DNA of 64,000 bases from Halopelagius longus. Lineage in GTDB: Archaea; Halobacteriota; Halobacteria; Halobacteriales; Haloferacaceae. Every line of letters starts with the position of its first letter. Within the stretch, counting starts at the first letter, position 1. Below the pieces are notes generated by a model. That model was given only the letters and a program-made list of their open reading frames with translations. It was not told where the DNA came from and did no database searches. Positions 1 through 64,000 of this stretch are shown here, piece after piece. Both the position numbers and the translations under genes were made by a program. The stretch is taken from assembly GCF_900100875.1 (NCBI RefSeq), contig NZ_FNKQ01000002.1:682001-746000 (forward strand), in the 5' to 3' direction.

Positions 1-1215
1 GCCGGCCATCAGCGGCAGGCCCATGTAGCCGAACGCGCCGGCCACGAAGATGCCCGAGGTGACGGGCATCCGGTCCGCCATGCCGGACATGTCGCCCACC
101 ATGCGCGTGTGCGTGGTGTTGTAGATGACGCCGACGGCCATGAACATCAGACCGGAGATGAGGCCGTGAGCGACCATCTGGAACGTCGCGCCGCCGACGC
201 CGTACGTCGTGTACGCGACGAGTCCGAGGATGACGTACCCCATCGACGACACCGACGAGTAGGCGACGATGCGCTTGAGGTCCTGCTGGGCCAGCGCCAG
301 TATCGCGCCGTAGATGACGCTGACGACGGCGATGACCGCGATGGGAACGACGAGCGCCTGCGCCACGTCCGGCATCATCGTGAAGTTAAACCGGAGCAGG
401 GCGTACGTCCCCATCTTCAGGAGGACGCCCGCCAGCATCACGGACACCGGCGTCGGCGCTTCGACGTGAGCGTCCGGGAGCCACGTGTGAAGCGGGGCGA
501 CGGGCACCTTCACCGCGAAGCCGAGGAACATCGCCACGAAGGCGACGAGTTTCAGCGTCGCGGCGTCGAGCGCGCCGTAGCCGCCGAGTTCGCCGGCCCG
601 CAACGCCTGCGATATCTCGGGTAAGCCGAGCGAACTGACGGAGTCGCCCAGCCCGAACACGAGGGCGATGAAGCCGATGAACATCACGAGCGACGCGATG
701 TTCGTGTAGACGAAGAACTTGATAGCGGCGTACTTCCGGCGCGGACCGCCCCAGACGCCGATGAGGAAGTACATCGGCACGAGGACGGCCTCCCAGAAGA
801 TGAACCACACGAAGAAGTCCAGCGCCGTGAACACGCCCAGCAGGTTCGCCTCCATGAACAGCATGAGGCCGTAGAACTGCGACTGCCGGGACGTGATGGG
901 CGTCCACGCGCTGACTATCGCCAGCGTCGTGAGTATCGTCGTGAGGACGACCAGCGGCAGGCTGATGCCGTCGACGCCGACGTACCAGTTCAGGTCGAGT
1001 CCGCCCAGCGTGAGCCAAGTGAACTGTGTCTCGAACGCGATGGAACCGCCCAGGAGGGCGTTTCCGGTCGCGTCGAACTGTGACCACATGTAGAGGCTCC
1101 CGACGACCGGGAGCAGACTGAGCACGGCCGCCAACTCGCCGGCGTGTTGCCGCGGCGCGACGAACACGACCAGCGCGGAGACGAACGTGACTGCGATGAG
1201 CGCTTCGATTATCAT
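1..1215 (-). CDS. nuoM: NADH-quinone oxidoreductase-like subunit NuoM (3' end cut by window edge)
   Basis: Antiporter-like, proton-pumping membrane subunit of the complex I-type respiratory enzyme. The frame reads without a stop from the ATG at 1215 down to base 1, giving 405 codons, so the C-terminus lies outside the window. The translation is hydrophobic and carries hallmark NuoM segments: the lysine/glutamate-bearing helix region with WLPDAHVEAPTPVS and the later AYSSVSSMGYV stretch. Its ATG overlaps the nuoL stop in an ATGA, which points to translational coupling. NuoN is the expected next gene but is not visible. Family call very sure; completeness unknown. Confidence 0.95.
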   Translation of the reverse strand, partial: MIIEALIAVTFVSALVVFVAPRQHAGELAAVLSLLPVVGSLYMWSQFDATGNALLGGSIAFETQFTWLTLGGLDLNWYVGVDGISLPLVVLTTILTTLAIVSAWTPITSRQSQFYGLMLFMEANLLGVFTALDFFVWFIFWEAVLVPMYFLIGVWGGPRRKYAAIKFFVYTNIASLVMFIGFIALVFGLGDSVSSLGLPEISQALRAGELGGYGALDAATLKLVAFVAMFLGFAVKVPVAPLHTWLPDAHVEAPTPVSVMLAGVLLKMGTYALLRFNFTMMPDVAQALVVPIAVIAVVSVIYGAILALAQQDLKRIVAYSSVSSMGYVILGLVAYTTYGVGGATFQMVAHGLISGLMFMAVGVIYNTTHTRMVGDMSGMADRMPVTSGIFVAGAFGYMGLPLMAG

Positions 1216-3251
1216 ACGAACCACCCTCCGATGATGCCGAATCCGAGAAGCAACGCCGTCAGACCCAAGGTGAGGAGCGCGGCGTAGTTGCTCACGACAC
1301 CCGTCTGAATCCGACGGACGCGACTACCCGAGAGCAGGCTGACGCTGGAGACGCCGTTGACGACGCCGTCGACGACGCCGTTGTCGAACTTGTCCGCGGC
1401 GCGCGAAAGCGGTTGCACGACGCCGGTGGCCAGCCAGACCTGGTACTCGTCTTGGTAGTAGTTGTTGTACAGCGCCGTCTTGATGCCGCCGAGCTTGTCG
1501 GTGTGTTCCGTCGGCTCGGGGTCGTTGTACAGGAAGAACGCCAGCCCCGCGCCCGCGAGGGCGAGGGCCAGCGAGACGGCACCCGAGACGAGGGCGTCGA
1601 AGCCCGCCGCGTGGATGCCGGCGCCGAAGTCCGATTCGAGGACTTCGAGGTAGTGGTGGGCCGTCAGCCCGCTGAACCCGTGGTCGAGCCAGTCGTGGAG
1701 GAACGTCAGGTGCATGCCCGTCAGTTCCTCGACCGGCACCATGTTCACGAAGCCGATGACAGCGGCGAGGACGCCCAGCACCGCCAGCGGGAACTTGACG
1801 TTCCAGCCGACGCCGTGGGGGTTCCGCGCCGTCTCGGTCCGCGGCTCACCGTGGAAGGTGAGCATCACCATGCGGAACGTGTAGAAGCCGGTGAAGAACA
1901 CGGCGAGCAGGCCGAAGGCGTACGCGACGAGAAGCACCGTCCCGAGGCCGCCCTCGGTTCCGAGCCCGTGGTTGAGCGCCTCGAACAGCACCTCGTCTTT
2001 CGACCAGAAGCCCGAGAACGGGAAGATGCCGGCGAGCGCGAGCGACCCCGAGAGGAACGTCCAGTAGGTCACGGGCATCCGCTCTTTGAGACCGCCCATG
2101 TCCCACATGTTCTCGTTGTGGTGCATCGCGATGATGACCGACCCCGCGCCGAGGAACAGGAGCGCCTTGAAGAAGGCGTGGGTGAGCAGGTGGAACGTCG
2201 CGGCGACGTACCCGCCCGCGCCCAGCGCGAGCATCATGTACCCGTACTGCGAGATGGTCGAGTACGCCAGCACCTGCTTTATCTCCTGCTTGACGACGCC
2301 CATCGTCGCGGCGAAGAGGGCGGTGAAGCCCCCGACCAGAGCGATGATGGCGAGCGCCGTCGGCGAGAGCGCGTAGAAGCCGTACATCCGCGCGACGAGG
2401 TACACCCCGGCGGCGACCATCGTCGCGGCGTGGATGAGCGCGGAGACGGGCGTCGGACCCTCCATGGCGTCCGGGAGCCACGTGTGGAGGGGGAACTGCG
2501 CGGACTTCCCGACGACGCCGCCGAGAATCAGCAGTCCGACGACGGTGAACCACGTCTGCGGCGCGAAGCCGAACGTGTTGATTCCCTCCGCGGCGCCGGA
2601 CGCGAGCGCTTCCTCCGCGAGCGCCGGGAACGACTCCGCCCCGGAGAACTGCGCGGTGCCGAACGTCGCGAACACCGCGACGACGCCGACGAGGAAGAAG
2701 TAGTCACCGAAGCGGGTGACGAGGAACGCCTTCTTCGCGGCGCTCGGCGGTCCCCGCTCGCGGAACCAGAAGCCGATGAGGAGGAACGAACAGAGGCCCA
2801 CGAGCTCGAAGAACATGAACGCCATGAGCAGGTTGTCGGCGACGACGAACCCGAGCATGGAGGCGGTGAACAGGCCGAGCCCGGCGTAGTAGCGCGGGAG
2901 GCCGACCTCGCCCTCGTCGTTCATGTATCCGAGGCTGAAGATGTGGACCAGGAAGGCGATGAGCGTCACGATGACGAGCATCATCGCCGACAGCGGGTCG
3001 ATGAGGATACCGAACGTGAGCGTCAGCGCGTCCTGTGCGCCGGTGGCCCACGTGTAGATGGTCGTGTCGATCGTCTGTCCCTGACTGACGGCGAAGAACG
3101 TCGCCAGCGACAGTACGAGCGAACCCGCAGTCGCGGCGATGCCCGCCAGCGCGCCGCCCTTCGGCAGGCGGTTGCCGAGGAAGAGGGCGACCAGGAACGA
3201 GACGAACGGCAACAAGACGATCGCCGGTGTGAAGTCGAGTATTCCTGCCAT
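1212..3251 (-). CDS. nuoL: NADH-quinone oxidoreductase-like subunit NuoL
   Basis: Largest antiporter-like membrane subunit of the complex I-type enzyme; it contributes one proton channel and, in known structures, the long lateral helix. The 679-residue length is normal for NuoL. Visible signatures include the FPLHTWLPDAMEGPTPVSAL block in the first half, the AYSTISQYGYMMLALG segment after it, and a hydrophobic C-terminus following a charged loop. It begins one base after the nuoK stop and ends in an ATGA overlap with nuoM, so it belongs to the same transcript. Recognition is secure. Confidence 0.96.
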   Translation of the reverse strand: MAGILDFTPAIVLLPFVSFLVALFLGNRLPKGGALAGIAATAGSLVLSLATFFAVSQGQTIDTTIYTWATGAQDALTLTFGILIDPLSAMMLVIVTLIAFLVHIFSLGYMNDEGEVGLPRYYAGLGLFTASMLGFVVADNLLMAFMFFELVGLCSFLLIGFWFRERGPPSAAKKAFLVTRFGDYFFLVGVVAVFATFGTAQFSGAESFPALAEEALASGAAEGINTFGFAPQTWFTVVGLLILGGVVGKSAQFPLHTWLPDAMEGPTPVSALIHAATMVAAGVYLVARMYGFYALSPTALAIIALVGGFTALFAATMGVVKQEIKQVLAYSTISQYGYMMLALGAGGYVAATFHLLTHAFFKALLFLGAGSVIIAMHHNENMWDMGGLKERMPVTYWTFLSGSLALAGIFPFSGFWSKDEVLFEALNHGLGTEGGLGTVLLVAYAFGLLAVFFTGFYTFRMVMLTFHGEPRTETARNPHGVGWNVKFPLAVLGVLAAVIGFVNMVPVEELTGMHLTFLHDWLDHGFSGLTAHHYLEVLESDFGAGIHAAGFDALVSGAVSLALALAGAGLAFFLYNDPEPTEHTDKLGGIKTALYNNYYQDEYQVWLATGVVQPLSRAADKFDNGVVDGVVNGVSSVSLLSGSRVRRIQTGVVSNYAALLTLGLTALLLGFGIIGGWFV

Positions 3252-3252
3252 G

Positions 3253-3555
3253 TTACCACCTCATCGTCGTTGCTTCGGTCACGTCGACGCCGTCGAAGTT
3301 GCGGTAGAGGACGAGCACGATGCCCAGTCCGATCGCGACTTCGGCGGCGGCGAGCGCCATCGTGAACAGCGCGAACGTCTGTCCCGTGACGTTCCCCCAG
3401 ACGAAGGAGAACGCGACGAGGTTGATGTTCGCGGCGTTCAACATCAGTTCGACCGACATCAACAGCAGCAGCGCGTTGCGCCGCGTGAGGATGCCGAACA
3501 GGCCGATACAGAACATCGCGGCCGACAGGAGGAGGTAGTACTGCGGCGGGACCAT
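3253..3555 (-). CDS. nuoK: NADH-quinone oxidoreductase-like subunit NuoK
   Basis: Small membrane subunit of the proton-translocating arm (100 residues, the standard size). Three hydrophobic helices are visible: [18 protein letters not shown], then the segment [20 protein letters not shown], and a third helix containing [19 protein letters not shown]. The two conserved membrane glutamates of the family (in the VEL and AAAEV contexts) are present. The ATG shares one base with the upstream nuoJ2 stop. Recognition is secure. Confidence 0.95.
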
Positions 3556-3923
3556 CAGTCCTCCCCCTCCCCGTCGTCGAAGAGCGCTCGTTTTATCTTT
3601 CGGCCGCCGTCGGCCAGAAGCACCGTCTCGGCCTGTCCTTCGTCACCCTCGTGCTTCGCGAGGTGGAGTGCGCCGTCGAGAGCCACGTCGAGCGTTATCG
3701 CCATGACGATGAACGCGACGAGGAAGCTCTCTCCCGGCACCTGTCCGAACCCGAGGTTGAACATCGCGTAGCCGATGCTGGCCGTGATGTTCACGTCGCC
3801 GAACCCCTGCGGTTGCGGGAACGCCGACGTGAGGAACGCGGCGGCCATCACGACGAACAGTCCGACTGCGGCCAGACCGGGTATCAGGTGCGACCCGAGC
3901 TTCAGTTCCGGTTTGGTTGTCAT
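3555..3923 (-). CDS. NuoJ C-terminal part encoded as a separate gene (NuoJ2)
   Basis: 122-residue protein with two clear hydrophobic helices and a charged, acidic C-terminal tail of about 40 residues. Its position, directly after an 86-residue protein that ends where the N-terminal three helices of NuoJ would end, shows that subunit J is split into two genes. The start overlaps the upstream nuoJ1 stop as ATGA, so the two halves are probably made together. Split J genes are known in haloarchaea; which residues replace the canonical J helix contacts cannot be judged without a structural alignment. Confidence 0.85.
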
Positions 3924-4180
3924 GTGCTACTCACCTCCGCTTCTGTTCGCGTCAGCATCACGGCGAACGTGATGAGTATGAGGACCCCGCCCACGTAGAC
4001 GAGAATCTGCATGGCTGCAAGGAACTCCGCTTGCAGCATCACGTAATGCACCGCGACGCTCAGGAGCGCGCCCCCCAGCAAGAGTGCGGAGTGCCAGATG
4101 TCCCGCACGAGGACGACGCCCAGGCTGCAGCCCACGGTAACGAGGGCGAACAGCGCGAACGCGATGGTTTCATAAACCAT
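3920..4180 (-). CDS. nuoJ: NuoJ N-terminal part encoded as a separate gene (NuoJ1)
   Basis: 86-residue membrane protein with three helices. The middle and last contain the recognisable NuoJ motifs: HSALLLGGALLSVAVHYVML followed by the Y-V-G-G-V-L segment, where the family places its pi-bulge helix (YVGGVLILITFAVML). A good Shine-Dalgarno-like AGGAG precedes the ATG by about nine bases. It is the first gene after a 112-base gap that separates it from nuoI, while the rest of the operon is tightly overlapped. It needs nuoJ2 to make a full J subunit. Confidence 0.9.
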   Translation of the reverse strand: MVYETIAFALFALVTVGCSLGVVLVRDIWHSALLLGGALLSVAVHYVMLQAEFLAAMQILVYVGGVLILITFAVMLTRTEAEVSST

Positions 4181-4292
4181 TGTTTGTGTCTCCTTGAGGA
4201 ATCCTTTTGTAGATTTCGAGAACGTCCGAACGGGGAACCGAGCCGGTTCGTCCGCGGACGTCTACGTTCGGTGAAGCGACCTCGCGGTCACC
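4181..4292 (-). other. Gap inside the nuo operon with small hairpin
   Basis: This 112-base stretch is the only sizeable break between the nuo genes shown. On the coding strand, just after the nuoI stop, GACC and GGTC (4286-4289 and 4278-4281) pair around a GCGA tetraloop, with weaker outer pairing GGT/ACC. The other end holds the Shine-Dalgarno-like AGGAG for nuoJ1. No reading frame is evident. It could be an RNA-processing or attenuation point separating nuoA-I from nuoJ-N; that function is inferred. Confidence 0.35.
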
Positions 4293-4754
4293 TCACTGGT
4301 AGTCGACTTCGCCCTCTCCCTCGCCGATCCACGCGTCGCGGTCGGGATTCCGGGAGTTGAGTGGGTCGATGTCCTTGTACCACGGGACGTTCTTCAGCTG
4401 CTCTTTGTTGTACACGAAGTCGTCCTTCGTGTCCGCGGTGAACTCGAAGTTCTGCGTGAGCAGGATGGCGTCTACGGGGCAGACCTCCTCGCACAGTCGG
4501 CAGTAGATGCACTGCCCGATGTGGAGGTTGTACTGCTCCCCGTTGCGCTGTTCGTCCTGAATTATCTGGATCGTGTCGTTCGGACAGACGTTCTCGCACT
4601 GGCGGCACCAGATACAGCGCTCTTGGCTGAACTTGTGCACGCCGCGGAAGCGCGGACTCACTTCGGGCGCGACGTCCGGGTACTCGACCGTGAACGTCTT
4701 GCCGTCCAATGCGTGCTTCATCGTCGTCGCCATGCCTTTCAGTATTCCAATCAT
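4293..4754 (-). CDS. nuoI: NADH-quinone oxidoreductase-like subunit NuoI (two 4Fe-4S clusters)
   Basis: Ferredoxin-like 153-residue subunit that relays electrons through two [4Fe-4S] clusters (N6a/N6b) towards NuoB. Both cluster motifs are complete: C47-x2-C50-x2-C53-x3-C57 and C82-x2-C85-x2-C88-x3-C92. The start chosen is the ATG at 4754, which overlaps the nuoH stop as ATGA; the open frame extends far upstream antisense-like within nuoH and is not coding there. No NuoE, F or G genes accompany it, so the electron donor for this chain is not NADH via the usual module. Confidence 0.95.
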   Translation of the reverse strand: MIGILKGMATTMKHALDGKTFTVEYPDVAPEVSPRFRGVHKFSQERCIWCRQCENVCPNDTIQIIQDEQRNGEQYNLHIGQCIYCRLCEEVCPVDAILLTQNFEFTADTKDDFVYNKEQLKNVPWYKDIDPLNSRNPDRDAWIGEGEGEVDYQ

Positions 4755-5839
4755 GCGATCACCCCCACGATTATGGCCGTGAGAACCAGGTTGGCGAAGG
4801 AGAGCACGAGCATCCCCTTCCAACCGACTTCGATGAGCTGGTCGATGCGGAGGCGCGGAATCGCCGACCGCGCCCACTGCGTGAACAGGAAGAACGCCCA
4901 GATCTTGATGATGAACCAGACGATGCCCGGCAGGACCGGCCCCGCGGGACCGCCGAGGAACAGCAGCGCGACGAGCGCGCCGCCGAGGAAGATGTGGATG
5001 AACTCCCCGAGGTAGATGAGGACGAAGTAAACCGAGGAGTACTCCGTCTGGTACCCGGCGACGATTTCGGTCGGCGCCTCCGGAATGTCGAACGGGTTCC
5101 GTCCGATTTCGGCGAGGTTCGCCAGCATGAACAGCGCGAACGCGAACGGGTTGACGAACGCGAACCACTGCGGAATCGTCACGCCGGCGACGGTGAGAAG
5201 CGGTTCGGCCTGCACCGCGACGACTTCGCTCGGTCGCAGCGTGCCGGTGAAGATGATCACCGACGCCGCCGTGACGATGAGCGGAATCTCGTACGCGATG
5301 TTCTGCGCGACGGCGCGGAGGCCGCCGAGGAGCGAGTACTTGTTGTTCGAGGCGTATCCGCACATCACGAGGCCGAGCGACGCGATGGAGGAGGCGGCGA
5401 ACGCGAACACGACGCCCGTCTCGGGGTCGGCCAGTTGGATGCCGCTCCCCATCGGGATGACCGCAAAGCCCAGAAGTGCGGAGAAGGGGACGATAAGCGG
5501 CCCGAGGTCCCACGCCGGACGGTCGACTCCCTCGGGGACGATGAGCTCCTTCGACAGCAGACGGACGGCGTCCGCGACGATGATGAGCAGGCCGAACGGC
5601 CCGATGCGGTTGACCGCGATGCGGTCCGTGAACGCCGCGGTTATCTTCCGCTTTGCCCACGGTCCGGCGACGGCCGTCATCGCGAGCATGATGTTGGCGA
5701 TGAGGAACGCCCCGATGAGTCCGCCGACGATGTCGCCGACGATGCCGGAGAGTCCGAGCAGGTTCGCTATCGTCTCCGGCAGGAGAACGGGGTCGTTCCC
5801 GCCGCCCCCACCGCTCTGGAGGAGGACCGTCGCGGACAT
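4751..5839 (-). CDS. nuoH: NADH-quinone oxidoreductase-like subunit NuoH
   Basis: Membrane subunit that forms much of the quinone-binding chamber at the junction of the two arms. 362 residues with about eight to nine hydrophobic helices. Family signatures are visible: the segment after the second helix with NRIGPFGLL, the loop EIGRNPFDIPEAPTEIVAGY followed by TEYSS, and a C-terminal half typical of NuoH. Its ATG shares one base with the nuoCD stop (TGATG), and its stop overlaps nuoI. Recognition is secure. Confidence 0.96.
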   Translation of the reverse strand: MSATVLLQSGGGGGNDPVLLPETIANLLGLSGIVGDIVGGLIGAFLIANIMLAMTAVAGPWAKRKITAAFTDRIAVNRIGPFGLLIIVADAVRLLSKELIVPEGVDRPAWDLGPLIVPFSALLGFAVIPMGSGIQLADPETGVVFAFAASSIASLGLVMCGYASNNKYSLLGGLRAVAQNIAYEIPLIVTAASVIIFTGTLRPSEVVAVQAEPLLTVAGVTIPQWFAFVNPFAFALFMLANLAEIGRNPFDIPEAPTEIVAGYQTEYSSVYFVLIYLGEFIHIFLGGALVALLFLGGPAGPVLPGIVWFIIKIWAFFLFTQWARSAIPRLRIDQLIEVGWKGMLVLSFANLVLTAIIVGVIA

Positions 5840-7506
5840 CAGCGGTCCACCTCGCCGAGGATGATGTCGAGGCTACCGAGGCTGGCGATCATGTCCGGGA
5901 TGTACTCGCCGTTGGACATCTCCGGCAGCGTCTGGAGGTTCGAGAAGCACGGACTGCGAATCTTGAACCGCGCCGGCTTCTCGGTGCCGTCCGCGCGCAT
6001 GTAGATGCCGAGTTCGCCCTTCGCGCCCTCGACGGCGCGGTATATCTCCGTGTCGTCGTCCGGGCGGAGCGTCCGCGGGACGTTCGACTGGATGTCGCGC
6101 TCGTCTTCGGGCCAGTCTTCGAGCAGGTCGACGCACTGCTCGATTATCTTCGCTGACTGCTCGACTTCGCGCATGCGCACGAGGAGGCGCGAGAAGTTGT
6201 CGCCGCCTTCTTCGGTGACGACGTCCCACTCGAGTTCCTCGTAGTAGCCGTAGGGGTCGTCGCGGCGCAGGTCGTAATCGACGCCCGACCCGCGCGCGAC
6301 GGGACCGGTCGCGCCGTAGGACTTCGCGACGTCCTCGGGGAGGACGCCCGTCCCTACCGTCCGAGTCTGCAGAATCTCGTTCGAGGTGATGAGGTCGTGG
6401 TACTCCTCCAGCGCCGTCGGCAGGTCGTCGAGGAAGTCCCGAATCTTCCCGAAGAACTCCTCGCGGGGTTCGGGGAGGTCCCAGACGACGCCGCCGAGGC
6501 GGAAGTAGTTGAACATCATCCGCTGGCCGGTGAGGTCCTCTAAGATGTTCTGGACCTTCTCGCGGTCCCGCATCGCGTACATGAAGATCGCGGTGAAGTC
6601 GCCGTAGATGTCCAACGCGAACGTCCCCACCGCGAGCATGTGAGAGGCGATGCGGCACAGTTCCGCGCTCATCGTCCGGATGACCTGCGCGTACTCCGGC
6701 ACGTCGATGTCCGCGAGGTCCTCCGCGGCGCGCGCGTACGCCCACTCGTTGAGCAGTCCGGCCGAGGCGTAGTCCCACCGGTCCGGGTACGGCATAATCT
6801 GGTGCCGGTAGGTCCCGTTCTGGCAGAGTTGCTCCTCGCAGCGGTGGAGGTAGCCGATGTCGGGTTCGACGTCGGCTATCTGCTCGCCGTCGAGGACCGT
6901 CTTCACGTGGAGGACGCCGTGGGTCGCCGGGTGGTGCGGCCCGACGTTGATGTACATCGTGTTGCCGTCCTCGTCCCGGTGGTCCTCCTGCAACGGGTTC
7001 GCGTGCTCTTTGAGCGTGACTATCTGCGGCCGGTCCTGGTCGTAGTCCATCGACAGGGGGTGGCCCTGCCACGTCTCCGGGAGGAGGATGCGACGCAGGT
7101 CCGGGTGGTCGTCGTACTCGATGCCGACGAGGTCGTACGCCTCCCGTTCGTGCCAGTCGGCCGTCCGGTAGACGGGTTCGGCGGACTGACTCCGCGGGTC
7201 GTCCTTCGAGGTGGGTACGACGACGCTGACCTCCCGCGTCCGGTCGTCGTAGCTCGTGAGGTGGTAGATAGACTCGTAGCGGTCCTCGTACTCCTCGGCG
7301 GTGACGCAGGAGAGGTGGTCGAAGTCCGCCTCGTCGCGGAGTTTGAACAGCGCCTCCTGTACGTCGTCCGGGCGGACGACGAGTCCGGGCGCGTTCACGT
7401 GTTCCTCGCGACCGATGACGAGGTCGCCGAGCAGGTCGGCGAGCTCGTCGCCCGTCGTCGGAACGGCCGAGACGCTCTCGGGAGTCTGCTGTCGTTCCAG
7501 GCTCAT
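5839..7506 (-). CDS. nuoCD: Fused NADH-quinone oxidoreductase-like subunits NuoC and NuoD
   Basis: 555-residue fusion. Roughly residues 1-165 match NuoC (30-kDa subunit), with the YDLVGIEYDDHPDLRRILLP motif near the end of that part. From about residue 185 the NuoD (49-kDa, [NiFe]-hydrogenase-like) domain begins with NVGPHHPATHGVLH and continues through the quinone-site region to a C-terminal FSNLQTLPEMSNG segment. The IGYLHRCEEQLCQ segment takes the place of the usual LHRGIEK, as in other halophiles as far as I recall. Coupled to nuoB by ATGA and to nuoH by TGATG. Function: quinone reduction site with NuoB. Confidence 0.95.
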   Translation of the reverse strand: MSLERQQTPESVSAVPTTGDELADLLGDLVIGREEHVNAPGLVVRPDDVQEALFKLRDEADFDHLSCVTAEEYEDRYESIYHLTSYDDRTREVSVVVPTSKDDPRSQSAEPVYRTADWHEREAYDLVGIEYDDHPDLRRILLPETWQGHPLSMDYDQDRPQIVTLKEHANPLQEDHRDEDGNTMYINVGPHHPATHGVLHVKTVLDGEQIADVEPDIGYLHRCEEQLCQNGTYRHQIMPYPDRWDYASAGLLNEWAYARAAEDLADIDVPEYAQVIRTMSAELCRIASHMLAVGTFALDIYGDFTAIFMYAMRDREKVQNILEDLTGQRMMFNYFRLGGVVWDLPEPREEFFGKIRDFLDDLPTALEEYHDLITSNEILQTRTVGTGVLPEDVAKSYGATGPVARGSGVDYDLRRDDPYGYYEELEWDVVTEEGGDNFSRLLVRMREVEQSAKIIEQCVDLLEDWPEDERDIQSNVPRTLRPDDDTEIYRAVEGAKGELGIYMRADGTEKPARFKIRSPCFSNLQTLPEMSNGEYIPDMIASLGSLDIILGEVDR

Positions 7507-8207
7507 GGTGAATCAGCCCAGTTGTATCTCATGATGAGTTCGTCTTCGTCGATCTGTTCGGCGAGCTTGTCGACGATCTCGTCGCGCTGGAGGTCGCCGA
7601 ACTGTTCGAGCTCGTACGGCTTCACCGTCACCGGCGAGGACTCGCCGTTGGCGATGCGCTCTTGGAGTTTGACGACGCCGTAGACGAGCGCTTCGGGGCG
7701 CGGCGGGCATCCCGGAACGTGGATGTCCACGGGGATGACCTCTTCGGCCCCCTTGATGACGTTGTAGCCCTCTTGGAACGGGCCGCCGGAGATGGTGCAC
7801 GACCCCATGCCGACGACGAACTTCGGTTCGGGCATCTGGTCGTACACGCGCTTCATCCGCGGGGCGAACTTCGAGACGATGGTCCCCGGCACGATGATGA
7901 CGTCGGCCTGTCGCGGCGACGCCCGGGGGACGCCCGACCCGAACCGGTCGAGGTCGTGCTTCACCGCGTACGTGTGCATCATCTCGATGCTGCAGCAGGC
8001 GATACCGAACTGCAGCATGAACATCGAGGACCCGCGGACCCAGTTCATGAACTTGTCGAACTTCGTGAGGATGAACGGCGAGGAGCCGAACGCCTCCCGA
8101 AGCTTCGAGTTGAAGCGGTCGTCCGCACCCGTGATTCGGGCGTCCTGTGTCTCGTTCTGTACCCTACTGTTGTCCGTGACGAAAGGTCGGTTGTGTTCGC
8201 TACTCAT
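7503..8207 (-). CDS. nuoB: NADH-quinone oxidoreductase-like subunit NuoB (N2 cluster)
   Basis: Carries the terminal [4Fe-4S] cluster N2 that hands electrons to quinone. Cysteine ligands are visible as the tandem C71-C72 in GIACCSIEMM, C137 in MGSCTISGG and C167 in VPGCPPRPEA. The start at 8207 is preferred over one 23 codons upstream because it forms the ATGA overlap with the nuoA stop, the same coupling seen at neighbouring junctions. The protein is 234 residues with a polar N-terminal extension of about 30 residues. Confidence 0.95.
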   Translation of the reverse strand: MSSEHNRPFVTDNSRVQNETQDARITGADDRFNSKLREAFGSSPFILTKFDKFMNWVRGSSMFMLQFGIACCSIEMMHTYAVKHDLDRFGSGVPRASPRQADVIIVPGTIVSKFAPRMKRVYDQMPEPKFVVGMGSCTISGGPFQEGYNVIKGAEEVIPVDIHVPGCPPRPEALVYGVVKLQERIANGESSPVTVKPYELEQFGDLQRDEIVDKLAEQIDEDELIMRYNWADSP

Positions 8208-8617
8208 GTTTGTCTCTCTGTCTTCCGACGGTTCGCAAGCGGGCTTTTGACCCACCTGATAGCGCCGTTGCGCCACGCCCAGACCAAGCCGACGACGAGG
8301 ATGCCGATGAATACCAGCATCGGCAGCAACACCTGCGTCAAACTAGCACCCTGGGCCAACGCGGAGCGGTAGATGACCGTCCACGGAAATAGGAGAACGG
8401 TTTCGATGTCGAACACGAGGAACAGCAGCGCGACCATGTAGTACTGGATGTTGAACTGGACGCGCGCCGTACCCGTGGGTACCTCACCGCTCTCGTAGGT
8501 GGCGCTCTTCCCTTGTTCCGGCACTGTTGGACGCAGGAGCGCCGACACCGCCATCATCCCCAGCGGGATGCCGACGCCGACGAGGCCCAACGCACCGATT
8601 GCGATCCAATCACTCAT
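8204..8617 (-). CDS. nuoA: NADH-quinone oxidoreductase-like subunit NuoA
   Basis: First gene of the operon; 137 residues with three hydrophobic helices. The second-helix signature with YESGEVPTGTARVQFNIQYY before VALLFLVFDIETVLLFPW is diagnostic of NuoA. A Shine-Dalgarno-like AGGAG lies about eight bases before the ATG, and a TATA-like box lies 40-47 bases upstream, so this operon appears to have a short leader rather than a leaderless mRNA. Confidence 0.95.
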   Translation of the reverse strand: MSDWIAIGALGLVGVGIPLGMMAVSALLRPTVPEQGKSATYESGEVPTGTARVQFNIQYYMVALLFLVFDIETVLLFPWTVIYRSALAQGASLTQVLLPMLVFIGILVVGLVWAWRNGAIRWVKSPLANRRKTERQT

Positions 8618-8625
8618 ACCGTAGT

Positions 8626-8664
8626 CTCCTGACGTTCGTGGGTTAGAAGGCTCCCCCTATAAGC
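8626..8664 (-). promoter_or_regulatory. nuo operon promoter and ribosome binding site
   Basis: On the minus strand a TATA-like GCTTATAG occupies 8657-8664 and AGGAG occupies 8626-8630, eight bases before the nuoA ATG. Spacing predicts a transcription start near 8632-8636. This is the only clear promoter before the operon; the 141-base gap to purE holds nothing else I recognise. Confidence 0.55.
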
Positions 8665-8758
8665 GTTGATTTTGGCGCCTCTCGCGGTTTCGGGGGGCTC
8701 ATATGGCCGAAGCCCTAAGGACGAACGGACTGCTTCTCGAACCGTCTCTCTGCGGCGG

Positions 8759-9394
8759 CTACCTCGACTCTCGGAACGCCTCGACGCCCGTGTCGTGGAG
8801 GTCCCGAGACACCGCGGCGACGCCCGACACCAACTCCTCGTGGTACTCGACGAGGCGTTCTTCGAGTTCCTCGTGCCGCCGAGCGAGTATCTGCGTCGCC
8901 GAGAGCGCCGCGTTGAACGACTTGCCCGCGTCCACGGCGACGATGGGCGCGCCCGTCGGCATCCCGATGACCGAATCGACGGACTTCTCCTGAACCGGCA
9001 CGCCGACGACCGGAAGCGGGTACGCGATGGAGGCGGTCATGTTCGGCAGGTCCGCGGACTTCCCGCCCGCGCCGGCGATTATCACGTCGAGGCCCCTCTC
9101 GGCCGCCGTCTCGCCGTACGCGTACATGAGTTCGGGCGTCCGGTGCGCCGAGACGACGTACGTCTCGTACGTAAAGCGCGCCTCGGGCGCGTCGCGGAAG
9201 TCGGTCTGCTCTTCGAACCCGAGTTCGTCGAGGGCGTCGTGGGCCCTGGACATCACGTCGAGGTCCGAGTCCGACCCCATGATGATGCCCACCTCGGGCG
9301 TCGTCTCGGGGTCCACGTCCGCGTTCGCCTCCGCGCGGAGTCGGTCGATGAGGTCCTGTACGTCCACGTTGTCTGCGTCTGTGTCGTCGCTCAT
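8759..9394 (-). CDS. purE: N5-carboxyaminoimidazole ribonucleotide mutase PurE
   Basis: Moves the carboxyl group of N5-CAIR to make CAIR in purine synthesis. The 211 residues include an N-terminal extension of about 33 mostly acidic residues, then the PurE core: IIMGSDSDLDVM, the VVSAHRTPE motif with its catalytic histidine, and AGAGGKSADLPNMTA for substrate phosphate and ribose binding. The C-terminal helix-rich tail is longer than in bacterial PurE. It begins four bases after the purK stop, so the pair acts in succession: PurK makes N5-CAIR and PurE isomerises it. Confidence 0.95.
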   Translation of the reverse strand: MSDDTDADNVDVQDLIDRLRAEANADVDPETTPEVGIIMGSDSDLDVMSRAHDALDELGFEEQTDFRDAPEARFTYETYVVSAHRTPELMYAYGETAAERGLDVIIAGAGGKSADLPNMTASIAYPLPVVGVPVQEKSVDSVIGMPTGAPIVAVDAGKSFNAALSATQILARRHEELEERLVEYHEELVSGVAAVSRDLHDTGVEAFRESR

Positions 9395-9398
9395 GGGT

Positions 9399-10550
9399 TC
9401 ACTCGAAGGTCAGTCCGTCCCGCAGGTCGCGGGCGCGCGAGAGAAGGTCGGTCACGTCGGCGTCCGCCTCGCCGGTGAGGGTGAGGTGGCCCATCTTCCG
9501 GAGGGGGCGCACGTCGTCTTTCCCGTACCAGTGGAGCGACGCCGCCTCGGCCGAGAGGACGGACTCGACGTTGCCGAGGCGGGCCGCCCGCGTCTCCTCG
9601 ACGGTGCCGAGGACGTTCGCCGAGACGGTGGGCGACCGGAGGGCGGTCGAGCCGAGGGGCCACCCGAGGACGGCCCGGACGTGCTGTTCGAATTGGGAGG
9701 TGCGCGCGCCCTCGATGGACCAGTGGCCGGAGTTGTGCGGACGCGGGGCGATCTCGTTGACGAGAATCTCGCCCTCGCCCGTCTCGAACAGTTCGATGCC
9801 GAAGACGCCGCGGCCCGAGAGCATCGAGAGGACGTTCCGGGCCACCTCGTCGGCGCGTTCGCGCACCCCCTCTGTCGTCCGCGCGGGGACGAGCGTCTCG
9901 CGGAGAATCTCCTCCTCGTGGACGTTCTCGCCCGCGGGGAACGTCCGCACCTCGCCGTCGCCCTGCACGGCGATGACGGACAGTTCCCGTTCGAAGTCGA
10001 CGAACGCCTCGGCCATCGCCGGGCCGCCGAGTCGTTCGAGGGCCGCCTCGGCCTCCGATTCGTCGCGGACGGGGACGTTCCCGCGGCCGTCGTAGCCGCC
10101 GGTCCGGGCTTTCAGCATGACGCTCCCGAACTCGTCGAGGGCCTCGCGCAGGTCCGCCTCGTCGTCCACGCGGCGGAACGGCGGGACGGGGACGCCCGCC
10201 TCCTGGAGGGCCCGCTTTTGGACGAGTTTGTCCTCGATGGTTCGGAGCGTCTCCGGGGAGGGGTGGACGGTGAGACCGAACTCCTCGGATACCTCCGCTA
10301 AGAGGTCCGAATCCGCGAGTTCTATCTCGAACGTCAGGGCGTCCACCCGCGAGGCGAGTTCGCGGAACGCCTCGGGGTCGTCGAAACCGCCGACGATCTG
10401 TTCTCGCGCGACGGGCGCGGCGGGACAGTCTGGCGTCGGGTCGAGGACGACCACGTCGACGCCGAGGGGGGCCGCGGCCTCCGCGAGCATGCGCCCGAGT
10501 TGGCCGCCGCCCACGACGCCGAGGGTCGGGCCGGGTACGGTGACGGTCAC
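9399..10550 (-). CDS. purK: N5-carboxyaminoimidazole ribonucleotide synthase PurK
   Basis: ATP-grasp enzyme that carboxylates AIR with bicarbonate and ATP. The 383-residue protein starts with a Rossmann-like GVVGGGQLGRMLAEAA, has the ATP-grasp lysine region KARTGGYDGRGN, and the metal-binding NEIAPRPHNSGHWSIEGA near residue 260-280. No ATG is available at the right place; a GTG at 10550 fits, because a TATA-like box lies 25-31 bases upstream, the spacing of leaderless haloarchaeal transcripts. It is the first gene of a purK-purE operon. It consumes bicarbonate, as the dab locus supplies. Confidence 0.93.
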   Translation of the reverse strand: MTVTVPGPTLGVVGGGQLGRMLAEAAAPLGVDVVVLDPTPDCPAAPVAREQIVGGFDDPEAFRELASRVDALTFEIELADSDLLAEVSEEFGLTVHPSPETLRTIEDKLVQKRALQEAGVPVPPFRRVDDEADLREALDEFGSVMLKARTGGYDGRGNVPVRDESEAEAALERLGGPAMAEAFVDFERELSVIAVQGDGEVRTFPAGENVHEEEILRETLVPARTTEGVRERADEVARNVLSMLSGRGVFGIELFETGEGEILVNEIAPRPHNSGHWSIEGARTSQFEQHVRAVLGWPLGSTALRSPTVSANVLGTVEETRAARLGNVESVLSAEAASLHWYGKDDVRPLRKMGHLTLTGEADADVTDLLSRARDLRDGLTFE

Positions 10551-10574
10551 AGTCGCTCGATTGTGGAGAACACT

Positions 10575-10581
10575 GCATAAA
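10575..10581 (-). promoter_or_regulatory. TATA box for purK-purE
   Basis: TTTATGC on the minus strand, 25-31 bases before the GTG start, supports a leaderless transcript and the choice of the GTG codon. Confidence 0.5.
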
Positions 10582-10639
10582 CGTTGCCGAAGCGGACGAG
10601 AATATGAACACGTTCGTGCCCAAAACGGCCGCCGAGTCG

Positions 10640-12559
10640 TCAGGCCGGGACCGAGGCGTTCGTCGCGCCGCCGCCGCCCGCCGACCGCAGGTTGTCGGCC
10701 GAGTCGACGTTCACGTCGGGGCCGCTTACGCCGTTGAGCGCCTCCCGGTCGATGAACACCACGACGCCGTCGTTCCAGAGGCGGAACTTGTGCTCGAACG
10801 CCTCGTAGCCGTCGAGGTGCGGTTCGACCTCGTCGCGGCTGAAGTCCTTCGCGATGACGACCGGCGGGGCGTCCTGCAACGCCTCCTCGGGCGAGGCGTC
10901 CGGCGACGTGCTCGTCACCTCCGCGCCGTACATCTCCAGATACCACGGAAGCGGCAGGCGGTCGTGCCACGCCGGGCCGCCCGGCGGCGGCGTCCTGAGC
11001 GACGACTCGTCCTCCACGTAGAACAACTCGTCGTCGCTCCCGGGCGCCGTCGTCCCGTAGAACAGCACGTCCGTGCCTTCGTTGGCCTGCGCCACCGCGC
11101 CGACGGTTTCCATCGTCGGCTTCAGGTCGTTCTCGGGTTGCGCCCACTGGAGGACCTGCTTGTTCTCCTCGGATGCGCTGTTGAAGTACGCCGCGTTGGC
11201 GGCGGCGACGCCGCCGAGGGAGGCGAGGACGACCAGCGCGGCCAACCCGACGCTCACCGCGTCGTCGGCCGAGAGCGCCTCCCGGCCGGACTCGAAGACG
11301 AAGGCGACGCCGACCGCCGCCGGGACGGCCAACGGGACGACGGCGTGGACGACGGCCCACGGCGCTTCGATGTCGGTGGCGATGGGGTAGCCGAGGACGG
11401 AGGCGATGCCCCAGTACGTCGCGAAGGCGACGAACTCGCGGTAGCGGCCGCCGCGGAAGCCGTACCGGTCGACGAAGACGCCGACGACGGCGAAGGCGAT
11501 GACCGCGGGCGCGCCGTACACCATCGTCTCGAGGAAGTCGTGGAGGAAGGGGAGGTACGCGTGGTCCTGATGGCCGCCGCCGGCCCACGTGTCCGCGAAC
11601 TTCTCCGCCGCGCCGACGGTTCCGGCCTCGAGGACGTTCGTCAGCGACGCGGACCCGCCGAAGGCCTGCCAGAGGTCCGGCCGCGGCGCGTAGAAGAACC
11701 AGACGATGCCGAGAAACAGGAGCGCCGAGGCGACGAGGGTGCCGCCGACGCGGAGGAGGCTCCGTCCCGTGGTCTCTCCGTGGCCGCGGAGTCGCGCGGC
11801 GACGGCGCGGGGCCACCGGCGGCCGAACACCTCGCCCGCGGACTCGCCGCGCGCCGTCGCCGACAGCAGTCGGTGGTCCGCCAAGAGGAACGCCGCGCCG
11901 AGGAAACAGACCAGATAGAGGATGGCGTTCTCCTTCGTCGTGAACGCCAGTCCCATCGAGGCGGCGGCGGGGAAGGCGTACCGGAGTTTCCCGGTGTCGA
12001 ACCCGCGGACGACGAACCCGAGCGCGAACAGCGAGAACGCCGCCACGAGCACGTCGTTGCGCATGAACCGCGAGTAGTAGACCAAGAGCGGGTTCAACGC
12101 GAGGATGGCGGCGAAGGCCACCACCTCGGTCCGTTCGAGGCGTTCGCGGAACAACCACGCCGCGATGGGGAGGAGTCCGCCGACGACGGCGACGGGGAGG
12201 CGAACGAGGAAGTCGGAGGGGTCGGCGACGGCCAACAGCCAGTCGTTGACTATCTGGAGGAACGGGCCGTGGACGATGGGGCGGTAGACGAAGTAGTCGG
12301 TCTCGTGGTACCTGAGAATCCAGTAGCCGACGCGCCCCTCGTCCCAGTGCATGATGCGGCCGCCGAGGGCGACGACGCGGAGGACGAGTGCGACGGCGGC
12401 GGCGGCGATGACGCCGAGGAGGGCGCGGGAGTAGCCGTGGCGGTGGCGACGCTCCGCCCGGGTCTTCGCGTCCGTCCGGGTCGCGGTCGATTCCTCGACC
12501 GTCGCGGACGAAGACGCGGACGAAGAGGTGGACGAAGACGACACCTCGTCGGAACTCAT
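10640..12559 (-). CDS. Agl23-like membrane protein (flippase activity-associated family)
   Basis: 639-residue membrane protein related to dolichyl-phosphate-mannose/PMT-type glycosyltransferases. After a Ser/Asp-rich N-terminus of about 45 residues, a first helix is followed by the loop MHWDEGRVGYWILRY; the Asp-Glu pair is the usual catalytic-type motif in the first external loop of these enzymes. About ten further helices follow, then a soluble domain of roughly 190 residues from about residue 430. Members were named for a suggested link to lipid-linked sugar flipping during N-glycosylation in archaea. It lies upstream of and in the same direction as purK, with an 89-base gap and purK having its own promoter, so co-function is not implied. 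Confidence 0.82.
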   Translation of the reverse strand: MSSDEVSSSSTSSSASSSATVEESTATRTDAKTRAERRHRHGYSRALLGVIAAAAVALVLRVVALGGRIMHWDEGRVGYWILRYHETDYFVYRPIVHGPFLQIVNDWLLAVADPSDFLVRLPVAVVGGLLPIAAWLFRERLERTEVVAFAAILALNPLLVYYSRFMRNDVLVAAFSLFALGFVVRGFDTGKLRYAFPAAASMGLAFTTKENAILYLVCFLGAAFLLADHRLLSATARGESAGEVFGRRWPRAVAARLRGHGETTGRSLLRVGGTLVASALLFLGIVWFFYAPRPDLWQAFGGSASLTNVLEAGTVGAAEKFADTWAGGGHQDHAYLPFLHDFLETMVYGAPAVIAFAVVGVFVDRYGFRGGRYREFVAFATYWGIASVLGYPIATDIEAPWAVVHAVVPLAVPAAVGVAFVFESGREALSADDAVSVGLAALVVLASLGGVAAANAAYFNSASEENKQVLQWAQPENDLKPTMETVGAVAQANEGTDVLFYGTTAPGSDDELFYVEDESSLRTPPPGGPAWHDRLPLPWYLEMYGAEVTSTSPDASPEEALQDAPPVVIAKDFSRDEVEPHLDGYEAFEHKFRLWNDGVVVFIDREALNGVSGPDVNVDSADNLRSAGGGGATNASVPA

Positions 12560-12717
12560 GGACTCTCATCGCCCCTCCGAGACTACAACTCTTGTGTTTG
12601 CTCGTAGCTCGTGGGTGTCGGTCTCGAATCGCCGGGCGCGTCACAGTCGCGCGACGCATTATCGCCCCGTCGAGGGCCGCCCGTCGCCGTGGCGGCGTCT
12701 GCGGGCTTCGGTAGTTC

Positions 12718-12724
12718 TTTTATC
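12718..12724 (+). promoter_or_regulatory. TATA box for ribH
   Basis: TTTTATC, 22-28 bases before the ribH ATG at 12746, fits a leaderless transcript. The 186-base divergent region also holds the start side of the Agl23-like gene. Confidence 0.5.
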
Positions 12725-12745
12725 GCCGCACGGAACCGGACGCGT

Positions 12746-13150
12746 ATGGTCGCACTCGGACTGGTGGTGGCCCAGTTCAACTCCTCGGTCACCGAACAGA
12801 TGGAAGAGGCCGCACTCGACGCGGCCGCGGAACGAGACGCGGACGTGGTCGAAGTCGTCCGCGTCCCCGGCGCGTACGACTCGCCGTTGGCCGCCGACAG
12901 ACTCGCGCGGCGGCAGGACGTCGAAGCCGTCGCCGTCGTCGGCGCGATAGTCACCGGCGACACGGACCACGACAGGGTCATCGCCGACGCGGCGGCGCAG
13001 GGACTCACCGACGTGAGCGTCGAACGGGACAAACCCGTCACGTTCGGCGTCTCCGGCCCGGGACAGAGCGGTGCCGAGGCCAGAGAGCGCGTCGGGAAAG
13101 GTGCGGAAGCGGTAAACGCCGCGGTCGATATGGTGGAGGTGTTAGCATGA
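12746..13150 (+). CDS. ribH: 6,7-dimethyl-8-ribityllumazine synthase RibH
   Basis: Penultimate riboflavin enzyme: joins 5-amino-6-ribitylaminouracil with 3,4-dihydroxybutanone phosphate. 134 residues, the short archaeal form. Motifs: VVAQFNSSVTEQM (substrate loop), VPGAYDSPLAADRLA, GAIVTGDTDHDRVIADAA with the phosphate/catalytic region, and KPVTFGVSGPG. The ATG at 12746 is chosen because the frame upstream lacks coding character and the TATA box sits 22-28 bases before it. Its stop overlaps the start of the aminotransferase by four bases (ATGA). Confidence 0.93.
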   Translation: MVALGLVVAQFNSSVTEQMEEAALDAAAERDADVVEVVRVPGAYDSPLAADRLARRQDVEAVAVVGAIVTGDTDHDRVIADAAAQGLTDVSVERDKPVTFGVSGPGQSGAEARERVGKGAEAVNAAVDMVEVLA

Positions 13151-14298
13151 GCGACTTCGACTTCGCCGACCGCGTAGAACGCGTCGAACCGAGCGCAACG
13201 CTCGCGATAAGCAACCTCGCCGGAGAACTTGAGGCCGACGGCGTCGACGTCGTCGACCTCTCGGTCGGCGAACCCGACTTCCCCACGCCGCAGAACGTCG
13301 TCGAAGCCGGACAGGACGCGATGGCGTCCGGACACACGGGCTACACCTCCTCGAACGGCGTCCCCGAACTCCGCGAGGCCATCGCGGAGAAACTCCGCGG
13401 CGACGGCATCGACTGCACGTCGGACAACGTCATCGTCACGCCCGGCGGCAAGCAAGCCCTCTTCGAGACGTTCCAGTCGCTCATCGACGACGGCGACGAA
13501 GTCGTCCTCTTGGACCCTGCGTGGGTGTCTTACGAGGCGATGGCCAAACTCGCCGGCGGGTCGCTCAACCGCGTGGACCTCGCGCCGTACGACTTCCAAC
13601 TGGAACCCGCCCTCGACGACCTGAGCGAGGCCGTCTCCGACGAGACGGAACTGCTCGTCGTCAACTCGCCGTCGAACCCGACGGGGGCCGTCTACTCCGA
13701 CGACGCCCTCGAAGGCGTCCGCGACTTGGCCGTCGAACACGACATCACCGTCATCTCCGACGAGATCTACGAGCAGATAACGTACGGCGTCGAACCGACG
13801 AGTCTCGCCTCCCTGGACGGAATGGGCGACCGCACGGTAACCATCAACGGCTTCTCGAAGGCGTACTCGATGACCGGGTGGCGTCTGGGCTACCTCTGTG
13901 CGCCCGAGGAACTCGTCTCGCAGGCGGCGAAACTCCACTCGCACTCCGTCTCGTGTGCGGTCAACTTCGTCCAACACGCCGGCATCGAGGCCCTCGAAAA
14001 CACGGACGAAGCGGTCACCGAGATGCGCGACGCCTTCCGCGAACGCCGCGACATGCTCGTGGACCTCTTTGCGGACCACGACGTGGACGTACCCGTCGGC
14101 GACGGCGCGTTCTACATGATGATTCCCGTCGACGACGACGACCAAGCGTGGTGCGAGGGCGCGATAGAGGACGCCCACGTCGCCACCGTCCCCGGTAGCG
14201 CGTTCGGGTCGCCCGGCTACGCCCGCATCTCCTACGCCGCGAGCGAAGAACGCCTCCGCGAGGCCGTCGAACGCCTCGCCGAACACGACTACATCTAA
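13147..14298 (+). CDS. Class I/II pyridoxal phosphate-dependent aminotransferase
   Basis: 383-residue fold-type I aminotransferase of the aspartate aminotransferase subgroup. Visible: the N-terminal LSVGEPDFPTPQNV, the NSPSNPTGAVY motif, SDEIYEQITY, and the PLP Schiff-base lysine K238 in NGFSKAYSMTGWRLGY, with a late SAFGSPGYARISYA carrying the carboxylate-binding arginine. The exact amino donor cannot be read from sequence; aspartate or a broad-range activity is likely. Translational coupling to ribH is consistent but does not prove a metabolic link to riboflavin. Confidence 0.9.
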   Translation: MSDFDFADRVERVEPSATLAISNLAGELEADGVDVVDLSVGEPDFPTPQNVVEAGQDAMASGHTGYTSSNGVPELREAIAEKLRGDGIDCTSDNVIVTPGGKQALFETFQSLIDDGDEVVLLDPAWVSYEAMAKLAGGSLNRVDLAPYDFQLEPALDDLSEAVSDETELLVVNSPSNPTGAVYSDDALEGVRDLAVEHDITVISDEIYEQITYGVEPTSLASLDGMGDRTVTINGFSKAYSMTGWRLGYLCAPEELVSQAAKLHSHSVSCAVNFVQHAGIEALENTDEAVTEMRDAFRERRDMLVDLFADHDVDVPVGDGAFYMMIPVDDDDQAWCEGAIEDAHVATVPGSAFGSPGYARISYAASEERLREAVERLAEHDYI

Positions 14299-14363
14299 CT
14301 CGGCGCTCCCGCGTCTCCGGGTTCTCTTCCTCGCCTTACGTTTCACTCACGAGAAAGGTGTAA

Positions 14364-14386
14364 CTAAATACCCGCGGCGACGCGGG
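14364..14386 (+). promoter_or_regulatory. Promoter with perfect GC-rich inverted repeat
   Basis: A TATA-like CTAAATAC at 14364-14371 is followed immediately by CCCGCG (14371-14376), GCGA, and CGCGGG (14381-14386), a perfect 6-bp inverted repeat. The predicted start of transcription is near 14392, so the repeat lies between TATA box and start site, where a bound repressor would block transcription. Regulatory role inferred. Confidence 0.4.
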
Positions 14387-14399
14387 TTCGGACGGAACG

Positions 14400-14900
14400 A
14401 TGGTCCCCACTTTCCACGATATTCGGCGGTACACCGACCGTAGGGTGGTATTAGTTGCCGCGTTCACCGCGGCTCTCCTCTTCCTCCACGAGGTGGTCTC
14501 GGCCTATCAGATGTCTCTCCTCCGCGCACTGAGCCGATTCTGGTCCCTCGCGACCGGAGAGTGGGTCGCGCTTAGCGTCGGTTCGTTCGTCGTAGAACCG
14601 GTACTGCTGTTCGTCGGTCTCTACTACCTGAGCCGTCGCCTCGACGAACGACTCCCGACGGTCCTACTCCTCTCGGCTCTCGCCGCCGCCGTCGTCGTCG
14701 GGTCGCTGTTCGGACAGTTCGTCGGGTGGACGGTTTGGCACGTACCCACGCCGTTTTCCACCGCTCTGCAGCGGAATCTGCTCTATCCGTCGCCGGTGAC
14801 CCTGTTGCACTGGCAGGAGTTCCTCGCGCCTCTCGTCCGCAGTTTCCTCACCGCGCTGGCCGCTATCGGCCTCGCACAGTACCGAACGTGGCGGCGGTGA
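14400..14900 (+). CDS. Uncharacterised membrane protein
   Basis: 166 residues with four hydrophobic segments, at about residues 17-35, 55-77, 86-110 and 145-160, and short charged loops. I do not recognise a named family. The start at 14400 has a TATA-like box 29-36 bases upstream. It is a single gene between an aminotransferase and an alcohol dehydrogenase, each of which has its own promoter signals, so context gives no function. A GC-rich inverted repeat in its promoter suggests it may be controlled separately. Confidence 0.7.
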   Translation: MVPTFHDIRRYTDRRVVLVAAFTAALLFLHEVVSAYQMSLLRALSRFWSLATGEWVALSVGSFVVEPVLLFVGLYYLSRRLDERLPTVLLLSALAAAVVVGSLFGQFVGWTVWHVPTPFSTALQRNLLYPSPVTLLHWQEFLAPLVRSFLTALAAIGLAQYRTWRR

Positions 14901-14956
14901 GACGGGGCGCGTCTCGAACAACAGACCCGTAGTCGTGGTACCGACGACCGACCCTC

Positions 14957-14965
14957 GAAATTATG
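14957..14965 (+). promoter_or_regulatory. TATA box for the alcohol dehydrogenase
   Basis: GAAATTATG lies 27-35 bases before the ATG at 14992 and favours that start over an ATG-like codon 19 codons upstream. Confidence 0.45.
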
Positions 14966-14991
14966 CCGCGTGCCAGCGATTGACGCAGTAT

Positions 14992-16050
14992 ATGCGCGCA
15001 GCAGTGTTCACCGGCCACGGAGAACCGCTCGAAATCAGGGAGATTGCCGAACCGGAACCGGACGCGACGGGGGTCGTGGTCGAGACGGACGTCTGCGGCA
15101 TCTGCCGGAGCGACTGGCACGCCTGGCAGGGCGACCCAGTCTGGGAGTCGCGGGGGTTCGAGGAGGGGCACGTGCTCGGCCACGAACCCGCCGGCGTCGT
15201 CGTCGACGTCGGCGAGGAAGTCGAACACGTCCGGGAGGGCGACCGAGTCACCGTGCCGTTCAACCTCGCCGACGGGACGTGTCCCTCCTGTCGGAACGCG
15301 CACTCGAACCGCTGCGACAACCGAATTCCGCTCGGCCTCGCACCCGAGTCGAAGGGTGCCTTCGGCGAGCGATTTCACGTCCCGTGGGCCGACTTCAACG
15401 TCGTCCCCCTGCCGGACGGCGTCTCGCAGGTCGAGATGGCCGGGATGGGCTGTCGGTTCATGACCTCGTTCCACGGACTCGTCCACCGGGCGGACGTCAC
15501 CGCGGGCGACTGGGTGGCGGTCCACGGGTGCGGCGGCGTCGGACTGTCCGCCGTCCACGTCGCCGACGCCCTCGGAGCGAACGTCGTCGCCGTCGACCTG
15601 TTCGACGAGAAACTGGCGTTCGCCGCCGAGTTGGGTGCCGTCGCGACCGTCAACGCGGAGGAGGTGGGCGACGTGCCGACGGAGGTGGCCGCGATAACCG
15701 ACGGAGGCGCGGACGTCTCCGTCGACGCCCTCGGCATCGCCGAGACGTGTCGCAACTCGATTCTGAGCCTCCGGAAGGGCGGTCAGCACGTCCAGATAGG
15801 CCTGACGTCGAGCGAGGAGGGCGGCGAGGTGTCGCTTCCGACCGACCGGATGGTCCTCAAGGAGATAGAGTTCGTCGGGGCCGTCGGGATGCCGCGGCCC
15901 CGCTACGACGAGATTTTCCGGATGATAGAACACGGAAAGCTCGACCCCGAGGCGATAGTGTCCGAGACGGTGTCGCTCGAAGACGTCCCCGAGAGACTCG
16001 CCGCGATGACGGAGTTCGACACGACCGGCATCCCCGTGGTAGAGTTCTGA
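14992..16050 (+). CDS. Zinc-dependent alcohol dehydrogenase family protein
   Basis: Medium-chain dehydrogenase of 352 residues. The N-terminal catalytic domain shows zinc ligands C35 (DVCGICRSDWH) and H64-E65 (LGHEPAG); the NAD(P) fold shows GCGGVGLSAVHVADALGA. The structural zinc loop reads D94-x2-C97-x2-C100-x7-C108, with aspartate where the first of four cysteines is usual. The start is supported by the TATA box and by the typical MRAAVFTGHGEPL opening. Substrate unknown; a sugar or short alcohol are both possible. No partner genes share its transcript. Confidence 0.88.
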   Translation: MRAAVFTGHGEPLEIREIAEPEPDATGVVVETDVCGICRSDWHAWQGDPVWESRGFEEGHVLGHEPAGVVVDVGEEVEHVREGDRVTVPFNLADGTCPSCRNAHSNRCDNRIPLGLAPESKGAFGERFHVPWADFNVVPLPDGVSQVEMAGMGCRFMTSFHGLVHRADVTAGDWVAVHGCGGVGLSAVHVADALGANVVAVDLFDEKLAFAAELGAVATVNAEEVGDVPTEVAAITDGGADVSVDALGIAETCRNSILSLRKGGQHVQIGLTSSEEGGEVSLPTDRMVLKEIEFVGAVGMPRPRYDEIFRMIEHGKLDPEAIVSETVSLEDVPERLAAMTEFDTTGIPVVEF

Positions 16051-16128
16051 CGGCGACGGGAGGGGTGGTGGGTCGCGGCGGCGGAAACGAGGCGGCGGAA
16101 ACGAGGTGGCGGGAACGCGAGTCGGGAG

Positions 16129-17277
16129 TTACTTCCGCAACGCCTCGACGGGCGTCTCGTTGGCCGCCTTCCACGCCGGGTACAGTCCGCTGAGGACGCT
16201 CGTGACGAGTGCGAACAGCATCGCGAGGCCGATGTAGAGCAGATTCGCCGGCGCGAACGTGAGCCACGGATCCGAGATGACGGCGGTGTTGAGGAGGAGT
16301 CCCGCGCCCACGGAGAGGATCGCCCCGATGATGCCGCCGACGACGCCCAGCAAGCCCGCTTCGGCGAGAATCATGCGGACCACGTCGAGTTTCTGGACGC
16401 CGACGGCGCGGAGGACGCCGATCTCCTGTCGCCGTTCGACGGTGCTCATCAGCATGACGTTGAGGATGCTCACGCCCGCGACGACCAAGGAGATGGAGCC
16501 GATGCCGATGAGGAAGGCGTTGAGGATACCGAAGAACTGGCCGATGCCCTCGGTGAGGCTCTGTAACTCGAAGACCGAGACTTTCTCCTCGCGTTCGTTC
16601 AGCGTCTCGCGGACGGCGGTTGCCGTCTCGTTCGCCGCGGTTCCCGAGGGGGCTTTGATGACCACCTGCGAGTAGCCCGACTCGTTGAAGTCCTCCGCGG
16701 GGATGATGATGGCGTTGTCGGGGGTCATCAGCGAGAGACTGTTCTGCTCTTCGATGACGGCGGCGACGCGGTACGTCCGGTTGTCGACGGTGATGCTGTT
16801 TCCGGCCTCGATGTCGAACCGCTCCGCCGTCGACGCCCCGACGAGAGCGTCCTGCCTGAGTCTGTCGGGGACGCGGCCGTCCGACGCCGAATACAGCGTC
16901 CCCGGGTTCGAGATGCCGTACGTCGTCACTATCGACTGTTCCCGCCCGCGGACGACCGTGCTGCTCCGCTGTCTGACGGGGACCACCACCGCCTCGCTGT
17001 CTGCGACGCGACGGATGTCCGTCACGTCGCGGTCCGAGAGCGTCTCGTACCCCGCTTGAGGGTTCGGCGAGACGGATATCTCGTTGCCGATGTCGCCGAG
17101 TTGCTGGGTCGCGCCGGTGCGGAGCGTCGTGCCGAACATCCCGAGCGACGCGATGGCGACGACGCCGATGATGATGCCCAACGCCGCAAGCGCCGAGCGG
17201 AGTCGGTTCCGAGTGAGGTTGCGCCGGGCCATCAGAAGCGCCGGGAACCGCCGGTAGAGTTCGTCGAGTCGGCTCAT
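16129..17277 (-). CDS. MacB/FtsX-type ABC transporter permease
   Basis: 382 residues: one N-terminal helix (residues about 25-45), a large external domain (MacB periplasmic-core type), then three C-terminal helices of the FtsX fold containing TVERRQEIGVLRAVGV, the conserved coupling segment. It starts in an ATGA overlap with the ATPase gene and ends the operon of three. Families of this type do not import solutes; they transmit mechanical force to export or release lipoproteins, peptides or toxic compounds. The substrate cannot be inferred from sequence. Confidence 0.9.
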   Translation of the reverse strand: MSRLDELYRRFPALLMARRNLTRNRLRSALAALGIIIGVVAIASLGMFGTTLRTGATQQLGDIGNEISVSPNPQAGYETLSDRDVTDIRRVADSEAVVVPVRQRSSTVVRGREQSIVTTYGISNPGTLYSASDGRVPDRLRQDALVGASTAERFDIEAGNSITVDNRTYRVAAVIEEQNSLSLMTPDNAIIIPAEDFNESGYSQVVIKAPSGTAANETATAVRETLNEREEKVSVFELQSLTEGIGQFFGILNAFLIGIGSISLVVAGVSILNVMLMSTVERRQEIGVLRAVGVQKLDVVRMILAEAGLLGVVGGIIGAILSVGAGLLLNTAVISDPWLTFAPANLLYIGLAMLFALVTSVLSGLYPAWKAANETPVEALRK

Positions 17278-17963
17278 GTCGTGTACTCCTCCGTCGCTTC
17301 CTCGGTGAGTCGCCCGTCCACCAAGTTCACCACGCGGTCGGCGTACTGCCGCAGTTGGTCGTCGTGCGTGACGGCGATGACGGCGACGTCCTCCTCGACT
17401 TTGAGCTCCGTGAACAGTTCGAGCACGTCGCGTCCCGTCTCCCGGTCTAAGTTCCCCGTCGGTTCGTCGGCCAACAGGATGCGCGGCGAGTTGATGAGCG
17501 CCCGGGCGATTGCGACGCGTTGCTTCTGCCCGCCGGAGAGTTGGTCGGGACGGTGGTGGAGTCGTTCGCCGAGGCCCACCCGGTCGAGCAGTCGCGTCGC
17601 TCGTTCTCTCGCCGTCGGGTCGTCGCCGAACAGCGTGGGCACCTCGACGTTCTCGACGGCCGACAGCGTCGGGATCAGGTAGAAGTTCTGGAAGATGAAG
17701 CCGATGGAGCGCTTCCGCTCCCGCGTCATCTCCTCGTCCGAGAGGTCGGTCACGTCGCGTCCGTCGAGGTTGACGACGCCCTCGGAGGGCACGTCGAGGA
17801 GTCCGAGGACGTTGAGCATCGTGGACTTGCCGCTGCCGGAGGGCCCCATGACCGCGACGAACTCCCCGGGTTCGGCGGCGAAATCGACCTGCTTCAGCGC
17901 TTCGACGGTCTCCGTACCGCTCTCGTAGCGCTTCCACACGTCGACGAGTTCGATTATCGACAT
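17274..17963 (-). CDS. LolD/MacB-type ABC transporter ATP-binding protein
   Basis: 229-residue nucleotide-binding protein. Walker A GPSGSGKSTMLNVLG, Q-loop region FIFQNFYLIPTLSAVENV, signature LSGGQKQRVAIARAL, Walker B ILLADEPTGNLD and the switch histidine in AVTHDDQL are all present. The DEPTGNLD form is characteristic of the MacB/LolD/FtsE group. The ATG at 17963, five codons' distance from nothing upstream but four bases after the CARDB gene stop, fits the usual N-terminus of the family. Pairs with the permease that follows. Confidence 0.93.
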   Translation of the reverse strand: MSIIELVDVWKRYESGTETVEALKQVDFAAEPGEFVAVMGPSGSGKSTMLNVLGLLDVPSEGVVNLDGRDVTDLSDEEMTRERKRSIGFIFQNFYLIPTLSAVENVEVPTLFGDDPTARERATRLLDRVGLGERLHHRPDQLSGGQKQRVAIARALINSPRILLADEPTGNLDRETGRDVLELFTELKVEEDVAVIAVTHDDQLRQYADRVVNLVDGRLTEEATEEYTT

Positions 17964-17967
17964 CGGA

Positions 17968-19419
17968 TTACTGTCGTCTGTACGCGTACGCTCCCACGCC
18001 GACGACGACGAGGAGGGCGGCGATACCGCCGACGAGGAGCGGCAGGCTGGGGAGCGAACCGCCGCCGCCGCCACCGCTCTGTACCGGTTCGGCCGGTTGC
18101 AGGTCGCGCACGTCCACCGCAGTTCGCTTCGTCCGCCGTTCGCCGTTCGAGAGGTACGTCACCTCCAACGGCACTTCGGAGGCGTTCTCGTCGATTTCAG
18201 CGTACACGTCGAACGAGACGAAGTCGCTGGACGGGATCGACCCGACGAAGTACTCCCGGTTGGGGCGGGCCGGCGTGACGTTCTCCGTCGGCAGGACGCG
18301 GACCACGACGCTATCGACCTGCGAGAGGCCGACGTTGCTGGTGCTTCCGGAGATGTGGAGTCGGCCCTCCTCCATCTCGTAGTCGATACCCGTTAGCTCG
18401 ACCGCGCCGGGGTTGGCCGTGTAGTTGAGCGTCGTCGTCGTTTCGCTCTCCCGTCCGCCCGTCCGGTATCGCAGGCGCACGTCGAGGGGACCGCCGGAGA
18501 CGCCCGAGACGTTCAACTGCTTCGTCGTGGCGGCGTCGGCCGCCACCGCGCCCATCGGCCGTCGGAAGACGACGGTGCCGTTCCGGACGCCCTCGACTAC
18601 GGTCTCTTCGAGGCGGGCGTTCCCGAGGTTCGAGACGTCGACGACTATCGGCGGCGACGCCCCCGACGCGGCGACGCTCGCGTCGACCCGCACGTCCTCT
18701 CGGAGGGGGTCGGATCGGAGCGTCGCCGTGTCGGCGGCGACGCGCGTGTTCCCGCCCCGGGTCGTGTACTGCAGGCGCGCTTCGAGTTGCGACCGCCGCG
18801 CCGACGGCGTCACGGAGACGTTGAACGTGCGCGACTCGCCGGCGGCGAGGGTCGGCAGGACGCGCGTCGCGTTCCCCACGTCGGCGTCGGTTCCCGAGAG
18901 CGAGAGTCGGAGGTTCCGAACCGGCGCGTCCTCGCCGTTGGTCGCGGTCACCTCGATATCGTTCTCCGCGCCGACCACACCGTCGTCGGCGTCGATGCTG
19001 ATCTGCGGTCCGCCCTGCCTGACGGTCACGACGACGGGGTACTGCAGGCGGACGTACTCGCCGTCGCTCCGCCCGACGACGAACACGCGGAGTTCGCGCG
19101 TCCCGGGGTCGTCGAACGACGCGGTGAGGGGGACCTTCATTTCGGCCCCGGGCGGTATCGTCCCGAGGTCCTCCACCCGGGTGATGTCGTTCGTCCCGCC
19201 GCGGGTGCGGACGTACACGTCGGTAATCTCGAACGACGAACCGCTCTGGTCGGCGTTTCTGACGGTCGTCGAGACGGTGAACTGTTCGCCGGGCGCGGGT
19301 TGGTCGGGCGACACCGTGACGTTCGAGACGAAGGCGGTCGCCGGAGCGCCGTCTACCGCGCCGACGCCCGCCAACGCGGACGCGACGACCACCGCCGTCA
19401 GGAGGAGGGCTCGCTTCAT
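17968..19419 (-). CDS. Secreted CARDB-like protein with C-terminal membrane anchor (exporter partner)
   Basis: 483 residues. A Sec-type signal peptide (KRALLLTAVVVASALAGVGA) is followed by several beta-rich modules resembling COG1361/CARDB adhesion-type repeats (for example SNVTVSPDQPAPGEQFTVST), then a Gly-rich linker and a final helix LPLLVGGIAALLVVVGVGAYAY with a basic tail. It is the first gene of an operon with a MacB-type ATPase and permease, four bases ahead of the ATPase. I infer that it takes the place of the MacA-like adaptor as an external, membrane-tethered partner. The family call is good; the role is inference. Confidence 0.75.
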   Translation of the reverse strand: MKRALLLTAVVVASALAGVGAVDGAPATAFVSNVTVSPDQPAPGEQFTVSTTVRNADQSGSSFEITDVYVRTRGGTNDITRVEDLGTIPPGAEMKVPLTASFDDPGTRELRVFVVGRSDGEYVRLQYPVVVTVRQGGPQISIDADDGVVGAENDIEVTATNGEDAPVRNLRLSLSGTDADVGNATRVLPTLAAGESRTFNVSVTPSARRSQLEARLQYTTRGGNTRVAADTATLRSDPLREDVRVDASVAASGASPPIVVDVSNLGNARLEETVVEGVRNGTVVFRRPMGAVAADAATTKQLNVSGVSGGPLDVRLRYRTGGRESETTTTLNYTANPGAVELTGIDYEMEEGRLHISGSTSNVGLSQVDSVVVRVLPTENVTPARPNREYFVGSIPSSDFVSFDVYAEIDENASEVPLEVTYLSNGERRTKRTAVDVRDLQPAEPVQSGGGGGGSLPSLPLLVGGIAALLVVVGVGAYAYRRQ

Positions 19420-19627
19420 GTAAACTGAATCATATCTTTGCGCGGCGTCTCAAAAGAGTACCGCTGGTATTCGCGGGAGGGAAGCGACCTTCGCCAGTCG
19501 AACGCGCCGAACGGTCGTCCGCGTTCGGTCGAGGGGGACCGTCACCTCCGCGCGGCGTCTCGCCGCGCGTCTCGCGGCGGCGATTCGCCGTCCCGTCTCT
19601 CGTTCCCGTCCCGTGCATCCGCGCGAG

Positions 19628-19635
19628 TTTTTATG
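19628..19635 (+). promoter_or_regulatory. TATA box for the helicase gene
   Basis: TTTTTATG lies 25-32 bases before the ATG at 19660. The rest of the 240-base divergent region repeats the string GCGCGGCGTCTC near 19440 and 19550 but shows no gene. Confidence 0.5.
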
Positions 19636-19659
19636 GTAACACGGCACCAGACACGGACA

Positions 19660-21573
19660 ATGCACGTCCGGGACCTCCCCCTGCCGGACCGGATACGGGC
19701 CCACTACGAGTCGAAGGGTATCGAACAGCTCTACCCGCCACAGGCCGCCGCAGTCGAGGCGGGCGTCGCCGACGGCGACCGTCTGGTCGCCGCCATCCCC
19801 ACCGCCTCCGGGAAGACGTTCATCGCGGAACTGGCGATGCTCACCGCCGACGGCCCCGCGTTGTACATCGTCCCCCTGCGCGCCCTCGCCCGCGAGAAGT
19901 ACGAGACGTTCGCGGAACTGCCCGGCGTCAGCGTCGGCATCTCCACGGGCGACTTCGACTCGCCGGCGGAGGATTTGGGCGACAACGACATCGTCGTCGC
20001 CACCGCAGAGAAGGTCGATTCCGCCATCCGAAACGGCGCGTCGTGGGTGTCGGAGTTGGCCTGCGTCGTCGTCGACGAGGTGCACCTCCTCGGGTCGGAC
20101 GGCCGCGGCCCGACGCTGGAAGTCACGCTCGCCACCCTCCAACGGCGAGCGCCCGGCGTCCAAATCGTCGCCCTCTCGGCGACGGTGGACAACCCCGAGG
20201 ACATCGCCGAGTGGTTGGACGCCGAACTCGTCGAGACGACGTGGCGACCCGTCTCGCTCCGAACCGGCGTCTACGCCGAGGGGGCCGTGGCGTTCGACGA
20301 CGACTCGACGCTCGAGTGTCCGCCGGGCGACGTGGGGCCGAACGACGACCGAGACACCGAGGCCACCGCGGCACTCGTCACCGACGCCGTCGAGAACGGG
20401 GGACAGAGCGTCGCGTTCGTCCGGTCGCGCCGCGAGGCCGAATCGCTGGCCGAACGCCTCGCGCGGGAGGAACTCGTCTCCCGCCCGGAGATGGCCGACG
20501 CCGTCACCGAGTTAGACGGGACGGAGACCGGCGAGAGACTCGCCGACTGCGTCCGGAACGGCGTCGCCTTCCACCACGCCGGACTCCGGACGGGCCACCG
20601 CGCCCTCGTCGAGTCGGCGTTCCGCGACCGGAAACTGAAGGTCATCTGCGCGACGCCGACGCTCGCGGCGGGCGTCAACGTCCCCGCCCGTCGCGTCGTC
20701 GTCCGCGACCAGAAGCGCTACACCGGCGAGGAGATGGCGTGGCTTCCCGTCCTCGAAGTCCACCAGATGTGCGGCCGGGCGGGCCGGCCCCACCTCGACC
20801 CGTACGGCGAGGCGGTCCTCGTGGGCGACGACCGGTCCCGCGAGGAGTTGTGGGAGCGATACGTCGAGGCGGGACCGGAGGCGGTGGAGTCGAAACTCGC
20901 CGCCCGCGACGCCCTCCGGACGCACGTCCTCTCCGTCGTCGCCTCCGGGTTCGCCGACTCGAAATCCGGCGTGTTGGACCTCTTGGACGCGTCCTTTTTC
21001 GCTCACCAGTCTCCCGGCGTGGACCTCTCGGGACTCGTGGACGACGTGGCCGCCGAACTCGCGGAGATGTCGATGCTGACCGTCGAGGGCGACGCCCTCG
21101 CGGCGACGACGTTGGGCGAACAGGTGTCCCGGCAGTACGTCCGCCCCGAGACGGGCGCGCGCCTCGTCTCCGGCATCCGGACGGCCGAGGGGATGGCCGA
21201 CGAGAACGTGACGGCGCTGACGGCCCTCGAAATCGTCTGCGACACGCCGGACATGTACGGCACCTACCTCGGAAACAGGGAGCGGGCGGCGATGTACCGC
21301 TTCGCCACCCGCCACGCCGCGGAGTTCACCACCGACATGAACGCGACGGAGAACTTCGAGGAGTGGCTGAGCGCGGTCAAACTCGCGCGCATCCTCCGCG
21401 AGTGGGCCGACGGCGAGTCCGTCGAGACCATCGTGGAGAACTACCGCATCGGTCCGGGCGACTTGGAGTCCCGCATCGAACGCGCGGAGTGGCTTCTCGG
21501 GGCGGCGGACGCCGTCGCGGGCGTCGTGGACGCAGACCCCAGCGTGTTCCGCGCCGTCCGGTCGCGCCTCTGA
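19660..21573 (+). CDS. Hel308/Ski2-like DEAD/DEAH-box helicase
   Basis: 637-residue superfamily 2 helicase. Motif I is AIPTASGKT (K52), motif II is the DEVH box beginning D139, motif III LSATVDN, motif IV region QSVAFVRSRREAE, motif V CATPTLAAGVNVPARRVVVRD and motif VI QMCGRAGRP. After the RecA domains come a winged helix and a helical ratchet-like region, as in Hel308. It is about 100 residues shorter than a typical Hel308, so it may be a paralogue that lacks the final domain. Likely acts on stalled forks or structured DNA/RNA; the exact substrate is not known. Start supported by the TATA box. Confidence 0.88.
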   Translation: MHVRDLPLPDRIRAHYESKGIEQLYPPQAAAVEAGVADGDRLVAAIPTASGKTFIAELAMLTADGPALYIVPLRALAREKYETFAELPGVSVGISTGDFDSPAEDLGDNDIVVATAEKVDSAIRNGASWVSELACVVVDEVHLLGSDGRGPTLEVTLATLQRRAPGVQIVALSATVDNPEDIAEWLDAELVETTWRPVSLRTGVYAEGAVAFDDDSTLECPPGDVGPNDDRDTEATAALVTDAVENGGQSVAFVRSRREAESLAERLAREELVSRPEMADAVTELDGTETGERLADCVRNGVAFHHAGLRTGHRALVESAFRDRKLKVICATPTLAAGVNVPARRVVVRDQKRYTGEEMAWLPVLEVHQMCGRAGRPHLDPYGEAVLVGDDRSREELWERYVEAGPEAVESKLAARDALRTHVLSVVASGFADSKSGVLDLLDASFFAHQSPGVDLSGLVDDVAAELAEMSMLTVEGDALAATTLGEQVSRQYVRPETGARLVSGIRTAEGMADENVTALTALEIVCDTPDMYGTYLGNRERAAMYRFATRHAAEFTTDMNATENFEEWLSAVKLARILREWADGESVETIVENYRIGPGDLESRIERAEWLLGAADAVAGVVDADPSVFRAVRSRL

Positions 21574-21578
21574 GCCGC

Positions 21579-21593
21579 GGACGCTCAGCGTCC
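21579..21593 (+). terminator. Hairpin just after the helicase stop
   Basis: GGACGC and GCGTCC pair around a three-base loop (21579-21593), six bases past the stop codon. There is no long T-run after it, so it may end transcription only weakly. Confidence 0.3.
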
Positions 21594-21658
21594 CGTGATA
21601 GTTGATACCGCGCCATATCGGACAGTAGCGTTTCTAACGCCGTGAGAATCGCCTATCG

Positions 21659-21698
21659 TATATATGCTGTTACCCGCCGTTAGTACAGTTGTAAGAGG
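21659..21698 (+). promoter_or_regulatory. Promoter and ribosome binding site for the DoxX gene
   Basis: TATATAT at 21659-21665 is about 43-49 bases before the ATG, and GAGG at 21695-21698 is nine bases before it. This gene therefore seems to have a short leader with a Shine-Dalgarno signal. Confidence 0.5.
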
Positions 21699-21707
21699 AA
21701 CATTACG

Positions 21708-22274
21708 ATGGCAACTTCCACCAACACCCAACTCAGCAACACCTTCGAGAGCACCCTCGGCGGCACGACCGTTCGGGGCCGCGCCCACTCGCTCAGCGCG
21801 TGGTTCGTTCTCGCCCTTCGCCTCATGATGGGCGTGGCGTTCACGTGGGCCGGTGCGGAGAAGGTCCTCGGCGGGTTCAGCGCGCAGGGTTACCTCGTCG
21901 GCGCCACCGTGGCGAACGGAAGCCCCGCGGCGGACCTGTTCGTCGCGATGGGTTCGACGCCGTGGTTCGTCGCCTTCCTGAACGTCGCCGTCCCGTGGGG
22001 TGAACTGTTCATCGGCCTCGGCCTCATCGTCGGCCTCATGACCCGCCTCGCGGCGTTCTGGGGTGCGTTCATGATGTTCATGTTCTACCTCGGAAACTGG
22101 GACATCGCCCACGGCGTCATCAACGGCGACTTCGCCTACATGCTCGTGTTCCTCGCCGTCGCCGCGTTCGGCGCGGGCCGCATCCTCGGCCTCGACGCCC
22201 TCGTCGAGAACTACGACGTCGGCGGCCAGACCCTCGTCGAGAAGTACCCCGCCCTCGACTACATCCTCGGCTGA
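21708..22274 (+). CDS. DoxX family membrane protein
   Basis: 188 residues, with four helices after a polar N-terminus of about 30 residues. Typical DoxX features: the first helix with LALRLMMGVAFTWAGAEKVLGGF, then PWGELFIGLGLIVGLMTRLAAFWGAFMMFMFY, and a last helix AYMLVFLAVAAFGAGRILGLD. DoxX/DoxD proteins are linked to quinol oxidases, thiosulfate:quinone oxidoreduction or redox stress membrane complexes; none of those partners is beside it. Single-gene transcript with its own promoter and leader. Confidence 0.85.
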   Translation: MATSTNTQLSNTFESTLGGTTVRGRAHSLSAWFVLALRLMMGVAFTWAGAEKVLGGFSAQGYLVGATVANGSPAADLFVAMGSTPWFVAFLNVAVPWGELFIGLGLIVGLMTRLAAFWGAFMMFMFYLGNWDIAHGVINGDFAYMLVFLAVAAFGAGRILGLDALVENYDVGGQTLVEKYPALDYILG

Positions 22275-22418
22275 GATGGCCGACGGACGCAGCGAAAAAC
22301 CCTCTTTGTCGTGAACTCCTCCGCTCCACTGGTCGATACTGCGTCTCCGCTCTAGGAGTGATAGAGCTGCTCTGACTTCTCTCCCGTAACGTGAACCAAG
22401 AGACGAATCGGGGGAAGC

Positions 22419-22426
22419 ATATAACG
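22419..22426 (+). promoter_or_regulatory. TATA box for the 111-residue protein
   Basis: CATATAAC lies 28-35 bases before the ATG at 22454 in a locally AT-rich stretch. A short CTCTA/TAGAG inverted repeat lies further upstream and is probably incidental. Confidence 0.45.
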
Positions 22427-22453
22427 TTCCAGTAATAGTTACTTAACAGACAA

Positions 22454-22789
22454 ATGGGGAAGTCAGTCGATATATCGGGTAAATCGTTCGTCTACCTCGT
22501 CTTCGGGGTCCAGGTTGGGGTGTTCGGAGTCCTCCTGGTCGCACTCCTCCGGCGGTCCGGCGGTTTTGCCAGCGTCGCGTTGGCTCTCTTCTTCGCGTTC
22601 GTGGCCGTCGCGATGGTCGTCGGCCTGTGGCGGGTGAAGACCGACAACGTCGGAGAGTGGTACCACACGCCCGGAGACCCCCTGCACGACCCGCTCGCCC
22701 CCGGACAGATGGCCAAAGATCGGTGGCTGAAGGCGGTCAGTCTCCTCCCCGACGGCGACGACGAGGACGACGAGGACGACGAGGACTGA
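22454..22789 (+). CDS. Uncharacterised two-helix membrane protein with acidic tail
   Basis: 111 residues: helix one at about 11-33 (FVYLVFGVQVGVFGVLLVALL), helix two at about 38-58, then a soluble segment DNVGEWYHTPGDPLHDPLAP and a run of Asp/Glu at the C-terminus. Looks like a conserved haloarchaeal small membrane protein, but I cannot name its function. The leaderless-type TATA box supports the start. It converges on the DUF7521-like gene. Confidence 0.7.
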   Translation: MGKSVDISGKSFVYLVFGVQVGVFGVLLVALLRRSGGFASVALALFFAFVAVAMVVGLWRVKTDNVGEWYHTPGDPLHDPLAPGQMAKDRWLKAVSLLPDGDDEDDEDDED

Positions 22790-22830
22790 GAACGCGGTTG
22801 CCCGCACCGACCGGCCGCGTCGCAGGCTCC

Positions 22831-23124
22831 TCAATCGACGTACAGCGAGTACGTGATGACGGCGAATCCGATGAACGTCAGCGCGGAGTCGATGAGGACG
22901 CCCATCGCGAGGGAGACGTCGAGGAACGTGTCTATCACGCCCGCGATGAGCGCGCCGAAGGTGACGACGCTGAACCCGATCGCCAAGGCGCGGAGCGCCG
23001 GCGACCTCGTTCTGCGGTACGCCTTGAAACTGAAGTAGGTGATGAGGCCTCCGAGGATGAGGATGCCTGTCTTGACGATGATGAGCGCGGTGGTGACGGC
23101 GGGGGATGCGGTAGTGTGGGGCAT
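22831..23124 (-). CDS. DUF7521-like membrane protein
   Basis: 97 residues with three hydrophobic helices (about 10-30, 42-65, 70-95) and a conserved-looking KAYRRTRSPALRALAIGF loop between the first two. It resembles the haloarchaeal DUF7521 proteins that sit beside small winged-helix regulators. Its ATG shares one base with the stop of the upstream regulator (TAATG), so the two are translated together. Function unknown; a membrane signal partner for the regulator is a reasonable guess. Confidence 0.72.
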   Translation of the reverse strand: MPHTTASPAVTTALIIVKTGILILGGLITYFSFKAYRRTRSPALRALAIGFSVVTFGALIAGVIDTFLDVSLAMGVLIDSALTFIGFAVITYSLYVD

Positions 23125-23498
23125 TATGTCTCCTCCCTGACGGCGGTCCAGATGTCCGCGAGTCGTTCCTCCGGGGAGCGTTCGGTCCGCGTGATATCGA
23201 CCGAGAGATCCCGCTCGTCGGTGAGCAGGATTCTGACCTCCTCGAACGCCACCTCGTAGGTGGTCGCGTGGTGGCCGTCGGACCGAATCTCCGTCCCTTC
23301 GAGGAGGAGGTTCGCGTCCGTGAGGAGGTCCAACTTACGATACGTGGTCGAGAGGGGGATATCGCAGTCGTCGGATATCTCGCTCGCCGTCATGGGTTCG
23401 TCTAACGTTCTGATGATATCTCTGGCGTCCGCGTCGTCCAAAGCGCCGAAGACGGAGTCGAGCTCCGCCGACTCGCTCGCGGACTGCTCGCGTGCCAT
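23124..23498 (-). CDS. Winged-helix transcriptional regulator (ArsR-like)
   Basis: 124 residues. After an acidic N-terminus the helix-turn-helix spans about residues 25-75: DARDIIRTLDEPMTASEISDD followed by CDIPLSTTYRKLDLLTDANLL, the recognition helix and wing. The start at 23498 is favoured over one 20 codons upstream by a TATA-like box 23-32 bases before it. It forms a two-gene unit with a DUF7521-like membrane protein. No ligand-binding cysteines are seen, so a metal sensor is unlikely. Confidence 0.82.
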   Translation of the reverse strand: MAREQSASESAELDSVFGALDDADARDIIRTLDEPMTASEISDDCDIPLSTTYRKLDLLTDANLLLEGTEIRSDGHHATTYEVAFEEVRILLTDERDLSVDITRTERSPEERLADIWTAVREET

Positions 23499-23520
23499 TA
23501 ATTGGCCGTCGGAAGCGGAG

Positions 23521-23530
23521 GGTAATAACC
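23521..23530 (-). promoter_or_regulatory. TATA box for the regulator-DUF7521 pair
   Basis: GGTTATTACC on the minus strand, 23-32 bases before the ATG at 23498; leaderless spacing. Confidence 0.45.
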
Positions 23531-23579
23531 GTGGGGATGTCGTTCTTGCCGGCGTCACCCCGCCCGCGCCGGTCGTTTC

Positions 23580-24542
23580 TCACTCGTCTACCCGCGGGTC
23601 CAACGCCGCGTACGCCACGTCTTGAAGCAGATTTCCGACGACGCCGACGAGGATGACGAGCGTCGTCGTCCCGAGGACGAGGGGAACGTCCCTGTCGCGG
23701 ACGGCGGCGAGGCTCACCGCCCCGAGGCCGGGGATGTCGAAGACGAACTCCAACACGTAGACGTTCAACACGAGGACGCCGAGCAGGTCCGCGAACGTCA
23801 GCGTCACCAACGGGACGGCGGCGTTCCGGACGACGTGGCGGGCGACCCGTCCGGGGGGCGCGCCCTTCGCCCGCACCAGTCGGACGAACTCCTCGCCGAG
23901 TACGTCCGCCGACAGCGACCGGGCGTACCGGAGTTGACTCGCCGCGAGCGTCGTCGCGAGGACGGCGGTCGGAAGGACGTACCGCCTCGCGTTCTTCGCG
24001 GTGAGCACCCCCGCCTCGGTGTCGAATCCGGTCCCGTCCCACCCGAACGCGGTGCCGACCAACAAGAGGAGGACGCTCGCGAGGTAGAAGTTCGGAACGC
24101 CGTAGCCGAGGTAAGCGACCACGGCGCCGGCGCGGTCCGAAACGTCTCCTCGCCGCAACGCCGAGGCGACGCCCGCGGTCACGCCGCCGACGACGCTGAG
24201 TGCGACGGCGGGCACCACGTATCCGAGCGTGTACGGCGCGCGCCTGACGATGATGTCGGACACCGGCGCGCCCATGCTCTGTGAGCGACCGAACCGTAGC
24301 GTCACCACGTTCCGCATCCAGTGGGTGTACCGCCACCAGAGCGACTTATCGAGGTTGTGCGAGGCGCGGTACGCCGCCGCCGCGGCCTCCGGGTCCTCGC
24401 CGGCCATCGCGGCGTAGAACTTCACGAGGGAGACGTTCGGGTTCTCCGGCACGGCGACTAAGAGAAACACCGCCGTGAGGACGACGACGGCGGTGACGGC
24501 GGCGAAGGCGGCGCGACGGACGACGAAGTCGAGGCGACTCAC
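23580..24542 (-). CDS. DppB-type ABC transporter permease
   Basis: 320 residues, starting with GTG. One N-terminal helix, an external loop, then five helices. The coupling (EAA) loop reads EFVRLVRAKGAPPGRVARHVVRNAAVPLVT in outline, with the family glycine in place. This is the first permease half of a dipeptide/oligopeptide/nickel importer. The matching DppC half is encoded on the opposite strand 141 bases away, and there is no binding protein or ATPase gene in the neighbourhood, which is an unusual arrangement. Confidence 0.88.
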   Translation of the reverse strand: MSRLDFVVRRAAFAAVTAVVVLTAVFLLVAVPENPNVSLVKFYAAMAGEDPEAAAAAYRASHNLDKSLWWRYTHWMRNVVTLRFGRSQSMGAPVSDIIVRRAPYTLGYVVPAVALSVVGGVTAGVASALRRGDVSDRAGAVVAYLGYGVPNFYLASVLLLLVGTAFGWDGTGFDTEAGVLTAKNARRYVLPTAVLATTLAASQLRYARSLSADVLGEEFVRLVRAKGAPPGRVARHVVRNAAVPLVTLTFADLLGVLVLNVYVLEFVFDIPGLGAVSLAAVRDRDVPLVLGTTTLVILVGVVGNLLQDVAYAALDPRVDE

Positions 24543-24683
24543 GCGAAACGCCCCCGGGAGCGACGGCCGAACGCGGCGCGGACGCGGCGCATATCCGGTC
24601 GTGTGCGTCCCGACGACATATCAACGTTGTCGGGGAGACCGGACGACGTGGTCGGGGTGACCGGGGAGAGCGACGTAACTTAC

Positions 24684-25883
24684 ATGGACCTCCCGGAAGT
24701 GGCGGGAGACGTGACGGCGTCCGACGAACCCGGCGGGTCGGTCCCCCTCGCGTCGGGCGACGCCGAGTGGGACGAGGCGTCGTCCGGCTTACGTCTGCGT
24801 CCGCGAACCGCGGCACTCGCCGCTCTCGCCCTCGTGACGGGGTCGGTCGCGGCCTACGACTACGCCGTCGTCCCGCCGGAGACGCCGCTTGTCGCCGGAT
24901 ACGACCCAAGCGGTATCGACTGGCTGTTCGGGCTCTCCCTCGGCGTCTTCGCGCTGTACGTTCTCGTCCCCGCCGTTCGCCGCCCCGACCGGACGCGGGC
25001 GGTGTTGGCGGACGTTCGACGGAGTCGCGCGGCGACGGCGAGTCTCGCCTACCTCGCGGCGTTCTTCCTCGTCGGCCTGTTCGGCCCCTTCGTCCTCGGC
25101 CCGCCCTCGCCGGGACTCCTCGCCGCCGAGCAACCGCCGGTGTTCGGGAGCGTCTCGAACCTCATCGTCGGCAACTGCCTCGGAGAGGTGGCGGCCGGGC
25201 GGTGTCACGGTACGATGCGCTACCCGTTCGGGACGGACCCCTTCGGGAAGGACATGCTGCTCGTCACGGTGCAGGGCGCGCGCGTCGCCCTCGTCGTCGC
25301 CCTCGTCTCCTCGACGATTATCGTGCCCATCGCCGCCGCAGTCGGCGTGACGGCGGGCTACTTCGGCGGGCGCGCGGACGCACTGCTGATGCGCTACGTC
25401 GATATCCAACAGACCGTCCCGGCGGTCGTCGTCTACTTCATCGCGATATTCCTCTACGGTCGGAGCCTGTTTCTCATCGTGCTCGTGTTCGGGTTGCTCG
25501 GGTGGGGCGGCGTCGCCCGCATCGTCCGGAGCGAGGTGGTGAGCCTCCGAACCGAGCGCTACGTCACCGCCGCCAAGAGCGCCGGGGCGTCGGACCTCGA
25601 CGTGATTCGACGGCACGTCCTGCCGAACGTCGCGGGCACCGTCGTCGTCTCCACCGCCCAGCAGATTCCGTACCTCATCGTCGTCGAGGCGTCGCTGTCG
25701 TTCATGAAGCTGAACGCCATCGAACTCCCCTCGTGGGGCGAGACGATTCGCTGGGGGATGGGCGATTACTTCCCCCTCATGTGGTGGATATCGACGTGGC
25801 CCCTGCTCTGTCTCGTCGTGACGGCGACGGCGTTCGGCGTCTTCGGCGACGCCCTCCGGGACGCGTTGGACCCGCAGACCTGA
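24684..25883 (+). CDS. DppC-type ABC transporter permease with N-terminal extension
   Basis: 399 residues from the ATG at 24684. The frame stays open to a GTG at 24603, but those 27 codons use ATA, TCA, TTG and GTA, which this genome rarely uses, so the later start is preferred. Two additional helices (about residues 40-60 and 75-95) precede the usual DppC N-terminal helix. The core has the FGTDPFGKDMLLVTVQGARV motif and the EAA loop RYVTAAKSAGASDLDVIRRHVLPN in outline. Probably pairs with the divergent DppB. Solute unknown. Confidence 0.85.
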   Translation: MDLPEVAGDVTASDEPGGSVPLASGDAEWDEASSGLRLRPRTAALAALALVTGSVAAYDYAVVPPETPLVAGYDPSGIDWLFGLSLGVFALYVLVPAVRRPDRTRAVLADVRRSRAATASLAYLAAFFLVGLFGPFVLGPPSPGLLAAEQPPVFGSVSNLIVGNCLGEVAAGRCHGTMRYPFGTDPFGKDMLLVTVQGARVALVVALVSSTIIVPIAAAVGVTAGYFGGRADALLMRYVDIQQTVPAVVVYFIAIFLYGRSLFLIVLVFGLLGWGGVARIVRSEVVSLRTERYVTAAKSAGASDLDVIRRHVLPNVAGTVVVSTAQQIPYLIVVEASLSFMKLNAIELPSWGETIRWGMGDYFPLMWWISTWPLLCLVVTATAFGVFGDALRDALDPQT

Positions 25884-25938
25884 CGAGCCGAACCCGTCGT
25901 TAGCAAACGTTCTTCTCCGGCGGGAACGAGAACCGGCG

Positions 25939-26172
25939 ATGACCGACCCGAAGCCGTTCCGCTTCGACACGGAGGTTCCGCCGGGCGAGAAGCGCCACCT
26001 CCGATACGAGGTGAGCGAGACGTACCTCGGCGACCCGGTCGAGATTCCGGTCGCGATACTCAACGGCGAACGCTGCCCGCTGTGTCACCCTGTCAGCGCG
26101 GACGAGACGACGTGCGCCGAGATAGAACGAGAGATAGACGCCGGGGAGTTTTCCGAACGCCCGTGGGCCTGA
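25939..26172 (+). pseudogene. Truncated succinylglutamate desuccinylase/aspartoacylase-like gene
   Basis: 77 codons. The first 45 residues (FDTEVPPGEKRHLRYEVSET then YLGDPVEIPVAILNGER) look like the start of haloarchaeal AstE/AspA-family proteins, which are several hundred residues long and continue into a zinc-binding HGDE-type motif. Here that continuation is missing: residues CPLCHPVSADETTC follow, and the frame stops inside a 60-bp tandem duplication. I read it as a remnant left by a deletion, although the tail keeps normal codon use and a short functional protein with a CxxC motif is possible. Family memory, not alignment, supports this. Confidence 0.5.
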
Positions 26173-26280
26173 AGAGCGGGTTTATCCGCTCGAACCGTCC
26201 ACGGCGTTCGGAGAGAGCGTCCGTGGGCCTGAAGAGCGGGTTTATCCGCTCGAACCGTCCACGGCGTTCGGAGAGAGCGT
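26161..26280. repeat. Perfect 60-bp tandem duplication containing a nested hairpin
   Basis: Bases 26161-26220 and 26221-26280 are identical over all 60 positions; a degenerate third start follows at 26281 (CCGCGGGCC). Each copy holds an outer inverted repeat CCGTGG/CCACGG (26161-26166 and 26199-26204 in copy one) enclosing an inner one GAGCGG/CCGCTC (26174-26179 and 26186-26191) with a six-base loop. The stop codon of the truncated gene lies in copy one. Between two convergent genes, it could act as a double terminator or structured element. Confidence 0.9.
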
Positions 26281-26311
26281 CCGCGGGCCCGACTGAGGGT
26301 ATCGGCCGCCC

Positions 26312-26827
26312 TCACTCCCCGTCGCCGCGAACCTCGTCCGCGACGCGCCGAATCGTCTCGTAGTCCTCGTCGCTGTAGGCGACGAAGCGAACGTCCGAGA
26401 GCGATTCGGGGTCGTAGTCGGCGATTTCCGTGGCGATTATCTGCGCGCCCTCCTCCAACGGGAACCCGGCGACGCCGCAGCCGAGTGCGGGGAGGACGAG
26501 CGACGAACAGCCGAGTTCGTCCGCCCGTTCGAGGCTGCTCCGCGTCGCGTCGCGGATGCTCTCGGCCGTGGCCTCCCCGTCGCCGAAGTGCGGCATCGCG
26601 GCGGCGTGGATGACGTGTTCGGCGTCCAACTCGTAGGCTTTCGTGACGGCCACGTCGCCCAAGTCGATGGGGCCGTTTCTGACCGCCGCGTCGTTCAACG
26701 CCTCGCCGCCCTCTCGACGGAGTGCGCCCGCGACGCCGGACCCCATGCGGAGGCTCGTTCCCGCGGCGTTGACTAGCGCGTCCGCCGACTGCTGGGCGAT
26801 GTCTCCCTGAACCACGGTGAACTCCAT
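26312..26827 (-). CDS. Macrodomain (Appr-1''-p processing) protein
   Basis: 171-residue stand-alone macrodomain. Core motifs: VVQGDIAQQSADALVNAAGTSL, the GSGVAGALRREGG loop, the HAAAMPH segment and ALGCGVAGFPLEEGAQII. Such domains bind ADP-ribose and remove it from proteins or process ADP-ribose-1''-phosphate and O-acetyl-ADP-ribose; which activity applies is uncertain. The ATG at 26827 is chosen over longer frames because it begins right at the fold. Divergent from the inositol phosphatase-like gene, with 111 bases between. Confidence 0.9.
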   Translation of the reverse strand: MEFTVVQGDIAQQSADALVNAAGTSLRMGSGVAGALRREGGEALNDAAVRNGPIDLGDVAVTKAYELDAEHVIHAAAMPHFGDGEATAESIRDATRSSLERADELGCSSLVLPALGCGVAGFPLEEGAQIIATEIADYDPESLSDVRFVAYSDEDYETIRRVADEVRGDGE

Positions 26828-26938
26828 AGCGGGCGTACGGGCCGACGGACGAAAAATGTCGGTGGGCGACGAGGTCCGGCGTCGGCGCGTTCGACGCTCG
26901 ACCGAACCGTTCTTGCCGCCGCGCGCCCGGCAACCGCT

Positions 26939-27811
26939 ATGGAGGAGAATCGTCCGAACGAGGGCCCCGGGGCGGACGTTCCCGACGCCGACGGACGACG
27001 TCCGTCGGGCCGCCGAGGTTCCCTCAGCGATGCCGACCCGACCCTCGACGAACTGGCGACGGTAGCGACGCGGGCCGTCCGCGCGAGCGGAGACTACCTC
27101 CGGGACGCGTTCCGCGGCGACGAACTCGACGCGGAGTACGGCACCGACGACGTGAAGGCCGACGCGGACCGCATCGCCGAGGAACGCATTCGATCCGTCC
27201 TCCGCGAGTCGTTCGCCGACCACGCCTTCCACGGCGAGGAGTCCGGCCGCGAGGGCGACCACCGCTTTCGGTGGGTCGTAGACCCCCTCGACGGCACGAA
27301 CAACTTCGCGTCGGGGCTCCCGTCGTTCGCCACCGCGGTCTGCGTACTCAGAGACGGCGACCCCGTCGTCTCGGCCATCTACGAACCCCTCCCGGACTCG
27401 CTGTACGTCGCTCGCCGCGGCGAGGGCGCGACGGTCAACGGCGAACGCATCGTCGCCGAGAGCGACGTTCCCCTCGACCGGGGAACCGTCTCGTTCGTCC
27501 GCGGCCTCTCGGCCGTCCGCGACCCGGAACTGAGGACCGTCGGCGACCGAATCGAGGCGGCCCTTCGGTCCCGGTGCAAGCGCGTCGTCCAGACGTGGTC
27601 GCCGTGCGTCGACTGGGGACTGCTGGCCCGCGGCGGCATCGAAGGCATCGTCTGCCTCCACCCGGAGGTGTACGAACAGCACGCGGGCGAACTCCTCGCC
27701 GAGGAGAGCGGCGTTCGCTCGCGCGGACGCGGCGTCGAGGGACTCTACGTCGGCGCGGGCGACGACGAGACGCTGTCGGAACTGCACGAGACGGTCGAAT
27801 CAGCCCGATAG
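26939..27811 (+). CDS. Inositol monophosphatase family protein
   Basis: 290 residues, with an unusual polar N-terminal extension of about 35. The Mg2+/phosphate site motifs are clear: FHGEESG, the WVVDPLDGTNNF signature (about residues 117-128), and a C-terminal variant WSPCVDWGLLARGG in place of the usual WDxAAG motif. Members include inositol-1-phosphatase, fructose-1,6-bisphosphatase and PAP phosphatase; the changed third motif suggests altered substrate choice. Single gene divergent from the macrodomain protein. Confidence 0.85.
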   Translation: MEENRPNEGPGADVPDADGRRPSGRRGSLSDADPTLDELATVATRAVRASGDYLRDAFRGDELDAEYGTDDVKADADRIAEERIRSVLRESFADHAFHGEESGREGDHRFRWVVDPLDGTNNFASGLPSFATAVCVLRDGDPVVSAIYEPLPDSLYVARRGEGATVNGERIVAESDVPLDRGTVSFVRGLSAVRDPELRTVGDRIEAALRSRCKRVVQTWSPCVDWGLLARGGIEGIVCLHPEVYEQHAGELLAEESGVRSRGRGVEGLYVGAGDDETLSELHETVESAR

Positions 27812-27881
27812 AGCCGTTTTTACTGCGGAAACGGAGCGGACGCCGCGGCCGAATGCACGTAGAGACACTCACCCGTAAACG

Positions 27882-27887
27882 TATAAT
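27882..27887 (+). promoter_or_regulatory. TATA box for the 83-residue protein
   Basis: TATAAT, 22-27 bases ahead of the ATG at 27909, in the spacing for a leaderless transcript. Confidence 0.5.
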
Positions 27888-27908
27888 CGCGACCCTCGTA
27901 GGACGCCT

Positions 27909-28160
27909 ATGGCGCGATTCCTTTCGGACCGAACGCGAGGCGGAGAACCGTCCGGCGACGGAAACGGCGTCGGAAGCGCACTTCGGTACGTCTCCCTCGG
28001 CGTCGCCCTCGGATTGGTCGTCGCAGGATGGGTCGCTCGCCGGTACCGCAGTCGGCGGACGGACGCCGAGTCGTCGGCGTGGGGTCGGCCGGAGGAGACC
28101 GACTCCGGGTCGCTCGTGTACGTCTGGCGACCGACGCGCGACGACGTCTCGCCGCGCTGA
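27909..28160 (+). CDS. Uncharacterised small single-helix protein
   Basis: 83 residues: a polar Gly/Arg-rich N-terminus, one hydrophobic helix near residues 25-43 (LRYVSLGVALGLVVAGWVA), a basic stop-transfer stretch RRYRSRR, and a polar C-terminus ending VYVWRPTRDDVSPR. I do not recognise a family. The strong TATA box supports that it is expressed. Neighbours give no clue. Confidence 0.6.
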   Translation: MARFLSDRTRGGEPSGDGNGVGSALRYVSLGVALGLVVAGWVARRYRSRRTDAESSAWGRPEETDSGSLVYVWRPTRDDVSPR

Positions 28161-28310
28161 ACCGCGTTTCGTATCTCCGACCGCTCCTCGGGAAGTGGAC
28201 CGTCGGCTCGTGATTCCTCGCGTAGCGCGGCGTAACGTCCCGCGGGCGAGTCGTCGGAGCCGACCCGCCCGTCCGCGACTCCTCCGCCCGCCGCCGAGCG
28301 AACGCGACGG

Positions 28311-28610
28311 TTACGGCTGTAGGTTCATCGACTCGGCGCGTTCGACGGCGAGGTCGGCGATCTCCTCGACGCTCGCGGCCGACTGGTCCGCGAGCACCCG
28401 CGTCAGCATCCCGAGCTGTTCGGTGGCCGCCTCCCGGAGTTCGCGTTCGTCCACGTCGTTTCCGAAGTAGTACTCGTTCGCGCCGTTCTCGTGCACCAGT
28501 CCGACGTACATCGAAATGGGCTCGCCCTCTTCGAGGGCGGCGATGGCCCGTTCTCGCACTCGCTCGAACTCGTCGTCCTCGGCGCCGTCTGCGTCTGCGT
28601 CGTCTCCCAT
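28311..28610 (-). CDS. Conserved haloarchaeal hypothetical protein (soluble, acidic)
   Basis: 99 residues, acidic and helical. Core segments ERVRERAIAALEEGEPISMYVGLVHENGANEYYFGNDV and then REAATEQLGMLTRVLADQSAAS look like a compact alpha/beta plus helical domain of a kind conserved among halophiles, for which I cannot give a function. It has an AT-rich TTTTGTAT on the minus strand upstream. It stands alone between two genes on the plus strand. Confidence 0.72.
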   Translation of the reverse strand: MGDDADADGAEDDEFERVRERAIAALEEGEPISMYVGLVHENGANEYYFGNDVDERELREAATEQLGMLTRVLADQSAASVEEIADLAVERAESMNLQP

Positions 28611-28719
28611 ACGTCGTCCTTTCCGGGGCCGGATACAAAACAGACCGGGCGCGACTCCTCGCCCGCGAGACCGGTCGGAAACCGGTAACGTTCAAACGGC
28701 GGCGAACGGAGGTGTGGGT

Positions 28720-29178
28720 ATGCTGGTCGATACCGCCGTCACGGTACTGCACGTTCTCACGGGCGCGTTGTGGGTCGGAAGCGTCGTCTTCGTCGCGGGC
28801 GCGATTCTCCCCGCCGCCGTCGGGGGGTCGCTCGACGCCGCCCCCCTCGAATCGATGTCCCGAACGCTCGTGGTGGGGTCCCGCGGCGCGTCCGTCGTGA
28901 TGTTTCTCACCGGCGGCCACCTCGCCGGGACGAGATACACAGTCGAGACGTTGACAGGAACCGGTCGTGGCCACCTCGTCCTCGCGATGCTCGCCCTCTG
29001 GTTGGTGCTCGCCGCCCTCGTCGAAGTCGGCAACGGACGACTCACCGACGGTCTGCAGGAGAAGCGCGTTCGAGCGCCCGCGAGAGACGCTCTCGGCGTC
29101 TTCCGCGCGGCGGCGGTCGTCGGCGTCCTCCTCCTCGTCGACGCCGGTCTGTTGGCGACGGGCGCGGCGTTCTACTGA
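28720..29178 (+). CDS. CopD-like four-helix membrane protein
   Basis: 152 residues with four hydrophobic helices. The start helix with TVLHVLTGALWVGSVVFVAGAI, carrying a histidine, and a second histidine in GGHLAGTRY resemble the CopD/DUF420-like group of small quinol- or copper-linked membrane proteins. The ATG at 28720 begins at the first helix, and the longer open frame upstream has no coding character. Function unproven; copper resistance and heme-binding roles are both possible. Confidence 0.7.
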   Translation: MLVDTAVTVLHVLTGALWVGSVVFVAGAILPAAVGGSLDAAPLESMSRTLVVGSRGASVVMFLTGGHLAGTRYTVETLTGTGRGHLVLAMLALWLVLAALVEVGNGRLTDGLQEKRVRAPARDALGVFRAAAVVGVLLLVDAGLLATGAAFY

Positions 29179-29238
29179 GATTACCTGTCACTATAGAGAG
29201 AACATACGGATACAGCGAAGAACATATAATCTGTCCGA

Positions 29239-29247
29239 TATTTTTAA
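29239..29247 (+). promoter_or_regulatory. TATA box for the 44-residue protein/phosphoesterase operon
   Basis: TATTTTTAA, 29-37 bases before the ATG at 29276. Just upstream CGGATACAG and CTGTCCG can pair imperfectly, so the T-run could also end transcription of the CopD-like gene. Confidence 0.5.
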
Positions 29248-29275
29248 CCCGCGTGCGGGAGCATCACCCGACGAG

Positions 29276-29410
29276 ATGCAAGGGGACGACACGCAGCGAA
29301 ACCATCGGAGCGACGCCCCGTTGACCATCGAACTCCGCGAGTCGGACGGGCGAATCGTCGTCCGCCGAGACACCGCGTTCGGAACGTACGAACGAACCGT
29401 CGAGCGATGA
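29276..29410 (+). CDS. Small hypothetical protein heading the phosphoesterase operon
   Basis: 44 residues; the second half (LTIELRESDGRIVVRRDTAF then GTYERTVER) reads as a pair of beta strands. The TATA box lies ahead of it, and its stop overlaps the metallophosphoesterase start in an ATGA, so it is probably translated as a coupled leader gene. I know of no function. Codon use is that of a normal halophile gene. Confidence 0.55.
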   Translation: MQGDDTQRNHRSDAPLTIELRESDGRIVVRRDTAFGTYERTVER

Positions 29411-30477
29411 GTTCCGACGCGCACCCCGACGACGGGTTCGAGCGCACCGATTCGGCCGCCGGACCGCTTCTCGCCCGCCTCTCTCGTCCGCTCTCCCCGA
29501 CGAGGACGCGCATCGCCGTCGTCGCGGACCCGCACGTGACGCCGACGGCGTCCGGGACGTGGAAGGCGTACCACCGGACCGAGACGCGACTCCGAACGGC
29601 CGTCGCCGCCGCCGACGACGCCGAGGCGGACCTGACGGTGTTTCTCGGCGACCTGACGCGGGACGGCCGCCCCGAGGAGTTCGCCTGCGCCGACGAGGTG
29701 CTCGGTGAGTTCGACGGCGAGTGGGTCGCCGTCCCCGGCAACCACGACGTGCCGAAGGCGTGGGACGACTACGAGACGCCGCCCGTCTCCGAGTTCGCCG
29801 ACCGGTACGCCGCGGAGACGCTTCCGTTCCGCGTCCGCGCCGGCGACGTGGACGTGTTCGGGTTAGACAGCGCAAGCGGCGACGGCGAACTCGACGAGTC
29901 CCACGAGGGCCTGATTCCGGACGCCCACCTCGAATGGCTGGACGAGTCCCTCGCGGACGCCGAGACGCCGGTCGTCGCCCTCCACCACAACCTGTTTCAC
30001 CCGCGGGAGCACACCGGCCCGTTCGCCGACGGCGACTTCTACCAACTGCGCAACGCCGAGGCCCTCCTCGAACTCCTCTCGGAGCGAGGCGTTCCGCTCG
30101 TCCTCTCGGGGCACATCCACTGGCCCGCGACGGCGCGGAAGCGCGGCGTTCGAGAGGTCATCGCGCCCGCGACGTGTTCGTACCCGCAGGCGATGCTTCT
30201 CGTCGACGTCGGCCCTTCGGGAACGGACGTCCGGATGGTCCCGCTCTCGGGCCCGAACGGGCGGGCGGAGGCGTACGAGTTGGCTCGCGACGGGAACGCC
30301 CACGGGCGGAGCATCGCGGCCCACGCCGCCGACGGCGCGCTCTCGGAGTCGAACGTCCCGTTCGCGGACGAGCGCGAACGGGCCCGGTCCGGCGAGAACG
30401 ACGCGGAGCCGACCCCCGCGAACCGTCGGACGCGACCCGACTACGACGACGTGCCGGAGGGGATTCGATGGCGCTGA
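29407..30477 (+). CDS. Calcineurin-like metallophosphoesterase
   Basis: 356 residues. All dimetal motifs are present in order: VVADPHV (D-x-H), FLGDLTRDG (GD), VPGNHDVP (GNHD), ALHHNLFH and SGHIHWPA (GH-x-H). After the catalytic domain (to about residue 275) comes a polar tail rich in Asp, Glu, Arg and Ala. Could act on cyclic nucleotides, nucleotides or phosphoesters of lipids; sequence does not decide. Coupled to the 44-residue protein upstream and overlapping the DUF7260-like gene by ten bases downstream, so a three-gene operon. Confidence 0.88.
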   Translation: MSSDAHPDDGFERTDSAAGPLLARLSRPLSPTRTRIAVVADPHVTPTASGTWKAYHRTETRLRTAVAAADDAEADLTVFLGDLTRDGRPEEFACADEVLGEFDGEWVAVPGNHDVPKAWDDYETPPVSEFADRYAAETLPFRVRAGDVDVFGLDSASGDGELDESHEGLIPDAHLEWLDESLADAETPVVALHHNLFHPREHTGPFADGDFYQLRNAEALLELLSERGVPLVLSGHIHWPATARKRGVREVIAPATCSYPQAMLLVDVGPSGTDVRMVPLSGPNGRAEAYELARDGNAHGRSIAAHAADGALSESNVPFADERERARSGENDAEPTPANRRTRPDYDDVPEGIRWR

Positions 30478-31232
30478 GGGGGACGCACCTCGACGACGCG
30501 AGGGAGTCGCTCGGGCGCGAACGGCGGCGGTGCGTGGACGAGAAGGCGGCGTTCCGGTCGTTCCGCTCCGCCGTTACCGACGTCCAACCGTCGACCGCCG
30601 CCGGGTCCGCGGCCGGACCCCTCGCGGTGAAGACGGTCGGTCGGGAGACGCCGCCGTCCCTCGACGCCGTACGGCGGGCGTACGAGCGGACGGTCATGGA
30701 GGTTCCCCACTACGAGGAGGAGTACGGCGACGCCTACCCCGAGAGCCTCGCCGCGGAGTTCGGCGACGAAATCGCCGCCGGGATGACCGCGGGGGCGGGG
30801 CTCTCGCCGGAACTGCGGCGGGCCGTCGTCTCCGCCGCCGCCAACGCCGTCCGCGAACGGCAGGAGTTCCTCGACCTGTTGGACGCGGAGTTCGAGTCGC
30901 TGGACGAAGTCGAGGACGGCGTCGAACTGGTCGTCGGTGAACTCTCCTCGTTGGACGACCGACCGCTCTCGGCCCGGTCGTTCGACGAACTCCTCGCTCT
31001 CCGCGAGGACGTCCTCGCCCTCCGAGACGAACTGGACGAACGCGCCTGGGAGCGCCAACGGACGCTCGCCGCCCACCGGCGCACCCTCTCGGGTCTGGTC
31101 CCGAGCGTGACGGAGTACCTCTATCACGACGTGGACTGCTCGCACCCCGGACTGGACGCACTCGCCTCTGCGCGTCGCCTCGTGGAGACGGCGCTCTCCC
31201 GCACCGACCGCGCCATCTCGACGACGGCGTAA
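30468..31232 (+). CDS. DUF7260-like coiled-coil protein
   Basis: 254 residues, soluble and strongly helical: long heptad-like stretches such as RQEFLDLLDAEFESLDEVEDGVELV and SFDELLALREDVLALRDELDERAWERQRTLAAHR suggest coiled coil in the C-terminal two thirds. It resembles the haloarchaeal DUF7260 proteins. The ATG at 30468 lies within the end of the metallophosphoesterase gene. Function unknown; its operon suggests work alongside that enzyme. Confidence 0.72.
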   Translation: MALRGTHLDDARESLGRERRRCVDEKAAFRSFRSAVTDVQPSTAAGSAAGPLAVKTVGRETPPSLDAVRRAYERTVMEVPHYEEEYGDAYPESLAAEFGDEIAAGMTAGAGLSPELRRAVVSAAANAVRERQEFLDLLDAEFESLDEVEDGVELVVGELSSLDDRPLSARSFDELLALREDVLALRDELDERAWERQRTLAAHRRTLSGLVPSVTEYLYHDVDCSHPGLDALASARRLVETALSRTDRAISTTA

Positions 31233-31263
31233 CGCGGCGCGGGCGGTCGGTCGCGGCCACACC

Positions 31264-31270
31264 TATTTAT
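31264..31270 (+). promoter_or_regulatory. TATA box for the leader peptide and PH-domain operon
   Basis: TATTTAT ends 24 bases before an ATG at 31294 and 83 bases before the ydbS-like start. The spacing is right for a leaderless transcript beginning at the short frame. Confidence 0.5.
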
Positions 31271-31293
31271 CCCACGAGGGGAAATTCTCGCCC

Positions 31294-31356
31294 ATGCGCA
31301 CCATCCCCGCCTCGCCCGCGTCCCGACAGGTAACCGACGGTCGCGCCCGACGATGA
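31294..31356 (+). CDS. Possible 20-residue leader peptide coupled to the PH-domain gene
   Basis: A short frame of 20 codons (MRTIPASPASR onwards, ending in Arg-Arg) begins exactly 24-30 bases after a TATA box and its TGA overlaps the ATG of the next gene as ATGA. That is the same coupling used by established gene pairs in this window. The peptide is Arg- and Ser-rich and not acidic, so it is more likely a translation leader than a working protein. Chance cannot be excluded at this length. Confidence 0.35.
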   Translation: MRTIPASPASRQVTDGRARR

Positions 31357-31820
31357 CGCGACTGCACCCCCGCGTCCAACTGCTGTGGGCCGGTCGCGCG
31401 GCGATCACCGCGGCGATACTCGGCGGCATCGCGTTCGCCGCCGTCCGCTTCTTCGCTCCGCCGTTTCTCCCCTCGTGGACGCCGTTCGCCGTCGGCGGCA
31501 CCATCCTCGTCCTCGGGGCCCTCCTCGCCGTCGCACGGTACCGGTCGTGGTCGTACGAAGTCCGCGACGACTCGCTGTACCTCGAACGCGGGGTGTTCAC
31601 CCGCGTCCGCACGGTGGTCCCGTTCGTCCGCATCCAACACGTCGACTCCGCCCGAAACCCCACCGAACGGTTCGTCGGACTGGCTCGAACCGTCGTCTAC
31701 ACGGCGGGCTCCCGCGGGGCCGACGTGACGGTGCCGGGACTCACGCTCGAGGGCGCGGAGGAACTGCAGGAGCGATTGAAGCGACTCGCCATCCGCTCCG
31801 AAGGCGAGGACGCGGTCTGA
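31353..31820 (+). CDS. YdbS-like PH-domain (bPH2) membrane protein
   Basis: 155 residues: two helices at about 12-35 and 43-63, then a bacterial PH-like domain with the RSWSYEVRDDSLYLERGVFTRVRTVVPFVRIQHVD-type core in outline. YdbS proteins are normally encoded with the larger YdbT protein, as here one base apart. Role in envelope stability or resistance to channel-forming peptides is known only loosely from bacteria. The start is placed by the ATGA overlap with the short upstream frame. Confidence 0.85.
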   Translation: MTRLHPRVQLLWAGRAAITAAILGGIAFAAVRFFAPPFLPSWTPFAVGGTILVLGALLAVARYRSWSYEVRDDSLYLERGVFTRVRTVVPFVRIQHVDSARNPTERFVGLARTVVYTAGSRGADVTVPGLTLEGAEELQERLKRLAIRSEGEDAV

Positions 31821-31821
31821 G

Positions 31822-33423
31822 ATGCCCGAACAGCGACTCTCGCCGCTGTCGGTTCCGTACCGCGTCATCCAGCGAGGCGGGAGCGTCCTCGCGTTCGTCG
31901 TGTTCGCCCTCGCCACGGGCGGGATGAACCTCCCGTTCGTCGGACTCGCCGGCCCCGCGGCGGTGGTCCTCGTCGTCGGCGGCGGCGTCGGCCTCCTAAT
32001 CGCGTACGAGGCGGCGTACTACCGCCTGTTCAGGTACGACCTCACCGCCGACACGCTCGACATCCACTCCGGCGTCGTCGCGCGGCGGACGCGCGAGATA
32101 CCGCTCCGGCGCATCCAGAACGTCGATATCGCTCGGAACGTCGTCCAGCGAGCGGTCGGCATCGCGGCGGTGAACTTCGAGACGGCGGGCGGAAGCGGCA
32201 CCGAGGCGCAACTCCGCTACGTCTCCTTCGAGGAGGCAAAACGCCTCCAGCGAGAGTTGCCGCGCCTCAAGCGCGGCGAGGACGTCGCCGAGGAGACTCC
32301 CACGCCGACGGAGGAACTGTTCTCCCTCGACGACCGGGAACTCGCGATTTTGGGCGCGCTCTCGTTCGACTTCCGCATCCCCGGCGCGGTGTTCATCTTC
32401 GCCTCGGGGTCGGTCCCGTTCGTCACGTCGCTCCTGCCGGACGCGTTCGGGTTCCCCACCGCCGTCGTCGGCGTCGTCGTCCTCGTCGTCGCCGCGGTGC
32501 TCGTCTCGTGGCTGGCCGGCGCGACGGTGGCCGTCGTCAACTACTACGGCTTCCGCCTCGTGCGGTCGGAGGACGAACTCCAGTACGAACGCGGACTGCT
32601 CCAACGGTACGACGGATCTATTCCGTTCGACAAGGTGCAGACGCTGACCGTCGCGGACAACCCCCTGAAGCGGTGGGCGGGGTACGCGACGCTCCTCATC
32701 GAGACGGCGGGGCACGGGCCGGGCGGCAACGAGAACGGCCGCGGGTCCGAGGCGGCGATTCCCCTCGCGCGCCGGGAGCGAATCGACTCGCTCGTGAACG
32801 ACATCGAACACGTCGGGTCGCCGGCGTTCGAACGCCCGCCGAAGCGGACCCGACGCCGGTACGCCGCGCGCTACCTCATCGCGCTGTCGGTTCTCACCGG
32901 CGTGCTGTACGCCGCAAACACCGTCTTCGGCGGGATTCCGTGGTACTGGACCGGTCTCGTCCTGCCGGCGATTCCCGTCGCGGCGCACTACAAGTGGAAG
33001 CACCGCGGCTACTGGCTCGGACCCGACCACGTCGTCACGCGAAACGGCGTGTTGAAGCGCGAGACGAAGTTCGTCCCGTACTACCGCATCCAGACGGTCA
33101 TCGACACCCGGACGATATTCCAGCGTCGCCTCCGCCTCGCCACCGTCACCATCGACACCGCGGGGTCGCTCTCGATAGGCGGGAGCGACGCCGCGGCGGT
33201 CGATATCGACGCAGAGTCCGCCGACCAACTCCGAGAGGAACTCGACGACCGACTCATCGCCGCCCGCGCCGCCCGGCAGGCCGAACAGCGCCGAGCGAAA
33301 CGGGCCGCCGCGGAGGCGGAACTCGAAGCGGAGGACGAATCCGAAGGCGAGGGAGAATCCGAAGTCGGGGGCGACGACGACGGCGACTCGGTACCCCCGA
33401 GTGAGACGCGGGACGACGGGTAG
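31822..33423 (+). CDS. YdbT-like protein with repeated PH (bPH2) domains
   Basis: 533 residues. Three bPH2 units, each after helices: the first near residues 70-140 (EIPLRRIQNVDIARN), the second around 250-310 (SIPFDKVQTLTVADNPLKRW) and the third around 405-475 (KFVPYYRIQTVIDTRT). Helix pairs separate them, as in YdbT. The C-terminus is a long charged tail rich in Glu. Forms a pair with the YdbS-like protein, with one base between stop and start. Convergent with dabA. Confidence 0.87.
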   Translation: MPEQRLSPLSVPYRVIQRGGSVLAFVVFALATGGMNLPFVGLAGPAAVVLVVGGGVGLLIAYEAAYYRLFRYDLTADTLDIHSGVVARRTREIPLRRIQNVDIARNVVQRAVGIAAVNFETAGGSGTEAQLRYVSFEEAKRLQRELPRLKRGEDVAEETPTPTEELFSLDDRELAILGALSFDFRIPGAVFIFASGSVPFVTSLLPDAFGFPTAVVGVVVLVVAAVLVSWLAGATVAVVNYYGFRLVRSEDELQYERGLLQRYDGSIPFDKVQTLTVADNPLKRWAGYATLLIETAGHGPGGNENGRGSEAAIPLARRERIDSLVNDIEHVGSPAFERPPKRTRRRYAARYLIALSVLTGVLYAANTVFGGIPWYWTGLVLPAIPVAAHYKWKHRGYWLGPDHVVTRNGVLKRETKFVPYYRIQTVIDTRTIFQRRLRLATVTIDTAGSLSIGGSDAAAVDIDAESADQLREELDDRLIAARAARQAEQRRAKRAAAEAELEAEDESEGEGESEVGGDDDGDSVPPSETRDDG

Positions 33424-33530
33424 GCGGTCCGAGAGCGTCGGGCGCGGCGAGTTCACCTCCCTCCCGGAGCGTTCGTGGTGAAGACAGCGTACCGCCCGCA
33501 GTCCGTTCGCTCGCGGCGGATTCGCGCCGG

Positions 33531-35936
33531 TCAGTCGTCCGCGGCCGCGGGAGCGTTCGGCACCTTCTGACGGGCGTCCGGCCGCACGGACGCCGGCGTC
33601 CACTCCAGTCCGTCCTCGTAGCGGAACGCGCGGTGGTCTTGGGTCGGGTCGACGACCGTCAGCGAGAGCCAGTCGTTGTCCAGCAGTTCGGTCACCTCTT
33701 CGCAGTCGGCCAGGACGTCGGTGACGCGCTGAACCGGCGCGTGGACGACCGTCGAGAGGCGGAGCGGCCTGTGGTACGGTTCGTCGTCGCGGGCCATCAG
33801 CGACTGGAGGGGGAGACCGGTCATCAGGTCGCCGCCGTTGCCCTGATAGACGCCGACGTTGCCGACGGGGTTTTGGGTCACCTTCGACCCGCTGCCGTAG
33901 ACGGCGTTGTCGACCGTCGAGAAGTAGTACTGGCTGTTGATCCACTGGGTGACGACCACGGGGCCCGCGAAGATGGCTTCCAGCGCGTCGCCGTCGGGGT
34001 CGGTCGACCAGTCGTACGAGTGGAGGAAGGCGCGCCCGTCGAGGTCGAGGTCGCTCGTGAGTTCGCGGGGGCCGACGACGAAGCCGGCGTTACCGGCCAG
34101 CCCCCACTCGGGACGCGTCTCGGCCCAGTCGGCGGCGCGGCGTTCCGTCTCGCTGACGCCCGTCGATCCGTCGGCGCCCATCGACTCGGCGCGCTCGGCG
34201 GCGGCGTTCTCGCGAGCGACGGTGAGGTCTGCGCGCAACTGGTCGAGTTCCCCCGCGTGGCTCTCGGGTACGTCGCCGTCGTACAGTTCGATCTCGTCGG
34301 TCGTCGTGTTGTGTTCGCCGGCGAGGAAGACGGTGTCGTCGGGGATGTCGAAGCCGCGTTCGCGCAGCGCCGTCTTGACCTCGGTGTCGTTACAGATCGT
34401 CGCGAGGGCGCGGGCGTTCGGGCCGCCGGGGTTGCCGGCGCAGGCACCGCAGTCCAAACTCGAGTCGTAGGGATTGTTGGCCGTCTCGCTGGCGTGGCCG
34501 ACGAAAACGACGAGGCGACTGAACTCCTCCCAGCCCATCAACTCGAAGGCGGTAGCGGCGTACTCGACTTTCTCCTCGTGGGTCAGCCCCACCGGAAGAT
34601 CACCGACGTAGGTGTGCTGGTGGTCGACGATCTGCTCGCAGAACTCGTGGTCGTCGGGCACCGCGTCGTCGGCGGTATCGAACAGATCGTAGAGGCGGCC
34701 GGGGACGAGCGTGCGGGCCGCGAGCGCCAGCCCGTACCCGCTGCCGGCGTTCTCGACGAAGCCGAAGGCGGTGGCGGGGTTCTCTTTCAGCGTCTTGACG
34801 ACCTCGCTCGCGGCTTCGCGGATGTTCGACCATCGCTCGTGGCTCGCCTGCGTGTCCTTATCGGCCGGAATCTCGGTGATACGGTGCTGCGGGTCGAGGA
34901 TCGGCGGGCAGGCATCGACCGCCACCTCGGCATCGTACCCCCGGTACTCCATCGGGATACCGAAGAAGCCGGCGTAGCCGTGAGTCTCGTACTCGCCCGT
35001 GGCTTCGATGTGGCGGCGGATAAGCTCCGAGCGGGTGTCGATACAGAAGACCAACTGCGCGTCCGGGCGACCCGACGGCTCGCTCTCGGCGAGCGACCGG
35101 CTCTCGGCGGCGACGCTCTCGACGACGTCGGTTCGGTAACTCGCCTCCCACGCGTTCAGGAACGCTTCGGCGAGTTCGTCGGCCGCGTCGGTCTCGGCTC
35201 CGTCGGGGCCGGTCGAGGGCTCGATATCGACGCCGAAGCCGTCGAGCAACGAGAGGCGGACCGCGAGATAGCCCGCGAGCGTGATTGGGTGGGCCGACTG
35301 CCACACGTCCTCGTCGTCGGCGCGCCGTTTGATGAATCCGGCCCAGCCGGGGAGCGCGGCCAGTTGCTCCTCGAAGATAGGCACCCACTGGCTCTCCGGG
35401 TACGGCTCCAGGACGGCCTCGATGGCCTCGGTCGGCGTTTCGGGCAGCGCGGCGACGACCCCTTCGTCGGGGATTTCGCCGTCGTGTTCGGCCACCTCAC
35501 GGAAGGCCGCGTAGAACCCGGCTTCGCGGTTCGGCATCGACCACTGGGCGTGGCCCTCGTCGAGGAAGGCCGACAGCCACTTCGTCAGTACGTGATCGGC
35601 ACGCTCGGTGTCGGAATCCGGCGTCTCCGGATCGGCGGCGGCGTCCATGCGTTCGAGCAGCGTCTCCGGGTCGGCCTCGTAGCCGCGCTCCGTGAGTTCC
35701 GATTCGAGTATTTCGGGGTCGATCTGGCCGTCGTCGAGCGCCGCTCGGAACGTCTCCGGGCTCGGGTAGCCGCGACCACCGAGCAGGTCGGCCGCCTGCG
35801 TCACCGCCTCGCCGAACGGCAGGTCTTCGAACCCCGAGAGGGGGTTGGCCGTCACGAACGAGTGAATCGGCCAGACCGATCCGACGGTGGTCGCTGCCTT
35901 GTCGATGCTGTCTTCGATAGTGGATTCAGTACTCAT
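33531..35936 (-). CDS. dabA: DabA-type inorganic carbon transporter subunit (UPF0753/DUF2309)
   Basis: 801-residue cytoplasmic-side subunit of the two-part DAB (DABs accumulate bicarbonate) complex. It resembles a beta-carbonic-anhydrase-type zinc site coupled to ion flow, hydrating CO2 to bicarbonate in one direction. Zinc ligands expected from the studied Halothiobacillus protein are all present: C298-x-D300 in LVFCIDTRSE, and H481 with C496 in FVGHASETANNP and DCGAC, with the same His-to-Cys spacing. A strong GGAGG lies six bases before the ATG, inside the end of dabB. Together with dabB, the regulator and the carbonic anhydrase, it forms a carbon-concentrating module. Confidence 0.93.
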   Translation of the reverse strand: MSTESTIEDSIDKAATTVGSVWPIHSFVTANPLSGFEDLPFGEAVTQAADLLGGRGYPSPETFRAALDDGQIDPEILESELTERGYEADPETLLERMDAAADPETPDSDTERADHVLTKWLSAFLDEGHAQWSMPNREAGFYAAFREVAEHDGEIPDEGVVAALPETPTEAIEAVLEPYPESQWVPIFEEQLAALPGWAGFIKRRADDEDVWQSAHPITLAGYLAVRLSLLDGFGVDIEPSTGPDGAETDAADELAEAFLNAWEASYRTDVVESVAAESRSLAESEPSGRPDAQLVFCIDTRSELIRRHIEATGEYETHGYAGFFGIPMEYRGYDAEVAVDACPPILDPQHRITEIPADKDTQASHERWSNIREAASEVVKTLKENPATAFGFVENAGSGYGLALAARTLVPGRLYDLFDTADDAVPDDHEFCEQIVDHQHTYVGDLPVGLTHEEKVEYAATAFELMGWEEFSRLVVFVGHASETANNPYDSSLDCGACAGNPGGPNARALATICNDTEVKTALRERGFDIPDDTVFLAGEHNTTTDEIELYDGDVPESHAGELDQLRADLTVARENAAAERAESMGADGSTGVSETERRAADWAETRPEWGLAGNAGFVVGPRELTSDLDLDGRAFLHSYDWSTDPDGDALEAIFAGPVVVTQWINSQYYFSTVDNAVYGSGSKVTQNPVGNVGVYQGNGGDLMTGLPLQSLMARDDEPYHRPLRLSTVVHAPVQRVTDVLADCEEVTELLDNDWLSLTVVDPTQDHRAFRYEDGLEWTPASVRPDARQKVPNAPAAADD

Positions 35937-37410
35937 TGTAATCCTCCCTGGTGGTCAGGACCGTGCTGGACGACGGTTGGCTCGCGTTCACAAGCGTCAC
36001 GTAGAGGCGCCGGCTGCGTTCGTGGACGCCGGCTTCCATCGCGACGTAGACGGCGAGGAAGACGGCGGCGACGACGGCGTGGAACACGCTCAGTTCGGTC
36101 GGCGCCGTGACGACCGGGAGTCCGGCCAGCAGACCCGAGACGGCCGTGTAGACGAGAGCGTAGACGGCGATGGCGGGGAGGAAGACCAACGGGACCGCCC
36201 CGTAGCGGACCGCCGCCGGGAGCGACGCGTGCCGGACCGTACTTCGGGCCGCGTGGAGCGTGGTGAGCACCACGAAGAAGACCAACAGGAGGCCGCTGTC
36301 GAGGCTCGTTCCTTCTCCCGTCAACAGTGCGAACAGCGTGCCTCCGGCCAGTCCGGTCAGGAGCGTCACGGCGACGCCGGCGACGCCGGTCTCCCGTCCA
36401 GCCGCCTTCTTCGGGCTGGTCCGTTCGACCTCTCCGCCCGCGCTGAGGAACTGGTAGGCTTTGTAGAAGCCGTGCAGAACGAGGTGGGTGATAGCGGCCC
36501 CGAAGAATCCGAGGCCAGCCTGCATGATCATGAAGCCCATCTGTCCCACGGTCGAACAGGCCAGCTTGCTCTTGACGTCCGGTTGGACGGTTTTGAGGAG
36601 TTTCCCGAGCAACGCGCTGGCCGCACCGGCGACGACGACCGCGAGCATGAGCGTCGCGTCAACCGTGACGACCGGCGCGAAACGGGTCAGTAGGATGCCG
36701 CCCGCGTTGACGAATCCGGCGTGCATCAGCGCCGACGCCGGCGTCGGTGCCGTCATCGAGGAGAGGAGCCAGTTGTGAAACGGGACGAGCGCGGATTGGA
36801 TCATCGCCGCGAGGACGAGGGCTCCGGCGGCGAGGAGCCACACCGGCCCGCCGAGCGTCTCGGCCGCCGCGGCGATGCCGGAGACCGTCGTCGCCCCGGT
36901 CGCCCACCACAGCGTCGTCAGCGCGACTCCGAGGAGCGCACTGCTGACGAGGAAGTACTTGCGGGCGACCGTCGCGGCCGCCTGTGCCTGTTCCCAGCCG
37001 CTGACGATACCGATGAGCTTCGCCATCGACAGGCCCATCGTCAGCCAAAGGAGTCCGAACAGGGCGATGTGGTCGGCCGCGACGAGTCCCATCACGACCA
37101 CGGTGAATCCGAACATCGCGACGAAGAAGCCCGTTTCGTAGGAGCTACCCGCCACGTAGCGGCGCGAGTAGGTGTGGATGATCGCACTGAAGAACGTGAC
37201 GACCTCCCACATCAGGATAGTTAGTCCGTCGACGGCGACCACGCCGGGAATCTCCCAAGCGCCACCGAACAGGACTCGGGCGGCGAGTACGCCGCTACTC
37301 GCGGCGAATAGTACCCACACGAGCCACGTTAGTGCGACAGGAACGAACGGCGACTCCACCGTCGTGTCCGGGAGCGCTCCGACCGTCGTCTTTGAGGTGC
37401 GTCCTGACAT
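35926..37410 (-). CDS. dabB: DabB-type proton-conducting membrane subunit
   Basis: 494 residues with about 13 hydrophobic helices; an antiporter-like protein related to NuoL/MrpA. Signature: ALVPFHNWLLSSMTAPTPASALMHAG (compare the WLPDAM..PTPVSALIHA block of NuoL in this window) and KLACSTVGQMGFMIMQAGLGFFGAAITHLVLHGFYKA. In the studied DAB system the membrane subunit couples cation movement to DabA. The stop overlaps dabA by 11 bases. The gene is far from the nuo operon and lies with dabA, which separates it from a NuoL duplicate. Confidence 0.9.
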   Translation of the reverse strand: MSGRTSKTTVGALPDTTVESPFVPVALTWLVWVLFAASSGVLAARVLFGGAWEIPGVVAVDGLTILMWEVVTFFSAIIHTYSRRYVAGSSYETGFFVAMFGFTVVVMGLVAADHIALFGLLWLTMGLSMAKLIGIVSGWEQAQAAATVARKYFLVSSALLGVALTTLWWATGATTVSGIAAAAETLGGPVWLLAAGALVLAAMIQSALVPFHNWLLSSMTAPTPASALMHAGFVNAGGILLTRFAPVVTVDATLMLAVVVAGAASALLGKLLKTVQPDVKSKLACSTVGQMGFMIMQAGLGFFGAAITHLVLHGFYKAYQFLSAGGEVERTSPKKAAGRETGVAGVAVTLLTGLAGGTLFALLTGEGTSLDSGLLLVFFVVLTTLHAARSTVRHASLPAAVRYGAVPLVFLPAIAVYALVYTAVSGLLAGLPVVTAPTELSVFHAVVAAVFLAVYVAMEAGVHERSRRLYVTLVNASQPSSSTVLTTREDYNEY

Positions 37411-38068
37411 CGTTCAGTCCGTTTTACGACCCATCCTGGCGACCGAGGCGAGATCGGAATACCATACTGGTCGTCGTTACCCGTATTTGAGAACGGTTCG
37501 ACTAATAAAACTCCCTATGCTCACAAAATGTTCGCAAATCTTCGATTATAGAACGTTATGTTTTCGAGTGCCGTGCGGTCGGTGTCGTACAGGAGTCTGA
37601 GGTGTTCGACGTTGCCGTCCGGAACCGCTTCGCCCTCGCGTCGTTCCCGCGTCTGGTTCCGGAGTGTCTGAACGACGACGTTTCAGCGGCGTCAACCGGC
37701 CAAAGCGGCCCAGATGTTCGCAGGTACTCGTCGGACAGGAGACGACGAGGGGGTCCGAGCATCCGGCCCGCGTACCGGGTCTCTTCGAGATTCGGTCCGG
37801 CCTCGGACTGAATCGATAACAGATTCGATGCTGTCCCCGTTCATCGACGGATCGTTCGCTTCTGTGCACACGGGTCGGTATCGGCCATCGATTCTTCGGG
37901 GAGATTCGCTCGTGAGGTGAGCTGATAGCACCGAAACGTTCGGTGGATCGACTCGAAGAACCGTATCGTCAACGAGGGCGGGATGCTCGCACGGAAGAAG
38001 TCGGAGGGGACCGTTCTCGTCGGGAAGTCGTCCGGTGAGAGCGCCCGAAACAGCGAACAAGCCGTCGT
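37411..38068. other. 658-base AT-richer region upstream of dabB without a gene
   Basis: Between the dabB start and the regulator stop I find no convincing gene. Open frames here lack the G/C-rich third positions and acidic translations of the neighbours. The half next to dabB is the most AT-rich in the window; on the minus strand TTTTATTAGT at 37501-37510 is the best TATA candidate, implying a leader of about 65 bases before dabB. Possible regulator targets or decayed sequence. Confidence 0.45.
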
Positions 38069-38542
38069 TCAGCGTCCGTTCTCGGGATCGAACTTGCCGA
38101 AGGGCGTCGTCTCGTGGCTCCGAACGAGGACTTCGTCGGCGACGGTGAGTCCCATGTCGAGGAGTTCCTGTGCCACGGGCGTGATATCGCTGTCCGACTC
38201 GCCGATAGCGGTGACGAGGAGGTTCTGTTCGCCGGTGACCAACTCCTGGACCGACACGACGCCGTCGATCTGCAGAATTTCGGGGATGAGCTCACCGCGT
38301 TCGGGTATCGAAGCGGTGCAGTAGAGCAACATACGGAGCGGATAGCCCGATTTCTGATAATCGACGCTGGCGCTGTATCCTTTGATCACGCCGTCGGATT
38401 CGAGACGCTGGATGCGCTTGCGGACGGTACTGTCGGAGGTATCAGTTCGCTCTGCGATGTCTCCGGACGACATGTTTCGGGCGTCTTCCTGTAACGCGTA
38501 CAGAATCGCTCTGTCCACGTCGTCGATCTCGTCCTCGGCCAT
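38069..38542 (-). CDS. Lrp/AsnC family transcriptional regulator
   Basis: 157 residues. N-terminal winged HTH (DDVDRAILYALQEDARNMSS, then DIAERTDTSDSTVRKRIQRLESDGVIKGY) and a C-terminal RAM ligand-binding domain from about residue 65 (VVSVQELVTGEQNLLVTAIGESD). Located between dabB and a divergent carbonic anhydrase gene and reading towards dabBA. A perfect 21-bp inverted repeat overlaps its own promoter, which suggests autoregulation. I infer that it controls the inorganic carbon genes; its ligand is not known. Confidence 0.9.
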   Translation of the reverse strand: MAEDEIDDVDRAILYALQEDARNMSSGDIAERTDTSDSTVRKRIQRLESDGVIKGYSASVDYQKSGYPLRMLLYCTASIPERGELIPEILQIDGVVSVQELVTGEQNLLVTAIGESDSDITPVAQELLDMGLTVADEVLVRSHETTPFGKFDPENGR

Positions 38543-38557
38543 ACCCGTGTGTCCGCG

Positions 38558-38578
38558 ACAAAGGCACTTTACCTTTGT
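38558..38578. promoter_or_regulatory. Perfect 21-bp inverted repeat at the Lrp-type regulator promoter
   Basis: ACAAAGG (38558-38564) and CCTTTGT (38572-38578) are perfect inverse complements with a 7-base AT-rich centre, CACTTTA. It lies 16-36 bases before the regulator ATG, across the place where its TATA box would be. A dimeric Lrp/AsnC protein binding here would repress its own gene and could also affect the divergent carbonic anhydrase. I did not find a second copy near dabB. Confidence 0.65.
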
Positions 38579-38760
38579 ACGTTGCTCGGGTGTAGCACCG
38601 ATTTCTCTGTTTTCGTCTGCCGAGGGGGTGGCTCTCGTGCGGGTAGCATATCAGGTGACGACGGTGTCGGGGGTTCGCGGTGAGAGATCCCCGGCACACA
38701 CGGCCTCTGTATCGAAAACGCCGGTCGCAACGCCGTGGGAAGTCAGTGCAACGAGAAACC

Positions 38761-38768
38761 ATTTTTCG
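38761..38768 (+). promoter_or_regulatory. TATA-like box for the carbonic anhydrase
   Basis: ATTTTTCG, 22-29 bases ahead of the ATG at 38790, leaderless spacing. Confidence 0.45.
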
Positions 38769-38789
38769 GGTCGCCCCCCTCCAACACGT

Positions 38790-39482
38790 ATGGGCACGAA
38801 GGGACTCGAACGCCTTCTCGAAGGCAACGAACGTCACGTACGAGGTATCCCCGGGGACTACTTTTCGCAACTCAGAGGTGCGCAGAACCCCGGCGTGGTC
38901 GCGGTTAGCTGTTCGGACTCGCGCGTCCCCGCCGAGGGCGCGTGGGGCGTCGAGGAGGCGGGCGAGTTGTTCACGTCGGTCAACGTCGGCAATCAGGCGT
39001 GGACGGACGTGGACGGCGAACTCGTCGCGAACGACGCCGTCGGCTACGCCGTCGATTCGTTGGACGTGGACGACGCGGTGGTCCTCGGCCACACCGGATG
39101 CGGGGCGGTCACCGCCGCCTATCAGGCGGTTAACGGCGAGGGGGGCGACGTCCTGCCGGGCGTCGAACAGGCGATATCTCGGCTCGTCCCGTACGTCGAG
39201 GAGGCGAACGAAGCGGGCGTCTACGACGAGGAGACGGAGGCGAGCGAGGCGGTCAACCGCCTCGTGGAGTACCTCGTCCGCGAACAGGTGGCGTTCCTCG
39301 TCGAGAGCGACGCCGTCCCCGAGGACGTGACCGTCTCGGGGTTCGTCTACGACTTCCAACGGGCGTACGGCGGCGACGACGGGGCGGCGTACCTCGTCGC
39401 CGCGGACGGCGACACCGACGGGGACGCCCTCCGCGAACGAGTGCCCGAGGAGTACGAGAACCGCGTTCGTTCGCTGCTCTAA
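38790..39482 (+). CDS. Beta-class carbonic anhydrase
   Basis: Zinc enzyme interconverting CO2 and bicarbonate, 230 residues. Zinc ligands C41, H101 and C104 (VSCSDSR and LGHTGCGA) are present, with the D43-R45 dyad of the active form. The open frame runs further upstream, but the ATG at 38790 begins the usual N-terminus and follows the TATA-like box. Divergent from the Lrp regulator and near dabAB; it likely equilibrates the bicarbonate pool or supplies CO2/bicarbonate to carboxylases. Its stop overlaps that of the convergent kdgA by four bases. Confidence 0.92.
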   Translation: MGTKGLERLLEGNERHVRGIPGDYFSQLRGAQNPGVVAVSCSDSRVPAEGAWGVEEAGELFTSVNVGNQAWTDVDGELVANDAVGYAVDSLDVDDAVVLGHTGCGAVTAAYQAVNGEGGDVLPGVEQAISRLVPYVEEANEAGVYDEETEASEAVNRLVEYLVREQVAFLVESDAVPEDVTVSGFVYDFQRAYGGDDGAAYLVAADGDTDGDALRERVPEEYENRVRSLL

Positions 39483-40135
39483 CTTCGAGCCGACTCTATC
39501 ACGTCGGTGAACTCGCGGGCCGTCTCCGTGATGGACTCGAAGTCGCCCGCCTCGATGGCGTCTCCGTCCATGATGGCGCTTCCCGCGCCGACGGCGACTG
39601 CGCCCGCCTCGATGAACTCGCCGGCGTTGTCGATGTCGATGCCGCCGGTCGGCATGATGGGGATCTGCGGAAGCGGTCCCTGAATGCTCGAGAGGTGCTT
39701 CGGCCCCGCCGTGGAGGCGGGGAACAGTTTCACGAAGTCCGCGCCCGTCTCGAAGGCGCGTATCGCCTCCGTCGGCGTGAAGATGCCCGGCGCGACCAAG
39801 GTGCCGTGGCGGTTGCTCGTGTCGACGACGTCCTCGTGGAAACTCGGGCTGACGACGAACTCCGCGCCCGCCCGGATGGCCTGCCCCGCCGTCTCCCCGT
39901 CGAGGACCGTCCCGGCGCCGACGATGGCCTCGTCGTCGGTGAACGACGCCGACAGTTCGCGGATGAGTTCCATTGCGTCGGGGTTGTCGGCGGTTATCTC
40001 GTACGCCGTGACGCCGCCCTCCTGAAGCGCCTGCGCCACGTCGATGACGGTGTCCGCGTCGGCCCCGCGCATCACCGCGACGACGCCGCTCTCGGTGAGT
40101 CGTTGCATGTCCTCGTGTACGTCGAGTGCGACCAT
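39479..40135 (-). CDS. kdgA: 2-keto-3-deoxy-6-phosphogluconate (KDPG) aldolase
   Basis: Class I aldolase of 218 residues that splits KDPG to pyruvate and glyceraldehyde 3-phosphate in the semi-phosphorylative Entner-Doudoroff route used by haloarchaea. Features: GVVAVMRG, EITADNPDAMELI, GAGTVLDGE, and the Schiff-base lysine in GADFVKLFPAS, followed by MPTGGIDIDN phosphate binding. The bacterial-type Eda family is normal for Haloferax relatives. A TATA-like CTTAATAGC lies 26-34 bases upstream. Overlap with the convergent carbonic anhydrase stop. Confidence 0.92.
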   Translation of the reverse strand: MVALDVHEDMQRLTESGVVAVMRGADADTVIDVAQALQEGGVTAYEITADNPDAMELIRELSASFTDDEAIVGAGTVLDGETAGQAIRAGAEFVVSPSFHEDVVDTSNRHGTLVAPGIFTPTEAIRAFETGADFVKLFPASTAGPKHLSSIQGPLPQIPIMPTGGIDIDNAGEFIEAGAVAVGAGSAIMDGDAIEAGDFESITETAREFTDVIESARS

Positions 40136-40160
40136 GTCGTCTCCACCTGCGCCGCGTTCG

Positions 40161-40169
40161 CTATTAAGC
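40161..40169 (-). promoter_or_regulatory. TATA box for kdgA
   Basis: CTTAATAGC on the minus strand, 26-34 bases before the ATG. Confidence 0.45.
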
Positions 40170-40299
40170 CCCCGGGACCGACGGACGGCACCGCCTCGGC
40201 CCCGTTCCGATGTCCGCGTTCCGAGGAGCGTTCCCGTCCGCTGACCGTCCGTTTCGGGGGGCAGAACGCACTTGCCTGCCGCACCGCTACAGGGACTCG

Positions 40300-41325
40300 A
40301 TGGTTCAGCACCGCGAGACGGACGTCCGTCTTCGGTCGTACCGCCGGACGGCGCGAACCGTTCCGTCGAAGGTACACGAGTGGGTGTTCCTCGACGGGAG
40401 TCGACTGGTCTTGGCCGCCGTCCTCCTCGTCGCGTTCGGGACGTTCGTGAGCCTCCTCGACTCGTGGTTCGGCGTGACCCGTATCGAACTCTCGCCGGTT
40501 TACTACCTGTTGAGCGCCATCTTCGGCGGCAACTTCACCCTCATCTCCGTCGTGCTCTCCATCAACCAACTCGTCATCTCCCGGCAGTTGAGTGACCTCG
40601 GCGAACTCCGCGAGCAGATATCCGAGGCCATGGACTACCGCCAGAAGGCCGTGGAACTCACCGACGTCGACACCGCGCCGGTCACCCCGGCGGCGTTCGT
40701 AGAAGTGCTCTTCGAGGGTATCTGCGACGCCCTCGGCGACATCGAACGCCAGCGGGAACGCCTCGGAAGCGAGGTGGACGCGGAGGTCGAAGAGTGGTCG
40801 AGACCGCTCGACAGACACGCGGCGTCGGTACTTCGCGGTATCAAGGACAGCGACTCCGAGGTGTTCGGCACGCTCGTGCTGATGTTAGACTCGAACTACT
40901 CACAGGAGATGTACGACATCGTCGAGTTCCGCAAGAAACGCGGCGACGACCTCCCCGACGAGATGGAGGAGACACTCGAAGGACTCGTCGTCCGACTCCG
41001 GCAGATAGACGTGGCGCGACAGTACCTGAAGACGCTCTACATGCAGGTGGAACTCGCGCGCCTGTCGCGTCGCCTCCTGTACGTCGGGATGCCGGCCATC
41101 CTCCTGACGATGACCGTCCTCACGATACTGTCGATTACCCCGTCCACCGTCGCCAGCATCGGCCAACTGTCGTCCGTCATCCTCGTCGTTTCGACCGTCG
41201 GCACGGCACCGCTCATGGTGCTCGTCTCCTACGTGCTTCGTCTCTCCGTCGTCTCGGAGCGAACGGTCGCCATCACGCCGTTCACCACGCCGACGCAGGA
41301 GCAACCGACGTTCAAGTCGCCGTGA
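40300..41325 (+). CDS. Uncharacterised membrane protein with a soluble coiled-coil centre
   Basis: 341 residues: two helices near 35-55 and 65-85 (the latter in LLSAIFGGNFTLISVVLSINQLVISRQ), a soluble helical region of about 150 residues, then two C-terminal helices near 270-290 and 295-325. The ATG at 40300 is chosen over one 30 codons upstream, whose extra residues lack coding character. The layout recalls membrane proteins of the haloarchaea with unknown function. It is alone between convergent and divergent neighbours. Confidence 0.7.
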   Translation: MVQHRETDVRLRSYRRTARTVPSKVHEWVFLDGSRLVLAAVLLVAFGTFVSLLDSWFGVTRIELSPVYYLLSAIFGGNFTLISVVLSINQLVISRQLSDLGELREQISEAMDYRQKAVELTDVDTAPVTPAAFVEVLFEGICDALGDIERQRERLGSEVDAEVEEWSRPLDRHAASVLRGIKDSDSEVFGTLVLMLDSNYSQEMYDIVEFRKKRGDDLPDEMEETLEGLVVRLRQIDVARQYLKTLYMQVELARLSRRLLYVGMPAILLTMTVLTILSITPSTVASIGQLSSVILVVSTVGTAPLMVLVSYVLRLSVVSERTVAITPFTTPTQEQPTFKSP

Positions 41326-41363
41326 GGGGGGCGCGGTCCGACCGCGCGCCTCCGGCGACGCGC

Positions 41364-42125
41364 TCAGTCCGTCCGCGGAATCGCGTACGCCCCCGCCGCG
41401 AAGAACACCGCCGCCAGCACCGCGAGGACGGCCAGATTGAACAGCGCGCCCCCGGAGGCGTCGGCGTACGTCACTGCGCGGACGCCGCGGGCGAAGTACG
41501 TCAACGGCGAGAGGTTCACCGCGGGGCGGAACCACGCGGGCAGGAGGTCCGGCGTGACGAACGTCTCAGAGAGGAACAGAAGCGGCAGCGCGATGGCGTT
41601 CGACGCCGCGATGACGCCGTCTTGGGAGTCGGCGACGCGGCCGATGACCGCGCCGAGGCCGCAGAACAGCGTCACGCCGAGGGCGACGAACGGGACGACC
41701 AAGAGCGTCTCGGCGGTGAGCGGAAGCGACACGCCCGTCACGAGCACCGTGAGGACGAGAAGCGCCAACGCCGCGAGGCCGATGACGACGACGTTCACCA
41801 GCGTCTGCGCCAGCAACCACTCCGCGCGCGTGAGGGGCGTCGTCGCCAGTTTCTCGAAGCGGTTGCCCTCGCGGTGGCGGGCGATGCTCGACCCGACGCG
41901 CGAGAGGGGCGTAAAGAGGACGACGACGGCGAGGTAGCCGGGGACGTAGTAGCCCGGCGGTTCGGCGAACAGGCCGCCGCCGGTCGGTTGCGTCTGCACC
42001 AACGCCCCGAAGATGAGGACGATGATGACGGGGAAGAAGAACGTGAAGAACACCGCCGTCCGGCGGCGGAGGAACGAGTGCCACGACGCGAAGAACGTCG
42101 AGCGAACGCGGCCGACGGACGTCAC
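41364..42125 (-). CDS. ABC-2 type transporter permease
   Basis: 253-residue, six-helix export permease, starting with GTG at 42125 in a GTGA overlap with the ATPase stop. Typical motifs: PVIIVLIFGALVQTQPTGG at the first helix, the LATTPLTRAEWLLAQTLVNV segment and the C-terminal LPAWFRPAVNLSPLTYFARGVR. It makes a two-gene exporter with the upstream ATPase, of the daunorubicin/NodJ kind. Exported compound unknown. Confidence 0.9.
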   Translation of the reverse strand: MTSVGRVRSTFFASWHSFLRRRTAVFFTFFFPVIIVLIFGALVQTQPTGGGLFAEPPGYYVPGYLAVVVLFTPLSRVGSSIARHREGNRFEKLATTPLTRAEWLLAQTLVNVVVIGLAALALLVLTVLVTGVSLPLTAETLLVVPFVALGVTLFCGLGAVIGRVADSQDGVIAASNAIALPLLFLSETFVTPDLLPAWFRPAVNLSPLTYFARGVRAVTYADASGGALFNLAVLAVLAAVFFAAGAYAIPRTD

Positions 42126-43105
42126 CGGCGACCACCTCCGGCCTCCGCGACCGGAGCGTCCGCGTCCGAATCGGCGTCCGCCCCCGCGGCCGCGTCCGTC
42201 CGGCCGACCGCCTCGAACGACTCGCCCGTCAGCGACAGGTAGACGTCTTCGAGGTCCGGTTCCGTCCACGTCAACGAGTCGAACGCCACGCCCGCGTCGT
42301 CCAACGCGCGCACGGCGTCGCCGATGTCGCGGGGCGTCAGGCCCTCGAAGACGAGTTCGTCGCCCCGAGTCGAGAGGGTGAATCGGCCGTCGTCGAGGGC
42401 GTCCGGCTCGGGGGACGCCGTCGTCTCCACGAGGAGTCTGCTGTCGCCGCCGTGGGCCGCCACGAGGTCCGCGGGCGTCCCGACGGCGACGAGTTCGCCG
42501 TCGTTGAGCAAGCCGACGCGGTCCGAGAGGCGTTCGACCTCGACCATCGAGTGACTGGTGAGAAACACCGTCGTCCCGCCGTCGGCGAGCGATTCCAGCA
42601 GGTTCCACAGCGACCGCCGCCCCGCGGGGTCGATGCCGGTGGTCGGTTCGTCCAAGAACAGCACGTCGGGGTCGTTGACGAGGGCCGCCGCGACGCAGGT
42701 CCGCCGCTTCTGGCCGCCCGAGAGGTTCTCGTACCACGCGTCGGCGTCGTCGCCCTCGATGCCGACGTCGGCCAACACGGCGTCGGGGTCGCGCGCCTCG
42801 TCGTAGAGGCCCGCGTAGTAGGAGACGAGTTCGCGGGCCGTCAGGCGACCCGCGGGCGAGAACGACTGCGGGAGGAGGCCGACGCGGGACTCCTCTACCG
42901 CCGCCGGGTCGGACCCGAGGACGCTGACGTCCCCCTCGACGGCCGTCGTCCCGGTCAACGCCCGGACGAGCGTCGTCTTTCCCGCGCCGTTCGGGCCGAT
43001 GAGTCCGAACACCTCGCCCTCGGCGACGGAGAGCGAGACGCCCGAAAGCGCGTCCACGTCGCCGTAGGACTTGCGGACGCTCTCGGCGACGAGTACCTTG
43101 TCCAT
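42122..43105 (-). CDS. ABC-2 type transporter ATP-binding protein
   Basis: 327-residue DrrA/CcmA-type ATPase. Walker A LIGPNGAGKTTLVRAL, signature NLSGGQKRRTCVAAAL, Walker B DVLFLDEPTTGIDP and the switch histidine in LTSHSMVEVERL. A C-terminal DUF4162-like domain of about 100 residues follows. The start at 43105 is the natural one; upstream codons in the same frame are the promoter side of the sugar dehydrogenase gene. Coupled to the permease gene. Confidence 0.92.
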   Translation of the reverse strand: MDKVLVAESVRKSYGDVDALSGVSLSVAEGEVFGLIGPNGAGKTTLVRALTGTTAVEGDVSVLGSDPAAVEESRVGLLPQSFSPAGRLTARELVSYYAGLYDEARDPDAVLADVGIEGDDADAWYENLSGGQKRRTCVAAALVNDPDVLFLDEPTTGIDPAGRRSLWNLLESLADGGTTVFLTSHSMVEVERLSDRVGLLNDGELVAVGTPADLVAAHGGDSRLLVETTASPEPDALDDGRFTLSTRGDELVFEGLTPRDIGDAVRALDDAGVAFDSLTWTEPDLEDVYLSLTGESFEAVGRTDAAAGADADSDADAPVAEAGGGRR

Positions 43106-43195
43106 ACCTCCGGTTCGGTGTCGTCCGGTGGTAAGCGATTCGGAATCCGGCGCGGAATCGAACGGGGTACCACCCGACCGACCCGCCGGAGGTGG

Positions 43196-43203
43196 CTTTA
43201 ATC
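43196..43203 (+). promoter_or_regulatory. TATA box for the sugar dehydrogenase
   Basis: CTTTAATC, 24-31 bases before the ATG at 43227; leaderless spacing. Confidence 0.5.
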
Positions 43204-43226
43204 CGGCCCCGTCCGCAGGTCCGCCC

Positions 43227-44606
43227 ATGCTCTCCGTGGACAGACGGCGGTTCCTCGGCGCGTCCGCCGCGGCACTCGCGGGCGCACTCTCCGGGTGCGG
43301 CGGCGAGTCGGCGCAGACGGACACAGGGACGACTGACGTCGACGGTACCGGAACCGCCGGAACTCCATCGTTGGACGACGCGAGGGTCGGACTCGAACGC
43401 GTCGCCGAGGGGTTCGCCGCGCCGGTTGACCTCTGTGCGCCCGCGGGAGTCGACCGTCGGTTCGTCGTGGACCAACCCGGCGTCGTCTGGTCGGTGACGG
43501 GGGAGGGACGCGCCGAGAAGCCCTACCTAGACCTCCGGGACAGGGTGGTCGAGGTTAGCGGCTACTCCGAGCGCGGACTGTTGGGGATGGCGGCGCATCC
43601 GGACTTCGCGGAGAACGGCCGCCTGTTCGTCAGGTACAGCGCTCCGAACCGAGAGGGGACGCCATCGAACTACAGTCACACGTTCGTCCTGAGCGAACTG
43701 ACGGTGGACCCCGGCGCGGACGACCCCTCGCCGGAGGAGCGAACGCTGTTGGAGATTCCCGAACCGCAACCGAACCACAACGCCGGGTCCGTCGTCTTCG
43801 GTCCGGACGGCTACCTCTACGTCGGCGTCGGCGACGGCGGGGGGAGCGAGGACCGAGGGACGGGCCACGTCGAAGACTGGTACGACGCCGTCCCGGGCGG
43901 CAACGGACAGGACGTGACGGCGAACCGCCTCGGGAGCGTACTGCGAATCGACGTCGACGAGGGAACCTCGTCGGGCAGTCGGACGCAGTCCGACGACGTG
44001 GACTCCCGAACGGACGGAAAGCCGTACGGAATCCCCGAGGACAACCCCCTCGTGGGGCGCGAGGGCTTCGACGAACAGTACGCGTGGGGCTTCCGCAACC
44101 CGTGGCGTGTGAGTTTCGACGGCGAGGACCTGTACGTCGCCGACGTGGGCGAGAGCGCCTACGAGGAGGTGAACCGCGTCACCGCGGGCGGCAACTACGG
44201 GTGGAACGTCCGCGAGGGCGCGCACTGCTTCGGCGCCGACTCCTGCCCGGCCGAGACTGCTGACGGCGAAGCCCTCGTCGACCCCGTAATCGAGTACTCC
44301 CACTCCGGCGACGGCCCCTCGGGCGCGGCCGTCATCGGGGGGTACGTCTACCGCGGCGACGAGGTTCCGGCTCTCTCGGGGGCGTACGTCTTCGCGGACT
44401 GGCAGGCTGACGGCCGTCTGTTCGCCGCGACCCCCGACTCGTCGGAGACGCCGTGGCCTATCTCGGAGGTGTCGGTCGTCGGGTCGCCGTCGCTCGGGTC
44501 GAACGTCCTCGCGTTCGGCCGCGACGGCGAGGAGGTGTACGTCCTCGCCAACGAGGGCGGCGTCTCCGGGTCCTCCGGCACGCTCTCCCGACTCGTCGCG
44601 CCGTGA
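43227..44606 (+). CDS. PQQ-dependent sugar dehydrogenase (glucose/sorbosone dehydrogenase-like), Tat lipoprotein
   Basis: 459 residues. A twin-arginine signal (DRRRFLGASAAALAGALSGC) with lipobox cysteine C24 places the six-bladed beta-propeller outside the cell. Propeller signatures: RGLLGMAAHPDFAENGRLFVRY, NHNAGSVVFGPDGYLYVGVGDGG, YAWGFRNPWRVSFD and NYGWNVREGAHCF. The histidine and calcium-binding environment fit soluble aldose dehydrogenases. It would oxidise external sugars and pass electrons onward; PQQ as cofactor is by family and not shown. Convergent with a Gfo/Idh/MocA gene 21 bases away. Confidence 0.88.
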   Translation: MLSVDRRRFLGASAAALAGALSGCGGESAQTDTGTTDVDGTGTAGTPSLDDARVGLERVAEGFAAPVDLCAPAGVDRRFVVDQPGVVWSVTGEGRAEKPYLDLRDRVVEVSGYSERGLLGMAAHPDFAENGRLFVRYSAPNREGTPSNYSHTFVLSELTVDPGADDPSPEERTLLEIPEPQPNHNAGSVVFGPDGYLYVGVGDGGGSEDRGTGHVEDWYDAVPGGNGQDVTANRLGSVLRIDVDEGTSSGSRTQSDDVDSRTDGKPYGIPEDNPLVGREGFDEQYAWGFRNPWRVSFDGEDLYVADVGESAYEEVNRVTAGGNYGWNVREGAHCFGADSCPAETADGEALVDPVIEYSHSGDGPSGAAVIGGYVYRGDEVPALSGAYVFADWQADGRLFAATPDSSETPWPISEVSVVGSPSLGSNVLAFGRDGEEVYVLANEGGVSGSSGTLSRLVAP

Positions 44607-44627
44607 AAATCGAGTTTTTCGGCTCGC

Positions 44628-45674
44628 TCAGTCGTTCTGAACGACTTCAGCGGGCGCTTCGGCGCTCCCGTCGAGACTGGCGTCCACCTCGACGCGGCGG
44701 CCGGAGTCGGCGGACTCGTACGCCGCCTCGGTGAGTGCGGTCACCTTCACGGCGTCCTCGGGCGGAATCAGAGACTCCGCGTCGCCGCGAATCGCGTCGA
44801 AGAAGTTGCCGAGTTTCCGCTCCGTGAGGTCCTCGAAGGAGGGTTCCTCCGGCGTCGCCTCGTACGTCGTCCCGTTCTCGGTGACGCGAATCGTCTCGCC
44901 GTCGAAGGAGACGGAGCCCTCGGTGCCCCAGATAGAGAGCATCTCGCCGGGCGCGGGCGAACTCTGCCCCGCGCCGGAGACGCCGACGCTGGCGGTCATG
45001 CGGCCGTCGTCGCGTTCGAGCGTCACGGCCAGCGCCGAGTTCACGTCCACGTCGGCGCCGCGGGAATCCACCGTCGCGGCGACGGAGACGGGCGTACTCC
45101 GCGTCGCCCACAGGAGCGAATCGAGCAGGTGCGACCCCGAGTCGTACAGTTGTCCGCCGCCCGACAGCGCCGGGTTCCCCCGCCAACTGTCGCCGACGGC
45201 GTCTATCCACACCTGTTCGAGGTGACAGGTCGCCATGTGCGGCGTGCCGATGCGTCCCTCGTCGATGACGCGCCGAATCTCCCGGAACCGGTCGTCGAAG
45301 TGTCGCTGGTAGCCGACGGCGAGGACGCAGTCGCGCGACTCCGCCTCGCGGGCGAGGGTGCGCGCGTCGTCTAAGTCCGTCACCATGGGCTTCTCCAAGT
45401 GGACGTGGACGCCGCGTTCGAGACACGACATCGCGTGCTCGAAGTGGAGGGTGTGCGGTGACGAGATGATGGCGGCGTCGGCGTCCGTGGCGTCCAGCAG
45501 TTCCTCGTGGGAGTCGTACGCGGGCGCGTGGAGTTCCGATTCGAACGTCCCGCGGGCGGACTCGGAGGGGTCCGCGCCGCCGACGATTTCGACGTCGCCG
45601 AGCGAGTTCGCGATGTGACTCTCGAGTCTACCGAGAGAGCCGAGACCGATTGCGACCACCGAAAGATGTGTCAT
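44628..45674 (-). CDS. Gfo/Idh/MocA family oxidoreductase
   Basis: 348 residues. The N-terminal Rossmann fold begins with LSVVAIGLGSLGRLE, then IISSPHTLHFEHAMSCLERGVHVHLEKPMV with the EKP cofactor/catalytic lysine motif. The C-terminal domain has the SGGGQLYDSGSHLLDSLLW segment, where the histidine of the family lies in GSH. Acts on sugars or inositols with NAD(P); the substrate is not readable. Its promoter contains a CGGAACG direct repeat and a TATA element identical to that of the aldo/keto reductase opposite. Confidence 0.9.
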   Translation of the reverse strand: MTHLSVVAIGLGSLGRLESHIANSLGDVEIVGGADPSESARGTFESELHAPAYDSHEELLDATDADAAIISSPHTLHFEHAMSCLERGVHVHLEKPMVTDLDDARTLAREAESRDCVLAVGYQRHFDDRFREIRRVIDEGRIGTPHMATCHLEQVWIDAVGDSWRGNPALSGGGQLYDSGSHLLDSLLWATRSTPVSVAATVDSRGADVDVNSALAVTLERDDGRMTASVGVSGAGQSSPAPGEMLSIWGTEGSVSFDGETIRVTENGTTYEATPEEPSFEDLTERKLGNFFDAIRGDAESLIPPEDAVKVTALTEAAYESADSGRRVEVDASLDGSAEAPAEVVQND

Positions 45675-45687
45675 GTCGACACGGGAG

Positions 45688-45711
45688 CGTTCCGAAGTGA
45701 AAAACGTTCCG
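45688..45711 (-). promoter_or_regulatory. Promoter of the Gfo/Idh/MocA gene flanked by direct repeats
   Basis: On the plus strand CGTTCCG occurs at 45688-45694 and again at 45705-45711. Between and overlapping them GTGAAAAACG (45697-45706; minus-strand CGTTTTTCAC) is 23-32 bases before the ATG and should be the TATA box. The pair of heptamers, 17 bases apart, makes a candidate operator. Confidence 0.4.
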
Positions 45712-45958
45712 ACAAGAACGAATTTCTATCTACGGTGAGACACGACAGATCCGACGTTTCTATCGTCTACCATTCCGGTATAGCTCGTCTGAGAATACGA
45801 GTGTTCGATTTGGAAATTGAATGTGATGCGGAGGGGTTCGGTTCGAACGCTCTCGCCGCAAGTCCCGCGAGCGAACGGAGTGAGCGAGTGGGACGTCGGT
45901 GAGAGCATCGACCGAGGGAGCGAAGCGACCGAGGAAGAGGCGCTCGCCGCAAGTGTCA
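45712..45958. other. Divergent region with short direct repeats
   Basis: Within the 316 bases between the Gfo/Idh/MocA gene and the aldo/keto reductase, the string CTCGCCGCAAGT occurs twice (near 45851 and 45942). Between the copies lie strings such as GCGAGCGAACGGAGTGAGCGAG that recur in many haloarchaeal genomes. The first part is AT-richer (about 45720-45830). No gene is supported here. Confidence 0.4.
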
Positions 45959-45968
45959 CGTTTTTCAC
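45959..45968 (+). promoter_or_regulatory. TATA-like box for the aldo/keto reductase
   Basis: CGTTTTTCAC, 23-32 bases before the ATG at 45991, identical over ten bases to the element in the promoter of the opposite gene. Confidence 0.45.
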
Positions 45969-45990
45969 CGACGCGGGAGACGTGTTCACC

Positions 45991-47010
45991 ATGAGCCTCG
46001 ACTACCGACGACTCGGGACGACAGGGACGAAAGTCTCCGAACTCTGCTTCGGCACGTGGCGGTTCGGCCGGAAGACCGGCGGCGTGTTGGAGACGTCGAA
46101 GGAGGAGGCGCACGAACTCCTGGACGCCTACGTCGAACGCGGCGGCAACTTCATCGACACCGCCAACGTCTACGGCGACCCCAACGGGACGAGCGAGGAC
46201 TGGATCGGCGATTGGCTCTCCGACTACGACAGAGAGCAGTTCGTCGTCGCCTCGAAGGTGTACTTCGGCTTCGACGACGAGAACCCCAACGGGTCGGGTC
46301 TCTCGCGGACGCACGTCCGAAACCAGATAGAGGGGACCTTGGACCGACTGGGCACCGACTACCTCGACCTGTACTACATCCACCGCTGGGACGAGGAGAC
46401 GCCCATCGAGGAGACGCTCTCGACGCTCGACCGTCTGGTCGAGGAGGGGAAAGTGAACTACCTCGGCGCCTCGACGATGGCGGCGTGGCAACTGACGAAG
46501 GCGCTCTGGAAGTCCGACGTGGAGGACTACGAGCGGTTCGAGGTGACCCAACCGCTGTTCCACGCGGGCTACTACGAGGACGTGGCCGACTACCTCGACG
46601 TCTGCGGCGACCAAGGACTCGCGGTCTGTCCGTACTCCCCGCTCGCGGGCGGCTTCCTCACCGGGAAGTACGAACGCGCGGACCCCGACGACCCGACGAT
46701 AGTCGAAGCGCCCGACGGGTCCCGCGCCGACTTCGACGAGCGGTTCGACCAGTTCTACCTCTCGGAGCGCGGGTGGCACGTCTTAGACGCCGTGCGGGAC
46801 GTCGCCGAAGAGGTCGACGCCACGCCCGCGCAGGTGTCGCTCCGGTGGTTGATGGACTACCCCGAGGCCACCGTCGTCCCCATCGTCGGCGCGCGCACCG
46901 TCGAACAACTCGACGAGAACGTCGGCGCGGCCGACGTGGACCTCTCGGACGACCAGTGGGAGCGCATCATGGACGCCCGGTACGGCGAGGACGGGAAACT
47001 CATCCACTAA
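45991..47010 (+). CDS. Aldo/keto reductase
   Basis: NADP-dependent (beta/alpha)8-barrel reductase of 339 residues, of the AKR7/YajO/Kv-beta-like class. Visible are DTANVYGDPNG (Asp and Tyr of the tetrad), VVASKVYFG (Lys), LDLYYIHRWDEETPIEETL (His), and the C-terminal cofactor segment VVPIVGARTVEQLDENVGA. The ATG at 45991 begins MSLDYRRLGTTGTKVSEL, the family N-terminus; the open frame extends 58 codons further but without coding quality. Probably acts on sugar-derived aldehydes. Confidence 0.92.
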   Translation: MSLDYRRLGTTGTKVSELCFGTWRFGRKTGGVLETSKEEAHELLDAYVERGGNFIDTANVYGDPNGTSEDWIGDWLSDYDREQFVVASKVYFGFDDENPNGSGLSRTHVRNQIEGTLDRLGTDYLDLYYIHRWDEETPIEETLSTLDRLVEEGKVNYLGASTMAAWQLTKALWKSDVEDYERFEVTQPLFHAGYYEDVADYLDVCGDQGLAVCPYSPLAGGFLTGKYERADPDDPTIVEAPDGSRADFDERFDQFYLSERGWHVLDAVRDVAEEVDATPAQVSLRWLMDYPEATVVPIVGARTVEQLDENVGAADVDLSDDQWERIMDARYGEDGKLIH

Positions 47011-47061
47011 TCTCCCGCCGGGCCTCGGGAGACGCGGAGGCCGTAAGCGGCGGGGTGCCGC
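47011..47061. terminator. Two hairpins between convergent genes
   Basis: TCTCCCG (47011-47017) and CGGGAGA (47026-47032) form a perfect 7-bp stem right after the aldo/keto reductase stop. A second stem GCGGC/GCCGC spans 47047-47061 just before the end of the opposite gene. Together they may separate the two convergent transcripts. Confidence 0.4.
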
Positions 47062-47065
47062 CGAC

Positions 47066-47479
47066 TCAGGCGTACCCCAAGTCGCGGAGGTAGTCGCAGA
47101 GGACGTGCGCGTAGAGGACGACGGCGCTGAAGACGGCGACGGTACCCAGTCCGGCGGCCGCGAGGCCGAAGGCGAGGACGCCGCCGACGACGTGGTGACT
47201 GAGGAGTCGCCGAGGTTCTAACACGTCCGCGTACCCCTCGAACACCTTCTCCTGTTCTATCAGGCCGACTCGCGGGTTCGTCACGGCCAGTTCGAGGTGT
47301 CGCCAGTCGCCGACCACCGCCCGCGAGAGGAGGAAGTGGTCCAAATCGACGACGACGCTCAACAGGACGGCGTACGCCACGTACCCCGCGAGGAGGGGGA
47401 GCGACGCAGTTCCCACGAGGAGGACGGCCGCGACGCTCCCGACGACTGCGCCGACGACGGCGTGTTCGCCCGACTTCAC
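47066..47479 (-). CDS. Uncharacterised membrane protein, possibly LexA-type/YdjM-like hydrolase fold
   Basis: 137 residues starting with GTG at 47479. It has four hydrophobic segments with histidines and aspartates: a first EHAVVGAVVGSVAAVLLVG, then VVVDLDHFLLSR and later LSHHVVGGVLAFGL and VLYAHVLCDYLRDLGYA. The pattern E-H ... D-x-D-H ... H-H ... H-x-x-C-D recalls the YdjM/DUF457 membrane-bound metal-dependent hydrolases. Fold call is tentative. Five bases after the SelW-like gene, so probably one transcript with it. Confidence 0.6.
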   Translation of the reverse strand: MKSGEHAVVGAVVGSVAAVLLVGTASLPLLAGYVAYAVLLSVVVDLDHFLLSRAVVGDWRHLELAVTNPRVGLIEQEKVFEGYADVLEPRRLLSHHVVGGVLAFGLAAAGLGTVAVFSAVVLYAHVLCDYLRDLGYA

Positions 47480-47483
47480 CGTC

Positions 47484-47714
47484 TCACAGCGTCTCTCGGA
47501 CGCGGCGCGTGATGGCGTCGACGTCGTACTCGTCGTCCTCCTTGTCCCAGACCGTCTCGCCACCGACGGCGACGGTCAGGACGCCGTGGTCGCCGGTCAC
47601 CAAGGCCACCCTGTCGAGTCTCTCGCCGAACTGCTGCAGAAGCGCGTGCTGAATCTCCTCGGCCCGGTCGAGGAAGCCGCAGGGGACGCAGTACTCGATT
47701 TCGACGGTCGTCAT
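47484..47714 (-). CDS. Rdx/SelT/SelW/SelH family thioredoxin-like protein
   Basis: 76-residue thioredoxin-like fold protein. The redox motif is C-V-P-C in EIEYCVPCGFLDRAEEI, with cysteine at the place where animal SelW carries selenocysteine. The ATG at 47714 (MTTVEIEY) gives the normal length of the family. Its function in archaea is not known; a thiol-redox role is likely. Just upstream of a membrane protein gene on the same strand. Confidence 0.85.
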   Translation of the reverse strand: MTTVEIEYCVPCGFLDRAEEIQHALLQQFGERLDRVALVTGDHGVLTVAVGGETVWDKEDDEYDVDAITRRVRETL

Positions 47715-47811
47715 GGCCGGACGTTCTCCGCGAAGGAAGGTAAACCCGACGCGACTCGACGCGGTGCGACTCGACGGGTGATGCGGTGGACGCGCCCGAC
47801 GCACCCGGCGT

Positions 47812-48489
47812 TCACTCCCCGCGGCGGAAGCCGAACGGTCGCCAGTAGAGCAGTCCCACGGTGACGAGGAACACGGCCGTCGAGATATCGTAGGAGAAGT
47901 CGAACGCCACCGCGGCGACGGCGGACCCGCCGCCGACGACGCCCGTCAGGAGGGAGACGACGATGGGCCACGAACAGGAGACGCACGACAGGAGACCGAG
48001 GAGTCCCGACACCGCGGAGCCCGCGGCGTCGATGACGGTGGCGTAGACGAGGTACGCCAACGCGAGGTAGCCGACGACGCGGGCGGGCATGAGGACGACG
48101 GCGGCGTACGGCGTCGAGAGGACGGGCGCGGGCCCCCATCCGGGCGCGAGCGTGGCGATTCGGACGCCCCACTCGCCTCCCGGAACCTGCCCCGCGGCGG
48201 TGACGAGGACGCCGCCCGCGACGGCGAGGACGGCCGCGTACCCGACGGCGACGGCGGCGGCCCGTCGCCGCGTCGTCCGGTCGGTCGGTGCCACGTCCGT
48301 CTTCCAGACGGCGAGGACGCCGACGAGTATCCACGCGAGTCCGTACAGCGCGTACCGGGGCTGAGTGACCGAGATACCGGCCGCCGCGACGTAAGCGAGA
48401 GCGCCGAGAACGAGCGTGTTGGCGAGGAGTCCGACGAGTAGCAGGTCGTCGCGCGAGGGTCGGGAGACGGCGGCCGAGACGGAGGTCAT
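47812..48489 (-). CDS. DUF7546-like membrane protein next to heme O synthase
   Basis: 225 residues with about six hydrophobic helices. The N-terminal region and the segment LLGLLSCVSCSWPIVVSLLTGVVGG with a Cys-x2-Cys pair stand out. Such proteins, DUF7546 by my recollection, stand beside the fused CtaA-CtaB gene in haloarchaea. Start overlaps the upstream heme gene stop (ATGA), so it is made together with it. The CxxC could bind heme precursors or copper; no function is proven. Confidence 0.75.
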   Translation of the reverse strand: MTSVSAAVSRPSRDDLLLVGLLANTLVLGALAYVAAAGISVTQPRYALYGLAWILVGVLAVWKTDVAPTDRTTRRRAAAVAVGYAAVLAVAGGVLVTAAGQVPGGEWGVRIATLAPGWGPAPVLSTPYAAVVLMPARVVGYLALAYLVYATVIDAAGSAVSGLLGLLSCVSCSWPIVVSLLTGVVGGGSAVAAVAFDFSYDISTAVFLVTVGLLYWRPFGFRRGE

Positions 48490-49901
48490 AGCGCCAGCGT
48501 GTCCACGACGACGGCGAGAAGCACCGTGCCGAGGTAGGCGTTCGAGGCGTGGAACGCGCGGAACGCCGCCCGTTCGCTCTGCTCGTAGTGCAGGCGGACG
48601 ACGAAGTAGAGGAACAGCCCCCCGAACGCGACGCTCGTGAGCGCGTACAGTAGCCCCAGCGCTTCCGTCGCCGCCAGCACGCCCGCGGCGACCAGCGTCG
48701 CCCCGAGGTACCAGAGGATGTGCTTGCGCGTCGTCGTCTCACCGCGGACGACGGGCATCATCGGGAAGCCGCCGCGCTCGTAGTCGTCCTTGTACGCCAA
48801 CGCGAGGTTGTAGAAGTGCGCGGGCGTCCAAAGGAAGATGACCGTCGCCAAGACGAGTCCGCCGAGTCCCACCTCGCCGGTCACGGCGACCCAGCCGATG
48901 AGCGCCGGGAGCGCGCCCGCCGCGCCGCCGACGACGGTGTTCTGCACCGTGTTCGGCTTCAGCATCAGCGTGTAGACGACGCTGTAGAAGACGATGGCCG
49001 CGAGGCCGAGCACCGCCGCGAGGACGTTCACCCACGCGAACAGCGCCAGCGACGCCGCCGCGAGGACGAGGCCGAACGCGATGGCGTTGCGCACCGGAAC
49101 GAGGTCCGTCGCGAGCGGTCGGTCGTTCGTCCGCGACATCCGGCGGTCGATATCGCGCTCGAAGACGTGGTTGAACGTCCCCGACGCGCCGATGGAGAGG
49201 ACGCCGCCGCCGAGCGTCGCCAGCACTATCTCGGGGGAGAGCCCCCCCGTCGTCGCACTCGCGAGGGCCATCCCCGCCGAGGCGACGAGACAGAGCAGCC
49301 ACATCAGCCGCGGTTTCATCATCCGGAAGTACGCGTTCGCCGTCGCCTTCGCGCGGGCGAGGGGTGCGGTCGGAACGTCCGGGTCGTGCGACTCTGCGGG
49401 CGGGAGGTCCGGTTCCGGGTGGCCGGTCGGCGACTCCGAGGGGTCGCCGGTTTCGGATTCGAGCGACCACGCCAGCGCCGCGACGAGACCGCCGAAGATG
49501 GCCATCCCGACGACGAGGTGGAGGGCCGAGAGCGTCCCGCCGCCGCCTTCGGTGGCGACGAGAGCGCCCAGCCCGGCCTGTACGGGGTACAACGCGCCGG
49601 CGGCGAGCATCGGAACGAGGACGCGGCGTTCGACGTCGGCGCGGAGGGCGGCGACGAGCGTCACGACGCCGAGCAGTCCGACGGCCACCGCCGCGATTCG
49701 GTGGCCGATGGCCACCCACCCCGCGAGCGTCGTCGGCGTGGCGAAGCCGTCGCCGCAGGCGGGCCACGCCGTACACGCCGCGGCGGCGTCCGTCACGGCC
49801 GTCGTCGCCCCCACCAGAAGCAGGAGGTAGACGCCCATCGCGGTGGCGGCGAGGAGGCCGTGGACGGTGTCGTGTGTGCGAGTCGATTCCACGATAATCA
49901 C
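48486..49901 (-). CDS. ctaB: Fused CtaA-like/CtaB heme O synthase
   Basis: 471 residues, GTG start. The first ~150 residues contain four helices and resemble half of a CtaA/COX15 heme A synthase (ACTAWPACGDGF and histidines in GHRIAAV and LHLVVGMAI). From about residue 185 follows protoheme IX farnesyltransferase: RMMKPRLMWLLCLV, the NHVFERDIDRRMSRTNDRPL box and the second DDYERGGFPMMPVV motif. Makes heme O for the terminal oxidase. Divergent from coxB, with TATA boxes of the same core about 50 bases apart. TATA-start spacing supports GTG. Confidence 0.88.
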   Translation of the reverse strand: MIIVESTRTHDTVHGLLAATAMGVYLLLLVGATTAVTDAAAACTAWPACGDGFATPTTLAGWVAIGHRIAAVAVGLLGVVTLVAALRADVERRVLVPMLAAGALYPVQAGLGALVATEGGGGTLSALHLVVGMAIFGGLVAALAWSLESETGDPSESPTGHPEPDLPPAESHDPDVPTAPLARAKATANAYFRMMKPRLMWLLCLVASAGMALASATTGGLSPEIVLATLGGGVLSIGASGTFNHVFERDIDRRMSRTNDRPLATDLVPVRNAIAFGLVLAAASLALFAWVNVLAAVLGLAAIVFYSVVYTLMLKPNTVQNTVVGGAAGALPALIGWVAVTGEVGLGGLVLATVIFLWTPAHFYNLALAYKDDYERGGFPMMPVVRGETTTRKHILWYLGATLVAAGVLAATEALGLLYALTSVAFGGLFLYFVVRLHYEQSERAAFRAFHASNAYLGTVLLAVVVDTLAL

Positions 49902-49924
49902 CTGAGTGGCGGTTGGGACGCACT

Positions 49925-49932
49925 CTATTTAG
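49925..49932 (-). promoter_or_regulatory. TATA box for the CtaA-CtaB fusion gene
   Basis: CTAAATAG on the minus strand is 24-31 bases before the GTG at 49901, a leaderless arrangement. Confidence 0.5.
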
Positions 49933-49977
49933 GCCCCGCGCTTTCGCCCGTGGGGGCCGCTGTGCGGGAGTCAGCAA

Positions 49978-49986
49978 CTATTTAGG
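49978..49986 (+). promoter_or_regulatory. TATA box for coxB
   Basis: CTATTTAGG, 25-33 bases before the ATG at 50011. The same nine bases occur at 49925-49933, overlapping the opposite TATA box, so both promoters carry one sequence in the same orientation. Confidence 0.5.
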
Positions 49987-50010
49987 TCCTTGCTCCTAAC
50001 CCCCGATAAG

Positions 50011-50790
50011 ATGCGAAAGACGCGCTTGGCGCTCGTTCCTCTGCTGTCGATGCTGGCGATGGCGCTCGTCGCACTCCCCGTCGCGGCGCAACCGTCGTCC
50101 AGCGCGCAGTTGATCAACGAGTTGAACGGAAAACTCCTGTACGTGGCAGTACCCATCACCCTGCTCGTCGAGGCCATCCTCATCTACACGGTGGTGAAGT
50201 TCCGGAACAGCGGCAACCCGCTTCCGACGCGGGAGAACCGTCGCCTCGAAATCACGTGGACCATCGCGACGGCCATCATCCTCCTTTTCGTCGGTGTGGC
50301 GTCCTACGGCGTCCTCGCGGACGTGACGCACGTCAGCGGGCAGAGCGCCGCCGACGTGGGGATCGAAGAGGAACAGGCGGACCCCGTCGTCGTCCGCGCG
50401 GAAGCCTACCAGTGGGGATGGGAGATGTCGTACCCCGAGGCGGGTAACTTCACGACCGGCACCGAGATAGTCGTCCCGAAGGACAGGCCGGTGGTCATCC
50501 GCGTGACGAGTCGGGACGTGGTACACGCGTTCCACGTGCCGGAACTCGGCCTGAAGCAGGACGCGATGCCCGGACAGGTCAACGTCATCAACACCGTCCC
50601 CTACGAGACGGGAACGTACCAAGGCTACTGCGCGGAGTACTGCGGCGTCTCCCACTCGCAGATGTACTTCACCATGGAAGTCGTCTCACAGGACCAGTAC
50701 CAGCAGTGGCTGAGCGAGCAACAGAACAGCAGTAGCGGCAGTGGCGGCAACGGCGGCAACGGCGGCAACAGTACCAGCGAAGGGCAGTAA
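50011..50790 (+). CDS. coxB: Cytochrome c oxidase subunit II (CuA)
   Basis: 259 residues. Signal-type helix at 8-25, a second helix at about 45-62 and third at 85-105, then the cupredoxin domain. The CuA site is intact: the first histidine in VVHAFHVPELGLKQDAMPG, and CAEYCGVSHSQM with both cysteines, His and Met. A Ser/Gly/Asn-rich low-complexity tail ends the protein. Start is supported by the TATA box spacing. It is the only oxidase subunit here; no coxA or coxC follows, so the catalytic subunit is encoded elsewhere. Confidence 0.92.
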   Translation: MRKTRLALVPLLSMLAMALVALPVAAQPSSSAQLINELNGKLLYVAVPITLLVEAILIYTVVKFRNSGNPLPTRENRRLEITWTIATAIILLFVGVASYGVLADVTHVSGQSAADVGIEEEQADPVVVRAEAYQWGWEMSYPEAGNFTTGTEIVVPKDRPVVIRVTSRDVVHAFHVPELGLKQDAMPGQVNVINTVPYETGTYQGYCAEYCGVSHSQMYFTMEVVSQDQYQQWLSEQQNSSSGSGGNGGNGGNSTSEGQ

Positions 50791-50828
50791 GCCCGACGCG
50801 TCGCGGTCACACTTCTTCGGTCGAACGT

Positions 50829-50847
50829 AACGCGGAGCGTCCGCGTT
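50829..50847 (+). terminator. Strong GC hairpin after coxB
   Basis: AACGCGGA (50829-50836) and TCCGCGTT (50840-50847) are perfect inverse complements with a GCG loop, 38 bases past the coxB stop. No T-run follows, so it may be an mRNA 3' structure rather than a full terminator. Confidence 0.4.
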
Positions 50848-50984
50848 CTCGGCTCTCCGTCCGCCGTCTCTCCGACCGGTCTCTGCGCCTCGGTGGTTCC
50901 GCCGACATCCGACTCTCGACGTCCGGTCGGCGTGTCAGTCGAACACTCCGGCGACGAAGTATCGCAGTCGCTCGGTGGCGAACG

Positions 50985-50989
50985 TATAT
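50985..50989 (+). promoter_or_regulatory. TATA box for the 66-residue membrane protein
   Basis: TATAT, 26-30 bases before the GTG at 51015. Confidence 0.4.
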
Positions 50990-51014
50990 CCGTCCCGAAG
51001 GAATCGAACGGAAC

Positions 51015-51215
51015 GTGAACGAACTCGTCGGCTTCGTCTCGGAGACGCGGTGGGCCTACGTCGCGACGATGATCGTTATCTGGGTCGTCGTCTGGGGAGG
51101 CCTCGAACTGGTTTTCTTCGACGGTAACGTGGTGAGTGCGGTGATTTCGGGCGCCGCGGGCGGCCTCGCTTCCGGAGCGATACTGTACTCTGTGAATCGA
51201 GAGAGCGACCGATAA
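51015..51215 (+). CDS. Uncharacterised two-helix membrane protein
   Basis: 66 residues starting with GTG. Two hydrophobic segments (about residues 12-34, RWAYVATMIVIWVVVWGGLE, and 40-58, SAVISGAAGGLASGAILY). No family recognised. The TATA-like box at leaderless distance supports that it is real. Convergent with ribL, 64 bases away. Confidence 0.6.
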   Translation: MNELVGFVSETRWAYVATMIVIWVVVWGGLELVFFDGNVVSAVISGAAGGLASGAILYSVNRESDR

Positions 51216-51279
51216 CGCGGGGCGGTCTGACGAGGATGTCACCGAAGAGAGACGGACGGGGAACGAGGAGTCGGCTACC

Positions 51280-51711
51280 TCATCCCCGCCGGTCGAGGAT
51301 GCGGTCGACGATGCGACCGGTCGAGAGGAGTTCGCCGTCGTATCGGGGTTCGCATGGCGACGCGCGGGTCACGTCGCAGTCGATGCCGCGTTCCGCGAGG
51401 GCGGCGCGGATGCCGTCCTCGTCGTGGTGTTGGTCGTGGCCGAGGACGATGACGTCCGGTTCGATGCGTTCGATGGGGACGAAGATGTCCTCGCGGTGGC
51501 CGAGGTGCGCCTCCGCGACCATCTCCAAGGCGTCCACCATGTCCCGCCGTTGCCTGTCCGGGAGGACCGGCTTGGCCTTGTGGGTCACGTTCTCCCGCCG
51601 CGCGACGATGACGTGGAGTTCGTCGCCGAGGGCGGCGGCGTCGCGGAGGTAGTGCAGGTGGCCGGGGTGGAGGATGTCGAACGTCCCCTGGGCGATGACT
51701 CTGCCCGTCAT
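51280..51711 (-). CDS. ribL: FAD synthase RibL (archaeal FMN adenylyltransferase)
   Basis: 143-residue nucleotidyltransferase that makes FAD from FMN, of the archaeal type related to glycerol-3-phosphate cytidylyltransferases. Motifs: [21 protein letters not shown] (the HxGH box), [16 protein letters not shown] with the loop arginine, and [12 protein letters not shown] followed by [11 protein letters not shown], the ISSTxI-like motif. Some members could use CTP, so specificity needs assay. It overlaps the JAMM gene as ATGA and is the second gene of the pair. Confidence 0.88.
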
Positions 51712-52190
51712 ACGTCGTCTAAGTCCAAATCGTCCTCGGTGAAGTCGAAGAACTCCTCGGGGTCGGCCAACTCCACGTCGAGGACGTCCAAACTCCGCCG
51801 GTCGCCGTACTGGTCGAACGCCCGCCAGTCGGTCCGTTCGTACGGCGCGCCGACGATGATGTGGACCTTCCCGTTGCCGAACGTGTCCAAGTCGGCGTCG
51901 CTGGGGCGGAGGACGCCGTTCGGGTGAGAGTGAATCGACCCGACGGCGCGCAGGTCGTTGGGAACCATGTTCGAGTCCACGGTGGCACTCGTCGGGTCGG
52001 ACTTCGTCCCCGGGATGATGAGAACGTCCGTGATGACCGTCCCCCGTCGGTCGAGTCCGAGTTTCCGCGCGTCGTCCCCGCGCAGGAATCCCATGTACTC
52101 GTCCGGGTGCGTTTCGCGGGAGGCCTCGAGTGCGAACTCGAGTGCGTCCTCGGCGATGCCGAGAATCTCTCCCGACCGAAAGAGGCGCAT
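51708..52190 (-). CDS. Mov34/MPN/PAD-1 (JAMM) metalloprotease-like protein
   Basis: 160 residues with the intact JAMM motif: [14 protein letters not shown] provides the H-x-H-x7-S-x2-D zinc set, and an upstream glutamate in [11 protein letters not shown] completes it. Archaeal JAMM proteins can remove SAMP ubiquitin-like modifiers. The acidic C-terminal tail (EDDLDLDDV) is a possible substrate- or self-recognition segment. Sole upstream partner of ribL, coupled by overlap; no SAMP gene lies nearby. Activity not proven. Confidence 0.85.
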
Positions 52191-52330
52191 GCTACGAACT
52201 CCGGCGCGTCGCCTTCTAAGAGTTGCGGTCGGGCCGACGGAAGAATCGACAGACGACGCCGACGTACCCGGCGACGAGGCCCGCGATTCGGAAGCGTCAG
52301 CCTCACTTCCCTCACCGCCCGACGGGGAGT

Positions 52331-53215
52331 ATGGCCGCAGACGACGACGCCGAGACGCCGCCGCCGGAGGAGATTCGAGCCCGCGTCGAATCGCTGTTCG
52401 ACGCGTCCGCGACGGACCTGACCGAACTCGACGGCGGATTCGTCGGGACCGTCTACCGCGTCTCCGTTTCGGGCCGCGACCCCGTCGTGGCGAAAGTCGG
52501 CGGGACGCCGCTCACCGTCGAAGCCGAGATGCTCCGGTATCTCGCCGCGGAGTCGCCGATTCCCGTCCCCGAGGTGTTCCACGCCGAGGACGACCTGCTC
52601 GTGATGGAGTTCGTCGAAGGCGACGACGACCCGACGTTCGGCCCCGCCCTCGAACGGACAGTCGCGGACCACCTCGCGGCCCTCCACGAGGTGACCGCCG
52701 ACGCCTTCGGATTCCCGCGGGACACGCTCAGCGGTCCGTACCGACAGCCGAACCCGCGGACCGACTCGTGGGTCGAGTTCTACCGCGACCACCGCCTCCG
52801 CCACTGCGCCGAGGCGGCAGTCGCCGAGGGGAGCCTCCACGACTCCTACCGGCGGCGAATCGAGGCGTTCGCCGAAAACATCGGCTCGGTCCTGACCGAA
52901 CCGGACGCGCCCGCCCTCGTCCACGGCGACGTGTGGGAGGCGAACCTCGTCGTCTCCGGCGACGAGGTGCGGGCGTTCTTAGACCCCGCAATCTACTACG
53001 GCCACCCGGAGGTCGAACTCGCGTACGTCGTGGGTACGAACGCGTTCGGAGACGCGTTCCTCGAACGCTATCGCGAACGCCGCGGCGTCGAGGACGGCTT
53101 CTTCGAGGAGCGACGCCCGGCGTACCGTCTCTACCCGATTCTCGAACACGTCCGAGTGTTCGGCGACCGCTACCTCTCGGAGTTAGACGAGGCGTTGGAC
53201 CGTCTCGGCTACTGA
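52331..53215 (+). CDS. Aminoglycoside phosphotransferase/fructosamine kinase family protein
   Basis: 294 residues, protein-kinase-like fold. The catalytic HGDVWEANLVV motif (Brenner-type) and the metal-binding FLDPAIYYGHPEVELAYV segment are clear. An early glycine-rich region DGGFVGTVYRVSVSGRDPVVAKVG provides the ATP-binding lysine. The YYGHPEVELA form is closest to fructosamine-3-kinases, which repair glycated proteins. The start at 52331 opens MAADDDAETPPPEE. Alone on its transcript. Confidence 0.85.
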   Translation: MAADDDAETPPPEEIRARVESLFDASATDLTELDGGFVGTVYRVSVSGRDPVVAKVGGTPLTVEAEMLRYLAAESPIPVPEVFHAEDDLLVMEFVEGDDDPTFGPALERTVADHLAALHEVTADAFGFPRDTLSGPYRQPNPRTDSWVEFYRDHRLRHCAEAAVAEGSLHDSYRRRIEAFAENIGSVLTEPDAPALVHGDVWEANLVVSGDEVRAFLDPAIYYGHPEVELAYVVGTNAFGDAFLERYRERRGVEDGFFEERRPAYRLYPILEHVRVFGDRYLSELDEALDRLGY

Positions 53216-53322
53216 CCGGGCGACCGCACCGCCGTCACGACGGGCGGGCGTGCAGTTCTGCCGACCCGCGGCGGTTCGACGCGAGATATCACCCCTCCCC
53301 ACGCGTCGGCCTATCATGTAAA

Positions 53323-53330
53323 GCTTAACA
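53323..53330 (+). promoter_or_regulatory. TATA box for the DHH protein
   Basis: GCTTAACA, 24-31 bases before the ATG at 53354; leaderless spacing. Confidence 0.45.
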
Positions 53331-53353
53331 CCGACCGACTACTAGGCGCGACC

Positions 53354-55282
53354 ATGACTCTCGAAAACGCCGGAGATTCCGGCGGCGAGTCGGATCCGGA
53401 TTCGGACGCCGACTCGAGACCTGTCGTCTTCGATCTCGCACCGAACTGCACGCTCGACGATGCGGACGAAAACGAGAACTACCACGCCGTCGTCAACGGC
53501 GTCGTCGAGTACGGTATCTTCGTCGATATCTCCGACGAGGTGTCGGGTCTCGTCCACGAATCGAACCTCGACCGAACGTACGAGGTGGGCGACCGCCTCA
53601 TCGTCAGCCTCGACGAGGTGAAGGAGAACGGCGACGTCGCTTTCTCCACCGTCGACCCCTCCGACTACCGGACCGTCGTCGTCGAACACGAACACGACAT
53701 CACGCCCATCGTCGACCTCTCCTCCGGCGATACGGTCCACGTCGAGGGGACCGTCGCACAGATAAAACAGACCGGCGGCCCGACCATCTTCCGCATCGTC
53801 GACCAGTCCGGCATCGTCTCCGCCGCCGCGTTCGAGGAGGCCGGCGTCCGCGCCTACCCCGACGTCGAACTCGGCGACGCCGTCCGCCTCAGCGGGAGCG
53901 TCGAGAACCACGAGGAGAGCCTCCAGTTGGAGGTCGAATCGCTCACGAAGCTCGACGGCGAGGCCGCCGCTGACGTGCGCGACCGAATCGACGACGCCCT
54001 CGAAACCCGCGCGGAACCCGCCGAAGTCGAACCCCTCGTCGAGTGGGACGCCTTCGAGAAACTCCGCGACGACCTGCGCGAGGTGGCGCGTCTGCTCCGT
54101 CGGACCGTCCTCGAAGGCCGGCCCATCCGCGTTCGGCACCACGCCGACGGCGACGGCATGTGCGCCTCCGTCCCGGTCCAACTCGCATTGGAGAACTTCA
54201 TCGCCGAGGTTCACGACGACCCCGACGCGCCGCGGCACCTGTTCAAGCGCCTCCCCTCGAAGGCCCCGTTCTACGAGATGGAGGACGTGACCCGCGACCT
54301 GAACTTCGCCTTGGAGGGCCGCGCCCGTCACGGTCAGAAGCTCCCCCTCCTCCTCATGCTCGACAACGGGTCCACCGAGGAGGACGTGCCCGCCTACGAG
54401 AACCTCGCACACTACGACGTGCCCATCGCCGTCGTGGACCACCACCATCCCGACCCCGAGGCGGTGAACCCCCTCTTGGACGCCCACGTCAACCCGTACC
54501 TGTACGACGAGGACTACCGCATCACGACGGGCATGATGTGCGTCGAACTCGCGCGGATGATCGACCCCTCCATCACGGACAGTCTGCGCCACGTTCCCGC
54601 CGTCGCCGGTCTCTCCGACCGGTCGAAGGCCGAGGCGATGTCCGACTACGTCGCCCTCGCCGAAGAGGAGGGCTACGACCGCGAACAACTGCTCGACGTG
54701 GGCGAGGCCCTCGACTACGCGGCCCACTGGCTCCGCTACAGCGACGGACAGACCATCGTCAACGACGTGTTGAACGTCGGGTGCGACGACGAGGCCCGCC
54801 ACGAGGAACTGGTCGAGTTCCTCGCCACCCGCGCGGAACGCGACGTGGAACGCCAACTCGAAGCCGCCGAGTCCCACCTCGAACACGAACGCCTCAACAG
54901 CGGTGCGCACCTCTACAAGATAGACTTAGACGAGTGGGCGCACCGCTTCACCTACCCCGCGCCGGGCAAGACCACCGGGAAACTTCACGACCGGAAGGTG
55001 ACCGAACTCGAAGAACCGGTCATCACCATCGGCTACGGTCCCGACTTCGCCGTGCTGCGGTCTGACGGCGTCCGACTCGACATCCCGCGGATGGTCGCCG
55101 AACTGAACGAGGAAGTCGTCGGCGGCGGCGTCTCCGGCGGCGGCCACCTCGTCGTCGGGTCCATCAAGTTCGTCAAGGGGATGCGCGAGGAGGTCATCGA
55201 CAGCCTCGTCCGCAAGATGGCCGACGCCGACATCGACGAGGAGATCTCCTCGCAGGCGTCCGTCGAAACGGACCTACAGTAG
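53354..55282 (+). CDS. DHH-family phosphoesterase with S1 and OB domains (RecJ-like)
   Basis: 642 residues. Order: an acidic N-terminus, an S1-like RNA-binding domain (about 35-100: YHAVVNGVVEYGIFVDISDEVSGLVHESNL), an OB-fold domain (about 120-195), then the DHH core from about 250 with VRHHADGDGMCASV, LLMLDNGSTEEDV and VVDHHHPDP, and a DHHA1-like C-terminal part with GGGVSGGGHLVVGS. This is the archaeal RecJ-like nuclease arrangement, acting on single-stranded nucleic acid or as a phosphodiesterase. Convergent with the PLD-like gene, six bases apart. Confidence 0.9.
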   Translation: MTLENAGDSGGESDPDSDADSRPVVFDLAPNCTLDDADENENYHAVVNGVVEYGIFVDISDEVSGLVHESNLDRTYEVGDRLIVSLDEVKENGDVAFSTVDPSDYRTVVVEHEHDITPIVDLSSGDTVHVEGTVAQIKQTGGPTIFRIVDQSGIVSAAAFEEAGVRAYPDVELGDAVRLSGSVENHEESLQLEVESLTKLDGEAAADVRDRIDDALETRAEPAEVEPLVEWDAFEKLRDDLREVARLLRRTVLEGRPIRVRHHADGDGMCASVPVQLALENFIAEVHDDPDAPRHLFKRLPSKAPFYEMEDVTRDLNFALEGRARHGQKLPLLLMLDNGSTEEDVPAYENLAHYDVPIAVVDHHHPDPEAVNPLLDAHVNPYLYDEDYRITTGMMCVELARMIDPSITDSLRHVPAVAGLSDRSKAEAMSDYVALAEEEGYDREQLLDVGEALDYAAHWLRYSDGQTIVNDVLNVGCDDEARHEELVEFLATRAERDVERQLEAAESHLEHERLNSGAHLYKIDLDEWAHRFTYPAPGKTTGKLHDRKVTELEEPVITIGYGPDFAVLRSDGVRLDIPRMVAELNEEVVGGGVSGGGHLVVGSIKFVKGMREEVIDSLVRKMADADIDEEISSQASVETDLQ

Positions 55283-55288
55283 AACCGC

Positions 55289-57013
55289 TCACCCGTCGAA
55301 CCGAACCGTCTTCTTCGTCACCCACGTCGCCAGCGCGAGCGAACAGAGCGCACCCAACGCGAGCGTCGCCGTCGTCTTCGTCTTCGTTCCCCACCACCCG
55401 CCGCCGGGTTCGCTCGCCCGCCAGTCGGCGTCGAACGCCGCCGCGTAGTACGACGCCGGGTCCTCGCCGACCAGTTCGAGGACGACTTCCCGGTTCTCCG
55501 TCGCGGCGCGGTCGTTCCAGTTGAGACTGCCGACGAACGTCCGTTCGCCGTCCACGACGGCACCTTTCGCGTGGACTTTCCCGAACCGCCCGTCGGGGCG
55601 GGCGATTCGCGCCTCGATGTCGTACCCACGTTCCCGGAGCGTCTCCGTTCGGTTCACCAACGCCGCGTTCGCCTCCTCGTCGTACCACGCGTTCGAGAGC
55701 AGTATCCTGACGCGGACGCCCCGGTTCGCCGCCCGCCGGAGGGCGTCGAAGAACCGCCCGTCGGGGTCCATCCGCGGGGCGAGAACGTCGATGCTTCGTT
55801 CGGCCCCGTCGAACCGTTCGACCACCGCCGACCCGGCGTTTCCGGGCGCGGTCAGGACGCGCACCTCCTCGACGGCGACGGACTCTGCGGCGACCCGCCG
55901 CGGGAAGTCGCCCTCGGGGGGCGAGGACTCCGCGAACGTCCGCCCCCGTCGGTACCGTCGCCACGACACGGCGTCGGCCCCGCCGAAGTCGTGTTCGAAC
56001 ACCGCCGCGAGTTCCTCGGCGGTTCGGCCGCCCTCGACGCGGACGCCCCACCCCCGGTTCTTCCGCCCGCCTGTCCCGGTGGGTTTCCAGTTCTCCGTCG
56101 AGACGAGTGCCGTCTCGTCCGCGACGGCGTACTTCGCGTGGTGGTAGTCGAACCGCGCCCGCGACCCGGAGACGACGCGGACGGCGACGCCCGCGCGGGC
56201 CAACCGCGCCAACGCGTCGGCCTGCCGCGTCGAGACGCCGCCGACCGGACTCCCCTCCACGAGGACTCGCACGCGGACGCCGCGCCGGTGGGCGGCCACG
56301 AGTGCGTCGGCGACCCGAGTCGAGGAGAACGTGTACCCCGCGAGCAGGATGCGCTCGTCGGCGCTCCGGAGCGTCTCGCGGACGACGCCGGGGTCGTCGG
56401 GGAGGACGAACGCCGTCGCGTTCGCCGGTCCGGTGGAGACGGGGTCGCGGAGGCTCAACCCGCGCGGGACCCACCGGTCGGCCGTCGCGTTCCAGCGTTC
56501 GGCGTCCGGCGCGCGCCCGTACGTCGTCTCGGCGACGACGACGCCGCCCCGCCTGAGGACGAGACGCTCGCCCGCGTTCGACAGGTCGAGGCGCGCCGCG
56601 ACGACCGGACGGTCCGTCAGGTTCCGCGCCCGCACCGGGTCCGAGGCGACGGCGACGACGTCGGCGTCGGGCGGAACGGAGACGTTCGATTCGCCGTCCG
56701 AGAGCGTCAGGTTCGCCGTCCCGCCGGTTCGGACGACGACGTACTCGCCGGCGTCACCGTCCGTCAGGGGGTTCGGGTAGGCCGAGAGAATCGCGGGCGC
56801 GGACGCGTTCGGCGTCCCGTCCTCCGCCGACGCGTTCCGCGTCGCGTTCGGCGTCGCTGTCGGACTCCGCGTCGCGTCGGTCACCGTCGCGTCCGTCGCT
56901 GGTTCGCTCATCTCCGAGGGGGCGGCGGCGACGGGCGCGACGGCGGCGGGCGCGGCGACCGAACAGAGCACCCAGCAGACGGCGAGTATCGAGGCGGCGC
57001 GGGTGAGCGACAC
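55289..57013 (-). CDS. Phospholipase D-like membrane-anchored protein
   Basis: 574 residues with a signal peptide (AASILAVCWVLCSVAAPAAV), a lamin-tail-like/beta region up to about residue 190, and two HKD motifs: HHAKYAVADETALVSTENW and HAKGAVVDGERTFVGSLNW. The C-terminus has one hydrophobic helix (TATLALGALCSLALATWV) and a KKTVRFDG tail. Outside-facing phosphodiesterase is likely, with phospholipid, nucleic acid or cardiolipin substrates possible. Its gene is the last of a run of minus-strand genes. Confidence 0.87.
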   Translation of the reverse strand: MSLTRAASILAVCWVLCSVAAPAAVAPVAAAPSEMSEPATDATVTDATRSPTATPNATRNASAEDGTPNASAPAILSAYPNPLTDGDAGEYVVVRTGGTANLTLSDGESNVSVPPDADVVAVASDPVRARNLTDRPVVAARLDLSNAGERLVLRRGGVVVAETTYGRAPDAERWNATADRWVPRGLSLRDPVSTGPANATAFVLPDDPGVVRETLRSADERILLAGYTFSSTRVADALVAAHRRGVRVRVLVEGSPVGGVSTRQADALARLARAGVAVRVVSGSRARFDYHHAKYAVADETALVSTENWKPTGTGGRKNRGWGVRVEGGRTAEELAAVFEHDFGGADAVSWRRYRRGRTFAESSPPEGDFPRRVAAESVAVEEVRVLTAPGNAGSAVVERFDGAERSIDVLAPRMDPDGRFFDALRRAANRGVRVRILLSNAWYDEEANAALVNRTETLRERGYDIEARIARPDGRFGKVHAKGAVVDGERTFVGSLNWNDRAATENREVVLELVGEDPASYYAAAFDADWRASEPGGGWWGTKTKTTATLALGALCSLALATWVTKKTVRFDG

Positions 57014-57052
57014 GGCGGGGGTGGCCGCCCCATCCCACTTGAACGCTCGGCG

Positions 57053-58432
57053 TCAGAAGACGACAAGCAGGGCGATTACGACCACCGAGACGTAGGCGGT
57101 GACGACGGCCGCGTAGCGGACGTACTCGCGCCAGTCGAAGCCGTAGATACTCCCGACGACGCCGACGAACAGGAAGCCGAGCCAGAGGTTCGAGACGCCC
57201 GCGCCGTACATCACCGAGACGAGCGAGGGGACGAGGTCCGCGCCCGTGGCGACCAACGCGGGCCCCTGTACGACCCACACCGACCCGGGACTCGGAATCA
57301 GCAGACCGACGAGGAGGGCGACGACGTAGGAGGCGACCTGCGTGACCCCCGTCGCCGCCAGCACGTCGCCGATGACCGAGTAGAGGCCGGCCTCGGACAG
57401 GAGGGCGTAGACGCCGGCGTACAGCAGAAACGGGATGGCGACGTGGTTCGCCCACCGGGTCGCGTCGCGGGTCTTCGCGACGAACGCCATCGGTCGCTCT
57501 TGGACGAGGATGCCGAGCATCATCAGCCCGAACAGGAGCCACAGGAGCGTCAGGTCGCCGCCCGTGGCGAAGTACGCGCCGAACGAAATCGCGCCGAGCA
57601 GGAACGTCGCGACGCTTACGAGTCGGGACTGTTCGAGTCTGTCGGCGGCTACCCACTCCTCGGCCGGCGGCGGTTCGTAGTGGGCGAGCGACTCCGCTAT
57701 CGTCCCCTCCAACAGCGACGTGTACGCCGAGAGCGGTTTGCGGTCGCTCTCCTCGTCGGGGGCCAACGCCGCCAGTACCGCCGGGAGGGTGAACAGGAAC
57801 AGGAGCACGGAGACGACGTTCGCGGGGTGGAGGAGGAACGCCGACACGTCGGCGACGAGTCGCCCCTGCTCGGGGTTCACGAGGAAGTTCGTCGTCCCCT
57901 CGGCGTCGGCCATCATCAGCGCCCCCGGACTCGACAGGCCGACGTTCGTGACGACCAAAGAGAGGAGGGCGGCGGTCAACACCAGCGGGTAGTGGACCCG
58001 GACGCCGTCCGCTTCCGCCTCCCGGCAGAGTCGCTGGCCGACGTACATCGCCCCGAGGAACCCGAGCGCCCAGTTGACCCACCCTAACAGCACGGCGAGG
58101 AACCCGGTGGCGTAGACGACCGAGCGCTGACTCCCGGTGGGCGACGCGGCGGCGATTCGGTCGAACAGTCGGCCGACCCAGCGAGACTCGACGACGGACG
58201 CTGAGAGCACCCAAAGCAGGATGAGCGGCATCTGGACGGTGAACAGGTCGAAGAAGCCGGTCGCGAACAGTTCCAACTGCGTCACGACCGGCAGGTACGG
58301 TATCGTGACCACGAGCGCGAGGACCGCTAACAGGGCCGCGAGGGTCAGCGACTCGGGGAAGAACCGCCCCATAGCGGGGACGAACCCGTCGTCGCCGTCC
58401 CCCGTCGTATCGTCGGAGGTTTCGGTCGCCAT
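57053..58432 (-). CDS. AtoE-type short-chain fatty acid transporter, copy 2
   Basis: 459 residues and about 12 helices. Motifs such as GFFDLFTVQMPLILLWVLSAS and SPTGSQRSVVYATGFLAVLLGWVNWALGFLGAMYVG then VWVVQGPALVATGADLVPSLVSVMYGAG mark the AtoE/TIGR00366 family of short-chain fatty acid carriers. It lies 13 bases downstream of a second family member with a ribosome binding site (GGAGGT) between. The two are clearly different in sequence, so duplication is old; they may have different substrates or form a pair. Confidence 0.85.
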   Translation of the reverse strand: MATETSDDTTGDGDDGFVPAMGRFFPESLTLAALLAVLALVVTIPYLPVVTQLELFATGFFDLFTVQMPLILLWVLSASVVESRWVGRLFDRIAAASPTGSQRSVVYATGFLAVLLGWVNWALGFLGAMYVGQRLCREAEADGVRVHYPLVLTAALLSLVVTNVGLSSPGALMMADAEGTTNFLVNPEQGRLVADVSAFLLHPANVVSVLLFLFTLPAVLAALAPDEESDRKPLSAYTSLLEGTIAESLAHYEPPPAEEWVAADRLEQSRLVSVATFLLGAISFGAYFATGGDLTLLWLLFGLMMLGILVQERPMAFVAKTRDATRWANHVAIPFLLYAGVYALLSEAGLYSVIGDVLAATGVTQVASYVVALLVGLLIPSPGSVWVVQGPALVATGADLVPSLVSVMYGAGVSNLWLGFLFVGVVGSIYGFDWREYVRYAAVVTAYVSVVVIALLVVF

Positions 58433-58445
58433 CTCACGACACCTC

Positions 58446-59852
58446 CTAGAGGACCCCCGTCCCCATGAGCAGCGCGCCGATTCCCATCACGATACCGCTG
58501 AAGACGAACAGGACGCCGACGTAGCCCATCATATCGCGGATCGACAGCCCCGCGATGCCGAGGACGGGCAGCGCCCAGAACGGCTGAATCATGTTCGTCC
58601 ACTGGTCGCCCATGGCGAACGCGACGACGGTCTTGTCGATGGCGACGCCTTCGATGCCCTGCGCGGCGTTTATCATCACGTTCCCGGTGACGACCCACTG
58701 GCCGCCGCCGGAGGGGACGAAGAAGTTCACCGTCCCCGCAGAGAGGAACGCCGCGAGGTACCACGTCGTCTCCGTCGAGTACTGCGCGGCGGTCTGCGCG
58801 ATGAGCGTGGCGAGCCCCGACCACGCCATGATTCCCATGATGCCGCCGTAGAACTGAAACTGGATGAGTATCTGGCTCGCGCCCTCGATGGCGTCCCTGA
58901 AGACGTCGATGTAGCTCCGGAGCGTCATGTGGAAGATGAACCCGAGCCCGAACATCACGGAGATGAAGACGTTCAGGTTGAACACGGACATGAAGTCGTT
59001 CGTGGCGAACAGGTAGCCGAGGTACACCCAGATGAGGACGCCGAGACTCACGCAGACGGCCTTGCTGTCGAGGAGCGCGGACTTCCACCCGGCCTCGCGC
59101 AGGCGGTTGAGGGCGGCCGCGCCGCCGTCCGTGACCGGCTGTTCGGCCTTTCGGAGTTGCTCTTCGGGGACGGTGATGAGGTCCTCGCCCTCGTCGGGGG
59201 CCATGAGCGGCATGAGGACGACGGTCACAAGCACGACGCCCGCGACGATGACGAGGTTGGCCGTGCTGAAGATGGTCTGGGAGACGGGGATGACGCCGAT
59301 CTGATCGACGAGGAAGTGATCCGGCGTCGCGACCAGAAGCGGCGCGGCCCCGGAGAGTCCCTGATGCCACGGGAGCAGTCCGGCGTAGGCGGTCGCCACC
59401 AAAAGCGGGTAGTGCACGTCGACGCCCTTCTGCTGCATCGCGATGCCGACTTCGCGCGCGAAGATGGCCGAGGCGATGAGGACGACGCCCCAGTGGAACA
59501 GTCCGAACACCATGCCGACGACCGCGGTGGCGAATATCGCCTGCGTCTGCGTCTTCGGAACGTCGGCGACGCGCCGGAGCACCCGCTTTATCGGCGGCGA
59601 ATCCGCGAACGCCCACCCGGTCATGAGGGCGAGCGACGCCTGCATCGAGAAGGTGAGGACGTACCAGAACCCCCGGCCCCAGTGGGCCACCACCTCGCCG
59701 GGACCGCGGTCCGTGAAGACCATCGCGAGAAGCATCGTCGCGAACGTGAGAAGGAGCGCGAAGATGAACGCGTCCGGGAGGAACCGCTGGACGATTCGGC
59801 TCGCGCCGTCGCCCAACCGCGTGAAGAACCCGCGGTCCGAAGCGGCACTCAT
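58446..59852 (-). CDS. AtoE-type short-chain fatty acid transporter, copy 1
   Basis: 468 residues, about 12 helices. The segment AYAGLLPWHQGLSGAAPLLVAT and the C-terminal half SAGTVNFFVPSGGGQWVVTGNVMINAAQ with MGDQWTNMIQPFWALPVLGIAGL are the standard AtoE/TIGR00366 pattern. Comes first in the pair on the minus strand. Expected to carry acetoacetate, butyrate or similar acids. No thiolase or CoA-transferase gene is beside it. Confidence 0.9.
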   Translation of the reverse strand: MSAASDRGFFTRLGDGASRIVQRFLPDAFIFALLLTFATMLLAMVFTDRGPGEVVAHWGRGFWYVLTFSMQASLALMTGWAFADSPPIKRVLRRVADVPKTQTQAIFATAVVGMVFGLFHWGVVLIASAIFAREVGIAMQQKGVDVHYPLLVATAYAGLLPWHQGLSGAAPLLVATPDHFLVDQIGVIPVSQTIFSTANLVIVAGVVLVTVVLMPLMAPDEGEDLITVPEEQLRKAEQPVTDGGAAALNRLREAGWKSALLDSKAVCVSLGVLIWVYLGYLFATNDFMSVFNLNVFISVMFGLGFIFHMTLRSYIDVFRDAIEGASQILIQFQFYGGIMGIMAWSGLATLIAQTAAQYSTETTWYLAAFLSAGTVNFFVPSGGGQWVVTGNVMINAAQGIEGVAIDKTVVAFAMGDQWTNMIQPFWALPVLGIAGLSIRDMMGYVGVLFVFSGIVMGIGALLMGTGVL

Positions 59853-59996
59853 CTGTCGGTCCTACCCCGATACCGCACTTGGCTCGTTTTCCCACTCATG
59901 AGCGACCACTCCGTAAATTTCGTGAGAAGTCCGGTAAAGTGTGGTGGCAGAACCGACGCTACCGCCCGTCGTCACCCCGAAGAAGGGCTGTCGCGG

Positions 59997-60773
59997 TCAG
60001 AGCGCGAGGTACGGCCCGACGGCGAAGAGGACCACCCCGAGCGCCACCTTCAGTCGAGCGGGGTCGACCAGGTGGGCGATTTTCCACCCCGCGACGGCGC
60101 CGACCAGCAGGGGCACGCCGACGAGCACGGCGAGCGGAAACAGGACGTTGCCCTGCACGAAGTACCCCGACGCCGCGAACGCCGCGATGAATATCGACTG
60201 CACCTGCGCGACGGCGAGAGCCGAGAGCATCGGGACGCCGACGAGCACCAACGCGGGGACGGCGATGACGGGGCCGCCGACTCCGAGTAGTCCGCTGGCG
60301 ACGCCGAGGCCGAACCCGAGGACGGCGAGGACGGCTCGCCCCCGCGTCGTCGTCACGTCGAGTTCGTAGACGGGACTGAGTCCACGCCGCTCCCGGTAGA
60401 CGAGCACGACGCCCGTGACCATCGCGACTGCGCCGAGGAGCAGTCCGAACAGGTCCCGCGGGACGAAGGCGTTCACGTACGCGCCGAGGAACGCGCCCGC
60501 GACGCTCGATGCGCTGAGGACGGCCGCCATCGTCCGACTTCCGCTCAGGTTCAACTCGCCGGAGCGCGCGTACATCGCGCTCGACAGCAGGCCCGTGGCG
60601 ACGAAGGTGAGGTGGGCGGTGCCGGCGACCTCTCCCGACGAAATCGGCGTCAGCGAGTAGAGGGCGATGGTGACGAAGATGCCGCCCGGACCGATGGTCG
60701 TGATGCCGACGCCGGAGAAAAGCGCTATCAGGACGAGGGTGAGTTGAAGCGTCGGGTCGAACGGGACGGTCAC
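59997..60773 (-). CDS. TauE/SafE family sulfite exporter-like permease
   Basis: 258 residues, GTG start, eight hydrophobic helices. The two repeat halves are visible: an early LIALFSGVGITTIGPGGIFVTIAL and later LGFGLGVASGLLGVGGPVIAVPALVLVGVP, the typical Gly-rich TauE/SafE signatures. Substrates for the family are sulfite, sulfoacetate or other organic anions; here none can be chosen. It lies between an SGNH-like gene and the AtoE pair on the same strand but with 72- and 144-base gaps, so it may have its own transcript. Confidence 0.88.
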   Translation of the reverse strand: MTVPFDPTLQLTLVLIALFSGVGITTIGPGGIFVTIALYSLTPISSGEVAGTAHLTFVATGLLSSAMYARSGELNLSGSRTMAAVLSASSVAGAFLGAYVNAFVPRDLFGLLLGAVAMVTGVVLVYRERRGLSPVYELDVTTTRGRAVLAVLGFGLGVASGLLGVGGPVIAVPALVLVGVPMLSALAVAQVQSIFIAAFAASGYFVQGNVLFPLAVLVGVPLLVGAVAGWKIAHLVDPARLKVALGVVLFAVGPYLAL

Positions 60774-60846
60774 CGCTCGCTCACCCCGTCGCTCCGACTC
60801 CGCCCGAACGCCGCGGGCGTCGGCCGTCGGTCGGCGTCGCGGGGCG

Positions 60847-62142
60847 TCACCGGTCTCTCTCGGGGCCGGTCTCCGGCCGGGCGAGCACTTCGTCGAACAG
60901 GACCTCCGCGATTCGCTCGTTCGTCTCCGGACTGTAGTGGCCGCCCTCGCCCCGTTCGACGTACAACGACTCCACGTCGCCGTCGGCCGAGAGGTGCCGG
61001 GCCAGGTCGACGGTTTCGAGCGCCGGGTAGCGCTCGTCGAGTCGGTCGAGCAGGTCGCCGTAGACGGGGCCGTGCTCCTCCTCGTACGCCGCGTAGCGGA
61101 GTTGCTGGCTCATCACGAACACCGGCGTGAACTCCTTCTCCTCCGCGTAGGAGACGAACTCGCCGACGATGGCGGAGAAGAGGTCCTCCTTCTCGTCGAA
61201 CAGCGACTCGTGGTACTTCACCCGCGGTTGCTCCAGTTCGACGGTGGTCCGGGTCAGGGCCTCGCCCGGGTCGATGCCCGGAACCGAGACCCCGTACTCG
61301 CGTTCGGCGTCGCGGAGCGCCGCGTAGAGGACGTACCGCAGGTGGCGCGGGTCGCCGAACAGGTCCGGCGCGTACGGGAACGTCACGAGGTGCGGCCGAA
61401 ACCAGTGTTCGTAGTGGTAGTCGCGACTCCGGAGGAACTCCGCGTACCGTTCGAGGTGAAGCAGATCCTCCTTCTTCCGAATCGGCGACTCGACGAGTCG
61501 CAGGTCGCCGTCTTCCAGCACGTACCGCGGTTTCACCGCGAGGACGTTGCCGAACTCCTGATAGTGCTTCCAGACGCTCAGGACGCGGGCGATGGACGAC
61601 GCGGTGACGACCATGAACACGTAGTCGGCGGGGTCCTCGGGGTACGTCCGCTTCAACCGGAGGAGTCCCTGGTCGAGGCCGTAGTTCCCGCCGCCGTAGT
61701 TGCCGACGTGGGCGTCTATCTTCTCCGCGAGGTAGTTCTGGAACGTCTCGTCGTCGTCCACCTCCCGGCAGAAGCAGTAGGAGTCGCCGTACGTCGAGAC
61801 GCGAACGTCGTCTTCCCGACGGTCCCTCGCGGGGCACACCCGACTCCCGTACTCGTCCGTCGAGTACGTGACCACCGTCCGCACCTCCTCGCCGGGGAGG
61901 TGTTCGCCGGTGTCCTTCTGCTTCGTCGTGTTCGGTTGGGGACTCCAGCCCAACTCCGGATCGAAACTCGTGAACTTCTCCAGAAGCTCCCGGTCTATCT
62001 CCGGGAACTCCTCCATGACGACCGTGGGTATGCTGTTGAGACCGCTCCCGTATCGCCTCAGCATCCGGTACGAGACGACTTCGAGCGCGGCTATCGCGGC
62101 GACGACGACGGCGGCCTTCGCTTTCGTTCGCCACCCGCTCAT
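60847..62142 (-). CDS. Membrane-anchored SGNH-like hydrolase/acyltransferase
   Basis: 431 residues. One N-terminal helix (about 8-28) anchors the protein outside. Then a GDS motif (RVSTYGDSYCFCREVDDDETF) with serine, a NYGGGNYGLDQ block corresponding to the third motif, and a late GGHYSPETNERIAEVLF with the final histidine. Similar proteins occur among polysaccharide-modifying enzymes (AlgX/DltD-like) that acylate or deacylate sugars. The gap to a TATA-like TTATTTAC contains a perfect inverted repeat. Substrate unknown. Confidence 0.75.
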   Translation of the reverse strand: MSGWRTKAKAAVVVAAIAALEVVSYRMLRRYGSGLNSIPTVVMEEFPEIDRELLEKFTSFDPELGWSPQPNTTKQKDTGEHLPGEEVRTVVTYSTDEYGSRVCPARDRREDDVRVSTYGDSYCFCREVDDDETFQNYLAEKIDAHVGNYGGGNYGLDQGLLRLKRTYPEDPADYVFMVVTASSIARVLSVWKHYQEFGNVLAVKPRYVLEDGDLRLVESPIRKKEDLLHLERYAEFLRSRDYHYEHWFRPHLVTFPYAPDLFGDPRHLRYVLYAALRDAEREYGVSVPGIDPGEALTRTTVELEQPRVKYHESLFDEKEDLFSAIVGEFVSYAEEKEFTPVFVMSQQLRYAAYEEEHGPVYGDLLDRLDERYPALETVDLARHLSADGDVESLYVERGEGGHYSPETNERIAEVLFDEVLARPETGPERDR

Positions 62143-62145
62143 ACT

Positions 62146-62167
62146 CCGTCAGTAGGATTCTTGACGG
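62146..62167 (-). promoter_or_regulatory. Inverted repeat between TATA box and start of the SGNH-like gene
   Basis: CCGTCA (62146-62151) and TGACGG (62162-62167) are perfect inverse complements separated by ten bases, directly before the ATG at 62142 and following TTATTTAC on the minus strand. Candidate operator or leader hairpin. Confidence 0.45.
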
Positions 62168-62317
62168 TAAATAACTAGGTTCGTCGGGTTCGGCGCGAAG
62201 GGCGGAGCGGGGACGGCGGGAGACTGCGGCGGTCGCTCCGTCTCGTTCGGAGCGCTCACGGAAGGGGCGGACGCCCGGCGGTCGAACCGGAGAGAAGAAA
62301 TCGAAGGGAAGCGCCGC

Positions 62318-63646
62318 TTACGCGGTCGGCTTCTCGGTGCCCGTGGCGTCGGACTCGTCCGAGGAGAGCCACTCGGTGGCGATTTCGGCCTCGTTCTGGA
62401 CGAGGAACGCGCGGTCGTCGGTGTACTCGGCGGCCGCCTGCAACGCCTCGTCGGTCCCGATTTGGCGAAGCGCCCACGCCGCGGCGGCGCGGACGTTGTT
62501 GCTTCCGTCGTTTTCGAGGGAGTCGGTCAGCGGTTTCACCGCGCGCGTGTCGCCGATGAGGCCGAGGGCGCGCGCGGCCAACGGCCGCACGGTGTCGTTC
62601 TCCATCTCGAGTTTGTCGGCGAGCGCCTGCGTCGCCTCCGGCGAGCCGATTTCGCCGAGGGCCTTGAACGTCACCTTCTGAAGCTGAGGGTCGGAGTCGG
62701 CGTCGACGTACTCCACGAGGGTTTCGACGGCCTCCTCCGCGCCGCTCCCCATCTTTCCGAGCGCTTTGATGGCGTCTTTGTCGCGGCGTTGGGCGAGTTG
62801 GTGCATCTCGTCGAACGCCTCGGGGTCGCCGAGTCGGATGAGCGCCTCCATGCAGTGTCTCTCCATGAAGTCCGACTGGAGGCTGTCCTTCGCGAGCAGA
62901 ATCATGTCCACGCGGCCGCGCTTCTCCCACTCCTTGAGTGCGGCCCACTCCGGCGGGTAGTCCTTGTAGTGGCCGAGAACGTCGTAGTAGCCCTGCGCTT
63001 CGAGCTTCTCGTTCGTCTCTAAGTCGTCCCACTCCTGGGACTCTTCGAGGCCGGATTCGAGTTCGTCGGTCGCCTCGAGAAGCGACGCGATGGTCTCCTC
63101 GTCGTCGTCGGCGTCGAGGTTCGCGCCTTCGACGGCGGCGATGGCCTCGTCTAAGGCCGCGGTGAGGTCCTCCTCGTCGGTTCCGTCGACGGAGACGGAC
63201 GCGCCGAGAATCTCGTTGACGTCGGCGGCGAACGACTCGACGGGACCGACGATTTCGTCCGCGCCGCGTTCAGTCCAGCGGGTGTCGGAAATCTTCGACT
63301 GCGCGGACTCGATATCCTCGACGACGTCTTCGCCGTAGGGGCCGCGCTTCTCCTCAAGTTCGTCGCGAAGGTCCGAGAGGGTCGACTCCAGTTCCTCGCG
63401 GGGGTCTTCGGCGTCCTCGTCGTCTTCGCCGGGTTCCGGGAACTCGGCCGCATCGAAGTCGGACTCGATGTCGTCGAGTCTCGCCTCCACGTCGTCGAGG
63501 TCGGACTCGGTTTCGGCGGCTTCGAGTTCCACGCGCGCCTCTTCGAGGCGCGTCTCCAGAGACTCGGGCGTGATGGCTACCGACTCGTCGGTATCTTCCG
63601 CTCCGGACGATTCTTCGGCGGGCGTCTCGTCGTCCCCGTCGCTCAT
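62318..63646 (-). CDS. HEAT-repeat protein with acidic coiled-coil N-terminus
   Basis: 442 residues. The first 200 are acidic and Glu/Asp-rich with coiled-coil character (SLETRLEEARVELEAAETES). From about residue 235 come HEAT/PBS-lyase-like repeats: RHCMEALIRLGDPEAFDEM, KDAIKALGKMGSGAEEAVETL, KVTFKALGEIGSPEATQAL, RPLAARALGLIGDTRAVKPL and RAAAAWALRQIGTDEALQAA. Such arrays bind other proteins. The ATG at 63646 begins MSDGDDETPAEE and is preferred over one 18 codons upstream with basic residues. Partner unknown. Confidence 0.85.
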   Translation of the reverse strand: MSDGDDETPAEESSGAEDTDESVAITPESLETRLEEARVELEAAETESDLDDVEARLDDIESDFDAAEFPEPGEDDEDAEDPREELESTLSDLRDELEEKRGPYGEDVVEDIESAQSKISDTRWTERGADEIVGPVESFAADVNEILGASVSVDGTDEEDLTAALDEAIAAVEGANLDADDDEETIASLLEATDELESGLEESQEWDDLETNEKLEAQGYYDVLGHYKDYPPEWAALKEWEKRGRVDMILLAKDSLQSDFMERHCMEALIRLGDPEAFDEMHQLAQRRDKDAIKALGKMGSGAEEAVETLVEYVDADSDPQLQKVTFKALGEIGSPEATQALADKLEMENDTVRPLAARALGLIGDTRAVKPLTDSLENDGSNNVRAAAAWALRQIGTDEALQAAAEYTDDRAFLVQNEAEIATEWLSSDESDATGTEKPTA

Positions 63647-64000
63647 ATGCGAGAACTCGGAGCGTGTACGAAAAGAGCGTTTCCCTTCGGATTTCGTCAC
63701 CGGCCCGAAGGCGAAGACGCTCAGGGGGCTGTGCCGACCGACGCCCTACCCATCGCCGCGGGCCATGACACGGTCCCGCGACGGACGCAATCGGTCGTAC
63801 GCTGGCGGTGAGTACTGTGACGGATGCTGACAGCCAGCGGTCTCGCTTGGTCGAGGACGCACTTGACGCTACCGCGGCGCTTCAGCGGATGCGGCGATAC
63901 GTCACGAAGTGAGAGTGTGTCCTCAGCGTACGAAAGTTCGCACGTCCGGCCGAGAACGTCCGCTCGGCGTCGTTACGACGCGGTTCGCCCGGCGCGCCTC
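63647..64000. other. Right-edge region without a convincing gene
   Basis: In these 354 bases I see no convincing gene. A GTG at 63817 opens 31 codons ending at 63912 (MTDADSQRSRL start), which reads acidic at first but is short and has no promoter that I can identify. Codon use is poorer in G/C third positions than in the neighbours. It may be the flank of a gene beyond the edge. Confidence 0.35.

Follow-up and report, generated by a model that had tools for sequence, protein, structure and literature searches.

A DAB-family inorganic carbon locus with a linked Lrp-type regulator and an optional carbonic anhydrase neighbour in the haloarchaeon Halopelagius longus

The dabB-dabA locus of Halopelagius longus most plausibly encodes a DAB complex that would supply bicarbonate to carboxylases, with an Lrp-type protein as its dedicated regulator and a beta-carbonic anhydrase (CA) as an independent, non-obligatory neighbour; we place the probability of this reading at about 0.78. 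The locus occupies positions 33531-39482 of the window, by which we mean the whole 64,000-nt stretch of contig NZ_FNKQ01000002.1 that was analysed. An initial annotation described it as an inorganic carbon accumulation module consisting of dabA, dabB, an Lrp/AsnC gene and a divergent CA gene. All four genes lie where that annotation placed them, dabB and dabA do overlap (by 11 bp), and the CA gene is indeed divergent from lrp. The Lrp gene, which was said to follow dabBA, in fact precedes dabB and shares its strand. The four-gene observation is real and far beyond chance, and the system itself is already known. What is added here is an apparently dedicated regulator with a candidate site, a CA that is an optional but recurrent neighbour, a family of CA-like genes in the gap between lrp and dabB, and an altered DabB.

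The occurrence of a DAB in a heterotrophic haloarchaeon is no discovery. DACs were noted in heterotrophic Halobacteria in a 2024 review (PMC10880623), the Haloferax volcanii dabA and dabB genes (HVO_2410 and HVO_2411) appear as a predicted CO2 transporter in PMC8305020, and a 2017 gene neighbourhood paper states that the archaeal YbcC-NuoL pair is confined to Haloarchaea (PMC5700660). Both papers thus concern the gene pair found here, in the archaeal class to which H. longus belongs, but in the available portions of PMC8305020 and PMC5700660 there is no mention of an Lrp partner or promoter element, nor of CA linkage or a CA-like gene in the gap. Our literature search found no paper that assays a haloarchaeal DAB or treats its physiology, and we count this against the preferred reading.

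DabA (33531-35936, minus strand, 801 aa) is the DAB subunit that resembles beta-CAs and carries the zinc site. It matches the Pfam DabA family (PF10070) with 891 bits over the full length of the model (positions 1-747 of 747), and sequence comparison with the PDB gives a single relative, Halothiobacillus neapolitanus DabA2 (9rd0, E=1.5e-105), part of the DAB2 complex for which structure and mechanism have been described (PMC13144422). The four DabA residues named in the initial annotation (C298, D300, H481 and C496) are at those positions, and with R302 they correspond to C351, D353, H524, C539 and R355 of DAB2. The zinc ligands C298, H481 and C496 and the Asp-Arg dyad D300/R302 are kept in 111/111 haloarchaeal DabA sequences, as are the finger Glu E395 and L613 (Glu444 and L658 in DAB2). 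The likeness to DAB2 of H. neapolitanus (9rd0; PMC13144422) extends to the DabA zinc site, the Asp-Arg dyad, Leu658, finger Glu444 and the gated-tunnel residues, and to the Ser/His/Lys residues of the DabB proton path. Unlike DAB2, haloarchaeal DabB is without the R182/D185/K235 ion pairs, the host here is without RuBisCO, an apparently dedicated Lrp-type regulator is linked, and CA is an optional neighbour. Judged by these residues, the locus is a member of the DAB/DAC family in which the essential features are present and one tuning feature differs.

Directly upstream of dabB is the gene for the Lrp/AsnC-type regulator (lrp, 38069-38542, minus strand, 157 aa). Its helix-turn-helix is of the AsnC-type winged form (PF13404, 47.8 bits; PF13412, 54.5 bits). 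Residues 52-157 have no Pfam match even at E 10, and alignments to solved Lrp proteins reach residue 110-132; the C-terminal domain without a Pfam match is counted against the preferred reading. Gene order was compared in 111 DabA neighbourhoods, which are the best-scoring matches and not a random sample. The order and strand of lrp-dabB-dabA are identical in all 110 assessable loci, with lrp directly upstream of dabB in each, and the exception (G196) is cut at a contig end. Across 391 genomes of the class Halobacteria, an Lrp ortholog (threshold E <= 1e-45) is found in 236, comprising 234 with DabA and 2 without; 150 genomes have neither protein and 7 are discordant. The five genomes with DabA and no Lrp ortholog include two that are truncated by contig starts (G196 and G021), one in which only 2 kb separate dabA from the start of its contig (G286), and two (G206 and G273) that hold only fragments of dabA and lack Lrp as well. 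Among the three proteins Lrp is, in addition, the best conserved, with a median identity of 87% to its counterpart in the window, versus 66% for DabA and 64% for DabB. By its fixed position and co-occurrence, this gene appears to encode a regulator dedicated to dabBA.

The 658-bp gap between lrp and dabB is not empty. On the minus strand it holds the remains of a CA-like gene (37584-37844), and closer to dabB a promoter element that is conserved in relatives (37545-37560). The element, CATAACGTTCTATAAT, lies ~135-150 bp before dabB and is a candidate regulator site. A putative inverted half-site, GAAC (37530-37533, minus strand), recognized from the aligned consensus, faces the GTTC of this element. 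Closer to dabB is a TATA-like AT-rich box of the dabB promoter (37503-37512, minus strand), which reads AGTTTTATTA here and AGATTTAATA in the consensus of relatives (69 aligned dabB upstream regions). The order upstream of dabB in relatives is CATAAYGTTCTATAAT, the inverted GAAC, and a TATA-like TTTAATA. Short words from the upstream element recur in up to 85 of 110 dabB upstream regions, against ~3 expected. A weight-matrix scan of 4.36 Mb of strand found the element in the gap region of 81 genomes and at 6 places elsewhere; the matrix was trained on the same dabB sites, so the informative part is its rarity elsewhere. An exact copy occurs once in the H. longus genome, and the window has one match where 0 are expected. 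We claim no wider regulon, since near-matches in the same genome (18) are not above those of a reversed control (21).

A second candidate site is the palindrome ACAAAGG-TAAAGTG-CCTTTGT (38558-38578, minus strand), which lies between lrp and CA at a distance of 16-36 bp from the start of lrp. It is the single match in the window (0 expected), and its core, of the GTAAAGTG type, could be aligned in 67 relatives. The palindrome is a candidate lrp operator, and the Lrp-type protein may bind at the upstream element, the palindrome, or both.

Beyond the palindrome, the canonical beta-CA gene (38790-39482, plus strand) diverges from lrp. Its product, 230 aa if translation begins with the ATG at 38790, scores 88 bits on PF00484 (Pro_CA; cutoff 25.7) and carries the CxDxR and HxxC motifs (C41, D43, R45, H101 and C104, at the positions first annotated). 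Gln32, nine residues before C41, is as in active beta-CAs (read from the sequence; compare PMC13144422). Motifs and upstream Gln are shared with canonical beta-CAs such as 1ddz and E. coli YadF (1i6o), whereas the window CA is an acidic halophilic protein (pI 4.05) that reaches 65 bits on the NCBIfam carbonate dehydratase equivalog, for which the cutoff is 251. A contig scan with this CA as query found only one relative; the H. longus genome also encodes a second, more divergent beta-CA.

In 39 of the 111 sampled, best-scoring loci, dabA has a canonical CA within ~8 kb, and linkage rises to 46 of the 111 (24/43 genera) when the CA-like gap gene is counted. The arrangement is variable: in 7 loci from 3 genera, among them the window and G122 of the same genus, the CA is divergent upstream of lrp, and in others it is convergent downstream (24), on the same strand downstream (4) or on the same strand upstream (4). 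By our own estimate (~16 kb of ~3.7 Mb, ~1.2 CA copies), chance would give less than one linked locus in 111. A tree spreads the dab-linked CAs over several clades, with unlinked CAs surrounding some of them, and the linkage therefore arose more than once. The idea of a module thus stands for lrp-dabB-dabA, which is invariant, but not for the four-gene set, in which the dabBA-lrp-CA synteny with a divergent CA is restricted to those 7 loci.

It is possible, although we consider it unlikely, that CA and DAB form one CO2/bicarbonate system co-regulated by the Lrp protein encoded between them. The recurrent linkage, in several layouts and clades, would fit such a system, and in the window CA and lrp have a common intergenic region with the palindrome. 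Against this, CA is not near dabA in 65 of the 111 loci, 36 genomes have DabA without any beta-CA, and no further copy of the dabB element precedes CA. The KDPG aldolase gene is a steadier neighbour of the window's CA clade, adjoining it in 6/6 cases, one of which is Halobellus rarus L032, a locus without dab genes nearby; in some genomes of one genus (g3) the order is aldolase-lrp-dabB-dabA and lacks an intervening CA. In principle, CA activity in the cytoplasm next to a bicarbonate accumulator could also short-circuit accumulation, as argued in PMC8552792, a consideration that equally counts against the preferred reading. Co-regulation of CA through the dabB element was rejected, because neither the window nor the strand scan of relatives has this element before CA. 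From gene order and phylogeny, the canonical CA is best described as a recurrent partner of dab and not a fixed component.

The other CA-related sequence at the locus is the decayed gene in the lrp-dabB gap (37584-37844), which retains ~90 N-terminal residues in three frames with two in-frame stops, the rest being missing. It was recovered by tblastn with intact CA-like proteins (CALs) at E ~1e-14, and scores 63 bits against 27 bits for the best of 300 shuffles. In some relatives, CALs of 222-227 aa are encoded between lrp and dabB; the gene is intact or nearly so in 13 of the 391 genomes (one of them, G063, has an internal stop) and lies in this gap in 13/13, and shorter remnants occur in G036 and G228. 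Every sequence that spans the site retains the zinc Cys/His/Cys ligands, and in each the catalytic Asp is replaced by Met, or by Leu (G232 and G066). CAL consequently lacks the Asp-Arg dyad of beta-CAs, and the one member tabulated is below the Pfam cutoff. We conjecture that CAL is an accessory or a sensor. More speculatively, the haloarchaeal systems could represent a DAB subtype of their own, comprising a dedicated Lrp-type regulator of CO2 or carbon response, a DabB without the NuoL-type coupling lysine, and CAL as a CO2/bicarbonate-sensing or -binding accessory that was repeatedly lost, the window being one such case; we regard this proposal as tentative. On the opposite strand of the same gap, ~25 relatives encode an amidohydrolase (PF01979) with no evident link to inorganic carbon.

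DabB (35926-37410, minus strand, 494 aa) is the NuoL-like membrane subunit (PF00361/PF00662, Proton_antipo_M/N). Its top PDB relative is DabB2 of 9rd0 (E=1.5e-36), ranking above the NuoL subunits of complex I. The proton-path residues S226, H230, K280, S286, H309, H313 and K317, equivalent to S256, H260, K310, S316, H339, H343 and K347 of DAB2, are kept in 109/109 haloarchaeal DabB proteins, and alanine mutants of such residues impair DAB2 (PMC13144422). The NuoL-type ion pair of TM5 and TM7 is absent, the window DabB having L154, S157 and Q205 at the positions of DAB2 R182, D185 and K235. Among haloarchaeal DabB proteins the TM7 Lys is Gln in 108/109, the R182 site is Leu (or Val), and the D185 site is Ser (or Thr/Gly). 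In DAB2 these terminal ion pairs (R182, D185-K235), conserved in at least 80% of DabB2 homologs, are tuning and not essential: alanine at R182, D185 or K235 lowers growth yield by 30-60% and does not abolish function (PMC13144422). As the pair is missing and its mutation is costly in DAB2, coupling may differ in haloarchaea, which is counted against the preferred reading.

From these replacements, a changed coupling ion is possible for haloarchaeal DabB. A stronger form of this idea, which we rate as rather improbable, is that haloarchaeal DabAB is a Na+-coupled bicarbonate importer resembling MpsAB, or a variant with changed coupling, and not a proton-driven vectorial CO2 hydratase. The TM5 and TM7 replacements would agree with it, all the more as the genuine NuoL of the same window retains Glu149, Asp183 and Lys249; the habitat is Na+-rich, and MpsAB has been argued to be Na+/HCO3- coupled (in work cited in PMC13144422). 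On the other hand, all the remaining residues of the proton path are kept, as is the complete hydration site of DabA with its finger Glu, and loss of the ion pair lowered DAB2 function without abolishing it. A further reading, suggested by the COGNAT analysis of 2017 (PMC5700660) and in line with the strong similarity of DabB to NuoL and MrpA, takes DabB for a misassigned NuoL/Mrp subunit of some other energy-converting complex; it is very improbable given that the top structural relatives of the two proteins are DabA2 and DabB2 and that a true nuo operon is located elsewhere in the window (~1-8.6 kb).

The preferred reading, a bicarbonate-supplying DAB complex, would work as follows. DabB would pass protons (possibly Na+) inward, and this ion flow would drive one-way hydration of CO2 by DabA, acting as a buried zinc beta-CA-like enzyme. 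Bicarbonate would then build up in the cytoplasm and feed PEP carboxylase, acyl-CoA carboxylases, PurK and carbamoyl-phosphate synthesis. The Lrp-type protein would act on dabBA at the conserved element ~140 bp before dabB, with carbon or CO2 status as its probable signal. Independent, passive interconversion of CO2 and bicarbonate would come from the divergent beta-CA, a gene placed beside dab repeatedly in haloarchaeal evolution.

RuBisCO was searched for in the H. longus genome and not found, while PEP carboxylase and two carboxyltransferases are encoded there and purE/purK are in the window (8759-10550). Together with the homology to DAB, these genes favour the initial proposal that the locus supplies carboxylases. 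The special tie to PurK fared less well, as nothing supports it beyond co-location within 64 kb, ~23 kb apart and in separate operons. The most likely role is provision of bicarbonate for anaplerotic and biosynthetic carboxylation, by analogy with MpsAB, a homologous DAC that supplies bicarbonate in a non-autotroph. MpsAB(C) of Staphylococcus aureus (PMC6689103, PMC8552792) is likewise a DAC homolog in a heterotroph, is needed for growth at air CO2 and is interchangeable with CA; it differs in its claimed Na+ coupling, and no Lrp partner is described in the portions available.

Genomes of the class Halobacteria commonly encode both DabA (239/391, ~61%; 55/86 genera) and beta-CA (PF00484, 351/391). 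DabA is present in 36 of the 40 genomes without beta-CA versus 203 of the 351 with it (Fisher p=3e-5, ignoring kinship). Counted per genus, 14 of 18 CA-less genera have DabA and 4 do not, compared with a base rate of 55/86 (64%), which by our own estimate is not significant. Because the association is strong per genome but not per genus, we treat the complementarity of DabA and beta-CA as suggestive only. An alpha-CA was ruled out as a substitute in the four genomes with neither system, since none was found in these assemblies (89-98% complete); one of the four (G129) retains an Lrp ortholog.

Work on DABs has dealt almost exclusively with the CO2-concentrating mechanisms of autotrophs and with a small number of heterotrophic bacteria, for example Staphylococcus. 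With a DAB and an invariant private regulator in ~61% of the sampled haloarchaeal genomes, genetically tractable archaea now allow direct tests of the role of DABs in heterotrophs. For the coupling and control of DAB, nature has provided two experiments of its own: the loss of the DabB ion pair and the CA-like companion with its catalytic change.

Between lrp, the gene for the Lrp/AsnC-type regulator, and dabB, the window carries a decayed gene related to carbonic anhydrases (37584-37844, minus strand). Intact or nearly intact versions of this CA-like gene were found in 13 other genomes of the Halobacteria comparison set, where its position is restricted to the lrp-dabB gap and where it lacks the catalytic Asp. 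The gap is also occupied in about 25 relatives by a PF01979 amidohydrolase gene encoded on the opposite strand (L042, L047, L053, L054, L067-L069, L091, L104, L111, L112, L115, L141, and other loci).

The canonical beta-carbonic anhydrase gene (38790-39482, plus strand) overlaps by 4 bp at its end with a convergent KDPG/KHG aldolase gene (39479-40135, minus strand), a pairing that is retained among relatives, including those with dab located elsewhere. A second, divergent beta-carbonic anhydrase gene is present in the same genome (G000:C2:259615-260055, locus L034), and its product is close to the carbonic anhydrase encoded convergently to dabA in genome G229.

An apparent nuo (complex I-like) operon, most genes of which were identified by eye only, spans approximately 1212-8617 on the minus strand of the window. 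Its genuine NuoL (1212-3251, minus strand) serves as an internal contrast for DabB.

Some genomes lack an intact dabA. Only short dabA fragments with internal deletions are left in G273 and G206 (L204-L207), and both genomes have lost the Lrp gene. Genome G129 (98% complete) encodes an Lrp ortholog and is devoid of DabA, beta-carbonic anhydrase, and alpha-carbonic anhydrase, a state that would reflect either recent loss of dab or the use of another inorganic carbon system.
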